A program made the position numbers and the translations under genes. A DNA stretch of 64,000 nucleotides from Halorhabdus amylolytica. Its GTDB lineage: Archaea > Halobacteriota > Halobacteria > Halobacteriales > Haloarculaceae. Numbering within the stretch: the stretch's first letter is position 1; the number at the start of each line of letters is the position of its first letter. Below, piece by piece: positions 1-64,000 of the stretch. The stretch lies in contig NZ_SPQG01000004.1 in the NCBI RefSeq assembly GCF_004944975.1, forward strand, positions 162,569 through 226,568. The letters are read 5' to 3'. Under the pieces are notes generated by a model that worked only from the letters and a program-made list of their open reading frames with translations, had not been told where the DNA came from and did not search any database.

Positions 1-34
1 ACCTCTAAGTGACTTCCCGGCCGCCCAACGAGTA

Positions 35-709
35 GTGCAAACCGTTGCCGTCCTGCCCGCGTACAACGAGGCCGACACGATCGGCCCGGTGATCGAGGGC
101 ACCCGTGAGCACGTCGAGGAAATCGTCGTCGTCGACGACGGCTCTAGCGACGGCACCGCCGACCTCGCACGCGAGCGCGGCGCGACGGTGATCGAACACG
201 TCTTCAACACGGGCGTCGGCGGCGCGGTCCGGACCGGTTACCGATACGCGATCGAGAACGACTACGATTTCGTCCTCCAGATCGACGCCGACGGCCAGCA
301 CGACCCCGCGGAGATTCCCCGACTACTGGAAGCCGCTGTGGACGCCGACATGGTGATCGCCAGCCGCTACCGAAACGGCAGCCTCGCGGAGTACTCGTTC
401 GTCCGACGGGCCGGGATCCGCTTCTTCACGGATGTCGTCAACGTACTCGGAAGTGTCGACGTGACGGACGTGACCAGCGGCTTTCGCGTCTACCGGGTCG
501 AGGCCCTCGCCGACATCCTGCATCGTTCGGACGACCACTGGGCGGTCGAACAAACCCTGGAGGCCGCACGCCGCGACCAGCGTATCGTCGAGGTCTCGGT
601 TGCGATGCCGACACGCGAGACCGGTGAGTCACAGTTCACGCTTGAGACGTTCGTCCGCTATCCCTTCCGGATGATGGACGTCGTCCTCCGGGTGCTGCTC
701 TTTCGCTAA
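35..709 (+). CDS. GT2 family glycosyltransferase (dolichyl-phosphate sugar synthase-like)
   Basis: This is a GT-A fold, family 2 glycosyltransferase. Relatives transfer a sugar from a nucleotide sugar to a polyprenyl phosphate on the cytoplasmic face of the membrane. The N-terminal VAVLPAYNEAD strand-loop, the nucleotide-binding DDGSSDGT (residues 34-41) and the metal-binding region QIDADGQHDP (82-91) are all visible. It consists of the soluble catalytic domain only (224 residues), without C-terminal membrane helices. The GTG at 35 fits the usual N-terminus, but the frame is open to the left edge and could start outside the window. It lies 2 nt before a DUF2304 gene and heads a four-gene cluster with a deacetylase and a flippase-like membrane protein, which points to surface glycan or glycolipid synthesis. 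The acceptor cannot be read from sequence. Confidence 0.9.
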   Translation: MQTVAVLPAYNEADTIGPVIEGTREHVEEIVVVDDGSSDGTADLARERGATVIEHVFNTGVGGAVRTGYRYAIENDYDFVLQIDADGQHDPAEIPRLLEAAVDADMVIASRYRNGSLAEYSFVRRAGIRFFTDVVNVLGSVDVTDVTSGFRVYRVEALADILHRSDDHWAVEQTLEAARRDQRIVEVSVAMPTRETGESQFTLETFVRYPFRMMDVVLRVLLFR

Positions 710-711
710 CC

Positions 712-1068
712 ATGGTCGAATACACGATAGTCAACCTCGTGGCCGCGCTCGTGGGCGTACTCTTTCTCGCCAATGGCTATTACCTGGTCCGGCGCGGCCG
801 CGAGGCGATGGCGCTTTTCGTCACCTCGCTCGCGGTCGGGGCCGGTCTGCTCTTCGTCGCCGCCTTTCCCAACGTCTTCGAGGTCGTCGCGACCGTCCTC
901 GGCCTCGAACTCAAGGCCCGGGCGATCCTGGTCATCTCGAACCTGACGCTGTTCGTGCTCGTCATCTACCTGCTGAACCGCATCGGAACGCTGTACGATC
1001 GCGTCTCGCGACTCAACGAACAGGTCAGCCTGCTGGAAACCGAACGCCGGGATCGCTCAGATGAGTGA
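712..1068 (+). CDS. DUF2304 small membrane protein
   Basis: A 118-residue membrane protein with three hydrophobic helices (about residues 5-25, 35-60 and 66-88). A charged, coiled-coil-like tail follows, in the pattern LYDRVSRLNEQVSLLE, which is the layout typical of DUF2304. These proteins often sit beside GT2 transferases and are thought to be membrane partners of them; the molecular role is unknown. The start codon follows the glycosyltransferase stop by 2 nt and the stop overlaps the next gene by 8 nt, so the genes are translationally coupled. Family assignment rests on the helix-plus-coiled-coil layout and context. Confidence 0.75.
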   Translation: MVEYTIVNLVAALVGVLFLANGYYLVRRGREAMALFVTSLAVGAGLLFVAAFPNVFEVVATVLGLELKARAILVISNLTLFVLVIYLLNRIGTLYDRVSRLNEQVSLLETERRDRSDE

Positions 1069-1966
1069 GTACGCAGCCCTGACGATCGATGTCGAACTGT
1101 TCTCCCAGACGCCGGCCTACCGGGCCGCCTCCGGATCGACCGATCGCGCCGGGATCGGCCTGGACGGTCTGGCGTTCCTGAAGGATTCCCTCGAAGACGC
1201 GAACGCGACAACGACCTGTTTCGTCGTCTCGGAGATCGCCGAGACTCATCCCGAAACCGTCCGTTCGCTCTCCGTCGCCGGCCACGAGATCGGTTCACAC
1301 ACTTACACTCATCGACTGCTGACCGATCTGGAACCGGGCGAGCGCTACGAGGAATTAGTCCGTTCGAAGGAAACGCTCGAAGCGACGACCGGCACGACCG
1401 TCGAGGGGTTTCGTGCTCCCGCGTTCGACTTCGGTCCCGATCACTTCCACGCGCTGGCTGCCGCCGGCTACGGCTACGACGCCAGCGTCGTCGCCAGCCG
1501 GACGATTCCGGGTTTCTACGGCGGCGAGTATCGCCTGCAGCACCCGGCTCCCGCGACCCACATCGATCCGACTGCACCGGATTCGATCACGGCCATACCC
1601 ACGAGCGTGATGCCCGGGTTCCGGCTCCCGCTGACTGGCTTCTGGCTTCGATTGTTCGGCGTTCGCTATACGATCCTCGGGATGAAACTACTCGCCCGCC
1701 GCGGGATCGCGCCCGTGCTGTATGTCCATCCCTGGGAGTTCGTCGATCTGCCGGACGTGGAGGGAGTTCCCCGGCGCGTGACGTTCCGGACGGGCGTCTG
1801 GATGCGTCGGGCGGTCGAGCGGATACTCGATCAGCCATTCGCGTTCAGGAGTCTTCGGCGGATCCTCGCGGACGCCGACATCCGGACCGGATCGATGACG
1901 CCGACGGACAGCGAGGAGACTGATCTCGACGATCGATCGACGATCCCGGACAGCGAGGCGCAGTAG
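1061..1966 (+). CDS. Polysaccharide deacetylase (NodB / CE4 family)
   Basis: A carbohydrate esterase 4 family enzyme that removes N- or O-acetyl groups from a glycan. It carries the NodB motif 1 (LTIDVE, about residues 7-12), motif 2 with the metal-binding histidines (HEIGSHTYTH, about 71-80) and motif 3 (GFRAPAFDF, about 114-122). A conserved HPWE near residue 224 fits the C-terminal catalytic His region. No signal peptide is visible, so it probably acts on a cytoplasmic or lipid-linked intermediate made by the adjacent glycosyltransferase. The tail after residue 280 is acidic and low in complexity. Its start overlaps the DUF2304 stop by 8 nt, and a membrane protein follows after 1 nt. The exact substrate is unknown. 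Confidence 0.9.
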   Translation: MSEYAALTIDVELFSQTPAYRAASGSTDRAGIGLDGLAFLKDSLEDANATTTCFVVSEIAETHPETVRSLSVAGHEIGSHTYTHRLLTDLEPGERYEELVRSKETLEATTGTTVEGFRAPAFDFGPDHFHALAAAGYGYDASVVASRTIPGFYGGEYRLQHPAPATHIDPTAPDSITAIPTSVMPGFRLPLTGFWLRLFGVRYTILGMKLLARRGIAPVLYVHPWEFVDLPDVEGVPRRVTFRTGVWMRRAVERILDQPFAFRSLRRILADADIRTGSMTPTDSEETDLDDRSTIPDSEAQ

Positions 1967-1967
1967 C

Positions 1968-2993
1968 GTGGTTCGACGTTCGCCGAGAGCGATCGCGATC
2001 ACGCTGGCGCAGTATGCCGTGGCCGTCGTGGCGCTGTACTGGTTGCTCACACAGGTCGAGCTGGCGGACGTGTGGTCGCTGCTGGTGCGTCTCGACCCTG
2101 GGACCGTCCTCGCACTGCTGGCCGTGACGGTCGTCGGACTGCTCGGCCGGTTTGACACCTACTACGTCTTGATCGGTCGTCTCGGGCCTGCCAGGTTCCG
2201 CGACGCCGCGGCCATCGACCTCGTCGTGAACTTCGTCAACCAGTTGCTCCCTTCGCGGCTCTCCGGGCGGGTCGCCGCGCCGTTCGTCATCCGGCACTAC
2301 ACGGGACTGTCCCTCCCGGACGCGACGGCCATCGCCGGACTCCACACCGCCATGTTCGCGCTCTGTTACGCCCTGGTCGCGGCGGTCGGTCTGGTCGTCG
2401 CACTCCCGGGGCTGTCCGTCGGACTCGCTCTCCTGCTCGCGGTCTCGATCGGATTGTATCTCGTTGCCGGCCTGACCGTCCTGCTCGGTGGAGCCAATCT
2501 CACGGTCCTCGACCGCCTGCTGGCTCCCCTTCGGCGGCTGTTTGCCCGCGTGCCGATCGTCGGGGACGCCGCGGCCGAGCGGCTGGACGGACTGGTCGGG
2601 TTCACGACGGAGTCGACAGCGACGTTCCGGGAACTCGTCGTCCTGCCCCGCGTCTGGGTACGGTATGCGGCCGGCTGGGCGGTCAAACACGTCCTCGCGT
2701 CGGGGGTCCGGGTATGGCTGCTGTTCGGTGCCTTCGGCGCGGGCGTCGAGCCGGCAATCGCCCTCCCGTTGTACCTCGTGGCGGCATACAGCGTCACGCT
2801 CCTGCCGGTGACGCCTGGCGGTATCGGGATCACGGAGGCGACAGCGACGGTCGTCTTCGTCGCGCTCGGGGTCCCCGGTGAGGTCGCCGCCTCGGCGATC
2901 CTCCTCGATCGGGTTCTCGGGGTCTATCTTCCCGCGCTGGCTGGCTGGTATCCTTCGCTGTCGCTGGGGCGACCCGGCTCGGCCACGTCGTAG
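1968..2993 (+). CDS. Lysylphosphatidylglycerol synthase TM-region / AglD-like membrane protein (UPF0104)
   Basis: A polytopic membrane protein of 341 residues with about eight hydrophobic helices. It resembles the membrane domain of lysylphosphatidylglycerol synthases and the C-terminal half of haloarchaeal AglD (UPF0104). The conserved core NFVNQLLPSRLSGRVAAPF (about residues 86-104) and the late glycine-rich segment TPGGIGITEA (about 281-290) are the family's signatures. Haloarchaeal members are implicated in moving or presenting lipid-linked sugars. It starts with GTG one nucleotide after the deacetylase stop, so it is the last gene of the glycan operon. The transported lipid is not identifiable. 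Confidence 0.8.
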   Translation: MVRRSPRAIAITLAQYAVAVVALYWLLTQVELADVWSLLVRLDPGTVLALLAVTVVGLLGRFDTYYVLIGRLGPARFRDAAAIDLVVNFVNQLLPSRLSGRVAAPFVIRHYTGLSLPDATAIAGLHTAMFALCYALVAAVGLVVALPGLSVGLALLLAVSIGLYLVAGLTVLLGGANLTVLDRLLAPLRRLFARVPIVGDAAAERLDGLVGFTTESTATFRELVVLPRVWVRYAAGWAVKHVLASGVRVWLLFGAFGAGVEPAIALPLYLVAAYSVTLLPVTPGGIGITEATATVVFVALGVPGEVAASAILLDRVLGVYLPALAGWYPSLSLGRPGSATS

Positions 2994-3044
2994 TCGGTCG
3001 CCGTCGTCTCGCTCCCGGTTCGGACGCCCCTCCGATCGACATCC

Positions 3045-3050
3045 TTTATT
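3045..3050 (+). promoter_or_regulatory. TATA box of hisA
   Basis: The hexamer TTTATT lies 25-30 nt upstream of the hisA ATG, the distance expected when an archaeal promoter drives a leaderless transcript. Confidence 0.55.
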
Positions 3051-3074
3051 GCGTGGCTGACCCGGATTCGACGT

Positions 3075-3797
3075 ATGTTCCCGGAGTTCGAGGTGGTCCC
3101 GGCCGTCGATATGCAGGACGGACAGGTCGTCCAGTTGGTCGGCGGCGAGCGCGGGACGGGCAAGACCTACGGCGATCCCGTCGCGGCGGCCGAACGCTGG
3201 GTCCAAGCGGGAGCGGAGACGCTCCATCTGGTCGACCTCGACGGGGCTTTCGAGGGTGAACGCGCGAACGCTGACGCCATCGAGGCGATACTCGGGGCCG
3301 TCGACGTCGACATCCAGCTGGGCGGCGGTATCCGGACCCCCGAAGACGCCCGGCCGCTCCTGAACACGGGCGTCGATCGCGTCATCCTCGGCACTGCCGC
3401 TGTCGAGAACCCTGACGTCGTCGCCGAGATCAGCGAGACACATCCCGGGAGTGTGCTCGTCAGTCTCGACGCCAGCGACGGCGAGGTCGTCGTCTCGGGC
3501 TGGACTGAGGGGACTGGCCTCGATCCGGCCCAAGCAGCGGGCAGATACGCCGATCTCGGCGCCGCCGGCATTCTCTTCACCGACGTCGACGTCGAAGGAC
3601 GGCTGGAGGGTGTCCGGACCGGGCCCCTCAAGCGCGTCGTCGACGCTGTCGAGATCCCGGTGATCGCCAGTGGGGGCGTCGCCTCGATCGACGACGTTCG
3701 CGCCGTCAGGGACGCAGGCGCGGCGGCCGTCGTCGTCGGCAGTGCGCTCTACGAAGGGACGGTTACGCTCGGCGAAGCCATGGACGCGGTGCGGTGA
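3075..3797 (+). CDS. hisA: HisA, ProFAR isomerase (histidine biosynthesis)
   Basis: 1-(5-phosphoribosyl)-5-[(5-phosphoribosylamino)methylideneamino]imidazole-4-carboxamide isomerase, the fourth step of histidine synthesis. It is a 240-residue TIM barrel with the N-terminal catalytic Asp in VVPAVDMQDG (residues 6-15), the first phosphate loop QLGGGIRTPEDA (about 78-89), the second Asp in the FTDVDVEG strand (about 159-166) and the second phosphate loop VIASGGVAS (about 196-204). Length and motifs match HisA rather than HisF. It is a single-gene unit; hisB lies about 4 kb downstream, past an MFS gene and a histidine kinase, so the his genes are dispersed here, as is usual in haloarchaea. Confidence 0.96.
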   Translation: MFPEFEVVPAVDMQDGQVVQLVGGERGTGKTYGDPVAAAERWVQAGAETLHLVDLDGAFEGERANADAIEAILGAVDVDIQLGGGIRTPEDARPLLNTGVDRVILGTAAVENPDVVAEISETHPGSVLVSLDASDGEVVVSGWTEGTGLDPAQAAGRYADLGAAGILFTDVDVEGRLEGVRTGPLKRVVDAVEIPVIASGGVASIDDVRAVRDAGAAAVVVGSALYEGTVTLGEAMDAVR

Positions 3798-3883
3798 GCG
3801 GACACCCGTTCGGTGTCGAATCCACATCGGTGGACTGAACTCGCATCCTCACCAAGTGGGTGGTTGTGACGGACAACGGGACC

Positions 3884-5053
3884 ATGCGGAATCGGCGGCT
3901 CTGGACGGCGACGATCCTGCTTGCGGTCGTGCTGTCGGGACTCGGATTGCAGATGCGGGGTGCAGTCATTCCCGAACTCGAAGTCGAATTCGTCGTCGAG
4001 AAGGGGCTGCTGGGTCTGGTCGGACCCGCGGGAACCCTGGGATACGTCGTCTCGATCGCGATCGTCGGCGCGATCGCCGGTCGTCTGGACGTGCTGCGCT
4101 GGTACACGATCGGGATCGCCCTCACCGCACTGACGTTCGTGGGGTTGGGACTCGCGCCGACGTTTCTGGTCTTTCTGGCCGTACTCGTCGTTCGCGGCCT
4201 GGGAGATGGGATCATCCGCGGGCTCGACCGCCCGATGCTCGGTCACCTCTTTCCGGACGCCAGGGGCCGGGCCTTCGGGATGTACGACCTGGCGTGGGCG
4301 GTCGGCTCGGCCGCCGGGCCGCTGGTGATGACCGCCGCGATCGCACTGGGTGACTGGCGGCTGGCCTACTTCGGGCTGGCCGCGGCCCTCGTTCCGGTGG
4401 TCGTCTTCGTCTGGCACCTCGAACTCCCCTTCGAGGAAGGACGGGAAGCGATCCTCGACCGCCGGGCGTTGGGGACGCTCCTTCGGACGAAGGAGATCGC
4501 CGCGATGGCCCTCGCGATGTTCTTCCATACCGGTCTGGAAGGGGGCCTGTTCCTCTGGTTGCCGACGTTCGGCATCGAGGCCGCAGGCCTCTCCCAGTCG
4601 AACGCGAACCTGCTTCTGTCGGCGTTCACGATCGCATATGTTCCCGGCCGGTTCGCCGCGACCGCCGTCGCCGAACGCTACGACTACAGCCTGCTGCTCG
4701 TCGGGATCGAACTCCTGCTGTTGCCCGTGTTCTTCGTCTCGTTTTTCGTCATCTCCGGACTGACGACGTTCCCGGCGGTGTTCGCCCTGGGGATGCTCGT
4801 CTCCGGCGTCTATCCGCTGCTGGTCGCGTTCGGGACCGACGCTGCGCCCGAATACAGCGCCCCGATCAACGCTATCGCCGCCGTGTCTTCGTCGATCAGT
4901 TTCGCGCTGGTCCCCATGGCGATGGGCTTCGTCGCGGAAGCCCAGGGCATCAGACCGGCGATGTGGATCCCGCTGGTCCTGGCACTGGGCGTGTTGCCGA
5001 CGATCCTGGCCGCTCGACGGTCGATCTCGATCCGGGACGGTCGAGGGGAGTGA
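3884..5053 (+). CDS. MFS transporter (paralogue of the two tandem MFS genes at 49-52 kb)
   Basis: A 12-helix major facilitator superfamily transporter of about 389 residues; the substrate is unknown. The signature QMRGAVIPELE after helix 1, GPAGTLGY in helix 2 and RGLDRPMLGHLFPDARGRAFG in the loop before helix 4 recur almost position for position in the two MFS genes at 49204-50382 and 50542-51714. The three therefore form one subfamily. The ATG at 3884 gives an N-terminus of the same length as those paralogues; an upstream in-frame GTG at 3860 would add eight residues. It stands alone between hisA and a histidine kinase. Confidence 0.85.
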   Translation: MRNRRLWTATILLAVVLSGLGLQMRGAVIPELEVEFVVEKGLLGLVGPAGTLGYVVSIAIVGAIAGRLDVLRWYTIGIALTALTFVGLGLAPTFLVFLAVLVVRGLGDGIIRGLDRPMLGHLFPDARGRAFGMYDLAWAVGSAAGPLVMTAAIALGDWRLAYFGLAAALVPVVVFVWHLELPFEEGREAILDRRALGTLLRTKEIAAMALAMFFHTGLEGGLFLWLPTFGIEAAGLSQSNANLLLSAFTIAYVPGRFAATAVAERYDYSLLLVGIELLLLPVFFVSFFVISGLTTFPAVFALGMLVSGVYPLLVAFGTDAAPEYSAPINAIAAVSSSISFALVPMAMGFVAEAQGIRPAMWIPLVLALGVLPTILAARRSISIRDGRGE

Positions 5054-5113
5054 GCCGGCTTGAACTCTCCGAAGGATTAACTCTCGGACCCCACAAAGGG
5101 CGAGCGTGGTTGT

Positions 5114-7732
5114 ATGAGCGAACACGGGGGACTCGAAGTACTGGTGGTGGCCGTGGACTCGACCTTCGGCGGCGCGGTCGTCGAAGCGGTCGAACGGACG
5201 GGGAAAGTGTCCACCGCGGATTACGTAGAGGGAGATGCTACCGGTTTCTCGCTGGACGAGACGGACGCAGTCGATGGTGCCGTCGTCGATGGCCGGATCG
5301 CGGAGCCAGCGACTGTCGTCGATCGGCTCACCGGCGAAGAGGGGCTCCCGGTCGTCGTCCTGATCGATCCGTCCGAGAACGCTGAAACGCTCACCCGTAC
5401 GATCGAGGCAGGTGCGACAGACGTGTTCCCCAGGACGGCAACGGACGCACAGTGCGAACTGGTCGTCGAGCGGATCGCCAGCGACCACAGCGATCCGCCA
5501 TCGGCGATCGATAGCCCCATTGACGATCGAGCCTACCGCGAGATATTCGAGCACGTCTCGGACGGGTTGGTGATCCACGACCCCGAGAGCGGCGAGATCC
5601 TCGACGTCAACGACCAGTACTGCGAGCTAACAGGGTACGAGCGTGAGGAATTACTCGACGAGACGGTTCGGTTGATCGTTCCCGAGGACCCGGAGTATAC
5701 TTACGAGGATGCGATCACACGCATCGAGAGAGCCCGGGAGACGGGTCCACAATTGTTCGAATTCAAAAACCAGCGCAAGAACGGCGAGGAGTTCGTCGGC
5801 GAGGTTCACCTCAGCACAATCGAACTCGGTGGTTCCGAGCGGGTGCTCGCGAGCGTACGGGACGTGACCGAACGCAAGCGTCACGAACGTGAGTACGAAC
5901 AGATATTCAACGGCGTCAACGACATCATCGCCGTTCGGGACCCTGAGACCGGTGATATCGTCGACGTCAATCGAGCCTACGCGGACTTGCTCGGCTACGA
6001 GCGCGAGGAGATGCGGGGCATGAGTATCGGTGATGTCGGCGTCCGCGAGGACGGATACGACACCGAACGGGGGATGGAACACATACAGACGGTGATGGAC
6101 TCGGAGACGCCCGTCGAGTTCGAGTGGAAAGTCGAAGACGCCGATGGACGATCCCACCACATGAACGTTCGGGGGACGGAAGCGGTGATCAATGGCGAAC
6201 GACGGTACCTGGCGATCGGCCGCGACGTGACCGAACGCAAGCGTCGCGAACGCGCGATCGAGACGCTCCAGCGGGTGACCGAACGACTCCAGACGGCCAC
6301 GACTCCCGGAGCGGTCGCCTCGATCGTCGCCGAGACGACCAGCGATATGCTCGATCTCCCGCTTGCGATCTGTTGGTTTCACGACGACGATACCGACCGG
6401 CTGGAACCTGCCGCGGCGACCGATAGCGTTCACGACGCCGGTCTGCTGTCGGGAATCTCCGCCGATCGCTACGAGTACGACGTGTACGCTGAGGGACGCG
6501 TGGATACGTATCGCCCGAACGAACGGACGTCGGACAATCCGATCGAAACCGGCGTCCTGTTGCCGCTGGGAGACCACGGTCTCGTTGCTGCAGGGACACG
6601 CAGAGAGATCAATATCGATACGACTGTCCTCGACGTGGCGAAGGCACTGGCTGATCACGTCACAACGGCGTTAAATCGTGTCGAACAGGCACGGGCCGTC
6701 CGGGAGAGTGAACGCCGGTTCCGGTTGATCGCCGAGCGAATCGACGAAGTGATCTATCTCGCCGAACCGGACTTCTCGGACGTTTTGTACGTCAATCCCG
6801 CGTACGAGGATATCTGGGGACAGCCCGTAGAGGAGCTCTACGACGACGCCACAGCGTTCTTCGGGACGGTCGACGAGCGCGACCGGTCGTCGTTCAGGGC
6901 CGACTTCGAGGACATGCTCGCGGACATCGAAGCTGGGGAGGCCGACGACAGCTACGAGTTCGAGTACCGCCTACGCCGACCGGACGGTGAGGTGCGCTGG
7001 ATCAATGCGACCGGTTACATCGTCGATCTGCCGGACGAACAGCGCCGGTACGTCGGCGTCGTCGACGACGTCACCGAGCGCAAGCGACGTGAACAGCGCC
7101 TGGAGGTGTTCAACAGGATCTTGCGCCACAATCTCCGCAATCAACTCGACGTGATCCGGAGCCACGCGGAGGCGATGGCCGAGTATACGTCGGGCAGTCA
7201 CGCCGAGCAGCTCGTGAGTGCGGTCGACGAATTGGCCACGATCGGTGCTCGAACGCGGGAGATCGACCGAATCATGTCGACGGACGAGACGACGACCGAG
7301 ATTTTCCTCTCGGAACTGCTCCGGGAGACTGTCGAGGCGATGGGGTCGGAGTACAACGACGTGAGGGTAACGACCGAGGGGCTATCGTCTGCCACCCTCC
7401 GGACGAACGAACGGGCGGTGACGATAGCGATCGAAAGTGCACTGGAAAACGCGTTCGAACACGCCGAATCGATGGTGACTGTCGCTATCGAGGAGAGTCC
7501 GGACGGCTACACCCTCACGATCGAAGACGACGGGCTCGGCATTCCCGAGGCGGAACTCACGCCGATCGAGGTCGGGATGGAGACGGACTTCCAGCACGGA
7601 CGGGGGCTCGGACTGTGGCAACTCCGGTGGAGTGTCGATACACTCAACGGGGAACTATCGTTCGATACGACAGAGGGGACCACTGTCCGAATCACGATTC
7701 CCGACCGGAACGAGTCGAGTTGCGCAGATTGA
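5114..7732 (+). CDS. Multi-domain sensor histidine kinase (receiver-like, 3 PAS, GAF-like, HisKA, HATPase)
   Basis: A soluble 872-residue haloarchaeal sensor kinase. The N-terminal 125 residues look like a receiver domain with a weak phosphoacceptor region. PAS 1 (about 140-258) and PAS 2 (about 260-375) each end in a DVTERKR motif, a GAF-like segment follows (about 380-530), then PAS 3 (about 535-660, again ending DVTERKR). The H-box is RILRHNLRNQ with His672. The ATPase domain has its N-box Asn779 (ENAFEH), DDGLGIP at about 805 and the GRGLGLW G2 box. No membrane helix is seen, so it should sense a cytoplasmic signal. No response regulator gene is adjacent, so the partner is unknown. Confidence 0.92.
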   Translation: MSEHGGLEVLVVAVDSTFGGAVVEAVERTGKVSTADYVEGDATGFSLDETDAVDGAVVDGRIAEPATVVDRLTGEEGLPVVVLIDPSENAETLTRTIEAGATDVFPRTATDAQCELVVERIASDHSDPPSAIDSPIDDRAYREIFEHVSDGLVIHDPESGEILDVNDQYCELTGYEREELLDETVRLIVPEDPEYTYEDAITRIERARETGPQLFEFKNQRKNGEEFVGEVHLSTIELGGSERVLASVRDVTERKRHEREYEQIFNGVNDIIAVRDPETGDIVDVNRAYADLLGYEREEMRGMSIGDVGVREDGYDTERGMEHIQTVMDSETPVEFEWKVEDADGRSHHMNVRGTEAVINGERRYLAIGRDVTERKRRERAIETLQRVTERLQTATTPGAVASIVAETTSDMLDLPLAICWFHDDDTDRLEPAAATDSVHDAGLLSGISADRYEYDVYAEGRVDTYRPNERTSDNPIETGVLLPLGDHGLVAAGTRREINIDTTVLDVAKALADHVTTALNRVEQARAVRESERRFRLIAERIDEVIYLAEPDFSDVLYVNPAYEDIWGQPVEELYDDATAFFGTVDERDRSSFRADFEDMLADIEAGEADDSYEFEYRLRRPDGEVRWINATGYIVDLPDEQRRYVGVVDDVTERKRREQRLEVFNRILRHNLRNQLDVIRSHAEAMAEYTSGSHAEQLVSAVDELATIGARTREIDRIMSTDETTTEIFLSELLRETVEAMGSEYNDVRVTTEGLSSATLRTNERAVTIAIESALENAFEHAESMVTVAIEESPDGYTLTIEDDGLGIPEAELTPIEVGMETDFQHGRGLGLWQLRWSVDTLNGELSFDTTEGTTVRITIPDRNESSCAD

Positions 7733-7833
7733 CCCCGGCAGCCCTCCTCACGGGGGTTCTCATTGAGTCGGATCCCGATGGAGTCCTCGGCGCAACTGCT
7801 CCTCTCTGTGGGAAACCCCTCGGAAGGCGCAAT

Positions 7834-7844
7834 CACCAAATACG
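7834..7844 (+). promoter_or_regulatory. Putative hisB promoter element
   Basis: An AT-rich tract CACCAAATACG is centred about 26 nt before the chosen hisB start, in an otherwise GC-rich gap. It supports the start at 7865 over an in-frame ATG about 100 nt further upstream. Confidence 0.35.
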
Positions 7845-7864
7845 AGGGTGCGCTTGCCTGTCGT

Positions 7865-8452
7865 ATGACCGACCGGACCGCCGCAGTCACCCGCGAGACC
7901 GGCGAGACGTCGATCGAGGTCACGCTCGACCTCGACGGCGACGGCGAGGCCACTGTCGAGACCGACGTTGGCTTCCTCGATCACATGCTCGATTCGTTCG
8001 CCACCCATGGCCTGTTCGACCTCACGGTACGATGTGACGGCGATCTGGAGGTCGACGAGCATCACACCGTCGAGGACGTCGCGATCGCTTTGGGGGAGGC
8101 CTTCGACGAGGCGCTGGGCGAGCGCCGCGGGATCGTCCGCTTTGCCGACCGTCGCGTCCCACTGGATGAGGCCGTCGCCGGGATCGTGCTGGACGTCAGC
8201 GGTCGTCCATTTTTCGCCTTCGAGGGCGAGTTCTCCCAGGCGGAGGTGGGCGAGTTGACGGCCGCGCTTGCCAGGCACTTCCTGCGATCGCTGGCGACGA
8301 ACGCGGGGCTGACGCTGCACGCCGAGATCGAGGGAGTCAACGCCCACCACGAGATCGAGGCGCTGTTCAAGGGGCTCGCGCGAGCCTTAGACGACGCGAC
8401 GCGGATCGACGATCGACGGGGAGCGACCCCCTCGACGAAGGGTCAACTATGA
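7865..8452 (+). CDS. hisB: HisB, imidazoleglycerol-phosphate dehydratase
   Basis: Dehydrates imidazole glycerol phosphate to imidazole acetol phosphate, a mid-pathway step of histidine synthesis. The single-domain protein (195 residues) has the Mn-binding motifs GFLDHML (about 36-42), [16 protein letters not shown] (about 63-78) and, in the second half-repeat, [20 protein letters not shown]. An in-frame start lies 34 codons upstream, but the extra segment has no family similarity, and the shorter start has a TATA-like tract at the right distance. Its stop overlaps the ATG of the next gene (ATGA), so the two are translated together. Confidence 0.95.
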
Positions 8453-8970
8453 CCGACGAGTCGGCCTCCTTCGAGGCGATCATGGGAAAGTTCGAGGACA
8501 GTCCCAGCCAACAGCGGGTCATCCGCCTCCTGCTGGAACGGGGCTTCTCGGTCAACGACGAGGGGCGGGTGGTCTCGGGCGGTATCGAGATCCCCAACAC
8601 CGGGATCGCCCGAGAGATCGATGTCGACCGACGGGTCGTCGACGCGACGACGGATGCGATCCTGGCCGATCCCGAACTCCGGCGAATCTTTCAGAACATC
8701 TCGGCGATCCCCAGCCTGATGGACCTGGCGCCGGTGCTCGATCTGGCTGCGATGACGGTCGCCGTTCGTGAGGCCGAGGAGTCGGGGATCGTCGCCCGAG
8801 TCACGGGCATGATCGCCAACGAGGACATCTCGATCCGACAGGTCATCACCGAGGACCCGGAGTTCACCGACCAGCCGCGACTGTACGTCATCACCGACGA
8901 GCGACTGCCCGGCGAGTTACTCAACGAGATCCGGGACCTGCCGTTCGTCCACAAGATCGAGTTGCAGTGA
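8449..8970 (+). CDS. ACT-domain regulatory protein with N-terminal HTH-like region
   Basis: A 173-residue protein with an N-terminal helix-turn-helix-like region (about residues 12-65, including [16 protein letters not shown] and [14 protein letters not shown]). A C-terminal ACT domain (about 100-173) begins [22 protein letters not shown] domains bind amino acids, and this arrangement matches archaeal COG2061 proteins, described as predicted allosteric or transcriptional regulators of amino-acid metabolism. Its 4-nt overlap with hisB suggests a role in feedback control linked to histidine or general amino-acid supply. That role is inferred from context. Confidence 0.8.
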
Positions 8971-8991
8971 CGAGGGTGGGTGAAAGTTGCT

Positions 8992-9057
8992 ATCGAGTCC
9001 CAAGCTATCTGAGCCGGGACCGGGATCGAGCCCCAAGTTACCTGAACCGGGGGCGGG
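8992..9057 (+). repeat. 33-bp imperfect tandem repeat, two copies
   Basis: Copies at 8992-9024 and 9025-9057 agree at 27 of 33 positions. The unit is 11 codons long; in the frame of the downstream DUF2085 gene, four of the six differences are synonymous (SSPKLSEPGPG versus SSPKLPEPGAG). This hints that the stretch is or was translated as an N-terminal extension from a TTG at 8987. Confidence 0.8.
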
Positions 9058-9088
9058 ATTGATGTCACGTCCAGGCCAACCTCCTGTA

Positions 9089-9541
9089 ATGGGTCTAGAC
9101 TGGGGAGAATTACGCCGGGGTCTCGCCAAGACCCGTCCGTACCTCCTCTCTCACCACCTCCCGGAGCGACGCCACCGGTGTTATCACCTCCGTCCGCTCG
9201 GCCACCGGATCGACGTCTGTGCGCGGTGTTCGGGCGTCTATCCCGGGATCGTGCTGGGCATTCTCGCGTTCTTTCTGGCCCCCGGTCCGTTCGCCAGTCT
9301 AGTGGTGATCGCGGTCCTCCCGCTCCCGGCACTGCTCGACTGGACCCTCACTTCCCTCGGGAACTACCGCGGGTACAATCCGGTTCGTACGGGAACTGGC
9401 GCGGCGCTGGGATACGGATACGGATTGGGACTCGGCCAGCTATTCCTCGTGGGAGACCTGGCTGTGCTCGTCGTCGGTGTCGTCTACGCCGCACTGGCGG
9501 GCGCCTTGCTCGTCCTGCAACGCCGCCGCTCGCTCGCGTAA
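9089..9541 (+). CDS. DUF2085 family membrane protein
   Basis: A small membrane protein (150 residues) with the DUF2085 core: a cysteine/histidine-containing segment RHRCYHLRPLGHRIDVCARCSGVYPG (three Cys plus neighbouring His, possibly metal- or redox-active), followed by three hydrophobic helices and a basic C-terminus. Function is unknown. The start MGLDWGELRRGLAKTRPYLL is chosen because family members begin in this way. In-frame starts at 9062 (ATG) and 8987 (TTG) exist, and the latter would include the two-copy 11-residue repeat upstream. Confidence 0.7.
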   Translation: MGLDWGELRRGLAKTRPYLLSHHLPERRHRCYHLRPLGHRIDVCARCSGVYPGIVLGILAFFLAPGPFASLVVIAVLPLPALLDWTLTSLGNYRGYNPVRTGTGAALGYGYGLGLGQLFLVGDLAVLVVGVVYAALAGALLVLQRRRSLA

Positions 9542-9549
9542 TTATTTAT
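9541..9549 (+). promoter_or_regulatory. TATA box of the zinc-ribbon/TM2 gene
   Basis: ATTATTTAT, 24-32 nt before the ATG at 9573, directly after the DUF2085 stop codon. Confidence 0.6.
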
Positions 9550-9572
9550 CCCTCCTGTGTGATATCTCCCGT

Positions 9573-10004
9573 ATGAAATACTGTATCAACTGTGGTGAAG
9601 AGATCGCCGACCAGGCGGACATCTGCACCGAGTGCGGCGTCGATCAATCGACCAGGCTCGACGGGGCCCACGGTGACCGGGGCCGCGACGAACGGTACTG
9701 CGTTTCGTGTGGCGAACTGATATACAAACAGTCGGAGGTCTGTCCGGAGTGCGGCGTCGAGCAACCCTCAACCGGATCCACCGACAGCGAACAGGTCGCC
9801 GCGGGGATCCTCGCGATCCTGCTGGGTGGGCTGGGCGTTCACAAGTTCTACCAGGGGAACACGCGCAACGGCGTCCTGTATCTGTGTTTCTTCTGGACGA
9901 CCATTCCGGCGATACTCGGTCTGGTCGAAGGGATCCTCATGCTCGTGGCTGAGGAGGACGAGTACGAGGAGAAGTACGCCGACGGCTCGATTCTCGGCCG
10001 CTAA
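9573..10004 (+). CDS. Double zinc-ribbon TM2-domain membrane protein
   Basis: A 143-residue protein made of two short zinc ribbons (CINCGEEI...CTECG at about residues 4-24 and CVSCGELI...CPECG at about 47-66), a linker, then a TM2 domain. The TM2 domain has the characteristic LGGLGVHKFYQGNTRNGVLY between two hydrophobic helices and ends with an acidic tail. Such proteins are membrane anchored with a zinc-ribbon head; function is unknown, although zinc ribbons usually mediate protein or nucleic-acid contacts. The start is supported by a well-placed TATA box. Confidence 0.85.
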   Translation: MKYCINCGEEIADQADICTECGVDQSTRLDGAHGDRGRDERYCVSCGELIYKQSEVCPECGVEQPSTGSTDSEQVAAGILAILLGGLGVHKFYQGNTRNGVLYLCFFWTTIPAILGLVEGILMLVAEEDEYEEKYADGSILGR

Positions 10005-10034
10005 GGCCAGGTGACGCTGTCTCGCGGTCGTCCG

Positions 10035-10862
10035 TTATATCGAGTCGAGGAACGCCCGCAGTTCTCGGGTCGCGACCTCTCGCTCGTCCCGGACGATGGT
10101 ATGGCCAGCCCCGTCGACGTGGACGAGCCGGCCATCGGGAAGCTCTCCGGCGATCTCGCGGTCGCGTTCCCGTCCGTCTTCGTCGGTGTCCGCTTTGAGT
10201 ACAAGCGTCGGGGCTTCGATTTTCGGATACGTCTCCTGAGGGTCAAGCCACCCCGCCTCGAAGACGGTCGTCATCGCGGGGTCGACGCGAAGTTGTGCCT
10301 CAGCCAGCCGTTCGGCCAGCCGTCGCTCACCCGTGTTGAGGAGCTCGATGATATCGGGATCGCGTTCGAGGAGCTCGCCTTTCGTGTGGGTGTGCCACTC
10401 GGAAATCGTCTCGCGAGCTTCGGCGGCCGGATCGCGACTGTCGTCGATGGGGAGAAGCATCGCGGCGGGGTCGATGAGGACAAGCGCCCGGACGCGATCG
10501 GCGTGGACCGCAGCCGTCGCGGCAACAGTGTCCCCGCCCATGGAGTGGCCAAGGAGCGTGACCGTGTCGATCCCCAGCGCGTCCAGCAATCCGACGAGGT
10601 CGGCGACCCGTTCGTCCATCTCATAGCCCGATTTCGGGGCCGACGAACGGCCGTGGCCGCGGGCGTCGTAGGCGAGTACGTCGTAGTCCTCGGCGAGTTC
10701 GTCGATCAACGGTTCCCGACAGAGCGCGTCGTCGTAGGCGCCGTGGGCGATCACCAGCGCCGGCCCGTCACCGCCCGTCCGGACGTAGTGGATGTCGATA
10801 CCGTTGGCGCGAACGGTCTCGCTAGTCCACTCAGACGGCACGCCGAGCGTGTTCTCGATCAT
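10035..10862 (-). CDS. Alpha/beta-hydrolase fold protein
   Basis: A 275-residue serine hydrolase of the alpha/beta fold. It has the oxyanion region ALVIAHGAYDD, the nucleophile elbow GHSMGGD (Ser at about residue 106), a likely acid in LVLKADTDEDG and the catalytic His in GAGHTIVRDE near the C-terminus. Length and layout match esterases, haloperoxidase-like and related hydrolases; the substrate cannot be told. The start at 10862 is preferred because the 44 upstream in-frame residues are basic and unlike the family. It is divergent from pgi, with about 107 nt between the two starts. Confidence 0.85.
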   Translation of the reverse strand: MIENTLGVPSEWTSETVRANGIDIHYVRTGGDGPALVIAHGAYDDALCREPLIDELAEDYDVLAYDARGHGRSSAPKSGYEMDERVADLVGLLDALGIDTVTLLGHSMGGDTVAATAAVHADRVRALVLIDPAAMLLPIDDSRDPAAEARETISEWHTHTKGELLERDPDIIELLNTGERRLAERLAEAQLRVDPAMTTVFEAGWLDPQETYPKIEAPTLVLKADTDEDGRERDREIAGELPDGRLVHVDGAGHTIVRDEREVATRELRAFLDSI

Positions 10863-10969
10863 CGGGCGATCGTTCGCCGGACGCGAGAAAAAATTCCCGG
10901 ACGTTCGGTTGTAGGGAGTTGTCGCTCGGGATCGATAAACGTAGGTGGGTGCGTTCGGATCGTTGGGAC

Positions 10970-12262
10970 ATGCGAGTAGACATCGGCAACGCACTCGAGG
11001 ACGTCGCGACGCCGGGCATCCCCCGTGAAGCGCTCGATCGACTCGATGACCGTGTCGCCGTCGCTCACGAGCGCATCGAGGAGGGGCGAGCTAACAACGA
11101 ACACGGGTATGAAGCGCTCAACCAGCCCGCAAACGTCGACGTGGACGCGATCCAGCGGGCCGTCGAGCCGTTCGACGATTGTGAAACACTCATCAACGTC
11201 GGCATCGGCGGCAGCGCGCTGGGCGCAGCGACGATCTCCGCCGCGCTGGATAGCGACGTGGAGGCCTACTACCTCGACAATGTCGACCCGAAGTGGGTCG
11301 CCGATCACATCGAGGCGATCGACCTCTCGAAGACGGCGCTGAACGTCGTCTCCAAATCCGGGACGACTGCCGAGACACTCTCGAACTTCCTCGTCGTCCG
11401 TGAAGCGATGGACGAGGCCGGTGTCGACTGGACCGAACGCACGTGGGTGACGACAGGACCCGAGGGCAACCTGCGAGAACTCGCCGAGAAACACGATCTG
11501 CCGGCCCTGGACGTCCCAGAGGGCGTCCCCGGCCGCTTCTCGGTGCTGTCGACGGTCGGACTCGCGGCGGCGGCCCTTCAGGGTCACGATGTCGAGGCGA
11601 TCCTCCAGGGGGCACGTGATGCCGACGCCGACCTGGGATCCTCGCTGTTCGATTCGCCGGCCTACGCCTATGGTGCGGTCGCCTACGCCCTCGACCAGCG
11701 CGGGGCCGGCATCAACGTCCTGTTGCCCTACGCCGAATCCTTAGAGACCTACGCCGAGTGGTACTCCCAGCTGTGGGCCGAGAGCGTCGGCAAGGACGGC
11801 GTCGGTCAAACGCCCGTCCGTGCGCTTGGCGCGACCGACCAGCACTCCCAACTGCAACTCTACCGGGCCGGCCCCCACAACAAGATGGTGACGTTCATCC
11901 GACCGCAGGAACGGGCGGACACGGCGATCCCCGAGACCGATCTGGAAGGACTCTCTTATCTCGGCGGGTCGACGCTGGGCGAGTTGATCGATGCCGAGTT
12001 CGAGGCCACGGAGGCGAGCCTCGCCAACGCGGGGCTACCGAACGTCCGGGTCGAGATCGATCGCGTCGACGAGCGGGCGATCGGCGAGTTGCTCTACAGT
12101 ATGGAGGCCGCGACGATCATGGGTGGCGAACTCTACAACGTCGACGCGTTCGTTCAGCCGGCCGTCGAGTGGGGCAAAAAGGCCACCCGCGGCTTGCTGG
12201 GCGGGGGCGACTTCGAAGAGGCAGAGGAAGTGCAGGCAAAGACCGAACTGACGATCGAATAA
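10970..12262 (+). CDS. pgi: Glucose-6-phosphate isomerase
   Basis: Interconverts glucose-6-phosphate and fructose-6-phosphate, at the entry to haloarchaeal sugar metabolism and gluconeogenesis. The 430-residue protein has the sugar-phosphate loop VSKSGTTAET (about 127-136), the segment NVGIGGSALG (about 74-83), and the signature ATDQHSQLQLYRAGP (about 285-299) with the base/His region. The shorter ATG at 10970 begins with the family N-terminus MRVDIGNAL. It is expressed divergently from an alpha/beta hydrolase. A GH94 phosphorylase about 7 kb away could feed it glucose-1-phosphate through a phosphoglucomutase encoded elsewhere. Confidence 0.96.
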   Translation: MRVDIGNALEDVATPGIPREALDRLDDRVAVAHERIEEGRANNEHGYEALNQPANVDVDAIQRAVEPFDDCETLINVGIGGSALGAATISAALDSDVEAYYLDNVDPKWVADHIEAIDLSKTALNVVSKSGTTAETLSNFLVVREAMDEAGVDWTERTWVTTGPEGNLRELAEKHDLPALDVPEGVPGRFSVLSTVGLAAAALQGHDVEAILQGARDADADLGSSLFDSPAYAYGAVAYALDQRGAGINVLLPYAESLETYAEWYSQLWAESVGKDGVGQTPVRALGATDQHSQLQLYRAGPHNKMVTFIRPQERADTAIPETDLEGLSYLGGSTLGELIDAEFEATEASLANAGLPNVRVEIDRVDERAIGELLYSMEAATIMGGELYNVDAFVQPAVEWGKKATRGLLGGGDFEEAEEVQAKTELTIE

Positions 12263-12348
12263 GTGGGTGGTAGCCGTCCGTTCTGTCGTGTCTCTTCCCG
12301 GGTAGTGAAACAATCCGTGAGATGACGACATCACGCCGGTACCACGTC

Positions 12349-12888
12349 CTATCCGGAAACAAATCGTCCCGAGACTCGATGAGCACCCACAGCGAGTGCT
12401 GGAAACAAAGCGATCCCGAGAAGTGCCGTCCAGAGTGCCGTTATCGGGGTGAAAAACGCTGCGGACAACAGTCGCCTGTACACGTAGGAAACACTTGGGA
12501 GGACAACGAAGACAGCAGTTACCACACCCGGCGAATATCCCTGGATCAGGAGGGACTGCAGGCAATGCGTTCCGACGTGCAACGCGTATCCACCGAGTGC
12601 GACTGCGAACACCAGTTTCGAAATCCCCTGGGGAGCGAGCGTCACTGCAGCCGTCACCCCGAAGAGAACGACACCGACGAGCGACACAGACGTGGCGAAT
12701 TGTCTCGTTGTGTCTGGCGTCGACGCAAACGCCTGTTCGGCGATACGCGAGCGACTGGCCAGGCGCTGGAGTTCCGTTTCATGGGCTGCTCGCCAACGGG
12801 CCAACGTCGCCACTTCTTCGAGGTCGTGGACGACCCACGAAATCGGGACGAGCCAGAAGACTGCCAGTAGGTGATGCACCGGTACCAA
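12349..12888 (-). CDS. HXXEE-domain membrane protein
   Basis: A 179-residue polytopic membrane protein with about five hydrophobic helices. An early HDLEE (residues 21-25) in the segment VVHDLEEVATLARW defines the HXXEE family. A second His (HVGTHCL) lies in the fourth helix. Family function is unknown; the buried acidic and His residues suggest metal or proton handling, but this is speculative. It converges on pgi and has an AT-rich promoter on its own strand. Confidence 0.7.
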   Translation of the reverse strand: MVPVHHLLAVFWLVPISWVVHDLEEVATLARWRAAHETELQRLASRSRIAEQAFASTPDTTRQFATSVSLVGVVLFGVTAAVTLAPQGISKLVFAVALGGYALHVGTHCLQSLLIQGYSPGVVTAVFVVLPSVSYVYRRLLSAAFFTPITALWTALLGIALFPALAVGAHRVSGRFVSG

Positions 12889-12906
12889 GACTGCCTGGCG
12901 GAGTGG

Positions 12907-12918
12907 TTTTATCTATTT
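12907..12918 (-). promoter_or_regulatory. Promoter of the HXXEE gene
   Basis: The AT-rich tract TTTTATCTATTT (plus-strand reading) lies 19-30 nt upstream of the minus-strand start at 12888, and fits an archaeal TATA element. Confidence 0.45.
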
Positions 12919-12989
12919 CGTTCGTTGACACTGGCCGGTTTGTTCCCGGCAGACAGTCCTCCTATGTTTGGCTTTTGAGATCAGGTCGG

Positions 12990-13427
12990 TTATTCTACGA
13001 GACGGGCCGGATCGAGGCGATCGACGATCCCGTCGAAGTCATCGTCGAACGCTAGTACGTGATCGATAGCACGGGTCTCGACGAGCGCGATCGTCGTCGC
13101 ATCGGTGAAACTCAGATCGTGGTCGTCGTAGCGCTCGAACGTGTCGACGGCGCGTTCGAAGTCCGCTTGGTCGGTTACGAGGCAGTCGATGGCCGATGGA
13201 AACGCTCCACGCCCGAGAATTCTGTCCGCAACCGTTCGTGCTTCGTCGTAGGAGCCAGCTCGCGCTCGCACGAGTGTGACTGTCTCGTCGAAAACATAGT
13301 CACTTGTGAATAGTGGTCCGTATTCCGGGCCGAGGACCGTTTCGAAGGCAGCTTTCGCCATGTCGTGACGGCTCGCACACTCGTTCTGGAGTGCGTAGAA
13401 CAGCCCGCTATCGAGAAACACGCTCAT
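12990..13427 (-). CDS. PIN-domain ribonuclease toxin (VapC-like)
   Basis: A 145-residue PIN-domain protein, the nuclease toxin of VapBC-type systems. The acidic Mg2+ ligands are visible: Asp6 in VFLDSGLFYAL, an acidic pair in SDYVFDETV (about 42-50), the Asp in SFTDATTIALVE (about residue 109) and the FDDDFDGI cluster (about 126-133). Members cleave RNA, often tRNA or rRNA; the target here is unknown. Its ATG overlaps the antitoxin stop by 4 nt, the normal toxin-antitoxin arrangement with the antitoxin first. Confidence 0.88.
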   Translation of the reverse strand: MSVFLDSGLFYALQNECASRHDMAKAAFETVLGPEYGPLFTSDYVFDETVTLVRARAGSYDEARTVADRILGRGAFPSAIDCLVTDQADFERAVDTFERYDDHDLSFTDATTIALVETRAIDHVLAFDDDFDGIVDRLDPARLVE

Positions 13428-13717
13428 TCGTCCAGTGGCTCCTCCTCGTAGAGTATTCGGTCGATATCCTCTTCACTCGTTTCGACTCCCCAGTCACTCG
13501 TCCCCGAGAAGAACTGCTCGATCTCTTCCTCGGACAAACCCTCGAAGTCGTCCCGGAAGGAGTCAATCAACGCCGTTTTCGAGTCGAACTCGCGGCTGAC
13601 GATCCGATCGAGCAGTTCCTGCTGTGTTACCTTTCGGCCCGTCTCGAGCTTGATCTCGGCCTGCAACTGCTCGAGCTTGTCCTTCGTGTTCGTCGCGATC
13701 TTCACAGACGTCGTCAT
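13424..13717 (-). CDS. VapB-type antitoxin
   Basis: A 97-residue protein encoded just ahead of, and overlapping, the PIN toxin. The first half (MTTSVKIATNTKDKLEQLQAE...) resembles a ribbon-helix-helix DNA-binding antitoxin. The acidic C-terminal half (EEEIEQFFSGTSDWG, EEDIDRILYEEE) would wrap the toxin. It should neutralise the toxin and repress the operon. An inverted repeat around its promoter (13727-13758) is a candidate operator. The family call is from organisation and fold pattern, not a diagnostic motif. Confidence 0.8.
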   Translation of the reverse strand: MTTSVKIATNTKDKLEQLQAEIKLETGRKVTQQELLDRIVSREFDSKTALIDSFRDDFEGLSEEEIEQFFSGTSDWGVETSEEDIDRILYEEEPLDE

Positions 13718-13726
13718 GATTACTCG

Positions 13727-13758
13727 TAGTAGTTACCACTCTGTATACTTTTCTACTA
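13727..13758 (-). promoter_or_regulatory. Promoter with inverted repeat (candidate antitoxin operator)
   Basis: TAGTAG (13727-13732) and CTACTA (13753-13758) form a perfect inverted repeat around the AT-rich core GTATACTTTT, 10-41 nt upstream of the antitoxin start. A dimeric ribbon-helix-helix antitoxin could bind here and block the promoter; this is inference. Confidence 0.45.
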
Positions 13759-13814
13759 TTTCCTCTCCACAGTCCGCCGATGACTCAAATACCCGTTGTA
13801 GTCATCTCAAGGCC

Positions 13815-13820
13815 CTTTAT
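13815..13820 (+). promoter_or_regulatory. TATA box of the lipoprotein gene
   Basis: CTTTAT, 23-28 nt before the ATG at 13843. Confidence 0.5.
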
Positions 13821-13842
13821 CCGGTCTGTCAAAGTGTCGAGT

Positions 13843-14754
13843 ATGCACCGACGCGAGCTTCTGGCACTCGGCGGACTCGGTCTCGCCGGCTGTCTGGACA
13901 CCTCCGGGACCAGTGGCGACGATCCGACCGGAACGGAGCCATCGACACCGACAGACGTGGACACGACGACTCGGACTGAGACGGACATGTCGACCGAGAC
14001 GGAAACGGAGACGCCGACCGAAACCACTACGATCGGCGGGGATGCCCAGCTGTCGGTTACTGTCGAGCGTCTCCAGCCGGCCGTCGTGGAGATGGGAACG
14101 CCGGATAGCCTCACAGTAACTGGCGGCGAGGGAACCCAGTACCTCTACCTCCGGATCGAGGTGACGGAAGGAAGTGCGCCGGCCCGGGGCGACCTGGAAT
14201 TCCGGCTCGCGGGTGAGCGCCACGGGCTCCGGCCGGCAGAACAGACGTTCGGGCTCTGGCGGGCGTACAACCACGGTGACGAGCGCTACGACGCCGACCG
14301 CGGGTCAGGCTGGGTCCTCTTCGAACTCCCCGAGACTGACGACGCGAGCGACGCGGCCCTGGTCTGGCCCGGTGGTGAATGGCAGCCCGACGCGGAATTG
14401 CGGGACCGGCTCGCGTCGCCGGCCCCGTCGCTGTCGGTCGAATGGTCAGTCTCCGAGACGGTCACGCCGGGCGCGGAACCGACCATCGAGTTTACCGTCA
14501 CGAACGAGGGCGCAATCGATGGTCTGTTCGTCGCTGCACTGAACCGGACTGGTGGAGGGAGCGCCTACATGCCGGTCGCGGGCATCCGGAAACCCATCCC
14601 GGCTGGCGAGACCGTCTCCTGGACGGTGACGGACACGTACGACGTTCGCGCACCGCCGGAGGAAGAACTCGGAGACGGCGAGCCGGACATGGAGTACAAA
14701 CTCCGGCAGCTCGATGGTCGGGAGACCCGCGAGGTCGAAATCGTCATGAAGTGA
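13843..14754 (+). CDS. Secreted haloarchaeal lipoprotein, unknown function
   Basis: A 303-residue exported lipoprotein. The N-terminus MHRRELLALGGLGLAGC has twin Arg, a hydrophobic core and a lipobox ending in LAGC (Cys17), so it is likely Tat-exported and lipid-anchored. A Thr/Glu/Asp-rich linker (about residues 20-65) follows, typical of cell-surface stalks. The C-terminal part (about 200-303) has beta-sandwich character with TIEFTVTNEGAIDGLF, reminiscent of CARDB-like domains. I do not recognise a catalytic motif; a surface binding or adhesion role is possible. Confidence 0.75.
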   Translation: MHRRELLALGGLGLAGCLDTSGTSGDDPTGTEPSTPTDVDTTTRTETDMSTETETETPTETTTIGGDAQLSVTVERLQPAVVEMGTPDSLTVTGGEGTQYLYLRIEVTEGSAPARGDLEFRLAGERHGLRPAEQTFGLWRAYNHGDERYDADRGSGWVLFELPETDDASDAALVWPGGEWQPDAELRDRLASPAPSLSVEWSVSETVTPGAEPTIEFTVTNEGAIDGLFVAALNRTGGGSAYMPVAGIRKPIPAGETVSWTVTDTYDVRAPPEEELGDGEPDMEYKLRQLDGRETREVEIVMK

Positions 14755-14860
14755 GCGGAGGGCGCGAGTGTGTCCGGGGGATGGAGCGACCGGCGGATCG
14801 AGCTCACCGCTCCGAGACCGCAGTTGGTATATCCGTCAACCCCGGAGATGGACACAGAGA

Positions 14861-15631
14861 ATGGTTCACGCGAGCGTCATCGGCTGTGGACACATGGGCG
14901 GGGCGATCGTCCGCGGACTCGCCGGCGGCGAGCACCGGGTGACGGCCTGCGACGTCGAGGCATCAGTGCTCGAAGATCTGGCAGACATCGCCGACGAGAC
15001 GACGACCGATCCGGCGCGGGCTGGTGAGGCACCGATCGTCGTCCTGGCGGTCGGGCCGGACGTCGTCGGTGACGTTCTGGCCGATCTGGATCTCTCAGCC
15101 GATCAGACCGTGGTCTCGGTGGCGGCAGGTATCTCGATCGACTATCTCGATGCCCGGACTGAGGCCGCAGTCGTCCGGATGATGCCCAACCTGGCGGCCG
15201 AATACGGAGAGATGGCGGCGGCCGTCGTACCCGAGCCTGACGAGGCGGTCGCGGCACTGCTTTCGGACCTCGGGACGGTCGTCACGATCGAGGAGGAACA
15301 CATGGACCTGGCGACGGCGATCAACGGTAGCGGCCCCGCGTTCGTCTTTTATTTGATCGGCGCAATGGCCGAGGCCGGCGTCGAGGGTGGACTCGAGCCC
15401 GAGGCCGCCGAGGCCCTCGCGGCCCAGACGTTCAAGGGGGCGGCCGAGACCGTCCTCCGGAGCGAGGAGAGCATCGAGGCGTTGATCGACGCCGTCGCCA
15501 CGGAGGGCGGGACGACCATCGAGGGCATGGAAGTTCTGTGGGACAGCGATGTCGAAGCTGTCCTCGGCGAGACGGTGGCCGCCAGCGAGGCTCGCTCGGC
15601 CGAGATCACCGCGGAGGTCGGCGATGAGTGA
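14861..15631 (+). CDS. proC: Pyrroline-5-carboxylate reductase
   Basis: Catalyses the last step of proline synthesis, NAD(P)H reduction of pyrroline-5-carboxylate. The Rossmann loop [15 protein letters not shown] opens the 256-residue protein. The helical C-terminal domain carries the family signature around [19 protein letters not shown] (about 155-173). The start at 14861 places TATATCC about 30 nt upstream; the 31 in-frame upstream residues are not family-like. Its stop overlaps the proB start by 8 nt, so the whole glutamate-to-proline pathway is one translationally coupled operon, proC-proB-proA. Confidence 0.95.
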
Positions 15632-16463
15632 CAGCGAGGCGGTTCCCGACGAAGCACTAGTCCAGACTCGCGAACGCGCCGCCGGGGCCGAACGGGTCGT
15701 CGTCAAGGCCGGGACCAACTCCTTGACTGACGCGGAGTCGAATCTCGACGACGGGAAACTCGACAAACTCGTCGACGACGTGGCCGATCTGCTGGAGCGC
15801 GGCAAGGAAGTCATCCTCGTCTCCTCGGGGGCGATCGGTGCCGGGCAGGGCCGGGTCGACGCCGAGACGGGGACCGTCGAGGCCTCCCAGGCGCTGTCGA
15901 CGGTCGGCCAGAGCCTGTTGATGCAGCGGTACACCGAGAGTTTCGAACGCTACGACCGGAAGATAGCCCAGATCCTGATCACGCAGACCGACCTGGACGA
16001 TCCCGAACGGTTCACCAACTTCCGGAACACGGTCGAGACGCTGCTCGATTGGGGTGTCGTCCCGATCGTCAACGAGAACGACGCCGTCGCGATCGAGGAG
16101 ATCCAGATCGGCGACAACGATATGCTCTCCTCGTCGATCGCGGTGGGTGTCGAGGCCGACCTGTTGGTGACGCTGACCGACGTCGACGGGGTCTACACCG
16201 GCAACCCGAAGGGCGATCCCGATGCCCGGAAGATCGAGGCCGTCGGTCGCAACTACGGCGCCGTCCAGAAGGCCGTCGAGGCGAGTTCGACCGATGGATT
16301 CGGCGGGATCGTCACCAAAGTGGAGGGTGCACGGACGGTCAACGAACACGGCGCACCGGCGGTGATCGCGGGTTCGGCAGAGCCGGACGTCCTCGAACGG
16401 ATCGCCCGGGCGGAACCGGTGGGCACAATATTCTTGCCTGTCAATGGGGAGTACGATGACTGA
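15624..16463 (+). CDS. proB: Glutamate 5-kinase
   Basis: Phosphorylates glutamate to gamma-glutamyl phosphate, the committed proline step. The amino-acid kinase fold is visible: VVKAGTNSL (about 25-33), VSSGAIGAG (about 65-73), NENDAVA (about 150-156) and [14 protein letters not shown] (about 178-191). At 279 residues it lacks the C-terminal PUA domain of the longer bacterial enzymes, as in several archaea. It overlaps proC and proA by 8 nt on each side. Proline feedback inhibition is usual for the family, but it cannot be judged here. Confidence 0.95.
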
Positions 16464-17787
16464 GGACGCCACCGAACGTAAGGTCGAGGCCGCCGAACGG
16501 GCAGCCCTCGACCTCGCGAACGTCGACGACGCCGACCGGAGCGCCGCCCTCGAAGCGATCGCCGACGCTATCGACCAGCACCGGAACAGCGTCCTCGACG
16601 TCAACGACCAAGACGTCGAGGCCGCCGAGGAGTTGCTCGAAGCCGGTGAATACACCCAGGCGCTGGTCGACCGCCTCAAGCTCGACGACGCCAAGGTCGA
16701 CTCCATCGTCGAGATGGTCGAGAGCCTCGCCGGGATGGACGATCCCCTCGGGAGGACCCTCCAGGCCCGCCACCTCGACGACGACCTGGACCTCTACAAG
16801 GTCGCCGTTCCGATCGGCGTGATCGGGACAGTCTTCGAATCACGGCCCGATGCCTTAGTCCAGATTGCCGCCCTCGCGCTGAAGTCGGGCAACGCCGTCA
16901 TCCTCAAGGGCGGTAGCGAGGCCAGCCACTCCAACCGCGAACTGTTCGATATCATCCGCGAAGCGGCCCAGGAGATCGAGGCCATTCCCGAAGGGTGGGT
17001 CCAGTTGATCGAGGCCCGGGAGGCCGTCGACACCGTCCTGGGAATGGACGAACACATCGATCTGCTGATGCCCCGCGGGTCCTCGGCGTTCGTCAGCTAC
17101 GTCCAGGACAACACCCAAATCCCCGTTCTGGGTCACACTGAGGGCGTTTGTCACGTCTTCGTCGATAGCGAGGCCGACTTAGAGGAGGCCCTGGAGGTCG
17201 CCTACGACGCGAAAGTCCAGTATCCCGCGGTCTGTAACGCCGTCGAGACGCTGCTGGTCGAGGAGAGCGTTGCCGAGGAGTTCCTGCCGGCGATGGCCGA
17301 CCGCTACACCGAGGCCGGCGTCGAGATGCGCGCCGACGACCGGACGCGGGACATCCTCGCCGATTCAGCTGTCGACGTCCTCGAAGCCACCGAGGAAGAC
17401 TGGCGAACGGAGTACAGCGACCTGATCCTCTCGATCAAGGTCGTCGACTCTCTGGAAGCGGCGATCGATCACGTCAACGAGAACGGCTCGAAACACACCG
17501 AATCGATCCTGACCGAGAGCGACGAGAGGGCCCGGAAATTCATGACCGGCGTGGACGCCGCCAGCGTCTTCCACAACGCCTCGACCCGTTTCGCCGACGG
17601 CTACCGCTACGGGCTGGGTGCGGAGGTCGGCATCTCGACGGGTAAGATCCACGCCCGCGGTCCCGTCGGGCTCGAAGGGTTGACGACCTACAAGTACTAT
17701 CTGGAGGGCGACGGCCATCGTGTCGCGACGTATGCCGGCGAGGACGCCCTGCCGTTCACTCACGAGGCGTTCGACGGCGAGTGGTGA
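16456..17787 (+). CDS. proA: Gamma-glutamyl phosphate reductase
   Basis: Reduces gamma-glutamyl phosphate to glutamate semialdehyde using NADPH. The 443-residue protein belongs to the aldehyde dehydrogenase superfamily. It shows the cofactor region [16 protein letters not shown] (about 116-131), the nucleotide segment LKGGSEA (about 152-158) and the catalytic Cys in [13 protein letters not shown] (about 255-267). It is the last gene of proC-proB-proA. Length and motifs are complete. Confidence 0.96.
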
Positions 17788-17878
17788 GCGACCACAGTCG
17801 TCGACTCCCTCGTGGAGAACCGGTCAGCACTGCAGGGACGCCTACCGTTAACAGCACGCCGTCGGATCGCCGTCCCGT

Positions 17879-18634
17879 ATGGCAACGACGATCCGCGGGA
17901 CGATCGCAGGGATGGCGCGCCAGGCGAACCCGGCTTTTGCGGTCGCGATCATCGTTCTTCCCTTCGCGGCGCTGGGTTACGCGCTGACCGTTGCATCGAT
18001 CCAACAGCACACCTACGTCCACGTGATGGCTGGGGTCCTCTGGACGGGTATCGACGTGTTCATCGGTGCGGTCCTCGGGCCGGTGATCGGTGGCCTCGAC
18101 GAGGAGGAGAGTGCGGCCGTGTTCCGGCGACTCACGCCCAAGACCTCGTTTCTCCTGCCGTCGCTGGCGACAGTGACGATCACCTCGGGGATCGCTCTCG
18201 CGCTGGAGTTGGGTTACCTGGCCGATGGCGAGGGCTGGCTGGCGCTGTTCACCGCGGCGAACCTGGTTCCGATCCTCCTGTTGCTCGGCTGGCGACTCGA
18301 CGCCTGGCGGGACTGGCGCTGGCAAATTCCGTTCGCCCTCGCGACGATCGGCTCGCTGACCTGGGTCTCACTCACGATCGGCGACTTGCCCCCGATCGAA
18401 CCGACGATCGCCGTCGCGCTGGCGATCGTCACGATCCTCTCGGTCCAGGGTTTTGGCTTTCTCATGCCGGGCGAGTTGCGGATTTACCGGGAGATGACCT
18501 CGGTCGACCCGGATAACAGCGTCATCGCCCGCATCGGGAAACAGAACGCCATGCTCGGCGGCCTCCAGGGGTTGTTCCAGCTGTTGCTCGTCCTCGATAT
18601 GGTGTATCTCCGGTACGGTGGGTTCTCGATCTGA
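17879..18634 (+). CDS. Conserved haloarchaeal multi-pass membrane protein
   Basis: A 251-residue integral membrane protein with about seven helices. The second helix contains HVMAGVLWTGIDVFIGAVLGPVI, a His plus Trp/Asp pattern seen in some haem- or copper-associated membrane families, but I cannot assign a family. A soluble loop of about 25 residues (LDEEESAAVFRRLTPKTS) follows. It is not overlapped with neighbours; proA ends 91 nt before. Function is unknown. Confidence 0.65.
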   Translation: MATTIRGTIAGMARQANPAFAVAIIVLPFAALGYALTVASIQQHTYVHVMAGVLWTGIDVFIGAVLGPVIGGLDEEESAAVFRRLTPKTSFLLPSLATVTITSGIALALELGYLADGEGWLALFTAANLVPILLLLGWRLDAWRDWRWQIPFALATIGSLTWVSLTIGDLPPIEPTIAVALAIVTILSVQGFGFLMPGELRIYREMTSVDPDNSVIARIGKQNAMLGGLQGLFQLLLVLDMVYLRYGGFSI

Positions 18635-18655
18635 GTCGGCGAGAACAAACCCGGC

Positions 18656-18880
18656 TTACTCGTCCGTCGACTGGTCCGGGTCCCGGAACCCCTGACGCTC
18701 CGCCCGCTCCGCATCGAAGTGGCGGGCGGACTGCACTTGGGCGTCGACGATCGTGTTCACCTGTTCGCCCCAGTCCTCGTCCGGATGCGTTCGGACGTAC
18801 TCGGCCCAGCGCTTGATCTGTTCGAGTCGCTGGGCGCGGTTGCGTTCATGTTTCACGTCAAGCTCGTTTGAGTCGGTCAT
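18656..18880 (-). CDS. Small acidic hypothetical protein
   Basis: A 74-residue, highly charged, largely helical protein (RAQRLEQIKRWAEYVRTHPD..., then an acidic tail). No known domain is recognised. The ATG at 18880 is preferred over a longer in-frame start because the added residues are Ser/Thr-rich and unlike the rest. It overlaps the end of a 30-codon reading frame on the same strand, and together they follow the GH94 gene closely. It could also be the larger part of a single frameshifted gene (see findings). Confidence 0.55.
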   Translation of the reverse strand: MTDSNELDVKHERNRAQRLEQIKRWAEYVRTHPDEDWGEQVNTIVDAQVQSARHFDAERAERQGFRDPDQSTDE

Positions 18881-18950
18881 AGGCGTCCCTGACGTCGAGG
18901 TCCTCGACGTATCGTTCAAGTTGCTCCGTGTGAAGGTTGCCCTCGGTCAT
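18858..18950 (-). CDS. Candidate 30-residue microprotein upstream of the small hypothetical gene
   Basis: A short frame starting MTEGNLHTEQLERYVEDLDV, acidic and amphipathic as expected for real haloarchaeal protein. It begins 17 nt after the GH94 stop and overlaps the next gene by 23 nt. It is either a coupled microprotein or the N-terminal part of the downstream protein, separated from it by a frameshift. Confidence 0.35.
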   Translation of the reverse strand: MTEGNLHTEQLERYVEDLDVRDAYDRLKRA

Positions 18951-18966
18951 CTCGATACTATTGTCC

Positions 18967-21414
18967 TCACCCCATCACGACACGTACGTCGTGGGTCGCG
19001 CCGTCCTCGAACGCGGGCACGACAGTGCCCTCGATTTTCTCGCCGTTGACCTCGACACTCACGACCCCACTTTCCACTCCATCGGGATTTTCGACGGTGA
19101 TCTCGTAGGTCGCGCCCCGGAACTCCCGGTGCATCGAAAAGCCGTCCCACTCAGGTGGGATCGAGGGATCGATCACGAGGCCGTCGTGATCGGGGCGGAC
19201 GCCGAGGATGTGCTGAGTGATCGCGACGTAGTTCCAGGCGGCCGTTCCGGTCAGCCAGGAGTTCTTCGCCTCGCCGGTGGTCGGCGCATCCGGACCGGCG
19301 ATGGTCTGGGCGTAGACGTACGGTTCGGTGGTATGGACGTCGCTGATCTCCTCGCGGGCCGCCGGGCAGATGCGCTTGTAGTAATCGAAAGCGCGCTCGC
19401 CATTGCCCAGTTTGGCCTCGGTAATCATGATCCAGGGGTTGGTGTGACAGAAGACGCTCCCGTTCTCCTTGTAGCCCGGCGGGTAAGAGGTGATCTCGCC
19501 GTAGCGTTCGTCGTATTCGGTGAAGGCAGGCTGGTGGAGGACGATCCCGTGCTCGGTCGCCAGCCGCTCGCGTACTGAGTCCATTGCGTCCTGAACCTTC
19601 CCGTCCTCGCGACCGATTTCGGCCATCCCACACATGCCGTTGGATTCGACGAAGATCTGTCCCGCTTCGTTCTCGCTGGAGCCGATCGGATCGCTGAAGT
19701 GATCATAGGCTCGCCGGAACCACTCGCCGTCCCAGCCGGCCTCGGCGACGGCCGCGGCCATCTCCTCGGCGTCGGCCTGGTACTCGGTGGCGGACTCGGG
19801 CAACATATCGGTCTGGTCAGCCAGCTCCGCCAGTTCCTCTAGGGCGTAGACGAACTGGCCGGCGATGAACACCGACTCGGCGCGCTCCTCCTCGACATCC
19901 TGTTCGGCCGTCTGGAAGGACTCGTCGGGGTTCTCCGAGAAGCAGTTGAGGTTGAGACAGTCGTTCCAGTCGGCGTGGCCGATCAGCGGCAGGTCGTGGG
20001 GGCCCCGGCGTTCCCGAACGTACTCGACAGCGCGCTGGAGGTGCTCCGCGAGGGGCGCTTCAGTCCCGGGTTCGTTCCCATAGACGATCTCCTCCGCCAG
20101 AATGGAGGTGTCGCCGGTCTCCTTGACGTAGGCCGCAGTGGCCATCACCAGCCACATCGGATCGTCGTTGAACCCGCCGCCGATCTCGGCGTTGCCCTCG
20201 CCGGTCAGGGGCGTGTACTGGTGGTAGGCGCCGCCGTCCTTCAGCTGGATCTTCGCGAGGTCGAGGATCCGCTGGCGGACGCGATCCGGAAACTGGTGGA
20301 TGACCGCCAGTTGATCCTGCAGGGAGTCACGGAACCCGATGCCCCGCGTCAGCCCGGTCTCGTACAGCGAGGCCGACCGCGCGAGGTTCATCGTGACTGT
20401 GTTCTGGTAAGCGTTCCAGACGTTGACCATCCGGTCAGTCTCCTCGTCCGGAGTCTCGACCTGCAACGTCGAGAGCTGGTCGGCCCAGAACTCGTTCAGT
20501 TCTTCGAAGGCCCCATCGAGGGCGTCGGGATCACAGTACTCCTCGATTGTGGGCTCGACGTATTCCTTGTTGAGGACGCCCGATTCCTCCCACTTCTCGT
20601 CTTCCGGATTCTCGTGGTAGCCCAGCAGGAAGACGATTTCCTCGCTTTCGCCAGGATCGAGTTCGAGGTCGACCTGGTGGGAGCCGATCGGTGCCCACCC
20701 GTGAGCGATCGAGTTCGTCGCTTCACCGTCTTCGAGTACCTGTGGCGTGTCGAAGCCTTCGTAGTTACCGAGGAAGGCGTCCCGCTGGGTGTCGAATCCG
20801 TCGATATCGGCCGAGCAGGCGAAGTACGCAAAGTGGTTGCGCCGCTCGCGGTACTCGGTCTTGTGGTAGATGGTCGATCCGTCGACCTCGACCTCGCCGG
20901 TGTTGTAGTTGCGCTGGTAGTTCGAGATGTCGTCAAAGGCGTCCCACAGACAGAACTCCACGAGGCTGAACAACTGGAGGCTGCGGACCTCGTCGCTTCC
21001 GTTCTCGACGGTGACGCGCCAGGCTTCGAAGTCCTCGCCGGGCGGGACGAAGTAAGTGACCTCGCCGGCGACGCCGCCTTTCTCGCCGCGGATCGTCGTG
21101 TACTCCAGCCCGTGGCGACACTCGTAGTCGTCGAGTTCGACGCGGGCGGGCTGCCATGTCGGCGAGAAGTACTCCCCGCTGTCGGCGTCTCGAAGGTACA
21201 GGCCACGACCACCGACGTTCCGGGGTGCGTTGTTGTAGCGATAGCGGACGAGTCGTCGATAGCGCGGATCTCGATAGAAACTGTATCCGCCACCCGTGTT
21301 GGAGATCATCCCGACGTAGTCCTGGCGTCCGATGTAGTTAATCCAGGGCCGTGGCGTCTTCGGATCGGTGATCACGTACTCGCGCGCGTCGTCGTTGAAG
21401 TACCCGTACTTCAT
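18967..21414 (-). CDS. GH94 family glycoside phosphorylase (cellobiose phosphorylase-like)
   Basis: An 815-residue glycoside hydrolase family 94 enzyme. Family members split beta-linked disaccharides such as cellobiose with phosphate, giving a sugar 1-phosphate plus a free sugar in the cytoplasm and saving one ATP. The N-terminal MKYGYFNDDAREYVITDPKT beta-sandwich start is typical. The alpha6/alpha6 barrel carries the catalytic-acid region GHADWNDCLN (Asp482 and Asp485), GIGFRDSLQDQ (about 353-363) and a C-terminal jelly roll. There is no signal peptide. No cognate sugar transporter or glycosidase lies adjacent. The specificity (cellobiose, laminaribiose, cellodextrin) cannot be fixed by eye. 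Confidence 0.9.
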   Translation of the reverse strand: MKYGYFNDDAREYVITDPKTPRPWINYIGRQDYVGMISNTGGGYSFYRDPRYRRLVRYRYNNAPRNVGGRGLYLRDADSGEYFSPTWQPARVELDDYECRHGLEYTTIRGEKGGVAGEVTYFVPPGEDFEAWRVTVENGSDEVRSLQLFSLVEFCLWDAFDDISNYQRNYNTGEVEVDGSTIYHKTEYRERRNHFAYFACSADIDGFDTQRDAFLGNYEGFDTPQVLEDGEATNSIAHGWAPIGSHQVDLELDPGESEEIVFLLGYHENPEDEKWEESGVLNKEYVEPTIEEYCDPDALDGAFEELNEFWADQLSTLQVETPDEETDRMVNVWNAYQNTVTMNLARSASLYETGLTRGIGFRDSLQDQLAVIHQFPDRVRQRILDLAKIQLKDGGAYHQYTPLTGEGNAEIGGGFNDDPMWLVMATAAYVKETGDTSILAEEIVYGNEPGTEAPLAEHLQRAVEYVRERRGPHDLPLIGHADWNDCLNLNCFSENPDESFQTAEQDVEEERAESVFIAGQFVYALEELAELADQTDMLPESATEYQADAEEMAAAVAEAGWDGEWFRRAYDHFSDPIGSSENEAGQIFVESNGMCGMAEIGREDGKVQDAMDSVRERLATEHGIVLHQPAFTEYDERYGEITSYPPGYKENGSVFCHTNPWIMITEAKLGNGERAFDYYKRICPAAREEISDVHTTEPYVYAQTIAGPDAPTTGEAKNSWLTGTAAWNYVAITQHILGVRPDHDGLVIDPSIPPEWDGFSMHREFRGATYEITVENPDGVESGVVSVEVNGEKIEGTVVPAFEDGATHDVRVVMG

Positions 21415-21620
21415 ATCTATCGGTCGTGATTCCGGAAGTGGCACAAAGAACCTTTCGACGGTTGACACGCGCCACGTTCGCCGGCCGTCAGGATACACCT
21501 GGTCGGTCCCCGCGGAACTCGCCGATAGCTGTCGTATTCCGATCGAAAACGATACTGATTCAGTGCTGTCCGAACGGTGGACCCCTCGTTCCCGACGTTT
21601 TCAGACGGTAGATTCTACTG

Positions 21621-23012
21621 TCATTGTTCGATCAGCGGAGTCCCGTCGGCGTTTGGCCCGAGACGCGGCCCGGGCGGATCACCGCGGATCGGCTCGCGCT
21701 GTCGGTAGTCCGTCGAGCGCTCGACCGGCGTCCGTCCGATCGAGCGGATCAACTCGTCGTAGTCCGCAAACGAACGGTACTGCCCGAAATCCCCGCCGGC
21801 ACGGGCTGTGATCTCCTCAGAGAGGATCGTCCCCATGAAGTCGTCGGCGCCACACGAGAGCAGTTTCAACCCGAACTCGTCGCCGTACTTCACCCACGAG
21901 GACTGAATGTGCTCGATGTTGTCGAGAAACAGCCGCGAGACGGCGATCATCAGTTCGTCCTCGACCCGTGACGCCCCGCTGTCGACCATCCCGTTCTCGG
22001 CCAGGGGCGTGTCCGGGTGGATGAAAGACAGCGGAACGAACTCGGTGATCGCGCCTGTCCGGTCCTGGAGGTCCCGAACTCGTTTCAGGTGCAATGCCCG
22101 GTGGGCCTCGTTCTCGACGTGACCGTACATGATTGTCGAGGTGAGGTCCAGCCCAACGTCGGCGGCAGCCTCCATCGCCGCCAGCCACTCGCCGGTGTCG
22201 ATCTTCGCGGGACAGATCACGTCCCGAACCTCGTCGACGAGGATCTCCGCCGCAGTGCCGGGGACGCTGTCGAGGCCGGCATCTTGCAGGCGACGATAGA
22301 CCTCGCGGTAGCCCCACTCAGCTCCCCGGCGGGCGTGAGCGGCCTCTTCCGGTGTCATCGAGTGGACGTGGACGCCTCCTACGGACATCGCGTCGATCTG
22401 TTCGACGTAGGTGCCGGGATCGGTGCTGTAGTCGTCAGGCGGGCGGTAGTTCAGTGTCTCCCGATCCTCTGACTCTGTGGCTTTCAGTGTCTCCCGACCC
22501 CCTGACTCTATGGCTTCCAGCATCTCGCGGTGTTCGTCGTCCAGAGCGAAGGCCGGGTGTAGTCCCGAGACTGACGTCACCTCGTAGATCCCACGCTCGA
22601 GGGCGTCTGCGACGATTTCTCGTGACTCGGCGGGTGTCTTCGTGAATCCCGGGTGATCGTCGGGCCGATCGGCCCGGAACTGTTCGGCACTGTCCTTGAA
22701 GTTACAGAACAGACATCCGGTGTCGCAGGCGGTCGTGACGTTGTTGTTGAGGTTGGCGACGACGGTGACTTCCTCGCCGACGACCTCGGCCCGACGGCGG
22801 TCGGCGGCTTCGAGTACCGCCTCCTTCCGTTCGGGATCGATCTCCCGATCTTCGGTCCCGGTCGTCAGCAGTTCGATCGCGTCGGCGACGGTCAGGCGAT
22901 CGCCGTCGCGGGCTTTCCGGAGTGCGTTCTCGAAGTGCTGATCGCTCTCCGGACGGCAATCGAAGTCGAACCTCCCTCGCGGAACGTTCACACCGGCCTT
23001 CTCGGCAGCCAT
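21621..23012 (-). CDS. cofH: CofH, FO synthase subunit 2 (radical SAM)
   Basis: Joins tyrosine to the ribityl-pyrimidine precursor in synthesis of FO, the deazaflavin core of coenzyme F420; it works with CofG. The radical-SAM cluster ligands are Cys96, Cys100 and Cys103 in CDTGCLFCNF. The TIM-barrel strands and the segment HPDTPLAENG follow. The protein is 463 residues, slightly long. Part of the excess is an in-frame 11-residue tandem duplication (about residues 166-188, each copy ending RETLK or RETLN) that looks recent. It supplies F420 in an organism that also encodes an FrhB-type F420 protein at 33-34.6 kb. Confidence 0.92.
   Translation of the reverse strand: MAAEKAGVNVPRGRFDFDCRPESDQHFENALRKARDGDRLTVADAIELLTTGTEDREIDPERKEAVLEAADRRRAEVVGEEVTVVANLNNNVTTACDTGCLFCNFKDSAEQFRADRPDDHPGFTKTPAESREIVADALERGIYEVTSVSGLHPAFALDDEHREMLEAIESGGRETLKATESEDRETLNYRPPDDYSTDPGTYVEQIDAMSVGGVHVHSMTPEEAAHARRGAEWGYREVYRRLQDAGLDSVPGTAAEILVDEVRDVICPAKIDTGEWLAAMEAAADVGLDLTSTIMYGHVENEAHRALHLKRVRDLQDRTGAITEFVPLSFIHPDTPLAENGMVDSGASRVEDELMIAVSRLFLDNIEHIQSSWVKYGDEFGLKLLSCGADDFMGTILSEEITARAGGDFGQYRSFADYDELIRSIGRTPVERSTDYRQREPIRGDPPGPRLGPNADGTPLIEQ
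22450..22515 (-). repeat. 33-bp tandem duplication inside cofH
   Basis: Copies 22450-22482 and 22483-22515 match at 30 of 33 bases and keep the reading frame, duplicating 11 residues in a loop between the radical-SAM cluster region and the barrel. Confidence 0.9.
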
Positions 23013-23136
23013 CGATTAATCTCCCGTCGTCGTCGCCCTTAACGTCGGGGGTCACGTCGTCAAGCGCCGGTGTCGAGGACGGCGGTCCGGGACCGGTAAC
23101 ACAACGTTGATTTGGCGACCTCCCCTCGATCAGTCC

Positions 23137-24726
23137 GTGACTGACCCTCCAGCCGATGCCGATCCGTCGGTCCCCGAGGACCCCGACGGCGATCCGCCCC
23201 CGGACGATCCGAAACCGAGCGAAACTCCCGGTTCGGAGGACGATTCCGAGCGTGACGAACCCGCGGGCTCCATCACTGAGGGGAGTCTGGTTCGGCCGCT
23301 GATCGGACTGGCCTGGCCGATCGTCGTCATCCAGCTGTTACAGGTCACCTACAATATCGCCGATACGCTCTGGCTCGGCCGCCTCTCGGCGGACGCCGTC
23401 GGCGCGATCAGCCTTGCGTTCCCGTTGATCTTCCTGTTGATCGCCGTCGCCGGCGGCTTTACGACTGCCGGGGCGATCCTCGTCGCCCAGTACACCGGTG
23501 CGAAAGGCGATCGCTCGGCAGGCCTCGTTACCGGTCAGACAGTCAGCTTCGTCAGCCTGCTATCGGTCGTGATCGGGATTGTCGGGTATTTCTACACCCG
23601 TCCCGCGCTCGAACTCCTGCCGAGTGACCCCGAGACATCGACCTCGGTCATCCCTCTGGCTGCCGACTACATGGAAGTCATCTTCATGGGAATCCCGTTG
23701 ATGTTCGGCTTCTTCGTCTTCTCGGCGCTCATGCGAGGACACGGCGACACGCGGACGCCAATGCTCGTCATGGCCGTCTCAGTCGCGCTCAACGTCTTCC
23801 TGGACCCCTTTTTCATCTTCGGCTTTGCCGGTAACCCCCTGTTCGGGTGGCTCGGTCTCGGCGGGCTAGAAGCGTCATTACACGCCACCACTGGGTTCAC
23901 GGGTCTCGGGATCGGTGGTGCAGCGCTGGCGACGATTCTCTCCCGTGGCGTCGGGACGGCGATCGGTCTCTGGCTACTGTTCGAGACGGGAATCGGTCCT
24001 GCCGTCACGTTCGCCCATCTCCGGCCCGACCTCGACGTCATCGCGGACATCATCCGGCTGGGGACGCCAAGCATGGTCGAGCAATCGACCAGCGCGCTGG
24101 CGATGATTACGCTGACGGCGATGATCGTCACGTTCACACCCCCCGTTGTCGCCGCCTATGGGCTCGGCAACCGACTCATTTCCCTGGTCTTCTTGCCGGC
24201 GATGGGACTCGGCCGGGCGATCGACACCATGGTCGGACAGAACCTCGGCGCCGACCGGGCCGATCGGGCTTCGCGGGCGACCTGGCTGGCGGCCGGGACG
24301 GGCGCAGGCGTCATGGTGGTCGTCGCGGTGATCGCCGTCGTATTCACGGAGCCTATCGTCGCCGTGTTCATGGGTGATGTACCCGACGCGGCCGCGACGA
24401 TCGCCAACGGCGTCGAGTACGTCCGAATCCGGTCCGTGGAGTTCGCGTTCATCGGTGTCACGCAGGTGATCCTCGGGGCGTTCCGTGGGGCGGGCAACAC
24501 CCGGACGGCGATGGTAATCTCGATCCTGACGCTGTGGATCGGCCGGGTCGGGAGCGTCTACGTCCTCGTTTTCCTCCTCGAATGGGGTGCGACGGGTGTC
24601 TGGGTCGGCATGGCACTGGGCAACATCGTCGGCGCAGTCGTCGGCGTCGTATGGTTCCTCCGAGGAACCTGGAAGGAGCGGTATATCGACGAACCGGCGA
24701 TCGGATCCGAGGAGACGTCGGCCTGA
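23137..24726 (+). CDS. MATE family efflux transporter
   Basis: A multidrug and toxic-compound extrusion transporter, typically a Na+- or H+-driven exporter of cationic compounds. It has about 12 helices after a roughly 50-residue acidic, proline-rich N-terminal extension (PSVPEDPDGDPPPDDPKP) that is halophile-typical. Family hallmarks include GLAWPIVVIQLLQVTYNIADT in helix 1, LMRGHGDTRTPM (about 200) and GAFRGAGNTRTAM (about 450), one in each half of the protein. The GTG at 23137 is preferred to an upstream TTG. Substrate unknown. Confidence 0.9.
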   Translation: MTDPPADADPSVPEDPDGDPPPDDPKPSETPGSEDDSERDEPAGSITEGSLVRPLIGLAWPIVVIQLLQVTYNIADTLWLGRLSADAVGAISLAFPLIFLLIAVAGGFTTAGAILVAQYTGAKGDRSAGLVTGQTVSFVSLLSVVIGIVGYFYTRPALELLPSDPETSTSVIPLAADYMEVIFMGIPLMFGFFVFSALMRGHGDTRTPMLVMAVSVALNVFLDPFFIFGFAGNPLFGWLGLGGLEASLHATTGFTGLGIGGAALATILSRGVGTAIGLWLLFETGIGPAVTFAHLRPDLDVIADIIRLGTPSMVEQSTSALAMITLTAMIVTFTPPVVAAYGLGNRLISLVFLPAMGLGRAIDTMVGQNLGADRADRASRATWLAAGTGAGVMVVVAVIAVVFTEPIVAVFMGDVPDAAATIANGVEYVRIRSVEFAFIGVTQVILGAFRGAGNTRTAMVISILTLWIGRVGSVYVLVFLLEWGATGVWVGMALGNIVGAVVGVVWFLRGTWKERYIDEPAIGSEETSA

Positions 24727-24752
24727 CGCGGGGAGTGCGTCGCGGGGTCGTC

Positions 24753-25775
24753 TCAGGCGTTGGGCAACAGGTCGATGGCGATGTCGAGTGTTTCGAGAAT
24801 TACCCAGCCGACGAACAGCGCGTAGATCCCAAGCAGACCGGCGGCCTCGCCGTCGGACAGCGAGAGGTCGGTCCGGAGCACGGTAAACAGGCCGACAGTC
24901 GCCGCGGTGAGCACGCCGAACATTGGCACGGCCATCGCGAAATCGATCGCTTCGTCGCCGACGATCATGATACCGACGGGAATCGCCACCAAGAGGTCGA
25001 AGGTATTCGACCCGAGGACGTTCGCGACGGACGCGACGCCACGATCCTGGCGTGCGGCGCGCACGCTGACGAGGGCATCCGGAAGGCTGGTTGCCCCGGC
25101 AATGATCGTCACGCCCAGCAGGAATTGATTGATGCCGAACTCGGTGCCCAACGCCGAGACAGATTCGACCAGGAAGTGAACAGCGACGATGATAGCGAGG
25201 AGACCGATACCGAGACGGACCCATTGCCGGCGCGGATCGACCCCGGTTCCCTCCTCGTCGGGCTGATGCTCCGCCGTGTCCTGATACTGGATGAAGATGT
25301 ACAGCCCGTACAGCCCCAGCGGGATGAGCGCGAGCGGTCGAGTGATGGTCCCCTCCATCGGTGCCCCGGGGACTGGATAGTAGATGACGCCCAGTGCGAA
25401 CGTGATCAACAGCACCGAGACGGCCAGCATGTAGAACTGGGCCTCCTTGTAGACGATAGTGCGACTGGATTCGATGTCGTCGTCGGTCACGATGCCGGCG
25501 AGAGCGGGGATCACGAGCACGTTGAAAATGGCCGACCCGACAATCCCACCGACCCCGAGCGCGAGCGAGCCGGTGAGCCCAGCGGCGACGACGGCAGCGA
25601 GTTCCGGCATGCTCGATCCGACCGCGGAGATGATCGCCCCCTGGACCACCTGCGGGAGGCCGTAGTACGCAGCCAGCCGATCGCTCGCCTCTTCGAGCCA
25701 GCCGCTGCCGAACCAGATTACGCCCGTCGTGACAACGATCACACCCACCTCAAGCAGCAGACCCACGCTACTCAT
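24753..25775 (-). CDS. Cation/Ca2+ exchanger (CaCA family, YrbG-like)
   Basis: A 340-residue Na+/Ca2+ antiporter-type membrane protein with two inverted alpha-repeats. The first has AVGSSMPELAAV (about 51-62) and GIVGSAIFNVL, the second GATSLPDALVSVRAA (about 228-242) and NVLGSNTFDLL. The conserved E/D in each repeat bind the cation. An acidic cytoplasmic loop (DTAEHQPDEEG) separates the halves. It probably exports Ca2+ using the Na+ gradient. It is followed downstream on the same strand as the Na+/H+ antiporter gene but is separately spaced. Confidence 0.88.
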   Translation of the reverse strand: MSSVGLLLEVGVIVVTTGVIWFGSGWLEEASDRLAAYYGLPQVVQGAIISAVGSSMPELAAVVAAGLTGSLALGVGGIVGSAIFNVLVIPALAGIVTDDDIESSRTIVYKEAQFYMLAVSVLLITFALGVIYYPVPGAPMEGTITRPLALIPLGLYGLYIFIQYQDTAEHQPDEEGTGVDPRRQWVRLGIGLLAIIVAVHFLVESVSALGTEFGINQFLLGVTIIAGATSLPDALVSVRAARQDRGVASVANVLGSNTFDLLVAIPVGIMIVGDEAIDFAMAVPMFGVLTAATVGLFTVLRTDLSLSDGEAAGLLGIYALFVGWVILETLDIAIDLLPNA

Positions 25776-25862
25776 GTGAGCGGACGGTCGTTTGCGGGCC
25801 TGTTAAGTGCTGGTGATACGTGGGGCCGAGCGACACGGCCACTGGATGCGGGCGGACAATCA

Positions 25863-27746
25863 CTACTCCTGGCAGAATGCCATTCCCTCACGAACGGCTT
25901 CGTTTTCGCCGAGCAGCGTCACTTTGTCGCCCGCCTCGACGGTGTAATCGGCGCTGGGAACGAACGACTCGCCGTCCTTGCTGACCAGAGCGATCAGGCA
26001 TGTGTCCGGTAGTTCCGGACCGATCTCCCGGACCGTCCGGCCGATCAGGTTGTCACTGGTCACCTCGACCTCCTGAACGTCGCCGACGCGATCGATGTCG
26101 GTCATCCAGTGTGCGATGGCCGGCCGCTCGATCTGGTTGTCGATCGCCCAGGCGACCGCCAGCGACGAGGAGATCGTCCGGACACCCAGATCTTCGAAGG
26201 CTTCGACGTTGTCTGGGTTGTTCGCCCGGGCGATCACGTCCTCGATCTCGAAGTTCGTGCTGGCCAACTGGGCGATCAGGAGGTTCGTATCGTCGTCGCC
26301 GGTCGCGGCGACGATCGTCTTCGCGTTGCCCGCGCCCGCGTCTCGCAACACGTCGGTGTCCGTTCCGTCGCCGATGATCGCGGTGAACCCGTCGTTGCGG
26401 ATGGCTTCGACCTGTGTTTCGTCGTCCTCGATGATGACGACGTTCTCTCCACGTTCTTCGAGACGGTCGGCGAGCGCACGGCCGACGCGGCCGCCGCCCA
26501 CGATGATGACTCGCATTGGTATCACATCTAAGTATTGTGCGACGTAGCGTGCCAGGCCACCCTCGACGACGGCCGTGGCCAGAATGACCAGGAAGACGGT
26601 CCCGATGAGAACGTTGGCCTCTGCGACCATGCCCTGTGACTGCAGTTCGATCGCGAACAGCGTCGCGACGGAAGCGGGAATGATCCCGCGTGGCCCGACG
26701 AAACTCATGAACGCCCGCTCGTTGACAGTGAACCGACCGCCCACGGTCGAGACGTATATCAGCAGCGGTCGGATCACCGCCGCGACGGCAACCGCCACGA
26801 CCAGGCCGGGCAGCCAGACGTCGAACAGGACGTCCAGTTCGAGGATCGCCGCCAGGGTAATGAAGACGAACGAGAGCACGAGCAGCGTCACGTCTCCTTT
26901 GAAGGCAGTAATATCCTCCTCGTAGGGGATATCCAGATTACCCAGAACGATACCGGCCGTCGCAGCGGCGGCAACGCCAGCCTCGCCCGAGAGGTAGTTC
27001 GCACCGGCATACGAGACGATCGCGCCGGCCAGGACCAGCAGGCGGGCGTTCCGCGGGGCGTCCCCCGGCGAAAGGTCGACGTACCGCAACAGGTAGTAGA
27101 CGACGGCAGCGACAATCCCGCCGACGATGACGCCCTGTCCGAGCCGCTCTGCGAACGCGCTGAGCAATTCGACGGGCGGATTGCCGCTGAGGATGATTAC
27201 CTCGAAGACCACGACGGCCGTGATCGCCGCCGTCACGTCGTTGACGATGCCCTCGGTCTCTAAAGCCGCCGCGACGCGATCCCGGACCGGCACGACCTGC
27301 AGGATCGGTGCGATCACGGTCGGCCCAGTCGCCACGAGCAAGGCTCCGATCAGGAACGCCAGTCCCCAGGTGGTCGTCTCGAATGCGAGTTTGACGGCGA
27401 CGGCCGTCCCGACCAGGGCGATCGCCGCCCCGAGGGTAACCAGTCTGAACGTCGCCGCCGGTGCCTCCCGCAACCGGTCGATGTGGAGATGAAAGGCCCC
27501 CTCGAAGACGATGATCGCCACGCTCAGCCCGACGATCGCCGAGAGGGGTGCCGCACCGAAGGTTTCCAACGAGAACAGCCGTTCCGGGAGCACCAGTCCC
27601 GACAACGGGCCGATCGCGAGGCCGGCGACGATATAGAAGATGATGCTGGGGAGCTGCCAGCGTGCGGCCAGCAGCTGGGCACCGACGCCTAGCGCGAAGA
27701 TCATCGCGACCAGCAGGACGATCACGTCCGCGCCGCCGGCGCTCAC
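25863..27746 (-). CDS. Na+/H+ antiporter (CPA1/NhaP type) with C-terminal TrkA domains
   Basis: A 627-residue fusion. Residues about 5-400 form a 12-13-helix CPA-type antiporter with ATGPTVIAPIL (about 138-148), the proton-exchange motif GIVNDVTA (about 167-174) and FVGPRGI (about 346-352). Residues about 413-540 are a TrkA-N/RCK nucleotide-binding domain starting RVIIVGGGRVGRALADRL, and about 545-627 a TrkA-C domain. The cytoplasmic gate would tie Na+ or K+ export to nucleotide or ligand state. Such fusions are common in haloarchaea and central to ion balance. GTG start. Confidence 0.9.
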   Translation of the reverse strand: MSAGGADVIVLLVAMIFALGVGAQLLAARWQLPSIIFYIVAGLAIGPLSGLVLPERLFSLETFGAAPLSAIVGLSVAIIVFEGAFHLHIDRLREAPAATFRLVTLGAAIALVGTAVAVKLAFETTTWGLAFLIGALLVATGPTVIAPILQVVPVRDRVAAALETEGIVNDVTAAITAVVVFEVIILSGNPPVELLSAFAERLGQGVIVGGIVAAVVYYLLRYVDLSPGDAPRNARLLVLAGAIVSYAGANYLSGEAGVAAAATAGIVLGNLDIPYEEDITAFKGDVTLLVLSFVFITLAAILELDVLFDVWLPGLVVAVAVAAVIRPLLIYVSTVGGRFTVNERAFMSFVGPRGIIPASVATLFAIELQSQGMVAEANVLIGTVFLVILATAVVEGGLARYVAQYLDVIPMRVIIVGGGRVGRALADRLEERGENVVIIEDDETQVEAIRNDGFTAIIGDGTDTDVLRDAGAGNAKTIVAATGDDDTNLLIAQLASTNFEIEDVIARANNPDNVEAFEDLGVRTISSSLAVAWAIDNQIERPAIAHWMTDIDRVGDVQEVEVTSDNLIGRTVREIGPELPDTCLIALVSKDGESFVPSADYTVEAGDKVTLLGENEAVREGMAFCQE

Positions 27747-27819
27747 GTAAGCCCCTCCATACTATCGACCACTTGCCCGATCGCAATAAAATGGGCGATC
27801 CCGGCGGGTTGTGGCTGTT

Positions 27820-28728
27820 TCAATCCGCTCGATCGAGATAAGTCAGCACACCCCGAACGTTCATGGCCGTCTCGCCGCGCCCCTTGTCTGGACCCCAGAT
27901 TTCGCTCGCAGCCGTCTCACCGGCGAAATGCTCGATCACTGCCTCGTCGTCTCCGAACTCGTTCCGGGCTGCCGCGACGGCCTGAACCCAGTCACTCAGT
28001 CGTCGGCCGTACCCCTCGAGCTGGTGGGTCCGGCGCGTCGGGCCGAAGTGAGAGTACAGCAACGTCTCCCGCCCCAGAGACTGGATTGTCTCGATGTCTC
28101 TCAGCGCAGCTTCCAGATCGAAATCCGGCGGCGGTGACGTCGGCTCCGCCCGGTCGCGTTCCGGGACGTACAGCCCGGCCGCGTCGCCAGTGAAGACGGC
28201 GTCGTTGGCGGGATCCTCGTAGACGACCTGGTGGGGGGCGTGCCCAGGTGCATGGTGGGCGATCAGATCGTGATCGCCGAGGTCGATCCGATCACCGTCT
28301 GTGAGCTCTCGGATCCGGTCTCCCGGAACCGGCTCGGGCTCGACGTAGTGGACGATCTGGTCGCCGACGGCCCGCCTGGTCCCCTCCCAGAGCCGCCCGG
28401 GGTCGACCAGATGGGGAGCGCCGATCTCGTGGACGACGATCGTCGCGTTCGGGCACGCCTCGGCGAGGAAACCGGCACCACCGGCGTGATCGAGGTGGAC
28501 GTGTGTCACGGCGATCACCTCGATATCCTCGGGCTCCAGCCCGGCGGCGTCGACGGCCTCCAGGACTCGCTCGTAGTTGGTGCCGATCCCGGTCTCGACG
28601 ATCGTCGGTCGTTCGGCATCTACGACGTATACCGAGCCGTATTCAGGGACGTCGTACATCCCAGTGTCGACGTAGTAGAGGTCCGAACACGAGCCGATCG
28701 TCACCCGTGTCACGTCGCCGATAACCAT
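27820..28728 (-). CDS. Metallo-beta-lactamase fold hydrolase
   Basis: A 302-residue MBL-fold protein with the zinc motif THVHLDHAGG (about 75-84), later ligands in AHHAPGHAPHQ and VFTGDAAG, and a final His in LLYSHFGPT. Layout resembles glyoxalase-II-like and RNase-Z-like hydrolases; the substrate is unknown. The start at 28728 is chosen because the 20 upstream in-frame residues are basic and non-conserved. It sits just downstream of the L40e gene on the same strand. Confidence 0.85.
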   Translation of the reverse strand: MVIGDVTRVTIGSCSDLYYVDTGMYDVPEYGSVYVVDAERPTIVETGIGTNYERVLEAVDAAGLEPEDIEVIAVTHVHLDHAGGAGFLAEACPNATIVVHEIGAPHLVDPGRLWEGTRRAVGDQIVHYVEPEPVPGDRIRELTDGDRIDLGDHDLIAHHAPGHAPHQVVYEDPANDAVFTGDAAGLYVPERDRAEPTSPPPDFDLEAALRDIETIQSLGRETLLYSHFGPTRRTHQLEGYGRRLSDWVQAVAAARNEFGDDEAVIEHFAGETAASEIWGPDKGRGETAMNVRGVLTYLDRAD

Positions 28729-28807
28729 GTCTAGTCGGGAGTGAGTGCGGGAGAAAAGCGTTCCCACTCGGGGACGTCGGCGGCACACAGGCGCCGGCAG
28801 CGACCGT

Positions 28808-28957
28808 TCAGGCCGAGCGGGGTTCTTTGGCCTTCGGACGGAGTTTGCCGTACCCGCACTTGCGACACTGGCTGGCGCGTTCGGGGTTCCGTGCGTTACA
28901 GCGCATGCAGATCTGCTTCTCGAGGAGTCGATCCTCTGCTTTCTCGAATCTGGCCAT
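28808..28957 (-). CDS. rpl40e: 50S ribosomal protein L40e
   Basis: A 49-residue zinc-ribbon ribosomal protein, easily missed because it is short. It has ICMRCNARN and [11 protein letters not shown], giving the C4 zinc site, between a charged N-terminus ([15 protein letters not shown]) and the lysine/arginine-rich tail LRPKAKEP. It is a component of the archaeal large ribosomal subunit. An AT-rich stretch CTTAAAC on its strand about 26-33 nt upstream fits a promoter. The MBL gene follows after 79 nt. Confidence 0.95.
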
Positions 28958-29075
28958 CGTGAGCGGTGCTTACCGGCCGGTGCGTTTAAGCGTTTCCGAG
29001 TCGGCTTGCCCCGAGACCGTGCACTGTCCCTCCGTGCCCCGTCCGTGGCGCGGATGCGCCTGACAGACAGCCCTG

Positions 29076-29127
29076 CCAGGTCAATAGACGACGGACCATT
29101 CCCAGGTCAATAGACGACGGACCATTC
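29076..29127 (+). repeat. Perfect 26-bp tandem duplication upstream of the enolase-superfamily gene
   Basis: The unit CCAGGTCAATAGACGACGGA plus six bases occurs exactly twice (29076-29101 and 29102-29127). The second copy ends at the likely core promoter, about 28 nt before the ATG at 29156. Confidence 0.95.
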
Positions 29128-29155
29128 ATACGTGATCCGTCCGTGAGTCGGGGAC

Positions 29156-30202
29156 ATGGACTACGGGGCCATCGCCGAACTGCCGGTAACCATCGAGTCA
29201 CACGAGCTGACCCTCAACGAACGGGAGACTTCGAGCGGGTTCGAGCGGGTCACGACGACGGTCACGTTACGTGGCGAGGACGCGGTCGGTCGTGGCGAGG
29301 ACGTTACCTACGATACAGAGGACCATCGGGCACTGGCGGCCAGCACGCCCCTCATGTTCGCCGGCGAGTACACGATCGACTCCTTCTCGGCGGCCGTCGG
29401 AGAGATGTCCCTCTTTCCAAGCGGTCCACAGCGTCCCCCGTCGCGACGCTACCGGCGCTGGGCCGTCGAGAGTGCCGCCCTCGATCTGGCGTTGAAACAG
29501 ACCGGGAGATCCCTCGCCGAGGTCCTCGATCGATCGTTCGATCCCGTCAGCTACGTCGTCAGCACGCGTCTCGGCGAACCACCAACTACCGACCGACTTG
29601 ATGCGATCCGAGAGGCCTACCCCGACGCGGCGTTCAAGCTGGATCCCACCGTCGAGTGGTCCCCGGCGTTGATCAAGTCAGTCGCCGAGCGTGACGTCGT
29701 CCGGATTCTCGACCTGAAGGGCCAGTACGCCCACGCCGATGTCCACCAGCCAGCCAACCGCTCGCTGTACGAACGGCTGTTCGCTGCCTTCCCGGATGCC
29801 ATCATCGAGGATCCGGCCGTCACCGAGGAGACCAGACCCCTTCTGACGGACCAGGCCGACCGCCTCGCCTGGGACGTGCCCGTGACCGACGTCGAGTCGC
29901 TCGGAACGGTGCCGTTCGAACCGAACTGGATCAACGTCAAGCCCTCCCGGATCGGAACGATCGCTGACCTCTGTGCGGTCGTCTCCCACTGCGAGGAGCA
30001 CGGGATCGGGATGTACGGCGGCGGCCAGTTCGAACTCGACGTGGGACGTCCACAGATCCAGGCGCTGGCGTCGCTTTGCTATCCCGACGCCCCCAACGAC
30101 GTTGCGCCGAAGGGCTTCAACGACCCCGAAGTGGGTTCGGATCTACCAACGAGCCCGCTCGATCCGCCCGGAGACCAACCGGGATTCGGCCGTAGCGAGT
30201 GA
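29156..30202 (+). CDS. Enolase-superfamily protein (muconate/mandelate-type)
   Basis: A 348-residue protein of the enolase superfamily, whose enzymes abstract a proton alpha to a carboxylate with Mg2+. The barrel shows a KxD-like catalytic segment FKLDPT, a metal ligand strand RILDLKG, IIEDPAV, and a late NVKPSRIG loop. The N-terminal capping domain is only weakly similar. The spacing is not identical to a named enzyme such as OSB synthase or dipeptide epimerase, so the reaction is open. The C-terminal 45 residues are Pro/Asp-rich. It is a monocistronic unit. Confidence 0.7.
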   Translation: MDYGAIAELPVTIESHELTLNERETSSGFERVTTTVTLRGEDAVGRGEDVTYDTEDHRALAASTPLMFAGEYTIDSFSAAVGEMSLFPSGPQRPPSRRYRRWAVESAALDLALKQTGRSLAEVLDRSFDPVSYVVSTRLGEPPTTDRLDAIREAYPDAAFKLDPTVEWSPALIKSVAERDVVRILDLKGQYAHADVHQPANRSLYERLFAAFPDAIIEDPAVTEETRPLLTDQADRLAWDVPVTDVESLGTVPFEPNWINVKPSRIGTIADLCAVVSHCEEHGIGMYGGGQFELDVGRPQIQALASLCYPDAPNDVAPKGFNDPEVGSDLPTSPLDPPGDQPGFGRSE

Positions 30203-30223
30203 CCGGACGGTGCCACCGTCGCG

Positions 30224-30724
30224 TCAATCGGATTCCTCCGCGAGGTAGTCGTCCTGGACGTCGAGAACGGCCGTTGAGTCCGCACAGGCCGCGTAGCGTT
30301 CGAGGGGTTCGGCGTTGAGCTCCAGAAAGGTGTGTCCCCAGGTGAATTTCGAGAGGAGCCCCTCGGCCTGCTCGCGTTCGCCGAGGATGACGAGCGCGCC
30401 CGCGAAGGCTTCGACGGTCGACAACTGGAACGGCGTCCCGTAGTTGACGGGGTTGGCGGCGACCAGGAACGGCAGCGAGCGCCCGACGCCCGGAAGATCG
30501 AAGGCCTCCGCCTCGGCGGTCTCCCACGAGCAGTCCAGAGCGATCAGTCGACCGTGGTCGTCGTCGGCCGGCGAGAGCGCACGCTCGGCGAAGGGGTTGA
30601 GGACGATCCCGGGCGGCACCGACCGGGGCGAGCGGTGGAGCGTTGCCAGGTCGAAGCGGGCGAGCTTCCGGGCCGTGCACTTCTCGGGGTCGTCGTCGCC
30701 CTCGTAGCGGACGTGGAGTTCCAC
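30224..30724 (-). CDS. tsr3: Tsr3, 16S rRNA aminocarboxypropyltransferase
   Basis: Transfers the aminocarboxypropyl group of SAM to a hypermodified uridine of small-subunit rRNA. Family motifs [13 protein letters not shown] (about 12-24), [14 protein letters not shown] (about 41-54), ALDCSWE (about 62-68) and [13 protein letters not shown] (about 84-96) are all present. At 166 residues it is near the archaeal minimum. It converges on the enolase-superfamily gene and diverges from the peroxiredoxin-like gene. Confidence 0.92.
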
Positions 30725-30800
30725 GGAGAGGCTTTTTCACGACGAGACAAAAGCGATACGGAGAGGCACGCTTAACACGGATGGCTCGAAACCGACAGGT

Positions 30801-32255
30801 ATGCTTCAGGTGGGCGAAGACGCTCTCACGTTCGAACTGCCCGCCGTCGTCGAGAGTGAGATCCAACAGATCGATCTGGGGGAGTACCTCGGCGAAGAGA
30901 TCGTCGTCCTGGTGTTCTATCCGGGGGACTTCAATCCGGCCTGTGGCGAGGACAGCGACCTCGAGGAGCTCGATCTCTTCACGATGCAGCCCGACGTGAC
31001 CGTGATCGGCGTTGCTCCCGACACGCTCTACAGTCACCGTCGGTTCGCCGAGGCGTACGACCTCGCGATCCCGCTGGCTGCGGACACCCGCGGGGAGGTG
31101 GCCGCCGCCTACGAGGTCGACCACGAGGACGAACACGGCCAGTCGGTCCCCGAACGAGCGGTGTTCGTCGTCGATCTCGACGGGACGATCCAGTACGCCT
31201 GGTCGACACGGGATCCGCTACAATTGCCCGACAGCGAGGCGATCCAGCGCGCGGTTGGGGACATCGGCGGCGACGCGGCGGCCGTCTCGCGCTATCGGGT
31301 CGGCCACGCCCACTACGTCGAGGGGCGACGCGGATTCACCAGCGCGATGAGCGCCTTCCGGGAGCACGAGTGGATGGTCGCCCGGTCGGACTTCGAACGA
31401 GCCCGCGAGGAGTTCACTACTGCGGCCGAGCAGTTCGCCACAGCCGGCCGGTTCGTCGGCCACGCCGAACTGGCCGATCACTTCGAGCGCGCCCGCCTGA
31501 AGGCAAACGCCCTCTGGCAGGCCGCCGACTGGCTGGCCGACGCGGCCGACGCCTTCGCAAGCGGCGACGGCGAGGAGGGCAACGCTTACCGTTCGGACGC
31601 CGAAAATCCCCTGGAGACGGCGCGGGACCTGGCTGAACCGCTCGATCCCGACGACATCACCGTCGACGACAGGACGGTGTCGATCGACGCCGACGCGCTG
31701 GCCGAGGCGGACACCGTCTCCGCGATGGAAGCAATCCGGGCGGAGTTCGACGGCGAGGAGGCGGCCGGGGGCGTGGAACTGGAACTCGATGCAGTCTCCC
31801 TGGACGACGACGGGGAGGACCTCCCCGACCGGGACGGGCCCGATACCGACGCCGCGAAGCGGATCCGCGAGTACGCCGGCGTCGGGATGGACATCAGTGA
31901 TCCCGAGGGGGCCGGGGACGACCAGATCGCCGACGCACTCGCCGCGGCTGACGAGGCAGACGACCCGGCCGACGGGACCGACGCCGCGCCGAGCGAGGCG
32001 GGGAGACCGGAGACGTCCCTCGACGACGTGCCCGAACAGTCCCACCCGGACGAGACGGCCGCGGGCGACCGGCCGGCCGAACAGGGCGAGGGAGCCGGTC
32101 GGGACAGTGCAGCGGCCGAGGACTCTGCGGCTGGCGACGACTCCGCGGCGAGCGAGGGCGACGCTGCCGACGCCGAAACGGACGTGACCGAGGAAGAGAT
32201 CGAGGAGATCGCCGAGGAGTTGCAGTCCCAGAACGGCGAGGAGAGACAGTCCTGA
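30801..32255 (+). CDS. Peroxiredoxin-like (AhpC/TSA) domain fused to a helical domain and acidic tail
   Basis: A 484-residue protein. Residues 1-160 are a thioredoxin-fold peroxiredoxin with the peroxidatic Cys48 in FYPGDFNPACGED; it is the only cysteine in the protein, so this would be a 1-Cys type. The usual Thr three residues before the Cys is Asn45. Residues about 165-280 form alpha-helical, TPR-like repeats (ARSDFERAREEFTTAAEQFA). Residues about 330-484 are a very acidic, low-complexity tail. A role in peroxide reduction or redox sensing is likely, with the helical part perhaps binding a partner. The whole architecture is not one I recognise as named. Confidence 0.75.
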   Translation: MLQVGEDALTFELPAVVESEIQQIDLGEYLGEEIVVLVFYPGDFNPACGEDSDLEELDLFTMQPDVTVIGVAPDTLYSHRRFAEAYDLAIPLAADTRGEVAAAYEVDHEDEHGQSVPERAVFVVDLDGTIQYAWSTRDPLQLPDSEAIQRAVGDIGGDAAAVSRYRVGHAHYVEGRRGFTSAMSAFREHEWMVARSDFERAREEFTTAAEQFATAGRFVGHAELADHFERARLKANALWQAADWLADAADAFASGDGEEGNAYRSDAENPLETARDLAEPLDPDDITVDDRTVSIDADALAEADTVSAMEAIRAEFDGEEAAGGVELELDAVSLDDDGEDLPDRDGPDTDAAKRIREYAGVGMDISDPEGAGDDQIADALAAADEADDPADGTDAAPSEAGRPETSLDDVPEQSHPDETAAGDRPAEQGEGAGRDSAAAEDSAAGDDSAASEGDAADAETDVTEEEIEEIAEELQSQNGEERQS

Positions 32256-32336
32256 TCTGCCGCCGCTTCCCGAGTGGGTCTCGGACGGCCGGAACCGATT
32301 CGAGAAACCCTTCTGTCCGGTCGTCGTGGATCAACC

Positions 32337-32675
32337 ATGCCCGCAGCCGATCACCCAGACCACGTGCGATCGTTCTACGACGCCCTCGACGACCACCGCT
32401 ACGATCGCCTGGCCGACCTGCTGGCACCCGATTTCGTCCACGATCGGCCAGGGCTCACCCTCGAAGGCAGGGATCGGTTCGTCCAGTTCATGCGCGAGGA
32501 GCGGCCCGACCCCGACACCAGCCACCCGGTCGACGCGATCTATCGCGACGGCGGGGGCGAACTCGCGGCGCGTGGCCGCCTGCTGGACGACGACGGCGAG
32601 GAAATGGCTGCCTTCGTGGACGTCTTCGGATTCGGCGATGACGGGATCGAATCGGTGCGGACGTACACCCGCTGA
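32337..32675 (+). CDS. SnoaL/NTF2-like small protein
   Basis: A 112-residue protein with the NTF2-like cone-fold pattern: VRSFYDALDDHRYDRLADLLAPDFVHD, then RDRFVQFMRE and beta strands ending DGIESVRTYTR. Members are ligand-binding proteins or small isomerases; none is specifically identified. The ATG at 32337 is preferred because the 21 preceding in-frame residues are not conserved-looking. Its stop abuts the converging membrane gene. Confidence 0.75.
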   Translation: MPAADHPDHVRSFYDALDDHRYDRLADLLAPDFVHDRPGLTLEGRDRFVQFMREERPDPDTSHPVDAIYRDGGGELAARGRLLDDDGEEMAAFVDVFGFGDDGIESVRTYTR

Positions 32676-32993
32676 TCAATGAGTATCCGCACGCGGGTCG
32701 GTTTTGACGACCCTGTCGAGTCCCTCCCGAAGCCGTCGGCCCGTCGTGAGCAGTCCCCAGTGGAACGCGACCAGGTAACTGACCACGAGAATGGCGATCC
32801 GCGTGGGCAGGTACATCCACGACCAGCCCGGGACGAACACCCACCCGAAGGAAGCCGGAATGAGGAACACCGTCACGCCCAGGAACGTGAGCGCGCTTCT
32901 GAGAGACGGTTGCCGATCACGGACTTCCATCACGGCGAGGACGACTGCCACCAGAACGGCTCCCCCCACCCCAGCACCGAGAGCCAGACTCAA
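32676..32993 (-). CDS. Small membrane protein (three helices)
   Basis: A 105-residue hydrophobic protein with helices at about 3-22, 33-52 and 58-80, then a basic C-terminus. It starts with TTG six nucleotides after the stop of a 33-codon frame lying in the same reading frame, so it may be the second half of one gene with an in-frame TGA. Function unknown. Confidence 0.5.
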   Translation of the reverse strand: MSLALGAGVGGAVLVAVVLAVMEVRDRQPSLRSALTFLGVTVFLIPASFGWVFVPGWSWMYLPTRIAILVVSYLVAFHWGLLTTGRRLREGLDRVVKTDPRADTH

Positions 32994-32999
32994 GGACGC

Positions 33000-33101
33000 T
33001 CAGACGACAAGGAGTTTGATGTACTCCGCCGTCTCGGTGACGAGGAGTCGGGCGATCGCGCCCGCCGTGATCGACTCGTTCGGGAGCGGTGGCACTACCA
33101 C
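33000..33101 (-). CDS. Candidate 33-residue microprotein upstream of the membrane gene
   Basis: A GTG-initiated frame reading MVVPPLPNESITAGAIARLL and 13 more residues, ending TGA. An AT-rich stretch CTATTTGTC on its strand about 14-24 nt upstream could be a promoter for a leaderless transcript. It is in the same frame as the membrane protein that follows. Confidence 0.35.
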   Translation of the reverse strand: MVVPPLPNESITAGAIARLLVTETAEYIKLLVV

Positions 33102-33165
33102 GTTGTTTTTGATTGAGACAAATAGGGGTTCGGGATACCGTCGGTCGACGTTCGGGTCCGCCGCC

Positions 33166-34641
33166 TCAATGTCCCTCGTCGTGAGGATTCAGCGTCGTTC
33201 CGTACTGGTCGACGTGCTCGGTGTACTCGATGAATCGCGGCGCGTCGGGGTCGAAGGGTCGTTCCAGCGCTTCGAAGGCCTTCTTCTTGTCCCAGGACTG
33301 CAGGCCACCGATGGCCGAGCGGTCCTCCAGGTCGTGATAGTCCAGGTCGTCCTTCGTCAGGTTCCAGGCGTCCAGTCCCGCCTCGGTACGGACGATCACG
33401 CTCGAATACTCGTCGCTCGATCCGACGGAGCCAACCGTCAGATCAGCACAGTAGCCGGTGAAGTCCGCGCACTCGTCACAGCCCTTCAGGGCGGCGTCAT
33501 GGAAGTTCTCGACGTCCTCGTCGACGATCAACTCGCCGTCGTGATCGTAGACCATCAGCTTCCCGTCGAGGACGTCCATCTTGCCGACCTCCGCAAGCTC
33601 GATGTCCCGCTGCTCGACGAGTTGCTCGCCCATCAGGCGCTCGTAGTTGAAGTTCTTCGTACACATCAAGGCGATGGCGTAGTCGATCGCCCGGACGCCC
33701 TCCTCGTGGCTGCCGTACTCCCACTGGAAGTCCTGCAGCGCACGGATCCCCTCGATCTCGCAGGGCGTGCCCACGAGGGCAAGTGAGGCGTCCTCGATCG
33801 GCCCGTCGATCTTGTAATCCCACTGCTGCAGGTCGAGGTTGCCCAGCGCCATCGTCTGGGTGTAGATCGAGCCCGCGTTTGCGATACACTCCTCGGGGGT
33901 GGTGGCGAGAAAGGCCTCGGCCTTCCAGGGATCGTCCTCGCTCTCGGTAGCGATGAGCGCGCCGTCGATCTCGCCCGCTTCTAACAGATGGACCAGGACA
34001 CTCGTGACGAGGCCGCCGTCCTGAGCGTTCTCCTGCCAGTCGTCCTCGACCTTGGCGCTGAACTCGGTGATCGGATCACCGGCCCCCGAGACGTTGTCGT
34101 CGCCGCCAGTAACCACCCACTGCCGTTCGTATCGCAGGCCGCCGCGGGGACAGAAGTCCCAGCACAGCGAGCAGCCGGTACACATCTTGACGAGTTCCGG
34201 CAGGCCATTTTCGTCGACGCCGATGGAGTCGCTGGGACACGAGGCGACGCAGGTCCCACACTGGATGCACCGGCCGTCATCGATGACGGCGTCGTCCAGT
34301 TCCATGAACCACGTCTTCTCCGCTGGCGTCTCGATGTCACTCATCCGCGAGCGGATCTCGTAGGACGGCGTGTCGAGTTCGAGGTGCTCCTCGCCCGGTC
34401 GCTGGACGCGCTGATCGGGTGGCGTCTCGTAGACATCCTGGCTCTCCTCGCGGGCGGGTTCGGTGAACTCCATGTCCCGGAGTTGTCCGTTCTCGTCGAC
34501 GTTCGCGGGGCGCGATCCGCCATCCGGTGCGACCTCGGACTGGCAGCCACAGGACGACCCACAGCCACAGGCGTCGCCCTGGTCATTTTCGGACTCGTCC
34601 CGGTTTTCCCCGGGCACGCCCGGGAGAGGATCGTCAGTCAT
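33166..34641 (-). CDS. FrhB/FpoF-family F420 oxidoreductase subunit with two [4Fe-4S] clusters
   Basis: A 491-residue member of the coenzyme F420 hydrogenase/dehydrogenase beta-subunit family. Relatives bind FAD and F420H2 and pass electrons to iron-sulfur clusters. It has two ferredoxin-type clusters: Cys125, 128, 131, 135 (CIQCGTCVASCP) and Cys154, 157, 160, 164 (CTGCSLCWDFCP). The FrhB N- and C-terminal domains follow (GTPCEIEGIRALQ, FNYERLMGEQL, CADFTGYCADLTVG). An unusual N-terminal cysteine knot CGCGSSCGC (residues 25-33) precedes them. The start overlaps the upstream sulfite/nitrite reductase stop by 8 nt, so it likely supplies F420H2-derived electrons to that enzyme. Confidence 0.85.
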   Translation of the reverse strand: MTDDPLPGVPGENRDESENDQGDACGCGSSCGCQSEVAPDGGSRPANVDENGQLRDMEFTEPAREESQDVYETPPDQRVQRPGEEHLELDTPSYEIRSRMSDIETPAEKTWFMELDDAVIDDGRCIQCGTCVASCPSDSIGVDENGLPELVKMCTGCSLCWDFCPRGGLRYERQWVVTGGDDNVSGAGDPITEFSAKVEDDWQENAQDGGLVTSVLVHLLEAGEIDGALIATESEDDPWKAEAFLATTPEECIANAGSIYTQTMALGNLDLQQWDYKIDGPIEDASLALVGTPCEIEGIRALQDFQWEYGSHEEGVRAIDYAIALMCTKNFNYERLMGEQLVEQRDIELAEVGKMDVLDGKLMVYDHDGELIVDEDVENFHDAALKGCDECADFTGYCADLTVGSVGSSDEYSSVIVRTEAGLDAWNLTKDDLDYHDLEDRSAIGGLQSWDKKKAFEALERPFDPDAPRFIEYTEHVDQYGTTLNPHDEGH

Positions 34642-36406
34642 CACTCGACCCCCGTCCGCCCGTCTCCTGGGTGACTCCGGCCGCGACCGGGGCGTCGGCC
34701 CGCTGCATGATCGATCGCAGGCGGTCGTTCTCGACGCGGCGACACCACGCATAGAAGCGTTCGCCCTCCTCGCGCTCCTCGGCGTAGGCCGCGAACAGCT
34801 CCTCCAGGGCGGGAATCACGGCCCGCGCCGGCACCGCCGTTTCGACCCAGTCGAGGAACTCGTTGTCGGTCCCGAGCGCGCCGCCCAGGCCGAAGTCCAT
34901 CCCCTCGACGATCGCGTCACCCTCGACGTTCGTCGAGTCTTCGGGTTCATCTAGCTTCACCGTCTCGCCACGGAACCCGATGTCTGCGATCTGGGGCTGG
35001 GCACAGGAGGCCGAACAGCCAGACATGTGCATCCGCACCACGTCTAAATCGTCAGGCGTGTCGATCCGCCGGTCGAGTGCCTTCGCCCACCGATAGACCC
35101 GATTTTTGGTCTCGATGATCCCGTAGTTGCAGAACTCCGAGCCCGTACAGCCGACCGCACCCCGCGAGAACGGGCCGGGATCGGGGCTGTACTTCCGCGC
35201 GAACGGCTCGGCCATGAGGTCGCCGACGTTCTCGGCCGGGATGTGGGTGATGAGAAAGTTCTGGTCGGTCGCCAGCCGGATCGAGGCCTCGTCAGTGCCG
35301 TACTTCCTGGCGGCGCGGGCGGCTTCGACGAACTCCTCGCCGCTCATCCGGCCGGCGATGACGTTGAAGCCGACGTACTTCAGCCCCTCTGTCTTCTGAT
35401 CGTGGACGCCGACGTGATCGCCGGTGTAGCCCTCGGTGAGGTCGAGGCCGCTCTCGGGCAGGTCGACCGAACAGCGCCGCCGGACCGCGGCCTCGAACTC
35501 CTCAGTGCCGAGCTGTTCGACCAGGTACCGCATCCGGCAGACACCCCGATTCGACCGGTCGCCCAGTTCCTTGAACGTCTGGGCGATGGCGAGACAGAAC
35601 TCCACAGCGTCCTCCGGCGGGATGAAGACGTCCATCTGAGTGGCCATTCGGGGTCCGTCCGAGAGGCCGCCCCCGACCTTGCAGTGAAAGCCGTAGATGT
35701 CCTCGCCACCGTCGGACGAGTCCGACGAGTCCCCAGCCTCGTCAGAGACGTCAACGGTCTTCCGCGCCGGCGTCAGTCCGACGTCGTTGATCTGGGACTG
35801 CCCACAATCGTGGGCACAGCCCGTGATGGTCATCTTGAACTTCCGGGGCAGGTTGGCGTACTCCCGGTTCTCGGTGAAAAACTCGTTGACGGCATCGATC
35901 ACCGGTTGGGCGTCGAAACACTCGTGGTCGTCCAGTCCGGCGGCGGGACACCCCAAGACGTTTCGGGCGGAGTCGCCACATCCCTGGATCGTCGTCAGGC
36001 CGACCTCGTCGTAGGTCTCCCAGATGCCGGGGACGTCCTCGACCTCGATCCAGTGCATCTGGATGTCCTGGCGCGTCGTGATATCGAGATACGCATCGCC
36101 CCAGATTTCGTTCTGTGCTTCGCCCCCGTGTTCGTCGGGTGCGGTGGCGTACGCCGTCGCCACCTCGCCGATCACCTCGGCCTGCTCGGGCGTGAGGTAC
36201 CCGCCGGGCACCTTCGTGCGCTTCATGAAGAAGTCGTCGTGCTCGCCGTGGGCGTACAGGCCGGCCCACTTCAGGCGCTCCCACTCGCCGTCGCCCGCCC
36301 GGTCCTCTATCTCGTCGAAGGAGAGTTCGCTCTCGGCGTACTCGCGGACGTCTTCGATCACGTCGAGGGGGTGTTTCTCCTGTTTCCAGTGCTCTACTGT
36401 ATTCAT
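34634..36406 (-). CDS. Siroheme-[4Fe-4S] sulfite/nitrite reductase
   Basis: A 590-residue assimilatory-type reductase catalysing the six-electron reduction of sulfite to sulfide or nitrite to ammonia. The siroheme/[4Fe-4S] ligands are Cys420, Cys426 (GCTGSEFCNYG) and Cys464, Cys468 (CSASCAQPQ). The pseudo-symmetric first half has GCGDSARNVLGCP (142-154) and GCAHDCGQSQ (196-205). A Ser/Asp-rich insert (DEAGDSSDSSDGGED, about 222-236) looks like expansion of a triplet tract. The ATG at 36406 is chosen over an in-frame start 21 codons earlier. The FrhB-family gene overlaps its 3' end. Sulfite versus nitrite cannot be decided by eye. Confidence 0.88.
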   Translation of the reverse strand: MNTVEHWKQEKHPLDVIEDVREYAESELSFDEIEDRAGDGEWERLKWAGLYAHGEHDDFFMKRTKVPGGYLTPEQAEVIGEVATAYATAPDEHGGEAQNEIWGDAYLDITTRQDIQMHWIEVEDVPGIWETYDEVGLTTIQGCGDSARNVLGCPAAGLDDHECFDAQPVIDAVNEFFTENREYANLPRKFKMTITGCAHDCGQSQINDVGLTPARKTVDVSDEAGDSSDSSDGGEDIYGFHCKVGGGLSDGPRMATQMDVFIPPEDAVEFCLAIAQTFKELGDRSNRGVCRMRYLVEQLGTEEFEAAVRRRCSVDLPESGLDLTEGYTGDHVGVHDQKTEGLKYVGFNVIAGRMSGEEFVEAARAARKYGTDEASIRLATDQNFLITHIPAENVGDLMAEPFARKYSPDPGPFSRGAVGCTGSEFCNYGIIETKNRVYRWAKALDRRIDTPDDLDVVRMHMSGCSASCAQPQIADIGFRGETVKLDEPEDSTNVEGDAIVEGMDFGLGGALGTDNEFLDWVETAVPARAVIPALEELFAAYAEEREEGERFYAWCRRVENDRLRSIMQRADAPVAAGVTQETGGRGSSDD

Positions 36407-36536
36407 ATGAATGACACGCGCTTCCAGTCCCGGACGGATAATCGTGATTGACACGGCAGTACGTGACAATGCTCGTGGGTAGGGGCGAGGCGTGCCGACA
36501 GCTACGACGTGGGCACGAAACTATCCGAGTGGGGAC

Positions 36537-37661
36537 TCACTCGCCGAGAGTCAGTTGATCGACGACTTCCTCGGGGTCGAAGCGTTCGAGGTGGTCGTAG
36601 CCCTGCCCGGTGCCCAGAAAGAGGATCGGCTTGCCCGTGACGTGGGCGATCGAGATCGCCGCACCACCCTGCGGGTCGGTGTCGGCTTTGGTAAGGATCG
36701 TCCCGTCGATCTCTGCAGCGTCGTCGAACTCCGTCGCGCGGGTGACGGCGTCCTGGCCGGCGACGGCCTCGTCGACGAACAGCGTCATGTCCGGGTCGAC
36801 GACGCGGTCGATCTTCGAAAGTTGATCCATCAGTCCCTCGCTGGTGTGCAATCGCCCGGCCGTATCGCCCAGGACGACATCGACGTCGTTGGCCTCGGCG
36901 TACTCGACGGCGTCGTAGAGGACGGCCGCGGGATCGCCGCCCTGTTCGTGGGAGATGTAGGGGACTGAAAGCGCCTCGGCGTGTTCGCCGAGTTGCTCGT
37001 TGGCGCCGGCACGGTAGGTGTCGCCGTTAGCGAGTACCGACGAGTAGCCGCGCTCCTCGAAGTAGCGGGCGAGTTTCGCGATGGTGGTCGTCTTGCCGAC
37101 GCCGTTGACGCCCGTGAAGACGATCACGACCGGTTTATCGGCCTCGGCGACTCGCGCCTCGAAGTCGAACTGTCCGACGCTAATAACCTCGTACAGTGCC
37201 TCCCGAAGCGCGTCCTGTGCCAGGTTCCCCGTGCTCTCGAGGCGACGACGGGTCTCGCCGACCAGGTTCGCCTCGACGTTCTCGAGGATCTCCCCGGCGA
37301 CACTCATCTCGACGTCGCTACTCAACAGTGCGAGTTCGAGTTCGTCGAGGTGCTCGGTGAGGTCGTCCTCGTCGATGACTGTCTTCCCGGTGGCCAACAG
37401 CTTCGCCCGCTCGGCGATGCCACGGTCGTCCTCCCCGGACTGCTCGTCGGCTCGCTCTGTGGACGCCTCGTCCTCCTCGGAGTCCGTTTTCGGTTGTTCG
37501 CCAGCGGACGGCCCGTCATCGGTCTCTGGTTCGACAGGCGCATCGCCGGCCAGTTCCGAGTTATCGCTCTCTTCGTCCAGGTCCGTCTCGGGTTCGGCCT
37601 CGACGTCCTCTTCGACGTCGCTGCTGAACTTCCCGAGTTTCTCGCGCAGTCCGTCGAACAT
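36537..37661 (-). CDS. ftsY: FtsY, signal recognition particle receptor
   Basis: The SRP receptor GTPase that docks ribosome-SRP complexes at the membrane. An acidic N-terminal A-domain (about residues 15-90, Asp/Glu-rich) is followed by the NG domain with the P-loop VNGVGKTTT (about 183-191), DTAGRL (about 264-269) and the guanine-specificity motif TKAD (about 321-324). Length (374 residues) is normal for haloarchaea. It sits 3 nt downstream of prefoldin alpha in the conserved rpl18a-pfdA-ftsY order. Confidence 0.96.
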   Translation of the reverse strand: MFDGLREKLGKFSSDVEEDVEAEPETDLDEESDNSELAGDAPVEPETDDGPSAGEQPKTDSEEDEASTERADEQSGEDDRGIAERAKLLATGKTVIDEDDLTEHLDELELALLSSDVEMSVAGEILENVEANLVGETRRRLESTGNLAQDALREALYEVISVGQFDFEARVAEADKPVVIVFTGVNGVGKTTTIAKLARYFEERGYSSVLANGDTYRAGANEQLGEHAEALSVPYISHEQGGDPAAVLYDAVEYAEANDVDVVLGDTAGRLHTSEGLMDQLSKIDRVVDPDMTLFVDEAVAGQDAVTRATEFDDAAEIDGTILTKADTDPQGGAAISIAHVTGKPILFLGTGQGYDHLERFDPEEVVDQLTLGE

Positions 37662-37664
37662 CGC

Positions 37665-38138
37665 CTATTCGTCGTCGCCGCCTTCCTGCTGTTGCATCTG
37701 CTGCATCTGCTGTTGCATCTGCTGCTGTTGCATCTGCTGGGCGCGCTGTTCTAAGTCTTCGCTCTCGGATTCGAGCTCCGCGATCTCCTCGTTGATCTCC
37801 TCGATGCGCTCGTCGATGGTCTCCTTCTTGGATTCGAGGGTGTCGACGGCGTCGTCCTGTTCGAGTTCGGCCGCGTAGTCGGCGCCGAACCCGACGATGA
37901 TCTCGTCGATGTCTTGCACCTCGGCGCGGACGTACGCGTCACCGCCGAGTGGGACTTGGACGATCTCGCCGCTCTCGATGGCCCCGATCGCCTCGATGGC
38001 CTCGTCGATCTCGGTCTGTTCGTCACGGAGAGACTGAATCTCAGTTTCGAGAGCTGTCTTCTCCTCTTCGATGGCCTCGATCGCCTGGGCCAGTTCCTGA
38101 AGTTGCTGCTGGCCGCCGCCGCCACCACCGAGGCTCAT
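37665..38138 (-). CDS. pfdA: Prefoldin alpha subunit (GimC)
   Basis: A subunit of the hexameric chaperone that captures unfolded proteins and delivers them to the thermosome. The 157-residue protein has two long coiled coils flanking a beta-hairpin region (IVQVPLGGDAYVRAEVQD, about 60-77), as expected. The C-terminus is an expanded Gln/Met tract (QQMQQQQMQQQMQQMQQQ), the product of CTG-rich triplet repeats at 37683-37740. Its start overlaps the rpl18a stop by 4 nt. Confidence 0.93.
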   Translation of the reverse strand: MSLGGGGGGQQQLQELAQAIEAIEEEKTALETEIQSLRDEQTEIDEAIEAIGAIESGEIVQVPLGGDAYVRAEVQDIDEIIVGFGADYAAELEQDDAVDTLESKKETIDERIEEINEEIAELESESEDLEQRAQQMQQQQMQQQMQQMQQQEGGDDE

Positions 38139-38308
38139 GCGTCGACCCCCTCTACTTCGATCTGCGTACGCTTCAACCCGTGTCGGGAACCGAATTCCGA
38201 GAGGATGTGCTCCTCGGCAACGTTCTCGTTTTCGGCCTCGATCTGTTTCTCGAAGGACTGCCAGCCGTCGCGGGCCTGGAAACGCCCGGAGACTGTAAAC
38301 TCACTCAT
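38135..38308 (-). CDS. rpl18a: 50S ribosomal protein L18Ae (LX)
   Basis: A 57-residue archaeal large-subunit ribosomal protein. The pattern MSEFTVSGRFQARDGWQ...EKQIEAENENVAEEHILSEFGSRHG...RTQIEVE is the LX/L18Ae signature. It begins the rpl18a-pfdA-ftsY operon and overlaps prefoldin alpha by 4 nt. The AT-rich tract CCTTTTTCTTC about 45 nt upstream could be the TATA region, and a GGGAAG/CTTCCC hairpin (38332-38346) lies in the leader. Confidence 0.9.
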   Translation of the reverse strand: MSEFTVSGRFQARDGWQSFEKQIEAENENVAEEHILSEFGSRHGLKRTQIEVEGVDA

Positions 38309-38396
38309 ATCCGGAAATGCGGTGGTCGACGGGGAAGTATCTTCCCATCCACCTTTTTCTTCGGGGCCTCGTGCGCGCCGACAACATGCACTTAAC

Positions 38397-38451
38397 CTCT
38401 CGAAATTTGGATGAAAAGTACTTCGAGAGTGTGTGCTACGATTCGAGAGTG
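38397..38451. promoter_or_regulatory. Triple CTCTCGAA/TTCGAGAG operator-like array
   Basis: CTCTCGAA (38397-38404), its exact reverse complement TTCGAGAG (38422-38429), and another TTCGAGAG (38442-38449) in the same orientation lie in the 252-nt divergent gap between rpl18a and the membrane kinase gene. The latter two share the extended sequence TTCGAGAGTG. This resembles a repeated half-site for a dimeric regulator; the regulator is unknown. Confidence 0.35.
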
Positions 38452-38560
38452 ACAGTCTGATCGCAGAAGTGGCTCTAAAGGAGAACTCGAATCGAACTCA
38501 CCGACGTCAAAGATTCGTCACGTGTCTTTTTGATAGTCGGCCAAGAACTGTCAGACGTTG

Positions 38561-39640
38561 ATGCGAACGAAACAGGTTGCGGCCCTCCTCGCGGTTGCCG
38601 GTGCGGGCATGGTCAGTTTCGCCGTGGTCCACTTTCTCATTCACGAGATCAGTAGCGTCCCCACGGTCCACATTGTGAGCAACCTCGTCGTCGCCGGTGG
38701 CGCCGGCATCGGGTTGCTGTACGTCGGGTACTGGCTGTCCGGCTACTCGTTCCGATCGTCTCGCAACGTGCGGATCCTCGCGTGGACTGCTGTCGGTGCG
38801 GTGACGCTGCTGGCCGTCTTCGTCCTCATCCAGCCCCTCGCCCAGGAGACAGTCACGGCGGAAGAACTGCTACACATCGTCCAGGTTTCGGTCAGCGTCG
38901 GGACGCTACTGGGGGCAGCGATCGGATCCTTCGAGGTGCGTTCGCTCGCCCGGGCCGAGGAGGTGACCCGCGTCGAATCCCGCCTGGCAGCACTGGAGGA
39001 CGAACGCGAGCGCTGGGGAGAACTCAACACCGTGCTCAGACACTACGTCAACAACTCCGTAACGGTGATCAACTTCTGTCTCGATGATCTGCGGGCGAGC
39101 GTGCGCGACGGGGAGGAACGCGAACACGTCGAGACGATCGAAACTGTCGCCGAACACGTCGAGACGATCGAAACTGTCGCCGAACACGTCGATCGACTCG
39201 GTCCCACGGCCGGCTTCGAGAACGTTGCCCCGATCGCCGACCTGGATCGCGTGATCCAGAGGGGGTGTCAGCTGTTCGAGGGAGATGCCGACGTCACGAT
39301 CTCGATACCCGACGAGAGCGTAGAAGTGGAGGTGGGTGAGTCCGTCGAGCAGGACATCACCCTCCTCCTCGAGGCGCTCTCTAGTCTGATCGATGGGGCC
39401 GGGGAGATAGACTGCACGTACGAGACGGTCGAGGACGTCATCGTCGTCCGGTTCGCGGCCACGCCGGCCACCCTCCCGTCGGCGGTCGAGGCGGCGTTGT
39501 TCGAGCCGGTCACGCGACAGAGCGGGCTGAAGCTCTATCTCGCGGAGCGATCGATCGCCGCCTACGCCGATGTTCGACTGGCGACCAACGAGGAAGAGAC
39601 AGTCGCGTTCGAAGTCCGCTTCGAGCCGTCGTCACACTGA
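38561..39640 (+). CDS. Membrane histidine kinase-like protein with degenerate ATPase domain
   Basis: A 359-residue protein with four N-terminal membrane helices (about residues 5-125), a dimerisation/phosphoacceptor-like helix with LRHYVNNSV (His161), and a C-terminal region where an ATPase domain is expected. That region lacks a clear N-box Asn (LLLEALSSLIDGAGE) and the DxGxG box, so ATP binding is doubtful. A perfect 30-bp tandem duplication gives EHVETIETVA twice (residues 188-207) directly after the His helix. It may be a pseudokinase or membrane sensor. TTG at 38558 is an alternative start one codon earlier. Confidence 0.7.
   Translation: MRTKQVAALLAVAGAGMVSFAVVHFLIHEISSVPTVHIVSNLVVAGGAGIGLLYVGYWLSGYSFRSSRNVRILAWTAVGAVTLLAVFVLIQPLAQETVTAEELLHIVQVSVSVGTLLGAAIGSFEVRSLARAEEVTRVESRLAALEDERERWGELNTVLRHYVNNSVTVINFCLDDLRASVRDGEEREHVETIETVAEHVETIETVAEHVDRLGPTAGFENVAPIADLDRVIQRGCQLFEGDADVTISIPDESVEVEVGESVEQDITLLLEALSSLIDGAGEIDCTYETVEDVIVVRFAATPATLPSAVEAALFEPVTRQSGLKLYLAERSIAAYADVRLATNEEETVAFEVRFEPSSH
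39121..39180 (+). repeat. Perfect 30-bp tandem duplication inside the kinase-like gene
   Basis: Two identical 30-bp units (39121-39150 and 39151-39180), with the first 12 bases repeated once more, encode a duplicated 10-residue helical segment. Thirty bases equal ten codons, so frame is kept. Confidence 0.97.
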
Positions 39641-39835
39641 CGGGGTGAGAAGTATTGGGACCGACCGGCACTCGGTGTCGTACGGCAGGACGGCGATCGT
39701 CACAGCAAGCAGTCAACGATCGTCGGGACTGACGACGGGACGTGGGAAGTGTTCCACAGCGAGTCCTTGGACCGAGTCGAGTCGTTTATCGACGATAATC
39801 GACGTTATCACCGCGCGGGAAGAGGGCTCACAGTG
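39641..39835 (+). pseudogene. Possible decayed coding remnant in the 359-nt gap before hypC
   Basis: Directly after the kinase-like stop, the same frame continues with protein-like haloarchaeal sequence (GVVRQDGDRHSKQSTIVGTD, then WEVFHSESLDRVESFID) for about 65 codons with no usable start. It then degenerates into Arg-rich residues. It may be a relic of a small gene truncated at both ends. The rest of 39836-39999 holds nothing recognisable, and no clear TATA box was found at the expected distance from hypC. Confidence 0.25.
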
Positions 39836-39999
39836 AAGTGGTGTGATGCCCTCTGTTCCAGTATGAGATCCGGGCGTCCCGGCGCCGATCCAGACGGAGA
39901 TCGACCCGAACGGAAGAGGGGCGTCGGGCGGCGGCCGGATCGGCCGGTTCCGACGGAACCAAGCCGCGAGGACGAAACCAACGAGTCAAGTGATAATAC

Positions 40000-40284
40000 A
40001 TGTGTCTAGGCATACCGGGAGAGATCGTCGAGATCGACGGCAACGAAGCGCGCGCCGAGTTCTGGGACGTCGAGAAGACCGTCCGGATCGACGTGGTCGA
40101 CGAGGATGTCGAAGTGGGTGATCACATCCTCAACCACGCAGGCTTCGCCATTCGGAAGATCCCCGAAGAGGAGGTCGAGGAGACGATGGAGATCTACGAA
40201 TCGTTCCTCGAAGGCGACGAGGACGAGGCCTTAGAGGAGATCGGGGCCAGCGAGGGCCAGCAACTCGGCATCGAGGGCCGATAG
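40000..40284 (+). CDS. hypC: HypC, hydrogenase maturation chaperone
   Basis: A 94-residue chaperone that, with HypD, carries the Fe(CN)2CO unit to the [NiFe]-hydrogenase large subunit. The essential Cys2 is present in MCLGIPGEIVEIDG, followed by the beta-barrel pattern VRIDVVDEDVEVGDHILNHAGFAI. The C-terminus is a longer acidic helix than in bacteria. It opens hypC-D-E-A-B; hypD begins at the next base after its stop. An upstream promoter at the standard distance is not obvious. Confidence 0.95.
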   Translation: MCLGIPGEIVEIDGNEARAEFWDVEKTVRIDVVDEDVEVGDHILNHAGFAIRKIPEEEVEETMEIYESFLEGDEDEALEEIGASEGQQLGIEGR

Positions 40285-41406
40285 ATGGCGACGAACGCAG
40301 ACGCCGGCGAGGGGGAACTGAAGTTCCGCGACCCCGAGAAGGCCGAACGGCTGACCGACGAACTCGACGCCCTGATGGACGAGATCGGCGAACCGGTCAA
40401 CGTGATGCACGTCTGTGGTTCTCACGAGCAGGCCATCGCGAAGTTCGGCCTGCGTTCGATCCTCCCCGACGACCTGACGGTCCGGATGGGGCCCGGCTGT
40501 CCGGTTTGCGTGACCAACATGCCCGAGGTCGACGAGGCAGTCGCGCTGGCAGAGGACGGGCACGTCGTCGCCACGTACGGTGACATGTTCCGCGTGCCGG
40601 GGACGAAAAAGAGTCTCGCAGACGCCAAAGACGAGGGTGCCGACGTCCGGGTCGTCTACAGCGCCAGTGAGGCCGCCGAGATCGCCGAGGACGAACCCGA
40701 CCGCGAGGTGATCTTCTTCGCGACGGGCTTCGAGACGACCGCCGCGCCGACCGCCGCGGTCCTCACGTCCGATCCGCCCGAGAACTTCTCGGTGCTTTCG
40801 GCCCACAAGTACGTCCCGCCCGCCATGGAAGTCGTCGCGGAGATGCCCGACACCGACGTCGACGGCTTCCTCGCGGCGGGCCACGCCGCGACGATCACTG
40901 GATACGGTCTCTTCGAGGACTTCGTTTCCGAATACGATACCCCGGCCGTCGTCGGCGGGTTCGAGCCGATCGACATCCTCTACGGGCTCGCACGCCTGCT
41001 GGAGTTCATCCGCGACGGCGAGGCGGGCTTAGAGAACGCCTATCCGCGCTGCGTCAGCGAAGAAGGCAACGTTCCCGCCAAAGAGACGATGTGGGAGGTC
41101 TTCGAGACCACCAGCGGCGAGTGGCGTGGGATCGCCGAGATACCGCAGGCGAACCTCGTCCTCTCGACGGAGTACGCCGAGTACGACGCCCGCGAACGCT
41201 TCGATATCGAACCGGAGGAGGGGGCGATCGACCCGCTGACCGAGCAGTGCATCACCGGGGACATCATGGCCGGGAAGGCCGATCCCACCGAGTGCGAACT
41301 GTTCGGCGAGGAGTGTACCCCCCAGGACCCCGTCGGGGCGAGCATGGTATCCAGCGAGGGGACCTGCAAGATCTGGCTCGAATACGGCGGCCAGCCGGAT
41401 CTGTGA
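40285..41406 (+). CDS. hypD: HypD, hydrogenase Fe(CN)2CO assembly scaffold
   Basis: The scaffold on which the iron with its cyanide and CO ligands is assembled. Signature motifs are complete: HVCGSHEQ (about residues 42-49), GPGCPVCV (about 69-76), NAYPRCV (about 251-257) and the C-terminal cluster region CITGDIMAGKADPTEC...CTPQDPVGASMVSSEGTC, which holds the [4Fe-4S] ligands. Length (373) is normal. It directly follows hypC with no gap. Confidence 0.97.
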   Translation: MATNADAGEGELKFRDPEKAERLTDELDALMDEIGEPVNVMHVCGSHEQAIAKFGLRSILPDDLTVRMGPGCPVCVTNMPEVDEAVALAEDGHVVATYGDMFRVPGTKKSLADAKDEGADVRVVYSASEAAEIAEDEPDREVIFFATGFETTAAPTAAVLTSDPPENFSVLSAHKYVPPAMEVVAEMPDTDVDGFLAAGHAATITGYGLFEDFVSEYDTPAVVGGFEPIDILYGLARLLEFIRDGEAGLENAYPRCVSEEGNVPAKETMWEVFETTSGEWRGIAEIPQANLVLSTEYAEYDARERFDIEPEEGAIDPLTEQCITGDIMAGKADPTECELFGEECTPQDPVGASMVSSEGTCKIWLEYGGQPDL

Positions 41407-41415
41407 GGTGATCGA

Positions 41416-42489
41416 ATGAGCGACACAGACGAAGTCGGCGAGGAGGTCACGGCCGAGGACGGTTATACCGACGACGCGGTCATCACCCACGCCCACGGTG
41501 CGGGTGGCGGGCAGATGACCGAACTGATCGAGAGCCTGGCGGTCTCCCGTTTCGCCGAGAGCGAGGCGGACGTCGGGTTGGCAGCCTTAGACGACGGGAG
41601 CGTCCAGCCCATCGACGACGACCACTCGGTAGTCGTCACGACCGACAGCCACGTCGTCACGCCGCTTTTCTTCCGCGGGGGTGACATCGGCCGGCTCGCA
41701 GTCTCGGGGACAGTCAACGATCTGGCGATGATGGGTGCGACTGAACCGCTGGCGCTGACGAGTTCGCTGATCATCGAGGCCGGAACCCCACAGTCGACCG
41801 TCGAACGCGTTACCGAGTCGATGCGGGAGGCATGTGAGGAGGCCGGAACGACGGTCACGACCGGCGATACGAAGGTCATGGGAAGCGACGAGATCGACAC
41901 GCTGGCAATCAACACGACCGGCGTCGGGATCGTCCCGAGAGGCGAGCACGTCCCCGACGCGGGCCTCTCTGTCGGCGACAAACTCATCGTCTCGGGGACG
42001 ATCGGCGACCACGGCATCTCGCTACTCTCCGAGCGCGAAGGCTTCGACTTCGGGGGTGACCTCGAGAGCGACGTCCAGCCGGTCAACGATCTCGTTCGTG
42101 CGGCGATGGACGCAGGTGAGGTGACGGCGATGAAGGACCCGACCCGGGGCGGACTCGCCACCGTCCTCAACGAGATGGCGAGCAAAGCCGACGTGGGGAT
42201 CGATGTCGAAGATGCATCCGTCCCGGTCTCCGGGGCCGTCTCTTCCGCCGGCGAGGTACTCGGCATCGAACCGTTCGACGTTGCCTGTGAGGGCGTCGTC
42301 GTAATGGGCGTCACGGGCGAGGACGCCGAGGATGTCCTCGACGCGCTCCGGGACAATTCCAAAGGAGAGGACGCGGCCATTGTCGGCGAGGTCGTCGAGG
42401 ACCATACCGGCCAGGTCGTCCTCGATACCGGCTTCGGCCGGCGCTACCTCAGTCCACCCGAGGGCGAACAGCTGCCACGGATCTGTTGA
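41416..42489 (+). CDS. hypE: HypE, carbamoyl dehydratase in hydrogenase maturation
   Basis: An ATP-dependent dehydratase that converts a carbamoylated C-terminal Cys to thiocyanate, the source of the cyanide ligands; HypF supplies the carbamoyl group. The 357-residue protein has the AIR-synthase-like fold with HAHGAGGGQM (about 26-35), TTDSHVVTPLFFRGGDIG (about 75-92), KDPTRGGLATVLNEMA (about 232-247) and the essential C-terminal PRIC ending in Cys357. The presence of that Cys argues for function. Confidence 0.97.
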   Translation: MSDTDEVGEEVTAEDGYTDDAVITHAHGAGGGQMTELIESLAVSRFAESEADVGLAALDDGSVQPIDDDHSVVVTTDSHVVTPLFFRGGDIGRLAVSGTVNDLAMMGATEPLALTSSLIIEAGTPQSTVERVTESMREACEEAGTTVTTGDTKVMGSDEIDTLAINTTGVGIVPRGEHVPDAGLSVGDKLIVSGTIGDHGISLLSEREGFDFGGDLESDVQPVNDLVRAAMDAGEVTAMKDPTRGGLATVLNEMASKADVGIDVEDASVPVSGAVSSAGEVLGIEPFDVACEGVVVMGVTGEDAEDVLDALRDNSKGEDAAIVGEVVEDHTGQVVLDTGFGRRYLSPPEGEQLPRIC

Positions 42490-42490
42490 C

Positions 42491-42913
42491 ATGCACGAGT
42501 TCTCCATCGCTACGCAGGTACTCGAAGCCGCCCGGGAGGCCGCGGCCGATCACGGGAAAGATACCTTCGAAGGAATTAGCGTCTCGGTCGGCGAGGCGAG
42601 CCACGTCAATCCCGACCAACTGGAGACGTGCCTCGACGCGGCGGCCGATTCGACGGTCGGCAAGGACGAACTCGACATCGAGATCGAGACCGAGCCCGCC
42701 TACGCCGAGTGTGACTGTGGCTGGAGCGGGGAACCCGAGACGATCGACCGGGCGTTGGCGTACGCGCCGAACCTGACCTGTCCCGAGTGTGACGAACGGC
42801 TGGAACTCCAGGCCGGCAACGAGTGTCGGCTGATGAGTGTCACTATCCCGGAGGCGGACGACGGGGACGATGGGAACGCCGCCGACTCGCCCGATGCCAA
42901 CGCGATCGACTGA
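42491..42913 (+). CDS. hypA: HypA, hydrogenase nickel-insertion protein
   Basis: A nickel metallochaperone that works with HypB. The N-terminal MHEFSI includes the Ni-binding His2. The zinc region is CDCGWSG...CPECD: the second half is a normal CxxC but the first is CxC rather than CxxC, which is unusual. The 140-residue protein ends in an acidic Asp/Ala tail. It starts 1 nt after hypE. Ni binding is expected to be intact; zinc geometry deserves a check. Confidence 0.92.
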   Translation: MHEFSIATQVLEAAREAAADHGKDTFEGISVSVGEASHVNPDQLETCLDAAADSTVGKDELDIEIETEPAYAECDCGWSGEPETIDRALAYAPNLTCPECDERLELQAGNECRLMSVTIPEADDGDDGNAADSPDANAID

Positions 42914-43042
42914 CCCCGTATGCAAGTGAATACAATGTATCACATCCGACGACACCCACGCACGGACGTGACGCCGATCGACCGCCTGCTGGACCGCTTG
43001 CTGTCAAATTCCGACGTACCCGGACCGCTACAGACCCATCGG

Positions 43043-43852
43043 ATGGGTCACGGCGACGGCGACCACGAGCACAGTGACGCGGAGGCGGACATCCTCGCAC
43101 AGTTCGAAGAGCAGGCCGACGAGTTGCACGAGCGGGTCGTCCACGACCACGGCGTCTTCGTCGCCGAGTTCCTCGGGGCGACCGGCAGTGGCAAGACCCG
43201 ACTGATCGAGCGTCTGATCGAGCGGGCGTCCGACGACGAGGAGATCGGCGTGATCGTCGGCGACGTGGCCGGCGAGGACGACGCCACCCGATTCCGAGAA
43301 CTCGGGGTCTCCGTCGCCAACGTGAACACGGGCAAGGAGTGTCATCTCGATCCCTCGCTGGTCGAGGGCGCGCTGGAGGACCTCGATCTCGACGCGCTGG
43401 ACACGCTGTACATCGAGAACGTCGGCAACATGGTCTGTCCGGCGGACTTCCCGCTCGGCGCGCAGGCCCGGGTGCTGGTCGTCTCCGCCACGGAGGGCGA
43501 CGACGTGGTGCGCAAGCATCCGCTGCTCTTCCAGGCCTGCGATGGGGCGGTAATCAACAAGGTCGACATCGCCGAAGCGGTGAATGCTGATCTTGACCTG
43601 ATGGAATCGGACGTGAGTGAGATAGCTCCCGAGATGCCGACCTTCCGGACCAGCGCCGAACACGGGGACGGCCTAGACGAGCTCGCTGCGTATCTCGACG
43701 AGCGTGGGCACGTCCATGCCAGCGATCACGAGGCCTACGTGTCCGAGACGGGCCACAGCCACACGCACGAGCATACCCACACCGACGGCCGGACGCACGA
43801 GCACGATCACGCACACGAAGACAGACGCGACCACGCTCACACGCACGACTGA
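43043..43852 (+). CDS. hypB: HypB, GTPase for hydrogenase nickel insertion
   Basis: A SIMIBI GTPase that drives nickel delivery with HypA. It shows the P-loop GATGSGKT (about 44-51), the metal-site CH in NTGKECHLD (about 93-101), VGNMVCPADF and the specificity motif NKVD. The C-terminus is a striking His-rich tail with 12 His in the last 33 residues (GHSHTHEHTHT and THEHDHAHE), whereas nickel-storage tracts usually sit at the N-terminus. The ATG at 43043 (MGHGDGDHEHSD) is preferred; an ATG at 42920 would add 41 basic, non-acidic residues unlike the family. Confidence 0.93.
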   Translation: MGHGDGDHEHSDAEADILAQFEEQADELHERVVHDHGVFVAEFLGATGSGKTRLIERLIERASDDEEIGVIVGDVAGEDDATRFRELGVSVANVNTGKECHLDPSLVEGALEDLDLDALDTLYIENVGNMVCPADFPLGAQARVLVVSATEGDDVVRKHPLLFQACDGAVINKVDIAEAVNADLDLMESDVSEIAPEMPTFRTSAEHGDGLDELAAYLDERGHVHASDHEAYVSETGHSHTHEHTHTDGRTHEHDHAHEDRRDHAHTHD

Positions 43853-43978
43853 CCTTCGATGGCCTTGGACAAGCAGAACCGTACTTAGTCGCTGAACCCC
43901 TCTATCGAAGTTCCGAACTGATTTCTCACTCATTTCGATAAACCTATTTGTCAAGTGTAAGAATAGGATACGATACTG

Positions 43979-44689
43979 ATGATTGATCTCCCTGATAGTG
44001 AGTACGAAGAACGCGTCGCGAGGGCGCGTCTGGCGCGAGAAGAGGCCCGGAAAACCGTCACGGAGCAGACCTCGACGCTCTCAGATATCGACGAGAAGGC
44101 GATTCAGATATTCCGGATCAATACAGTTATCGCCAGTATTCTCGTGACTGGTGTTTCGATAGCCGTCAGTAGCGATTCAGCGACGTACACCGATCTCATT
44201 ACCGGGTATACGACCACTGGCGCGCTATTCTTGCTCACGTCTATCCTTCTCGCCGCGATAACGTATACAGCCACTGCCGAGCGGATCGGGATCAACGCCG
44301 AAACGATCGGGGAAAGCATTCTGAACCAGCAGTATGACTATGATTTAGTTGAGGAAGAAATCGCCCTGGAATACGGCAAGATGATCCAGAAGAACTACGA
44401 GAAGAACGCTTCGAACGTACTTCTTTTCACACTGACGCTGATTACAACCGTTGTGGCAGTGTGTTATCTTGCCATCGGCCTAGTTGACATCTATAGCGCT
44501 TCAGGGGTTTCACCGACAATCAATCTCGGGATCATCCTCTTTTTCGCCGTGTTCGGGAAACTCAGTGGACTGTACGGGACGACAGTCCGATGGTGGAAAC
44601 TGACCGATCCCGACGAACGTCTCCAAGGGTGGATAGTCGACTGGATAGAGAAACTATCGATCGGAAGTGTGCCAAAGGTTCTTGAGTGA
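43979..44689 (+). CDS. Four-helix membrane protein, unknown (possibly SLATT-like)
   Basis: A 236-residue protein with a charged helical N-terminus (YEERVARARLAREEARKTV), two pairs of hydrophobic helices (about 47-65, 76-98, 146-170 and 178-198) and an amphipathic linker (EEEIALEYGKMIQKNYEKN) between the pairs. The layout recalls SLATT-type membrane proteins linked to conflict systems, but this is only a shape comparison. Codon use is clearly more AT-rich than in hypB or nrdB, suggesting transfer. Two acidic microgenes follow within 20 nt, so a three-gene unit is likely. Confidence 0.65.
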   Translation: MIDLPDSEYEERVARARLAREEARKTVTEQTSTLSDIDEKAIQIFRINTVIASILVTGVSIAVSSDSATYTDLITGYTTTGALFLLTSILLAAITYTATAERIGINAETIGESILNQQYDYDLVEEEIALEYGKMIQKNYEKNASNVLLFTLTLITTVVAVCYLAIGLVDIYSASGVSPTINLGIILFFAVFGKLSGLYGTTVRWWKLTDPDERLQGWIVDWIEKLSIGSVPKVLE

Positions 44690-44708
44690 TTCTCCCCAAT
44701 GTATTCGT

Positions 44709-44813
44709 ATGAGTGCCGCTGAGAACGAAGACGAAGACGAGCGCGAACGCCCCACCATCGAGTCACAGGTGGCCTTCAAGGGCGACTTCGACGAAGACGA
44801 CGATGACGAATAA
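44709..44813 (+). CDS. Acidic microprotein A (34 residues)
   Basis: A short, very acidic frame starting MSAAENEDEDERERPTIESQ and ending in an Asp/Glu run. It follows the membrane protein gene by 19 nt and overlaps the next microgene by 11 nt. The core RERPTIESQ recurs as RERPDIETQ in the following protein, so the two are paralogues. Function unknown. Confidence 0.55.
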   Translation: MSAAENEDEDERERPTIESQVAFKGDFDEDDDDE

Positions 44814-44928
44814 CGAAACTGACGACGAATCCACCGAAGATGAGGGACGTGAGCGTCCCGATATCGAGACACAAGAAGCACTTGGAGCGGATGCTTCGAC
44901 GGGAGAAGCCGATACCGAGTCGGGATAG
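44803..44928 (+). CDS. Acidic microprotein B (41 residues), paralogue of A
   Basis: Starts MTNNETDDESTEDEGRERPD and shares the RERPxIE(S/T)Q core with the preceding microprotein. Both are acidic, lack Cys and lack hydrophobic helices. Coupled translation through the 11-nt overlap supports expression. A CCGAGTC/GACTCGG inverted repeat (44915-44948) spans its end and could be a terminator. Confidence 0.55.
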   Translation: MTNNETDDESTEDEGRERPDIETQEALGADASTGEADTESG

Positions 44929-44999
44929 TCAGAGTGGTCTTGACTCGGTTCGAGCGTGGGGGCGGAAATTAAGCTTACCGCAAGATAGCGTTCACGCCG

Positions 45000-45992
45000 T
45001 CACCACTCCAGCGACCCACCGCTCTGGTACTCGGTGACCTGTGTTTCGAAGAAGTTCTTCTCCTTGTTGAGGTCGACCTGCTCGGACATCCACGGGAACG
45101 GATTCTCGGTCCCGTACTGCTCGGGGAGGTCGAGTTGATCGAGGCGGCGGTCGGCGATGTATTCGACGTACTCGGCGAACTGCTCGGGACCCATGCCCAG
45201 GATCTCCTCGGGGCAGGCCTCGCGGGCGTAGATCTGCTCCAGTTCGACGGCCTCTTCGATCAGATCGATCACCTCGCTATCGAAGTCGTCGGTCCAGACG
45301 CCCGGGTGCTCGGTCCGGATCTGGTTGATCAGATCGACGCCGAAACCCACGTGCAAGGACTCGTCGCGCATGATGTACTCGAACTGCTGACCGATCCCGA
45401 CCAACTTCGACTGGCGTTTCAGCCCGAGCATCATCGCGAAACCCGCATAGAAGAAGATTCCCTCCATGATGACATAGAAGCCCACAAGGTCACGCAGGAG
45501 GTCGCGCACGTCGTCGTCGCCGTCGATCGTGAAGTCGGGGTCGTCGATCGACCGCGTCAGGTCGACGACGAACTGATCTTTCTCCTCGATGGAGGGGACG
45601 CGATCGTACATCCCGTAGAGATACTCGGGCTCGAACCCGAGGGTGTCACAGCAGTAGATGAACGTGTCCGTGTGGATAGCCTCCTCGTAGGCCTGTCGCA
45701 GGAGGTACTGGCGACACTCCGGGGCAGTGACGTACTCGTAGAGGGCCAACACGAGGTTGTTGGCGGTGAGGGACTCCGCGGTCGAGAAGAAACCGAGGTT
45801 CCACTCGACGAGCTGGCGCTCGGCGTCGCTGAGTTCCTCGCCGTTCCACTGGGCGACGTCGTCCTGCATGGGAATCTCCTCGGGGACCCAGTTGTTGTTG
45901 ACGCCCGCCTCGTAGTATTCACGGGCCCAGTCGTAGTCGATCGGCAAGATTTTGTTCGGGTCGTGCTCGGCGTCGGTGTCGATGAGTGGCAT
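45000..45992 (-). CDS. nrdB: NrdB, class I ribonucleotide reductase small subunit (class Ic-like)
   Basis: The radical-generating R2 subunit that makes deoxyribonucleotides with NrdA. The 330-residue protein has metal ligands Glu73, Glu104, His107, Glu177, Glu211 and His214 (EEAIH, IMEGIFF and RDESLH). The position of the radical Tyr is Phe111 (IHTDTF). This ligand set and its spacing (31, 3, 4, 73, 34, 3) match the Chlamydia class Ic R2, which uses a Mn/Fe cofactor instead of a tyrosyl radical. The ATG at 45992 is the family start. It lies 38 nt after nrdA in nrdR-nrdA-nrdB. Confidence 0.94.
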   Translation of the reverse strand: MPLIDTDAEHDPNKILPIDYDWAREYYEAGVNNNWVPEEIPMQDDVAQWNGEELSDAERQLVEWNLGFFSTAESLTANNLVLALYEYVTAPECRQYLLRQAYEEAIHTDTFIYCCDTLGFEPEYLYGMYDRVPSIEEKDQFVVDLTRSIDDPDFTIDGDDDVRDLLRDLVGFYVIMEGIFFYAGFAMMLGLKRQSKLVGIGQQFEYIMRDESLHVGFGVDLINQIRTEHPGVWTDDFDSEVIDLIEEAVELEQIYAREACPEEILGMGPEQFAEYVEYIADRRLDQLDLPEQYGTENPFPWMSEQVDLNKEKNFFETQVTEYQSGGSLEW

Positions 45993-46030
45993 GGCTGTGG
46001 TTGTGGTTGAGAGGAATGGTTCGCTGGCGA

Positions 46031-48520
46031 TCACTGACAGGCGTCACAGGTCGGGTCCTCAACGCTGGCGAGTTCCGAACTGCCGTTGCTGTCGGCGGCG
46101 TGGTCGTCGGCGCCACCGTCAGCAGGGTCGCCGTTCTCCCGGTGTTGTGTCTTGCCGTATTCGGAGAGATCGAGCGTGGACTTCTCGATCTGGGAGGCCC
46201 CCAGCGTTCGGAGGTAATAGGTCGTCTTCAGGCCGAGTTCCCAGGCTGTGGTGTAGATATCGTCCAGCAGCGTCCCGTCCGTCGAGGGGAAAAAGACGTT
46301 GTGCGAGACCGACTGGTCGATCCACGTCTGGCGGTGGGCCGTCAACCGCAGTTGATGCCGGGGGTCGATCTCGAAGGCACTGCGGTACAGTTCCCGCAGG
46401 TTCGCGGGAATCGTCTCGATGTCCTGGATCGAGCCGTCGTGGTACTTGATTCGGTCTAAGAGTTCGTCGTCCCAGAGATCACGCTCCCGGAGATCGGCGA
46501 CCAGGTGGTCGTTGACGATCGTGAAGTCCCCGGACATGTTCGATTTGACGTAGAGGTTCGAGTACATCGGCTCGATGGAGGCCGTCGTTCCGTTGATCGT
46601 CGAGACCGTCGCGGTGGGCGCGATCGCCATCGTGTTGGAGTTGCGCATCCCGTGCTCGGCGATAGACTCACGGACGGCATCCCAATCGAGAGTCTCGGTC
46701 CGCTCGGTCGGAATCTCGCGGCCGCGTTCGTCCTCTAAGAGGTCGACGGTGTCCTGTGGCAGAATACCACGGTCCCACTTCGAACCCTCGAAGGAGGGAT
46801 AGGCACCACGCTTGCCAGCCAGTTTCGAGGAGGTCCGGATCGCGTGATAAGCGACGAACTCCTGCCAGCGGTTGGCTTTCTCGACAGCCTCCTCGGAAGC
46901 CATCGGGACGCCGATCTCCATCAACGCCTCGTGAAAGCCCATCGTCCCGAGGCCAACGGGGCGATGGCGCATATTGGAGTCCTCGGCTTCCTCGGTCGGA
47001 TAGAAACACAGATCGACGACGTTGTCGAGCATCCGCATCGCCGTCTCGACAGTTTCTTCGAGGTAGTCACGATCGAGCTTCGCGGGCGCAGACGCCCGCT
47101 CGGTCTCCGCGGAACTGCGTTCCGCGCTGTCGCTGTCCCGTACGTGTGTCGCGAAGTTGACGCTCCCCAGATTACAGACCGCATGTTCGTCCTGGCTGGT
47201 GTTGAGCGTGATCTCCGTACAGAGGTTCGACGAGCGGACCGTCCCCTCGTGATCCTGTGGGGAGCCGATGTTGCAGGGGTCCTTGAAAGTCACCCAGGGG
47301 TGGCCGGTCTCGAACAGCCGCGTCAGGAGCTGTCGCCACAGTTCCTCGGCCTCGACGGTCTCGAAGTTCTCGATCTCACCGTTCTCGGCGGCCCGTTCGT
47401 ACTCGCGATACGTCTCGGCGAACTCCTCGCCGGTCGACTCGTGGAGGTCCCCCACCTCGTCAGGGCTGAACAGCGTCCAATCGCCACTGGACTGGACACG
47501 TTCCATGAACAGGTCGGGGATCCAGGCGGCGGTATTCATGTCCGGAGTGCGCCGACGTTCGTCGCCAGTGTTGCGTTTCAGGTCCAGAAAGGCCGGGAAG
47601 TCCAGGTGCCAGATGGCCAAGTAGGCACAGGCGGCTCCGCGACGCTTGCCCGAGCGGTTGATCGCCGCCGTCACGTCGTTCGAGATGCGCAGGAACGGCA
47701 CTACCCCGGTCGACTCGACGCCCGTGGACTCGATCAGCGCGCCCTCCGCGCGTAGCGGTGTCCAATCGTTGCCGAGACCACCGGACCACTTCGAGAGTTG
47801 CGCGTGGTGCTTGTAGGCCTCGAAAATCCCCTCCAGGTCGTCAGGAACCGTCGTGAGGTAACACGAGGACAGTTGCGGGTGGGCCGTCCCGCTGTGGAAC
47901 AGGGTGGGTGTCGAGGGGGTGAATTCGAGCTTCGAGAGGACGTCGTAGAACTCTTTGGCGCGGGCGTCGGGATCGTCCTCCTCGACGGCCAGGCCCATCG
48001 CGACGCGCATCCAGAACGCCTGGGGAAGTTCCAGATGCTCGCCGTCGTTCGTTCGAAGGAAATACCGCTGATACAGTGTCTCCATCGCCAGGTACTCGAA
48101 GTGATCGTCGCGTTCGGGCACGAGGTAGTCAGCGAGGGCGTCCAGATCGAAGTGATCGAGAAGTCTGTCATCCAGCAGGTCGGCCGCGACGCCACGTTCG
48201 ATGTTTGCGACGAACGTCTCGCGGTAGGCGCGATCCAGATCGTCGCCGGTCAGGTCCTTGCCGATCACTTCGTGATAGTACCGCTGTCGAAAGACTCGGG
48301 CGGCGACGCGTTTGTACTCCGGTTTGCGTTCGATGCGGGCGGTCAGCGCTTGAAGAATCCCCTCGTACACTTCGGCCCGGTCGGCACCGGCGTAGAGATT
48401 CTCGTCGATCGCTCGCCGGAGGTCCCTCCGTTCGGCCTCGGTGACGGCCGGTTCGTCTTCGAGGGCGCGATCGAGTATCGATGCGATTCGGTCCGTGGAA
48501 CTTGCTGTCTGATGGCTCAT
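46031..48520 (-). CDS. nrdA: NrdA, class I ribonucleotide reductase large subunit
   Basis: The catalytic R1 subunit. The 829-residue protein has an N-terminal ATP-cone region (about 10-95), barrel motifs TPSTPTLFHSGT and SSCYL, the active-site segment SSNLCTEI, AVCNLGSVN, and MRNSNTMAIAPTATVS. The C-terminus ends in CDAC, the mobile redox pair. A 20-residue Ser/Glu/Ala-rich insertion (SDSAERSSAETERASAPAKL) encoded by two adjacent perfect hairpins (47082-47126) interrupts the domain after the NLGSVN strand and looks acquired. It overlaps nrdR by 4 nt. Confidence 0.96.
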   Translation of the reverse strand: MSHQTASSTDRIASILDRALEDEPAVTEAERRDLRRAIDENLYAGADRAEVYEGILQALTARIERKPEYKRVAARVFRQRYYHEVIGKDLTGDDLDRAYRETFVANIERGVAADLLDDRLLDHFDLDALADYLVPERDDHFEYLAMETLYQRYFLRTNDGEHLELPQAFWMRVAMGLAVEEDDPDARAKEFYDVLSKLEFTPSTPTLFHSGTAHPQLSSCYLTTVPDDLEGIFEAYKHHAQLSKWSGGLGNDWTPLRAEGALIESTGVESTGVVPFLRISNDVTAAINRSGKRRGAACAYLAIWHLDFPAFLDLKRNTGDERRRTPDMNTAAWIPDLFMERVQSSGDWTLFSPDEVGDLHESTGEEFAETYREYERAAENGEIENFETVEAEELWRQLLTRLFETGHPWVTFKDPCNIGSPQDHEGTVRSSNLCTEITLNTSQDEHAVCNLGSVNFATHVRDSDSAERSSAETERASAPAKLDRDYLEETVETAMRMLDNVVDLCFYPTEEAEDSNMRHRPVGLGTMGFHEALMEIGVPMASEEAVEKANRWQEFVAYHAIRTSSKLAGKRGAYPSFEGSKWDRGILPQDTVDLLEDERGREIPTERTETLDWDAVRESIAEHGMRNSNTMAIAPTATVSTINGTTASIEPMYSNLYVKSNMSGDFTIVNDHLVADLRERDLWDDELLDRIKYHDGSIQDIETIPANLRELYRSAFEIDPRHQLRLTAHRQTWIDQSVSHNVFFPSTDGTLLDDIYTTAWELGLKTTYYLRTLGASQIEKSTLDLSEYGKTQHRENGDPADGGADDHAADSNGSSELASVEDPTCDACQ
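47082..47126 (-). repeat. Two adjacent perfect stem-loops within nrdA
   Basis: GCGGGCG-CAGA-CGCCCGC (47082-47099) and CGCGGAAC-TGC-GTTCCGCG (47108-47126). They encode the low-complexity Ser/Glu/Ala insertion in NrdA, suggesting a small palindromic element inserted in frame. Confidence 0.75.
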
Positions 48521-49008
48521 GTGTCTGATTCGTCGGGGGGGTCAGCCTCCGCGTCGAGGACGGCATCGAGTTCCCGGCGGAACTCCGCCGGGTCGGAGAA
48601 GGCCTCGTACACGGAGACGAACCGGAGATACGCGACTTTGTCGCGATCGCGCAGGTGCTCGGAGACGAGGTCGCCGATCTGTGTCGAGGCGACGATCCGT
48701 CCCTCGCGGTCGGCGAGGTCGTCGTGGATGGCCTCGACTATCGCAGTCACCGCTTCCCCGTCGACCGGTCGCTTCTCGACGGCCCGTTCGATGCCCGCCC
48801 TGAGTTTCTCGCGGTCGAACGGTTCGATGGCTCCGTCGCGTTTCCTCACCTGCAGGGACTCCCACTCGGGGCGTTCGTACGTGGTGAATCGGAACCCACA
48901 CTCCCGACACTCTCGACGTCGACGGATCGAGGCTCCGTCGGCACTGGGCTCGGTGTCGAGGACGTGCGTGCGATCGTTCCCGCAGTCGGGACAGTCCATA
49001 GTTGTCAC
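48517..49008 (-). CDS. nrdR: NrdR, transcriptional repressor of ribonucleotide reductase
   Basis: A zinc-ribbon/ATP-cone repressor that binds NrdR boxes when loaded with (d)ATP. The 163-residue protein has CPDCG...CRECGFRFTT at the N-terminus and an ATP-cone (KRDGAIEPFDREKLRAGIERA and on). It is cotranscribed ahead of nrdA with a 4-nt overlap, an arrangement that implies it controls its own operon. A palindrome overlapping its TATA box (49027-49042) is a candidate operator. An alternative start lies three codons later. Confidence 0.95.
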   Translation of the reverse strand: MTTMDCPDCGNDRTHVLDTEPSADGASIRRRRECRECGFRFTTYERPEWESLQVRKRDGAIEPFDREKLRAGIERAVEKRPVDGEAVTAIVEAIHDDLADREGRIVASTQIGDLVSEHLRDRDKVAYLRFVSVYEAFSDPAEFRRELDAVLDAEADPPDESDT

Positions 49009-49026
49009 TGTCGAATCCCCGTTGAG

Positions 49027-49042
49027 ACCCTATATCTTGGGG
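49027..49042 (-). promoter_or_regulatory. Candidate NrdR box overlapping the nrdR promoter
   Basis: ACCCTATATCTTGGGG, an imperfect palindrome, sits 19-34 nt upstream of the nrdR start, exactly where the TATA box is expected. It resembles the bacterial NrdR box consensus ACACWATATATWGTGT at about 11 of 16 positions. A second, ACAAACTCATTTGTGT, lies at 49116-49131. Confidence 0.45.
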
Positions 49043-49203
49043 TTGTCTCGAACTAACTGCAAGATGTGCTGTGGGAGTGATCCCGATAAACCTTTGCCAA
49101 CCGGATTGTTCTAGTACAAACTCATTTGTGTTATCGGGGGCGGATCGGCAGCGTCGTCGTGAGGGAGACCAGGTGGAAGACAGGGAGACACCCCGGTCGA
49201 AAA

Positions 49204-50382
49204 TCAGGCTCGATCGGACGCGGATTGACCGGCCAGCGGGCCGAGTTTGAGCGAGACGGCGATCACAACCAGGGCGATCGCCAGGCCAATCTGGAGAGTC
49301 ATCGCGGTTTCGATGTTCGTCGCCTCGGCGATCACGCCGACGGTGGCCGGCGCGAGGAAGAAGCCAGTCTGGGCGGCGACGTTGGCAACGACGTTGACGG
49401 GGCCGCTAAAGGAAGGCCGGGACTCGATGCCCATCGATATCAGCGTCGGGAACAGCCCGGAGATGAAAAAGCCGATCACGAAGATGAGTGCCAGCAGTGC
49501 TGGCCCAGAGGCGAGGACGAGCGCCGTGTACATCGCGACGACGAGGACGAAACCGACGCCGACGAGTAGGTCGGTAAACCGGTATCGTTCGGCAAGGTAA
49601 CTGAACGCGAGTCGACCAGGGACGTACGCCGCCAGATAGATCGATAACGTGAGGTTGGCGACGGTTTCCGTGAACAGCTCTCCCGCGTAATACGGCAGCC
49701 AGTTGAAAAAGACACTCTCCATGCTGCCGACGAAGACCAGCGCGATCGCCATGCCGTATATCGCGGGTTCTCGGATCAGCACTTTCACGTCATCCAGTTC
49801 GAGCGACCGCTCGTTGTCGAGTGATTCGGGTCGGTCGAGTCGCCAGAGAGCCACCAGAATTGGGACCAGCGCGATCGCGAGGACGAGGTAGGTGACTCGC
49901 CAGGAATACTCCCACATCACGACGGTCACCAGCAACGGGCCGAGCGTCGCACCGACCGCCCAGGCCATCGTGTGCAGGCTCAACATCCGCGCTCGCGAGT
50001 CCGGATAGAGATGACTCAGCACCGACCGATCGAGCGACCGGAAGATGCCCGACGAGAAACTCCGGACGCCGATGAAGACGAGCAACAGAAGGTAGGTCGG
50101 CGAGAGGCCGAGAACGAGAACGCTGCCGATCGTCGCGGCGACACTGATCACGAGGAACCGCTTGATGTCGATCCGGCCGCTGGCCGCCCCGAACAGAACC
50201 ATCGCGAGGACGAACCCGACTGTCCCTACCGGCGTCACCAGTCCGAGGTAACTCTCGCTCACCGTGAAGACATCCTCGAAGACCGGGACCAGCGCACCGC
50301 GAGTCTGGATAAGTGCGCCGTCTAGGGCGACGAACGCGAACAACACCACGATCCAACCTGTCCGGCGATCTCGTCTACTCAT
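49204..50382 (-). CDS. MFS transporter, tandem paralogue 1
   Basis: A 392-residue, 12-helix MFS transporter. It shares with the next upstream gene and with the MFS at 3884-5053 the pattern QTRGALVPVFEDVF, TPVGTVGFVLA and RSLDRSVLSHLYPDSRARML. It is about as similar to the adjacent paralogue as expected for an old tandem duplication. Substrate unknown; the shared RGAxxP and SHLYP segments may be useful family markers. A perfect 24-bp tandem duplication lies immediately upstream of its start codon. Confidence 0.88.
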   Translation of the reverse strand: MSRRDRRTGWIVVLFAFVALDGALIQTRGALVPVFEDVFTVSESYLGLVTPVGTVGFVLAMVLFGAASGRIDIKRFLVISVAATIGSVLVLGLSPTYLLLLVFIGVRSFSSGIFRSLDRSVLSHLYPDSRARMLSLHTMAWAVGATLGPLLVTVVMWEYSWRVTYLVLAIALVPILVALWRLDRPESLDNERSLELDDVKVLIREPAIYGMAIALVFVGSMESVFFNWLPYYAGELFTETVANLTLSIYLAAYVPGRLAFSYLAERYRFTDLLVGVGFVLVVAMYTALVLASGPALLALIFVIGFFISGLFPTLISMGIESRPSFSGPVNVVANVAAQTGFFLAPATVGVIAEATNIETAMTLQIGLAIALVVIAVSLKLGPLAGQSASDRA

Positions 50383-50383
50383 T

Positions 50384-50431
50384 GTCGAATCCTCCCGATG
50401 GCGCGTCGTCGAATCCTCCCGATGGCGCGTC
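50384..50431 (-). repeat. Perfect 24-bp tandem duplication just upstream of the MFS start
   Basis: Two identical 24-bp units (50384-50407 and 50408-50431), beginning GTCGAATCCTCCCGATGGCG, sit 1-49 nt before the start codon at 50382. They add two copies of a leader segment (GAGGATTC in the transcribed strand, AGGAG-like). Confidence 0.95.
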
Positions 50432-50541
50432 GTCGAACGTATCGAAATACGTCTCCATCCGACTGAAATCTGCCGCTGTGATACGGTTTGACGGTAGCTT
50501 CTCCCCGAGTGAATTGTACGGTTCCATGCTGTGGGTGTCGA

Positions 50542-51714
50542 TCATGTGACAGCCGAGGCAGTTCCCGTGGGTCCGAGTTCGAGGACGATCATGACGAGTG
50601 CAAGCAGACCCGCCAGTCCGATCTGTACGAGGATCGCGGTCTCGATCGACGTCGCATCGGCGAGGACACCAACGATCACCGGTGCGGTGGAAAACCCGAC
50701 CTGGGCGGCGACGTTGGCGACGACGTTGACCGGTCCCGAGAATGACGGCATGGATTCGATCCCCATCGAGATCAACGTCGGGAACATCCCGGAGACCAGG
50801 AGGCCGACACCGAAGATCGAGCCGAGCAACAGGTACCCGTTCGCACCCATGAAGGCGATGTAGGTCAGTGCGGTCAGGAGGACACTCGTCGCGAGGAGGA
50901 GCCGCGTGAAGCTGTACCGGTCGCTGAGACGGCTGAACACCAGCCGACCGGGGACGTACGCCGCCAGGTAGATCGAGAGGACGATCCCGGTGATCCACCC
51001 GGAAAACGTCGCCTGGGCGTAGCTCGGCAGCCAGGTGAAGTAGATACTCTCGATACCGCCGACGAAGATCAGTGCCGCGATCATCCCGTAAACGGCCGGC
51101 TCTGACAACAGCGGACGGAGATCGCTGCGGTCAAACGATCGTTCGTTCGTGGTCCCCGTCGGTGTGTCCAGGCGCCACAGAAGGACGAACACCGGCACGG
51201 TCAGCGCCGCGAGAACCAGATAGGTCGCCCGCCAGGAGTACTGACTCAGAATCGCCGTCACCAGGATCGGCCCAGACGTCGCGCCGACCGCCCACGTCAT
51301 CTCCTCGAGGTTGAAGATCCGAGCCCGGGACTCCGGATAGAGATGACTCAGCGTGGGGCGATCTAGCGCCCGAAAGATACCCGTCGAGAGGCTCCGTATC
51401 CCGACGAGACCGAGAAGCACGAGGAAGCTCGGAGCTGCCCCGAGCACTAAAAGCGACAGCCCAGTCAGCGCCACGCCGAGCAGGAGAAAACGCCGCACGT
51501 CCACCCGACCGCTCGCTGAACCAAGTGCCAGGATCGCCACCAGATAGCCGACAGTCCCGACCGGGGTAATCAACCCCAGCTGGCTCTTGTTGACCTCGAA
51601 GAACGTCTCGAAAGTCGGGACGAGCGCCCCACGGACCTGGATCATTGCACCGGTAAGGCCCACGAACAGGAAGATCGCTATCAGCCAATATTTGCGATTA
51701 TCTTTTTCATCCAC
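50542..51714 (-). CDS. MFS transporter, tandem paralogue 2
   Basis: A 390-residue MFS transporter paralogous to 49204-50382: QVRGALVPTFETFF, TPVGTVGYLVA, RALDRPTLSHLYPESRARIF, and a shared late segment MFPTLISMGIESMPSFSGPV. The GTG start (MDEKDNRKYW) keeps the paralogue alignment. Its first codons are AT-rich. It diverges from hypF. A CGGAGTT/AACTCCG inverted repeat over its TATA box suggests a repressor site. No cargo is known. Confidence 0.88.
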   Translation of the reverse strand: MDEKDNRKYWLIAIFLFVGLTGAMIQVRGALVPTFETFFEVNKSQLGLITPVGTVGYLVAILALGSASGRVDVRRFLLLGVALTGLSLLVLGAAPSFLVLLGLVGIRSLSTGIFRALDRPTLSHLYPESRARIFNLEEMTWAVGATSGPILVTAILSQYSWRATYLVLAALTVPVFVLLWRLDTPTGTTNERSFDRSDLRPLLSEPAVYGMIAALIFVGGIESIYFTWLPSYAQATFSGWITGIVLSIYLAAYVPGRLVFSRLSDRYSFTRLLLATSVLLTALTYIAFMGANGYLLLGSIFGVGLLVSGMFPTLISMGIESMPSFSGPVNVVANVAAQVGFSTAPVIVGVLADATSIETAILVQIGLAGLLALVMIVLELGPTGTASAVT

Positions 51715-51736
51715 GTTATCTGACTTTATCCACTCG

Positions 51737-51760
51737 CGGAGTTAAACGTATTGAACTCCG
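51737..51760 (-). promoter_or_regulatory. Inverted repeat over the MFS paralogue 2 TATA box
   Basis: CGGAGTT (51737-51743) and AACTCCG (51754-51760), a perfect 7-bp inverted repeat with a 10-nt spacer. The minus-strand TATA-like GTTTAACT at 51740-51747 falls on it, about 26-33 nt from the GTG at 51714. A dimeric repressor could bind here. Confidence 0.45.
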
Positions 51761-51845
51761 TCCCCGGAAGCCACATCGCAGTTCACAGCGGAGGACGGAA
51801 CGGACGTCGGCAGATTCAACATCGCGGGCGGCCGCGTTCGACGTG

Positions 51846-54143
51846 ATGAGCGAACGGAATCGTGCGATCGTCTCGGTAACGGGCGTCGTCCAGGGGGTGG
51901 GATTTCGACCGTTCGTCTATCGGACGGCGACCGAGGAGGAGCTCGCCGGGCGAGTGAACAACACCGGCGACGGTCGGGTCGAGATCGTCCTGGAGGGCTC
52001 GGAGGCAGGGATCGAGTCGTTCCTCTCGACACTCCGGACGGACCCGCCACCGCTCGCTCGCGTCGAGAACGTAACGGTCACGGACAGTGACCCCGAGGGA
52101 CTCTCGACTTTCGATATCGTCGCTTCGACCGATTCGACGGGCGGTTCGGGGACGATCCCGCCCGACACGGCAATGTGTGACGCCTGTCTCGAAGACTTGC
52201 GGGACCCCGACTCCCGGTTCTACGAGTACTGGGCGAGCGCCTGCGTCGACTGTGGCCCACGGTACACGGTCATTCGGGAGTTGCCCTACGATCGCCCCAC
52301 CACGTCGATGGACGCCTTTCCGATGTGCGACGACTGCCTGGAGGACTACGAAAATCCAACCGATCGCCGGTATCACGCCCAGACGATCGCCTGTCCGGCG
52401 TGTGGCCCGACGCTCTCGCTGCTCGATGGCGACGGGAACGAACTCGCCGGTGGTGACGACGCGATCCGACGGGCGGGCGAACGACTCGCCGGTGGCGATC
52501 TCGTGGCGATCAAAGGGATCGGCGGGACACACCTCGCTTGCGACGCGACTGATCCGGAAGTTGTCGAGAGGCTCCGCGAGCGGACGGGTCGCCCGGAGAA
52601 ACCGTTCGCGGTGATGGCCCCCGACCTGGAGACGGTCGAGTCGTTCGCCCAGGTTTCGGCCGACGAACGCGACGCACTCGAAGACACCCGTCGGCCGATC
52701 CTCTTGCTCGACGGCCGGAGCGACGACCGGCCGGAATGGCTCGCCGCCGTCTCACCGGGGTTGCATACCGTCGGTGTCATGCTACCGTACTCCGGATTGC
52801 ATCACCTCTTCTTCGATCACGTCGACGGGCCACTGGTGATGACCAGCGCCAACATGCCCGGCGTGCCGATGGCGACCGACCGCGAGTCGATCCTCGTCGA
52901 CCTCGACGGGGTGATCGACGCCACCCTCGTCCACGACCGGGAGATCGTGATGCGGTGTGACGACAGCGTCGCCCGCTTCTCCGGGGGACAGCGACGCTTC
53001 GTCCGTCGATCGCGGGGATGGGTGCCCGAGTCGCTGCCACTGCCCGTGGATACCGACCTCGACGTGCTTGCCCTCGGAGCTGAGTTCGATGCGACTGTGG
53101 CGCTTACACAAGCTGGCGAGATCGTTCCCTCCCAGTATATCGGCGACGTTGACGATCCCGAGACGATCGGGTATCTTCGGGAGACCGTTTCCCATCTCCG
53201 GGATCTGCTCGGCACCGATCCCGACGTGGTGGCCTGTGACGCCCACCCCGACTTCCTGACGACCAGTGAAGCCCGGAAGTACGCCAGCGAGGAAGGTATG
53301 GCAGGACCCATGCAGGTACAGCACCACCACGCCCACGCAGCCAGCTTGCTGGCCGAACACGGGCGCAAGCGAGCGATCGTGATCGCTGCCGACGGGACAG
53401 GGTACGGACCGGATGGGTCGATCTGGGGCGGAGAAGTGCTGGACACGACGCTCGCCGACTTCGAGCGCGTCGGCGGGCTCTCGACGTTTGCACTGCCAGG
53501 TGGGACAGCCGCGATCGAAACGCCCGCCCGAATCCTCGCGAGTCTGCTCGACGACACTGAGCGGATCGACGAGTTGCTGGTCGAAGGCGGTGCGGTCGAG
53601 ACTGCGGACGAAGCAGCGACTGTCCGCCGACAGGTCAAGCAGAGCGTCAACACCCCCGTGACGACCAGCAGCGGTCGGTTGCTCGACGCTGTGAGTGCCC
53701 TGCTGGACGTATGCACCGAGCGCTCCTACGAGGGCGAACCGGCGATGAAACTCGAAAGTGTGGCGGTCGGTGGCGACGTTCTCGACTACGAGATCCCGTA
53801 CGACAGCCGGAACGGGACGCGTGTGCTCGACTCCCGACAACTCGTCCGAGACCTCGATTCGCTTTCCGACGAACACTCGACCGCAGACGTGGCCGCGACC
53901 GCCCAGTGGACGCTGGCGCACGGACTGGCCGACGTGGCCGTCGAAGTCGCCGAGGACCGGGGGGTCGACACCGTGGGGTTCACTGGCGGCGTGGCGTACA
54001 ACGACGCGATCATCCGGACGATCAGCGAACGGGTCGAGGTGGTGGGGCTGGATTTCCTGAGTCACGATCAGGTTCCACCGGGCGACGGTGGGATCGCCTA
54101 TGGACAGGTCGCGGTGGCCACTGCCCGGGACAGTACCGATTGA
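51846..54143 (+). CDS. hypF: HypF, carbamoyltransferase for hydrogenase maturation
   Basis: Makes thiocarbamoyl-HypE from carbamoyl phosphate and ATP, the origin of the cyanide ligands. The 765-residue protein has all domains: acylphosphatase (GVVQGVGFRPFVY, 13-25), zinc-finger pairs (CDAC...CVDCGPRYT and CDDC...CPACGP, about 110-190), the YrdC/Sua5 domain (about 200-380) and a Kae1-like domain with HHHAHAA, ADGTGYGPDGSIWGGE and FTGGVAYND. It is 8 kb from hypCDEAB. Convergent with the lone nuoCD gene, with 9 nt between their stop codons. Confidence 0.96.
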   Translation: MSERNRAIVSVTGVVQGVGFRPFVYRTATEEELAGRVNNTGDGRVEIVLEGSEAGIESFLSTLRTDPPPLARVENVTVTDSDPEGLSTFDIVASTDSTGGSGTIPPDTAMCDACLEDLRDPDSRFYEYWASACVDCGPRYTVIRELPYDRPTTSMDAFPMCDDCLEDYENPTDRRYHAQTIACPACGPTLSLLDGDGNELAGGDDAIRRAGERLAGGDLVAIKGIGGTHLACDATDPEVVERLRERTGRPEKPFAVMAPDLETVESFAQVSADERDALEDTRRPILLLDGRSDDRPEWLAAVSPGLHTVGVMLPYSGLHHLFFDHVDGPLVMTSANMPGVPMATDRESILVDLDGVIDATLVHDREIVMRCDDSVARFSGGQRRFVRRSRGWVPESLPLPVDTDLDVLALGAEFDATVALTQAGEIVPSQYIGDVDDPETIGYLRETVSHLRDLLGTDPDVVACDAHPDFLTTSEARKYASEEGMAGPMQVQHHHAHAASLLAEHGRKRAIVIAADGTGYGPDGSIWGGEVLDTTLADFERVGGLSTFALPGGTAAIETPARILASLLDDTERIDELLVEGGAVETADEAATVRRQVKQSVNTPVTTSSGRLLDAVSALLDVCTERSYEGEPAMKLESVAVGGDVLDYEIPYDSRNGTRVLDSRQLVRDLDSLSDEHSTADVAATAQWTLAHGLADVAVEVAEDRGVDTVGFTGGVAYNDAIIRTISERVEVVGLDFLSHDQVPPGDGGIAYGQVAVATARDSTD

Positions 54144-54152
54144 GGCCGCAAC

Positions 54153-55802
54153 TCACCGATCGACTTCACCCATGATCGTATCGAGACTGCCGAGCGTGGC
54201 GATGAAATCGGCGACGTACTCGCCGTTGGCCATCTCGGGAAGGGCCTGGAGGTTCGAGAACGATGGGCCGCGGATCTTGAACCGCGCCGGTTTGTCGGTG
54301 CCGTCACTGCGAATATAGATCCCGAGTTCGCCCTTGGCCGCCTCGACGGCCCGATACACCTCGGCGTCGGGTTCGGGCCGGAGGGTGCGCGGGACGTTCG
54401 ACTGGATCTGGCGGTCGTCTTCGGGCCACTCGGCCAGCACATCGACGCACTGCTCGACGATCGCCGCCGACTGCTCGATCTCGCGCATCCGGACGAGTAC
54501 TCGGGCGTAGTTGTCACAGCCGTCCTCGGTGATCACGTCCCAGTCGAGTTCGTCGTAGTAGCCATAGGGGTCGTCCCGCCGGAGGTCGTAGTCGATCCCG
54601 GATCCGCGGGCGACGGGGCCGGTCACGCCGTAGGACTTCGCGACCTCGGGGTCGAGGTGGCCAGTGTCGAGCGTCCGCAACTGGATGATCTCGTTGGCAC
54701 TGAGCAGATCGTGGTACTCGGCCAGTCGATCGGGCAGGAAATCCAGAAACGCGCGGATCTCGTCGAGGAACTCCGCGCGGGGTTCGGGCAGGTCCCAGGC
54801 GACACCGCCGAGCCGGAAGTAGTTGAACATGAGCCGCTGGCCGGTCAGGTCTTCGAGCAGGCTCTGGACGCGTTCGCGATCCTGGATCGCATACATGAAC
54901 GTCGCGGTGAAGTCCCCGACCACGTCCAGGGCATAGGCACCGACGGCGAGAAAGTGACTGAGTATCCGTGAGAGTTCGGCGCTCATCGTCCGGACGACCT
55001 GAGCGTACTCGGGCACGTCGATGTCCGCTAAGTCCTCGGCGGCACGGGCGTAGGCCCACTCGTTGAGCAGTCCGCCACCGCCCCAGTCCCAGCGATCGGG
55101 GTAGGGCATGATCTGGTGGCGGTAGGTGCCTTCCTGGCACAGCTGTTCCTCACACCGGTGGATGTAGCCGATGTCCGGTTCGGCGTCGACGACCTGCTCG
55201 CCGTCCAGGGTCAACTGGACGTGCAGGACGCCGTGGGTGGCGGGGTGGTGGGGTCCGATATTGAGCAGCATCGTGTCATTGGCCCGCTCGTGGTCGTCTT
55301 CGAGCGGATTGACGTTCTCCCGGTAGGTGACGATCTGTGGTTGGGACTGGTCGTACTCCGCCCGGAGCGGATGACCCTGCCAGGTTTCGGGAAGGAGAAT
55401 CCGCCGCAGATCCGGGTGATCCTCGTACCCGATCCCCAGTAAGTCGTAGGCCTCCCGCTCGTGCCAGTCGGCCGTGTCGTACACCGACGCCGCGGACTGG
55501 CTGACCGGTTCGTCTCTGCTCGTCGGAACGACGACGCTCAGCTCCAGGGTCGGATCGTCGTAACTCCGGAGGTGGTAGATCGTCTCGAAGCGATCGGCGT
55601 ACTCCTGGGCCGTGACGCAGGCGCAATGATCGAAACCGGCACGATCCCGAAGCGCTTCGAGGACGGCAGCCACGGCGTCGGCCCGGACCACGATCCCGGG
55701 CGCGTTCCCGTGGGTTTCACGATCGATGACCGCGTCCAGATCTTCGACAACTGTCTCCCAGTCACCCGATCGCTCGCGGCCAGTCTGCTGGACGGCGCCC
55801 AT
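54153..55802 (-). CDS. nuoCD: NuoCD, fused complex I-type quinone-module subunit, stand-alone
   Basis: A fusion of NuoC (30 kDa; EREAYDLLGIGYEDHPDLRRILLPE about 115-139) and NuoD (49 kDa; IGPHHPATHGVLHVQLTLDGE about 187-207), 549 residues. Complex I-like enzymes use it to build the quinone pocket. It has the halophile segment IGYIHRCEEQLCQEG but not the N- and C-terminal CxxC ligands of [NiFe] hydrogenases, so it is not itself a hydrogenase subunit. No other nuo gene is nearby, which is unusual. The start at 55802 gives the normal NuoC N-terminus. Confidence 0.88.
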   Translation of the reverse strand: MGAVQQTGRERSGDWETVVEDLDAVIDRETHGNAPGIVVRADAVAAVLEALRDRAGFDHCACVTAQEYADRFETIYHLRSYDDPTLELSVVVPTSRDEPVSQSAASVYDTADWHEREAYDLLGIGYEDHPDLRRILLPETWQGHPLRAEYDQSQPQIVTYRENVNPLEDDHERANDTMLLNIGPHHPATHGVLHVQLTLDGEQVVDAEPDIGYIHRCEEQLCQEGTYRHQIMPYPDRWDWGGGGLLNEWAYARAAEDLADIDVPEYAQVVRTMSAELSRILSHFLAVGAYALDVVGDFTATFMYAIQDRERVQSLLEDLTGQRLMFNYFRLGGVAWDLPEPRAEFLDEIRAFLDFLPDRLAEYHDLLSANEIIQLRTLDTGHLDPEVAKSYGVTGPVARGSGIDYDLRRDDPYGYYDELDWDVITEDGCDNYARVLVRMREIEQSAAIVEQCVDVLAEWPEDDRQIQSNVPRTLRPEPDAEVYRAVEAAKGELGIYIRSDGTDKPARFKIRGPSFSNLQALPEMANGEYVADFIATLGSLDTIMGEVDR

Positions 55803-55904
55803 ACTCCGAGGGAGGAACGACTGGGGAAAGCTGGTTTTGCCGAATTCACTAGTGCCTTGAAGTGCAGGTAGTAACGACCGGACGTGAAATCTCTCGCGGC
55901 GACC

Positions 55905-56534
55905 ATGCGGGAACCGGCCGAGTGGCGGAACCCGATGCATACCTTCATCGCGGAGACAGCCGGCTTCGAGCGGGCGGAGTTGCTGATCTGGAACTTCTCT
56001 CGCGAGGCGCTGGACGTCCTGCTGTTCCGTGTCGTCGGGCCGATCGAGCCCTACCGGGAGGCGATCGAGGCCGCACAGTTCGTCACCGAGCACGATCTCA
56101 CCCCGATCGACGACGACTCCTTTTACGCCTACGTCGAACACGAAACCCGCGAGATGGACCGTCAACTACGGGATTCCTTCGACGGCAAACACGTCGTGAT
56201 CGTCCCACCGATCGTCTACCACGCCGACGGCACCACGCGACTCCGGATCGTGGGACGCCCGGAGGCCCTGGAATCGGTGGTTGCGGAGATTCCCGAGGCG
56301 ATCGACGTCACCGTCGAGTCGATCGGCGAGTATCGCGGACCTTCCGGCGGGGCACTCGATCTCACGGATCGCCAGCGGGAGGTCTTGCGAACGGCTGTCG
56401 AGATGGGGTATTACGACGTTCCACGGGAAGCGTCGGTCAATGACGTCGCCGCGCGACTGGAGTGTGCGGCCAGTACCGTCTCGGACCACCTCCGGAAGGC
56501 CGAACGCGCCGTGATGGGCGGGCTGTTCGAGTGA
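55905..56534 (+). CDS. HTH_10 (Bat-type) transcriptional regulator
   Basis: A 209-residue haloarchaeal regulator. The first 150 residues form a sensory region with no recognised motif. The C-terminal HTH_10 domain LTDRQREVLRTAVEMGYYDVP followed by ASVNDVAARLECAASTVSDHLRKAE is the Bat DNA-binding fold. It diverges from nuoCD, so it may regulate that gene. Its TGA stop abuts the ilvD stop (TGATCA). An alternative start at 55935 is possible. Confidence 0.85.
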   Translation: MREPAEWRNPMHTFIAETAGFERAELLIWNFSREALDVLLFRVVGPIEPYREAIEAAQFVTEHDLTPIDDDSFYAYVEHETREMDRQLRDSFDGKHVVIVPPIVYHADGTTRLRIVGRPEALESVVAEIPEAIDVTVESIGEYRGPSGGALDLTDRQREVLRTAVEMGYYDVPREASVNDVAARLECAASTVSDHLRKAERAVMGGLFE

Positions 56535-58274
56535 TCACTCCCGCTTGACGCCGGGATTGCTCACCGCGCCGTTGGCCGCCGAGTCGAAGTCTCGGTGGTA
56601 CTTCGCCAGCACGCCCGACTCGTAGGTCGGTTCGGGATCGTCACGATCGTCGAGACGTTGTTCGATCTCGTCGTCGCTGAGGTCGACCTCCAGCGTCCGC
56701 TCGGGGATGTCGACAGTCACGGTGTCGCCGTCTTCGAGCGCGCCGATCGGCCCGCCGACGAAGCTCTCGGGGGCGACGTGTCCGATCATGGGCCCACGGG
56801 TCCCGCCGGAGAACCGGCCGTCAGTGAGGAGCGCGACATCGTCCTCGTGGCCCTGACCGACGACGGCGGCGGTAACGCCGAGCATCTCGCGCATGCCGGG
56901 GCCACCTTTGGGCCCTTCACCCCGAATCACGATCACGTCGCCCGACTCGATGTGGTCCTCCTGGACGTACTCCATGGCGTCCTCCTCGTTCTCGAAGATC
57001 CGGGCCGGGCCCTGGTGGTGGAACTCGTCGTTGCCCGTGGCCTTCAGGACCGCGCCATCCGGCGCGAGGTTACCCGTGAGGATCTTGATCGCACCCTCGG
57101 GTTCCTTCGGTTCGTCGATGGTATAGAGGAAGTCCGCATCGATCTCGTTCTCTGGCGGGAGGCGACCCTGCTCCTCTAGGTATTCGATCTCCTCGGCCAG
57201 CGTCCGGCCGGTGATCGTCATCGCGTCGCCGTGCAGGAGGTCGGCCTCCAGCAGGCGGCGGAGGACGACCGGCACGCCGCCGATCTCGTGAAGATCGTTC
57301 ATTACCTTCTCGCCGCCAGGCTGGAGGTCGGCAATTTTGGGTGTCCGCCGGCTGATCTCGTCGAAATCCTCGATCGAGAGATCGACGCCGGCCTCGGCGG
57401 CCATCGCCAACAGGTGCAGAACGGCGTTGGTCGATCCGCCGATGGCGGTCTGCAGCGCGATGGCGTTCTCGAAGGACTCCCGCGTGAGGATCTCGGAGGG
57501 TCGACGACGCTCCTCGATGACCTCGACGACCAACTCGCCGGTCTCGCGGGCGACGTCGTACCGGCTCTCCTCCTCGGCGGGCGGGGAGGCACTGCCGAGC
57601 GGTGCGAGGCCGATAACCTCCGAGATGGAGGCCATCGTGTTGGCGGTGAACATCCCGCCGCAGGCCCCCGCACCGGGACAGGCGTTGCGTTCGAGGTCGT
57701 CGAGTTCCTCGTCGTCCATGTCGCCGGTGGCGTAGGCGCCAACGCCCTCGAAGACCTGGACGATGGTGACGTCCCGGCCGTCGTGTTCGCCGGGCATGAT
57801 CGACCCACCGTAGAGGAAGACGCTGGGCAGGTCCGTCCGGATCATCGCCATCATCATCCCGGGCATGTTCTTGTCGCAGCCGCCGATCGTCACGAGACCG
57901 TCGACGCGCTCGCCGAAGGCCACCAGCTCGACCGAGTCGGCGATGACCTCCCTGGAGATGAGCGAGGCTTTCATCCCTTCGGTGCCCATGGAGATGGCGT
58001 CGGAGATGGTGATCGTGCCGAACTCGACGGGCATGCCGCCGCCCTCGTCGGTGGCGTCCCAGGCTGTCTCGGCCACGTCGTCTAAATGGACGTTACAGGG
58101 GGTGATGTCGGCTGCGGGGTTGGCGATTCCCACGAGCGGGGAGTCGAAATCGGCGTCGTCGTAGCCCATCGCGCGGAACATCGCCCGATGGGGGGCCTTG
58201 TCGGGTCCCTCCGTGACGTCTGTGCTCGGAAGGTCCGCGTCCTTCTCGCGGGAGAACCTGCCATCGTCTGACAT
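56535..58274 (-). CDS. ilvD: Dihydroxy-acid dehydratase
   Basis: An iron-sulfur dehydratase of valine, isoleucine and leucine synthesis. The 579-residue protein has the cluster ligands in [16 protein letters not shown] and [17 protein letters not shown], plus the C-terminal [17 protein letters not shown]. The ATG at 58274 has a TATA box (58299-58305) at -25 to -31, and the longer in-frame start is not supported. Confidence 0.96.
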
Positions 58275-58298
58275 GGCTCTATAGAACCTCGCGGCGAG

Positions 58299-58305
58299 TA
58301 AAAAG
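58299..58305 (-). promoter_or_regulatory. TATA box of ilvD
   Basis: TAAAAAG on the plus strand (CTTTTTA on the coding strand) lies 25-31 nt before the ilvD start. Confidence 0.5.
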
Positions 58306-58487
58306 GACCCGGTGGGGCCGATTGTCTCCGATTCGTGATCGGAAGGAGAGCCTCGGGTTGTTGACTCCACGGGCATCCAGACGAGAACTGAGCCAACAAG
58401 AGCGTGTCATGGCCCATAGGTTGAACATCTACAGGCTGGATCAAGCGGCGTAGCGGCGCGTACAGGTCGGATGACGACTGCTATAGC

Positions 58488-58706
58488 TTAGAAGAAGATG
58501 TCGAGGAAGCTCACGATGGCGAACAGCCCGGCAACGATACCGAGGACGAACAGCGCGACCCCCCAGATGAACGTCCCGTTGACAAGCAGTTCGGCCACCA
58601 TCAGCACGACGCCGGCCACGAGCAACAGGCCCGCGACAAGCAACTGGAGGCCCCCCTCTACGAGTTCGCCCAGATCGAGTTCGAACACGTCGAGTAGTTC
58701 GTCCAT
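58488..58706 (-). CDS. Small two-helix membrane protein
   Basis: A 72-residue protein with an acidic N-terminus (MDELLDVFELDLGELVE) and two hydrophobic helices (about 22-42 and 50-70). Function unknown; DUF-like haloarchaeal membrane peptide. A TAAAAAT box at 58731-58737 fits its promoter. Confidence 0.65.
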   Translation of the reverse strand: MDELLDVFELDLGELVEGGLQLLVAGLLLVAGVVLMVAELLVNGTFIWGVALFVLGIVAGLFAIVSFLDIFF

Positions 58707-58748
58707 ACGCGAGGGCTGTACAGCCAGTAGTAAAAATCCGATGTTAGA

Positions 58749-58967
58749 GTGACATCCTCCGCGCCCTGCTGTTTCCTACGTGATGCTTTCGCTGACACGC
58801 TCACAACAATCGGGAGAGACGATCCAGAAGACCGTCATTCGATGGCTCAAATACGCCGGAGCGAGCGTGTGCGTCACTCTGGATCGATTCCGGGGAGTGC
58901 TGTCAGGAGGAGGGGTTACGGAGAGTCAAGGAGAAAGACTCGCCCTTCAAGACGGGGAGGATGTCAC
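58749..58967. mobile_element. 219-bp IS200/IS605-type remnant or MITE
   Basis: Flanked by an exact 11-bp inverted repeat: GTGACATCCTC (58749-58759) and GAGGATGTCAC (58957-58967). GGGGAGGATGTCAC preceded by CGCCCTTCAAGACG is the sort of subterminal end I associate with haloarchaeal IS200/IS605 (TnpB/IS1341-like) elements, here slightly decayed. No transposase is left inside; the interior is too short. The right end overlaps the stop codon of the DICT gene. Confidence 0.55.
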
Positions 58968-59731
58968 GTTCCGGACCGCTGGGGAGTCCGATCGGCCGCG
59001 AGGTACGTCCCTTCGAGGTGATCGAGAATGCTGTCGACGATGGCCGCGTCGTACGTCCAGGCCCCGTAGAAGGACCCCTCGTCGCGTTCCTCCGCGAGAA
59101 GGGCGCTCTTCTGGAGCTCTTCGCCGCCGCCGTCGAAGACGACGAACCACGTCTCGGCGATCTCGTCGTTCTCGACCGGGTGGACCGTCCCGCCGTCGAT
59201 ATCAGGCGGGGGCGTGTCCGGCACCCCGTAGGCGTGTACTTCGACGCCACGCATCGCGAGGTCCGCGTAGATAGCCCGTTGCTCGGCAAACAGCGAGAGT
59301 CGCTGGAAACCAGCGTGAATCGTCCCGCCGCGAACACGACGCGCGCGATCCTCGATCTCGCGGGAAGTATAGAGCATCTGTTCGGTGTCGTAGGACGTGA
59401 ACGTCGTCTCCTTGAGGGGTTCGAGAATCGGTTCGTACTCCCCGTCCGCGATACCGACGGCGTCCGCCCCCGGCGGGACGCCCTCAAGAAGTTCCCTGAG
59501 CGTCGGGACGGCGACGATCGAGCGGACGCGGTCCCGATCGCTGAGGACGGCGACGTCGGCCGGGCGGCCCGAGGACGTCGATACAGTCCGGATGCGGACG
59601 TTCTGCGTGCCGAAAAACGTCGCGAGGTCGGCAGCGATCGGATCGTCGAGAGCGCAGTTGAACAGCGTCAGCTCCTTCTCGTGGTCGTGTATCGCCTCGA
59701 CGATCTGGGCGAGGGTCATCGCTACGTCCAT
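58964..59731 (-). CDS. DICT-domain sensory protein
   Basis: A 255-residue protein of the DICT sensory domain type (signature region LTLFNCALDDPIAADLATFFG, and SYDTEQMLYTSREIEDRA), often found with haloarchaeal signalling domains. Later blocks include FVVFDGGGEELQKSALLAEERDEGSFYGAWTYD. Only the sensory part is present, with no HTH or kinase domain. The stop lies inside the right end of the element at 58749-58967, so the last residues may be altered by insertion. The TATA-like ATATAT (59749-59754) suggests the real start could be the second ATG at 59719 instead of 59731. Confidence 0.75.
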   Translation of the reverse strand: MDVAMTLAQIVEAIHDHEKELTLFNCALDDPIAADLATFFGTQNVRIRTVSTSSGRPADVAVLSDRDRVRSIVAVPTLRELLEGVPPGADAVGIADGEYEPILEPLKETTFTSYDTEQMLYTSREIEDRARRVRGGTIHAGFQRLSLFAEQRAIYADLAMRGVEVHAYGVPDTPPPDIDGGTVHPVENDEIAETWFVVFDGGGEELQKSALLAEERDEGSFYGAWTYDAAIVDSILDHLEGTYLAADRTPQRSGT

Positions 59732-59748
59732 CTCCGTCGCGATCCGAC

Positions 59749-59754
59749 ATATAT
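59749..59754 (-). promoter_or_regulatory. TATA-like element of the DICT gene
   Basis: ATATAT, 18-23 nt from ATG 59731 but 30-35 nt from the in-frame ATG 59719. The latter fits better with leaderless transcription. Confidence 0.35.
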
Positions 59755-59823
59755 CCGTCCCTGCCGTTCATTGACCGATCGGGACACGAGCCTTCAAGAC
59801 ACTCCTCGCACAATCGACACGCA

Positions 59824-60789
59824 ATGACGCGGGTCTCAATCGGGGCGCGGCTCCACGCCGGCTTCCAGAACCTTTCGCTGGCTCGGGATCGCCTCTATGG
59901 CGGAATCGGGTGGGCAATCGAGAATCCCCGGGTCGTTCTCGCTGTCGAGCAAGCCGACGAACTCGTCTGTCCCCACGAGACAGTCGAACCGTACGCTCGC
60001 CGGGCGATCGACGTACTCGATCTCCCGGGTGCCGAGATCACCGTCGAACGACGGTTCGAGCGCCACGCTGGACTCGGCAGCGGAACCCGCCTCGCGCTGG
60101 CCTCGCTCGTGGGGATCGCCGACGCCTACGACCGGGCAGTGGACGGACGTGAACTGGCCCCCGACCTCGGCCGTGGCGGTCGCAGCGGCGTCGGTATCGC
60201 GACCTTTCTGGAAGGGGGTTTCGTCGTCGACGGCGGCCACCCGGTCGAACGGTTCACCCACAGTCCACCGGAGAGGGGGACCTGGACGACGCCACCAGTC
60301 GTCGCCCGCCACGCTATCCCGGACTCGTGGCGATTCGTTCTCGTCATGCCGACGGTCGATGCGGGCCAAAGCGGGAGCGACGAAGACGCGAGCATGCGCT
60401 CGATCGTCGAGCGGGCTGACCCGGGGATCGCCGACGAGATCGCACCGCTTGTGACCCAACGACTCCTGCCGGCGATCGCGACCGGCGACCGGTCGGCCTT
60501 CGGCGCGGCGATCACCAGACTCGGCCGACTCAACGGCGCGTGGTACGCCGACGAACAGGGCGGCGTCTATCGCCCGCCCGCCGGCCAACTGATCGAGCGA
60601 CTCTCTAAGGTCTCCGGCGTCGACGGCGTCGGACAGTCCTCCTGGGGACCGACGATCTACGCGATCACGGGCACAGATTCGACTGATCGGGTGTGTGAGG
60701 CAGCCGAGGACGCCCTCTCCGAGGTCGGTGTCGACGGGGAAGTGAGTGCCGTCGCGCCCGATAATCGCGGGTTCGCTCTCGAAGCGTGA
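59824..60789 (+). CDS. Beta-ribofuranosylaminobenzene 5'-phosphate synthase homologue (GHMP-like)
   Basis: A 321-residue GHMP-kinase-superfamily protein resembling the archaeal enzyme that makes beta-RFAP in methanopterin biosynthesis from p-hydroxybenzoate and PRPP. It has the motif RLHAGFQNLS, the glycine-rich GLGSGTRLALASLVG (about 82-96), GRSGVGIATFLEGGFVVDGGHP (about 120-140) and a late SSWGPTIYAITG. Haloarchaea do not carry out methanogenesis, so this may serve another pterin or C1 cofactor; the precise product is uncertain. Confidence 0.8.
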   Translation: MTRVSIGARLHAGFQNLSLARDRLYGGIGWAIENPRVVLAVEQADELVCPHETVEPYARRAIDVLDLPGAEITVERRFERHAGLGSGTRLALASLVGIADAYDRAVDGRELAPDLGRGGRSGVGIATFLEGGFVVDGGHPVERFTHSPPERGTWTTPPVVARHAIPDSWRFVLVMPTVDAGQSGSDEDASMRSIVERADPGIADEIAPLVTQRLLPAIATGDRSAFGAAITRLGRLNGAWYADEQGGVYRPPAGQLIERLSKVSGVDGVGQSSWGPTIYAITGTDSTDRVCEAAEDALSEVGVDGEVSAVAPDNRGFALEA

Positions 60790-60816
60790 ACGCGACAGCG
60801 GACGGTCGAGTGGGAG

Positions 60817-61020
60817 CTACTCTGTCGAGTCGAGTTCGAAAGCGACCTCCAGTTCGACCTGGTATTCCCGTCGATCGCCGGCGAGTTCGACGCCCTGCTC
60901 GGTGACTTCCGCCCACTTCACGTTCTCGAGGGTTTCCTCTGCGCGATCGATCGCATTATCAGCCGCGCTGTCGAAGCTGTCAGTGGACGCTCCACGGAGA
61001 AGGACCTTCTTGAATACCAT
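60817..61020 (-). CDS. Dodecin
   Basis: A 67-residue dodecin, a dodecameric flavin-binding and buffering protein. The pattern [34 protein letters not shown] (Trp35, the flavin-stacking residue) and [11 protein letters not shown] is diagnostic. The start is set at the ATG at 61020; a longer in-frame extension ([11 protein letters not shown]...) is unlikely. GGATAAG (61043-61049) gives a TATA-like box at the right distance. Confidence 0.93.
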
Positions 61021-61124
61021 GTGAACAGTCCGGCCCGCGGACGGATAAGCCTGCTTGCAGCAATTATTTTCCCCCACCTCGGCGCTGTGTGTGATTGACG
61101 ACCGACGTGGGGTCCGAAACGCTC

Positions 61125-63191
61125 TCAGAACTCCTCGGGGCCGGGCGCAGGAACGCCGTCCCCGCCCGGCCCGTCGGGGCCGCCCAGGTCGTACTCCTCG
61201 CGCAACTCCCGGATGCGATCGCGGATGTCCGCCGCGAGTTCGAACTCCAGGTTGTCCGCCGCTTCCTGCATGCGCTCTTGTAAGTCTTCGATCAACCGGG
61301 CTGCGGCCTCCTCGTCCTCGGGATCGGCCGTCGCCGACCCGCCGGTGTCGGTCTTGCTCCCGGGAAGATTCGTCTCGCCAATGGCCTTCTCGATGGTGGT
61401 CGGTTCGTGACCGTGTTCCTCGTTGTATTCCCGCTGAATGCGCCGCCGCCGACGCGTCTCCTCGATGGCCGCCTCCATGGCATCGCTGGGGTCGTCGGCG
61501 TACAGGACCACCGTACCGTTGACGTTGCGGGCGGCCCGTCCCATCGTCTGGACCAGCGTCGTCTCACTCCGAAGGAACCCCTCCTGATCGGCATCCAGTA
61601 TCGCCACGAGACTCACCTCGGGGATGTCCAGGCCCTCCCGCAGGAGGTTGATCCCCACCAGGACGTCGAACTCGCCCGCCCGGAGTCCGCGGACGAGTTC
61701 GTGCCGTTCCAGCGTGTCGGTCTCGTCGTGCATATACTCGACGGCGACGCCCGCCTCCTGGAGATACTCCGTGAGGTCCTCGGCCATGCGCTTGGTCAGG
61801 GTCGTCACCAGCGCCCGCTCGTCGTCGGGCAGGGCGTCCAATCTGTCCATCAGATCGTCGACCTGCGATTCGGCGGGGCTGACCTCGATCTCCGGGTCGA
61901 CCAGGTAGGTCGGGCGGACGATCTGTTCGACCACCTGATCGCTCACCTCCCGTTCGTAGTCACCGGGCGTCGCCGAGACGTACAGCGTCTGATCCGTCTT
62001 TGCCTCGAACTCCTCGAAGGTCAGCGGGCGGTTGTCGTAGGCCGTCGGGAGCCGGAAGCCGTTCTCGACGAGGGAGTCCTTGCGGGACTTATCGCCCTCG
62101 TACTGGCCGCGGATCTGGGGGATCGTCTGGTGGGACTCGTCGACGACCGTCAGGAAGTCATCGGGGAAGTAATCGAGAAGGGTGTAGGGGGCCTCTCCCG
62201 ACTCCCGGTCCGAGAGGTGCACGGAGTAGTTCTCGATACCCGAGCAGTAACCGGTCTCTTCGAGCATTTCGAGGTCAAATGTCGTCCGCTCTTCGATGCG
62301 CTGAGCGGCCACGAGGTCGCCCTGGCGCTCGAAATAGCTGACCCGCTGTTCCATCAGTTCCTCGATCTCCTCGATTGCCGCCTCGATCTGCTGGCCGGGG
62401 ATCGAGTAGTGCTCTGCGGGGTGGATCAAGGCGGCAGGTTCCTCACTCACCAGGTCGCCCTCCAGTGGGTCGAGTTTCGAGATTCGGTCGATCTCTTCAC
62501 CCCAGAACTCCACGCGAAGGGCGTAGCGGCCGTACATCGGGTAGATCTCGACAGTGTCGCCCCGCACGCGGAACGTGCCGTGTGTGAAGTCGACGTCGTT
62601 GCGTTCGTAGTTCAGATCGACGAGCCGCCCCAGCAACTCGTCACGGTCAATCTCCTGGCCCACCTCCAGCCGCAGGGACATGTCGACGTAGTTCGCGGGA
62701 TCACCCAGGCCATAGATGGCCGAGACGCTGGCGATGACGATCACATCCTCGCGGGTCAGCAGCGAGCGTGTCGCGGAGTGACGCAGGCGATCGATCTCGT
62801 CGTTGATCGAGGCGTCCTTTTCGATGTACTTGTCGGTCTGTTCGACGTAGGCCTCGGGCTGGTAGTAGTCGTAATAGGAGACAAAATATTCGACGGCGTT
62901 GTCCGGAAAGAGTTCCCGGAACTCCTCGTACAGTTGGGCGGCGAGGGTCTTGTTGTGGGCGATCACGAGGGTAGGTTGCTGGATCTCCTCGATGACCCAC
63001 GAGACGGTATTCGTTTTGCCCGAGCCAGTGACGCCCAGCAGGGTCTGTTTGTCCATCCCCGAGCGATAGCCCTCGGCGAGTTGCTCGATGGCGTCGGGCT
63101 GATCGCCTGCTGGATCAAAAGGCGCGTCAACGCGGAACGCGCTCTCGGCGTCGGGACGGTCTGGCGAGAGGGGGCCGCCGGTGTCGCTCAC
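61125..63191 (-). CDS. uvrB: UvrB, excinuclease ABC subunit B
   Basis: The damage-verifying helicase of bacterial-type nucleotide excision repair, which haloarchaea acquired. The 688-residue protein has the P-loop GVTGSGKTN (about 53-61), the beta-hairpin segment [12 protein letters not shown] (about 105-116), [10 protein letters not shown] (about 348-357), the helicase motif QTMGRAARN (about 548-556) and a C-terminal UVR motif ([19 protein letters not shown]). A linker rich in Ser/Thr/Asp lies before the UVR motif. Intact. Confidence 0.97.
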
Positions 63192-63257
63192 GGTTGTGAC
63201 CTGCTACGTGCTGGAGTAGTTTTACCCGTTCGCTTGCGACAGGACGTCGCCAGCCCG

Positions 63258-64000
63258 TCACGCCACCTCGACCCACAGCGGCCCGGCCCAGGCGAGTCCG
63301 CCGTCGGCCTGCGCGAGGCGGACGTAGTAGGTGTCGGCGTCGATCCCGCGCTCGTCGTCGAAGGCCATGCCCGTGATCGGCTCGTCGTCCGTCCAGGATT
63401 CCTCGACGGTGTAGGCGTCGAGGTCCGCGTCGGAGTCGTCAGTCCCCTCGAAACGCCGCCAGTCTTCGTTGTTTTTGACGACCGTGAGCCGTTCGACGGG
63501 ACCGGTCCCCGCCACGGCCACCGACACCTCGCGCTCGGCCGTCGGCGAGTCGACGGTGACAGTGCTGTCGGGATCAGCCACACGGGTGCCGTTCACGGCG
63601 AACTCGACCCGGATCCGGTGTGGCTGGCTCGTCCCGTAGACCTGCCGGTTCCGCAGGCTCTCGAAGATTGTCTCGCGGGAGAGTTCGGTGGCGTGGATGC
63701 CCGCGAGCCCGCCGGGATAGCTCGGCTCGTTCCAGATGCGCCAGATCAACCCCCAGCCGATCCCCTTCTCGCGCCACTCCGAGAGGGATGGCAAGTGAGC
63801 GTCGGCATGCAACAGCGAGTGGCCAGGACGCGCGTCGTGATAGTCGGCCGAGGCCATCAGTCCGACGCGGTTCCCCAACGCGAGGGCGTCCTGGACGTGG
63901 TGGCCCGGGCGCTCGGCCTCGCCGTGACCCATCTCGATCGGATGGTCGTTTCCCTCCCAGGCTGGGCGTTCGCTGTTTCCCCACTGGGAGTAGACTTCCG
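63258..64000 (-). CDS. DUF3604 family protein, truncated at the right edge
   Basis: The C-terminal 247 residues or so of a DUF3604 protein. The frame continues past 63932 to the window edge (SQWGNSERPAWEGNDHPIEM). It carries GHHVQDALALGNRVGLMASADYHDARPGH, with Asp/His residues resembling the metal-binding end of PHP-like phosphodiesterase/phosphatase folds, and a C-terminal beta-sandwich (RIRVEFAVNGT and VERLTVVKNNEDW). The 5' part is outside the window. Function unknown. Confidence 0.8.
   Translation of the reverse strand, partial: EVYSQWGNSERPAWEGNDHPIEMGHGEAERPGHHVQDALALGNRVGLMASADYHDARPGHSLLHADAHLPSLSEWREKGIGWGLIWRIWNEPSYPGGLAGIHATELSRETIFESLRNRQVYGTSQPHRIRVEFAVNGTRVADPDSTVTVDSPTAEREVSVAVAGTGPVERLTVVKNNEDWRRFEGTDDSDADLDAYTVEESWTDDEPITGMAFDDERGIDADTYYVRLAQADGGLAWAGPLWVEVA

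Follow-up and report, generated by a model that had tools for sequence, protein, structure and literature searches.

The canonical hypA-F system is the closest known counterpart of the [NiFe]-hydrogenase maturation genes reported here for Halorhabdus amylolytica. The likeness extends to six proteins with their key residues, the order C-D-E-A-B, and a separate hypF. Unlike the canonical case, the hyp genes of this strain are unlinked to structural genes, code for acidic haloarchaeal proteins, and specify a HypB with a His-rich C-terminus. Haloarchaeal hyp genes together with a [NiFe]-hydrogenase are also known from the group 1 hydABC-hyp modules of Halodesulfurarchaeum and Natronolimnobius (PMC5437934, PMC6176080). 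In those modules hyp adjoins a single group 1 uptake hydrogenase, whereas it is remote in our case and the enzymes belong to groups 3 and 4. For one of these enzymes, the closest described system is the NiFe-Bfu hydrogenase, which has an unusual B2 cluster with a histidine ligand; archaeal enzymes of this kind were stated in 2022 to occur in Halorhabdus (PMC9304861).

Neither an account of the three-hydrogenase set of Halorhabdus nor an H2 measurement for this genus was found in the literature searched (most subscription papers were outside its scope). Hydrogenases are not named as such in publications dealing with H. utahensis and with a set of ten haloarchaeal genomes.

The hyp operon and hypF

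The window, i.e., the whole stretch of 64 kb that was analyzed, corresponds to positions 162569-226568 of contig C21 from a draft genome of 3.46 Mb (26 contigs, 99.4% complete). According to ORF translation, hypC-D-E-A-B are tightly packed on the forward strand (40000-43852). Their adjacency, order, and coordinates had been given correctly in the initial annotation, and the gene assignments agree with the family models (Table 1). The same holds for hypF, which had been placed 8 kb away and is found at that distance downstream of the operon.

Table 1. Coordinates of the maturation genes and of selected neighboring genes in the window.
Feature	Coordinates	Strand	Description
FrhB/FdhB-type and nitrite/sulfite reductase genes	33166..36469	-	overlapping pair; F420 protein with ferredoxin domain
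HisKA_4TM gene	38558..39640	+	archaeal 4TM histidine-kinase region protein
hypC	40000..40284	+	HypC/HupF chaperone; TIGR00074 (2.1e-19), PF01455; Cys2 present (MCLG)
hypD	40285..41406	+	Fe(CN)2CO assembly scaffold, conserved cysteines; TIGR00075 (E 2.9e-128)
hypE	41416..42489	+	thiocarbamate dehydratase; TIGR02124 (1.8e-110); C-terminal PRIC
hypA	42491..42913	+	Ni metallochaperone; PF01155 (4.1e-21); MHE start, Zn-site cysteines
hypB	42920..43852	+	Ni-insertion GTPase; TIGR00073 (4.4e-71); P-loop GATGSGKT, His-rich tail
hypF	51846..54143	+	carbamoyltransferase; TIGR00143 (E 6e-249); five Pfam domains
nuoCD	54153..55800	-	complex I 49/30 kDa fusion

HypC, HypD, HypE, HypB, and HypF all score above the NCBIfam cut-off. 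For HypA, the NCBIfam models remain under the cut-off and the Pfam model (PF01155) is well over it; the ORF listed for this gene (42332-42913) begins too early, and the extent given in Table 1 applies. The five Pfam domains of HypF include the acylphosphatase, zinc finger, YrdC, and Kae1-like domains. All six Hyp proteins (A-F) are present with their catalytic residues. Those residues for which a claim had been made (Cys2 of HypC, the C-terminal Cys of HypE, the cysteines of HypD, and the P-loop of HypB) were all recovered. The HypD cysteines are at positions 44, 72, 75, 256, 322, 337, 344, and 361, and HypA carries the four cysteines of the Zn site in addition to its MHE start. The closest named HypD is that of Halorhabdus salina FL145 (89%), and a family search of the whole genome returned only one HypD.

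Hydrogenase loci on other contigs

A search of the window with PF00374 returned zero matches, in line with the initial annotation, which had seen no [NiFe] large subunit in the 64 kb. It had also proposed that the hyp genes may serve a distant hydrogenase, and that a genome devoid of [NiFe] large subunits, together with a lack of hyp transcription, would speak against this. The search of the genome that it suggested supports the proposal: large subunits, small subunits, and HycI-type proteases were found at three loci. The three large-subunit genes (PF00374) are located on contigs C16, C26, and C20. Matches to the small-subunit family PF01058 occur at these loci and in the nuo operon on C22, and the three proteins of the HycI-type protease family PF01750 are distributed one per hydrogenase locus and occur nowhere else.

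The four Cys ligands, which form both CxxC pairs, are intact in all three large subunits (C16: RICGIC and DPCLSCSTH; C26: RICAIC and DPCISCSTH; C20: RICGIC and DPCISCTSR). Each protein continues into a C-terminal tail past DPCxxCxx[HR] and thus should need proteolytic maturation. A genome search for a nickel importer, which covered the NicO family only, gave one sub-threshold and no confident match.

At the C16 locus, the genes for HydC, HydB, HydA, HydS, and HydL, the latter with the four Cys ligands, are followed by the protease gene. The electron-bifurcating NiFe-Bfu hydrogenase of Acetomicrobium mobile (7t2r) provides the best solved relatives of HydB (its subunit B, 7.9e-207), HydL (subunit L, 1.8e-155), and HydA (subunit A, 1.5e-81). 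Judged by its sequence, the C16 enzyme is of the NiFe-Bfu type (HydABCSL), with the reversible conversion of NADH plus ferredoxin to H2 as predicted activity. It shares with the NiFe-Bfu enzymes of A. mobile and Halorhabdus (PMC9304861) the five subunits and the 2x[4Fe-4S] region at the C-terminus of HydB (Pfam Fer4 domains at 578-632). Four of the five ligands of cluster B2 are conserved (C438, H525, C531, and C536 in A. mobile), including the histidine, which is H556 in C16 HydB. Unlike in A. mobile, the fifth ligand is replaced, as C476 aligns to Thr507; a threonine is also aligned at this position in the solved NfnB 9n5u. A further difference is the length of HydA (612 aa vs. 692 aa in A. 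mobile).

The C26 locus codes for HydB-G-D-A and a protease, with the ligands intact, and its closest solved relative is sulfhydrogenase 1 alpha (9nez). All C26 proteins stay below the NCBIfam equivalog cut-offs, which points to a divergent member of the group 3b sulfhydrogenases. We thus class the enzyme, on the basis of these similarities, as a group 3b-type NAD(P)-linked hydrogenase/sulfhydrogenase. At the C20 locus, a NuoB/C/D/H/I-like core is accompanied by antiporter subunits (complex-I/Mrp-like membrane subunits) and a protease, and the closest solved relative is the MBH 6cfw (E 6.8e-94). The large subunit keeps the four cysteines. This enzyme is assigned to the membrane-bound group 4 MBH type, with a predicted link to ferredoxin and ion-pump-like subunits.

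We consider it very probable that hypCDEAB and hypF represent a single general assembly system for the [NiFe] cofactor, the clients of which are the three distant hydrogenases. Because there is only one HypD in the genome, one Hyp set would mature all three enzymes. With the pathway steps taken from the established roles of the Hyp proteins, HypF and HypE would make the CN ligands, and HypC and HypD would build the Fe(CN)2CO unit before handing it over to the large-subunit precursors. Nickel would then be inserted by HypA and HypB, and the three locus-specific HycI-type proteases would remove the C-terminal tails of the large subunits from the NiFe-Bfu (C16), group 3b (C26), and MBH-like (C20) enzymes.

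Alternatively, the hyp genes might serve one hydrogenase only, the others being immature or matured by another route. The NiFe-Bfu enzyme would be one candidate, as it is found in all congeners and shows the highest conservation among the three hydrogenases within the genus (91-94% identity of the large subunit). However, each of the three enzymes has complete ligand motifs, a tail, and a protease of its own, and the single HypD also argues against such a restriction. Hyp proteins are pleiotropic in other organisms, which further lowers the likelihood of a one-client system, and we regard it as very improbable.

Co-occurrence, selection, and linkage in haloarchaea

Of the 392 genomes in the order sample, 40 encode HypD and the identical 40 have a match to PF00374, while the other 352 have neither. 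Haloferax volcanii, used as a control, gave no match to HypD or PF00374. No genome among the 392 has hyp without a large subunit. Comparisons with six congeners gave dN/dS values of 0.03-0.23 for the hyp genes and revealed no stops. The genes are thus under strong purifying selection and are no vestige. A window without any structural gene might have been taken to indicate that the operon was left over from a lost hydrogenase. This view is refuted by the three intact large subunits in the genome and by the hyp dN/dS values with the lack of stops throughout the genus, and the order sample holds no case of hyp genes persisting alone; we attribute next to no probability to it.

All three hydrogenase types occur in 7/7 genomes of the genus, a few matches for which the locus was not fetched being typed from their match pattern. 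Two congeners have a fourth large subunit, which resembles none of the three types and presumably belongs to group 1.

The distance between hyp and hydrogenase genes differs with the number of hydrogenases. Haloarchaea in which a single hydrogenase was detected have hyp at most 25 kb from it (26/26). Where several are present, 11 of 14 genomes carry hyp on a different contig or at a distance exceeding 64 kb. Members of the same genus do not count as independent events here, and some genomes with several hydrogenases may be undercounted, as the order-wide PF00374 search scored only the first three candidates of each genome outside the genus. For the genome analyzed here, a draft of 26 contigs, linkage is seen within contigs only. 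The surprise that the initial annotation implied at hyp genes without a nearby hydrogenase is thus overstated, since separation is usual in haloarchaea with several such enzymes. That hyp is near a lone client and usually remote from multiple ones agrees with the report that it adjoins solitary group 1 hydrogenases in haloarchaea (PMC6176080). There is no need for a shared maturation set to stay with any one client.

The maturation system is of a known kind, and what is notable is the three-enzyme client set together with the linkage rule. Across the 392 genomes, hyp genes are present if and only if there is a [NiFe]-hydrogenase, being linked to a single client and usually unlinked from several. 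On this basis, hypD can be used to recognize H2 metabolism in genomes of hypersaline origin.

Haloarchaea are usually described as aerobic, and the apparently orphan maturation operon turns into evidence for an H2 metabolism with three hydrogenases in this group. The three enzymes would mainly discharge fermentation electrons as H2 under anoxia, and it is plausible that H2 is evolved by fermentation with one step that pumps ions. The full scenario is that of a mainly sugar-degrading haloarchaeon in which one Hyp set runs a three-enzyme H2 system, conserved in the genus and composed of a bifurcating NiFe-Bfu, an NAD(P)-linked group 3b, and an ion-pumping MBH-type enzyme, for H2-evolving fermentation with chemiosmotic energy gain at salt saturation. 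We put this forward tentatively, with slightly less than even confidence.

Neighboring genes

An orphan nuoCD gene is found directly downstream of hypF in convergent orientation. Its product is, within the window, the nearest member of the superfamily of the [NiFe] large subunits. The genome codes for three NuoCD paralogs, which are about 75% identical, on C21, on C22 (nuo operon), and on C20 (C20:208364). The same pairing of hypF with nuoCD is seen in two congeners (loci L037 and L039). This arrangement might suggest that all or some of the hyp genes act on another product of the window, such as NuoCD. However, the protein lacks the Ni-binding cysteine motif and a tail, and its 75% identity to the NuoCD of the nuo operon likewise argues against this assumption, which we consider extremely unlikely. 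As a hidden [NiFe] target, NuoCD was rejected for having neither a CxxC motif nor a DPCxxC end.

Just upstream of hypC is the gene for the HisKA_4TM protein, possibly a sensor. It is also present upstream of hyp in two congeners (loci L037 and L038), and two further loci show partial matches at their edge. The gene pair at the start of Table 1 resembles a split F420-dependent sulfite/nitrite reductase.

The distance between hypB and hypF varies from about 2.6 to 8 kb within the genus (window 43979-51714; L034-L037, L039), and the intervening block is thus variable. In the window, it holds genes for ribonucleotide reductase and two MFS transporters as well as one that is nrdR-like. In congener locus L038, a partial second copy of hypB (14242-14721) is located near the hyp operon, with 86% identity over residues 118-277.
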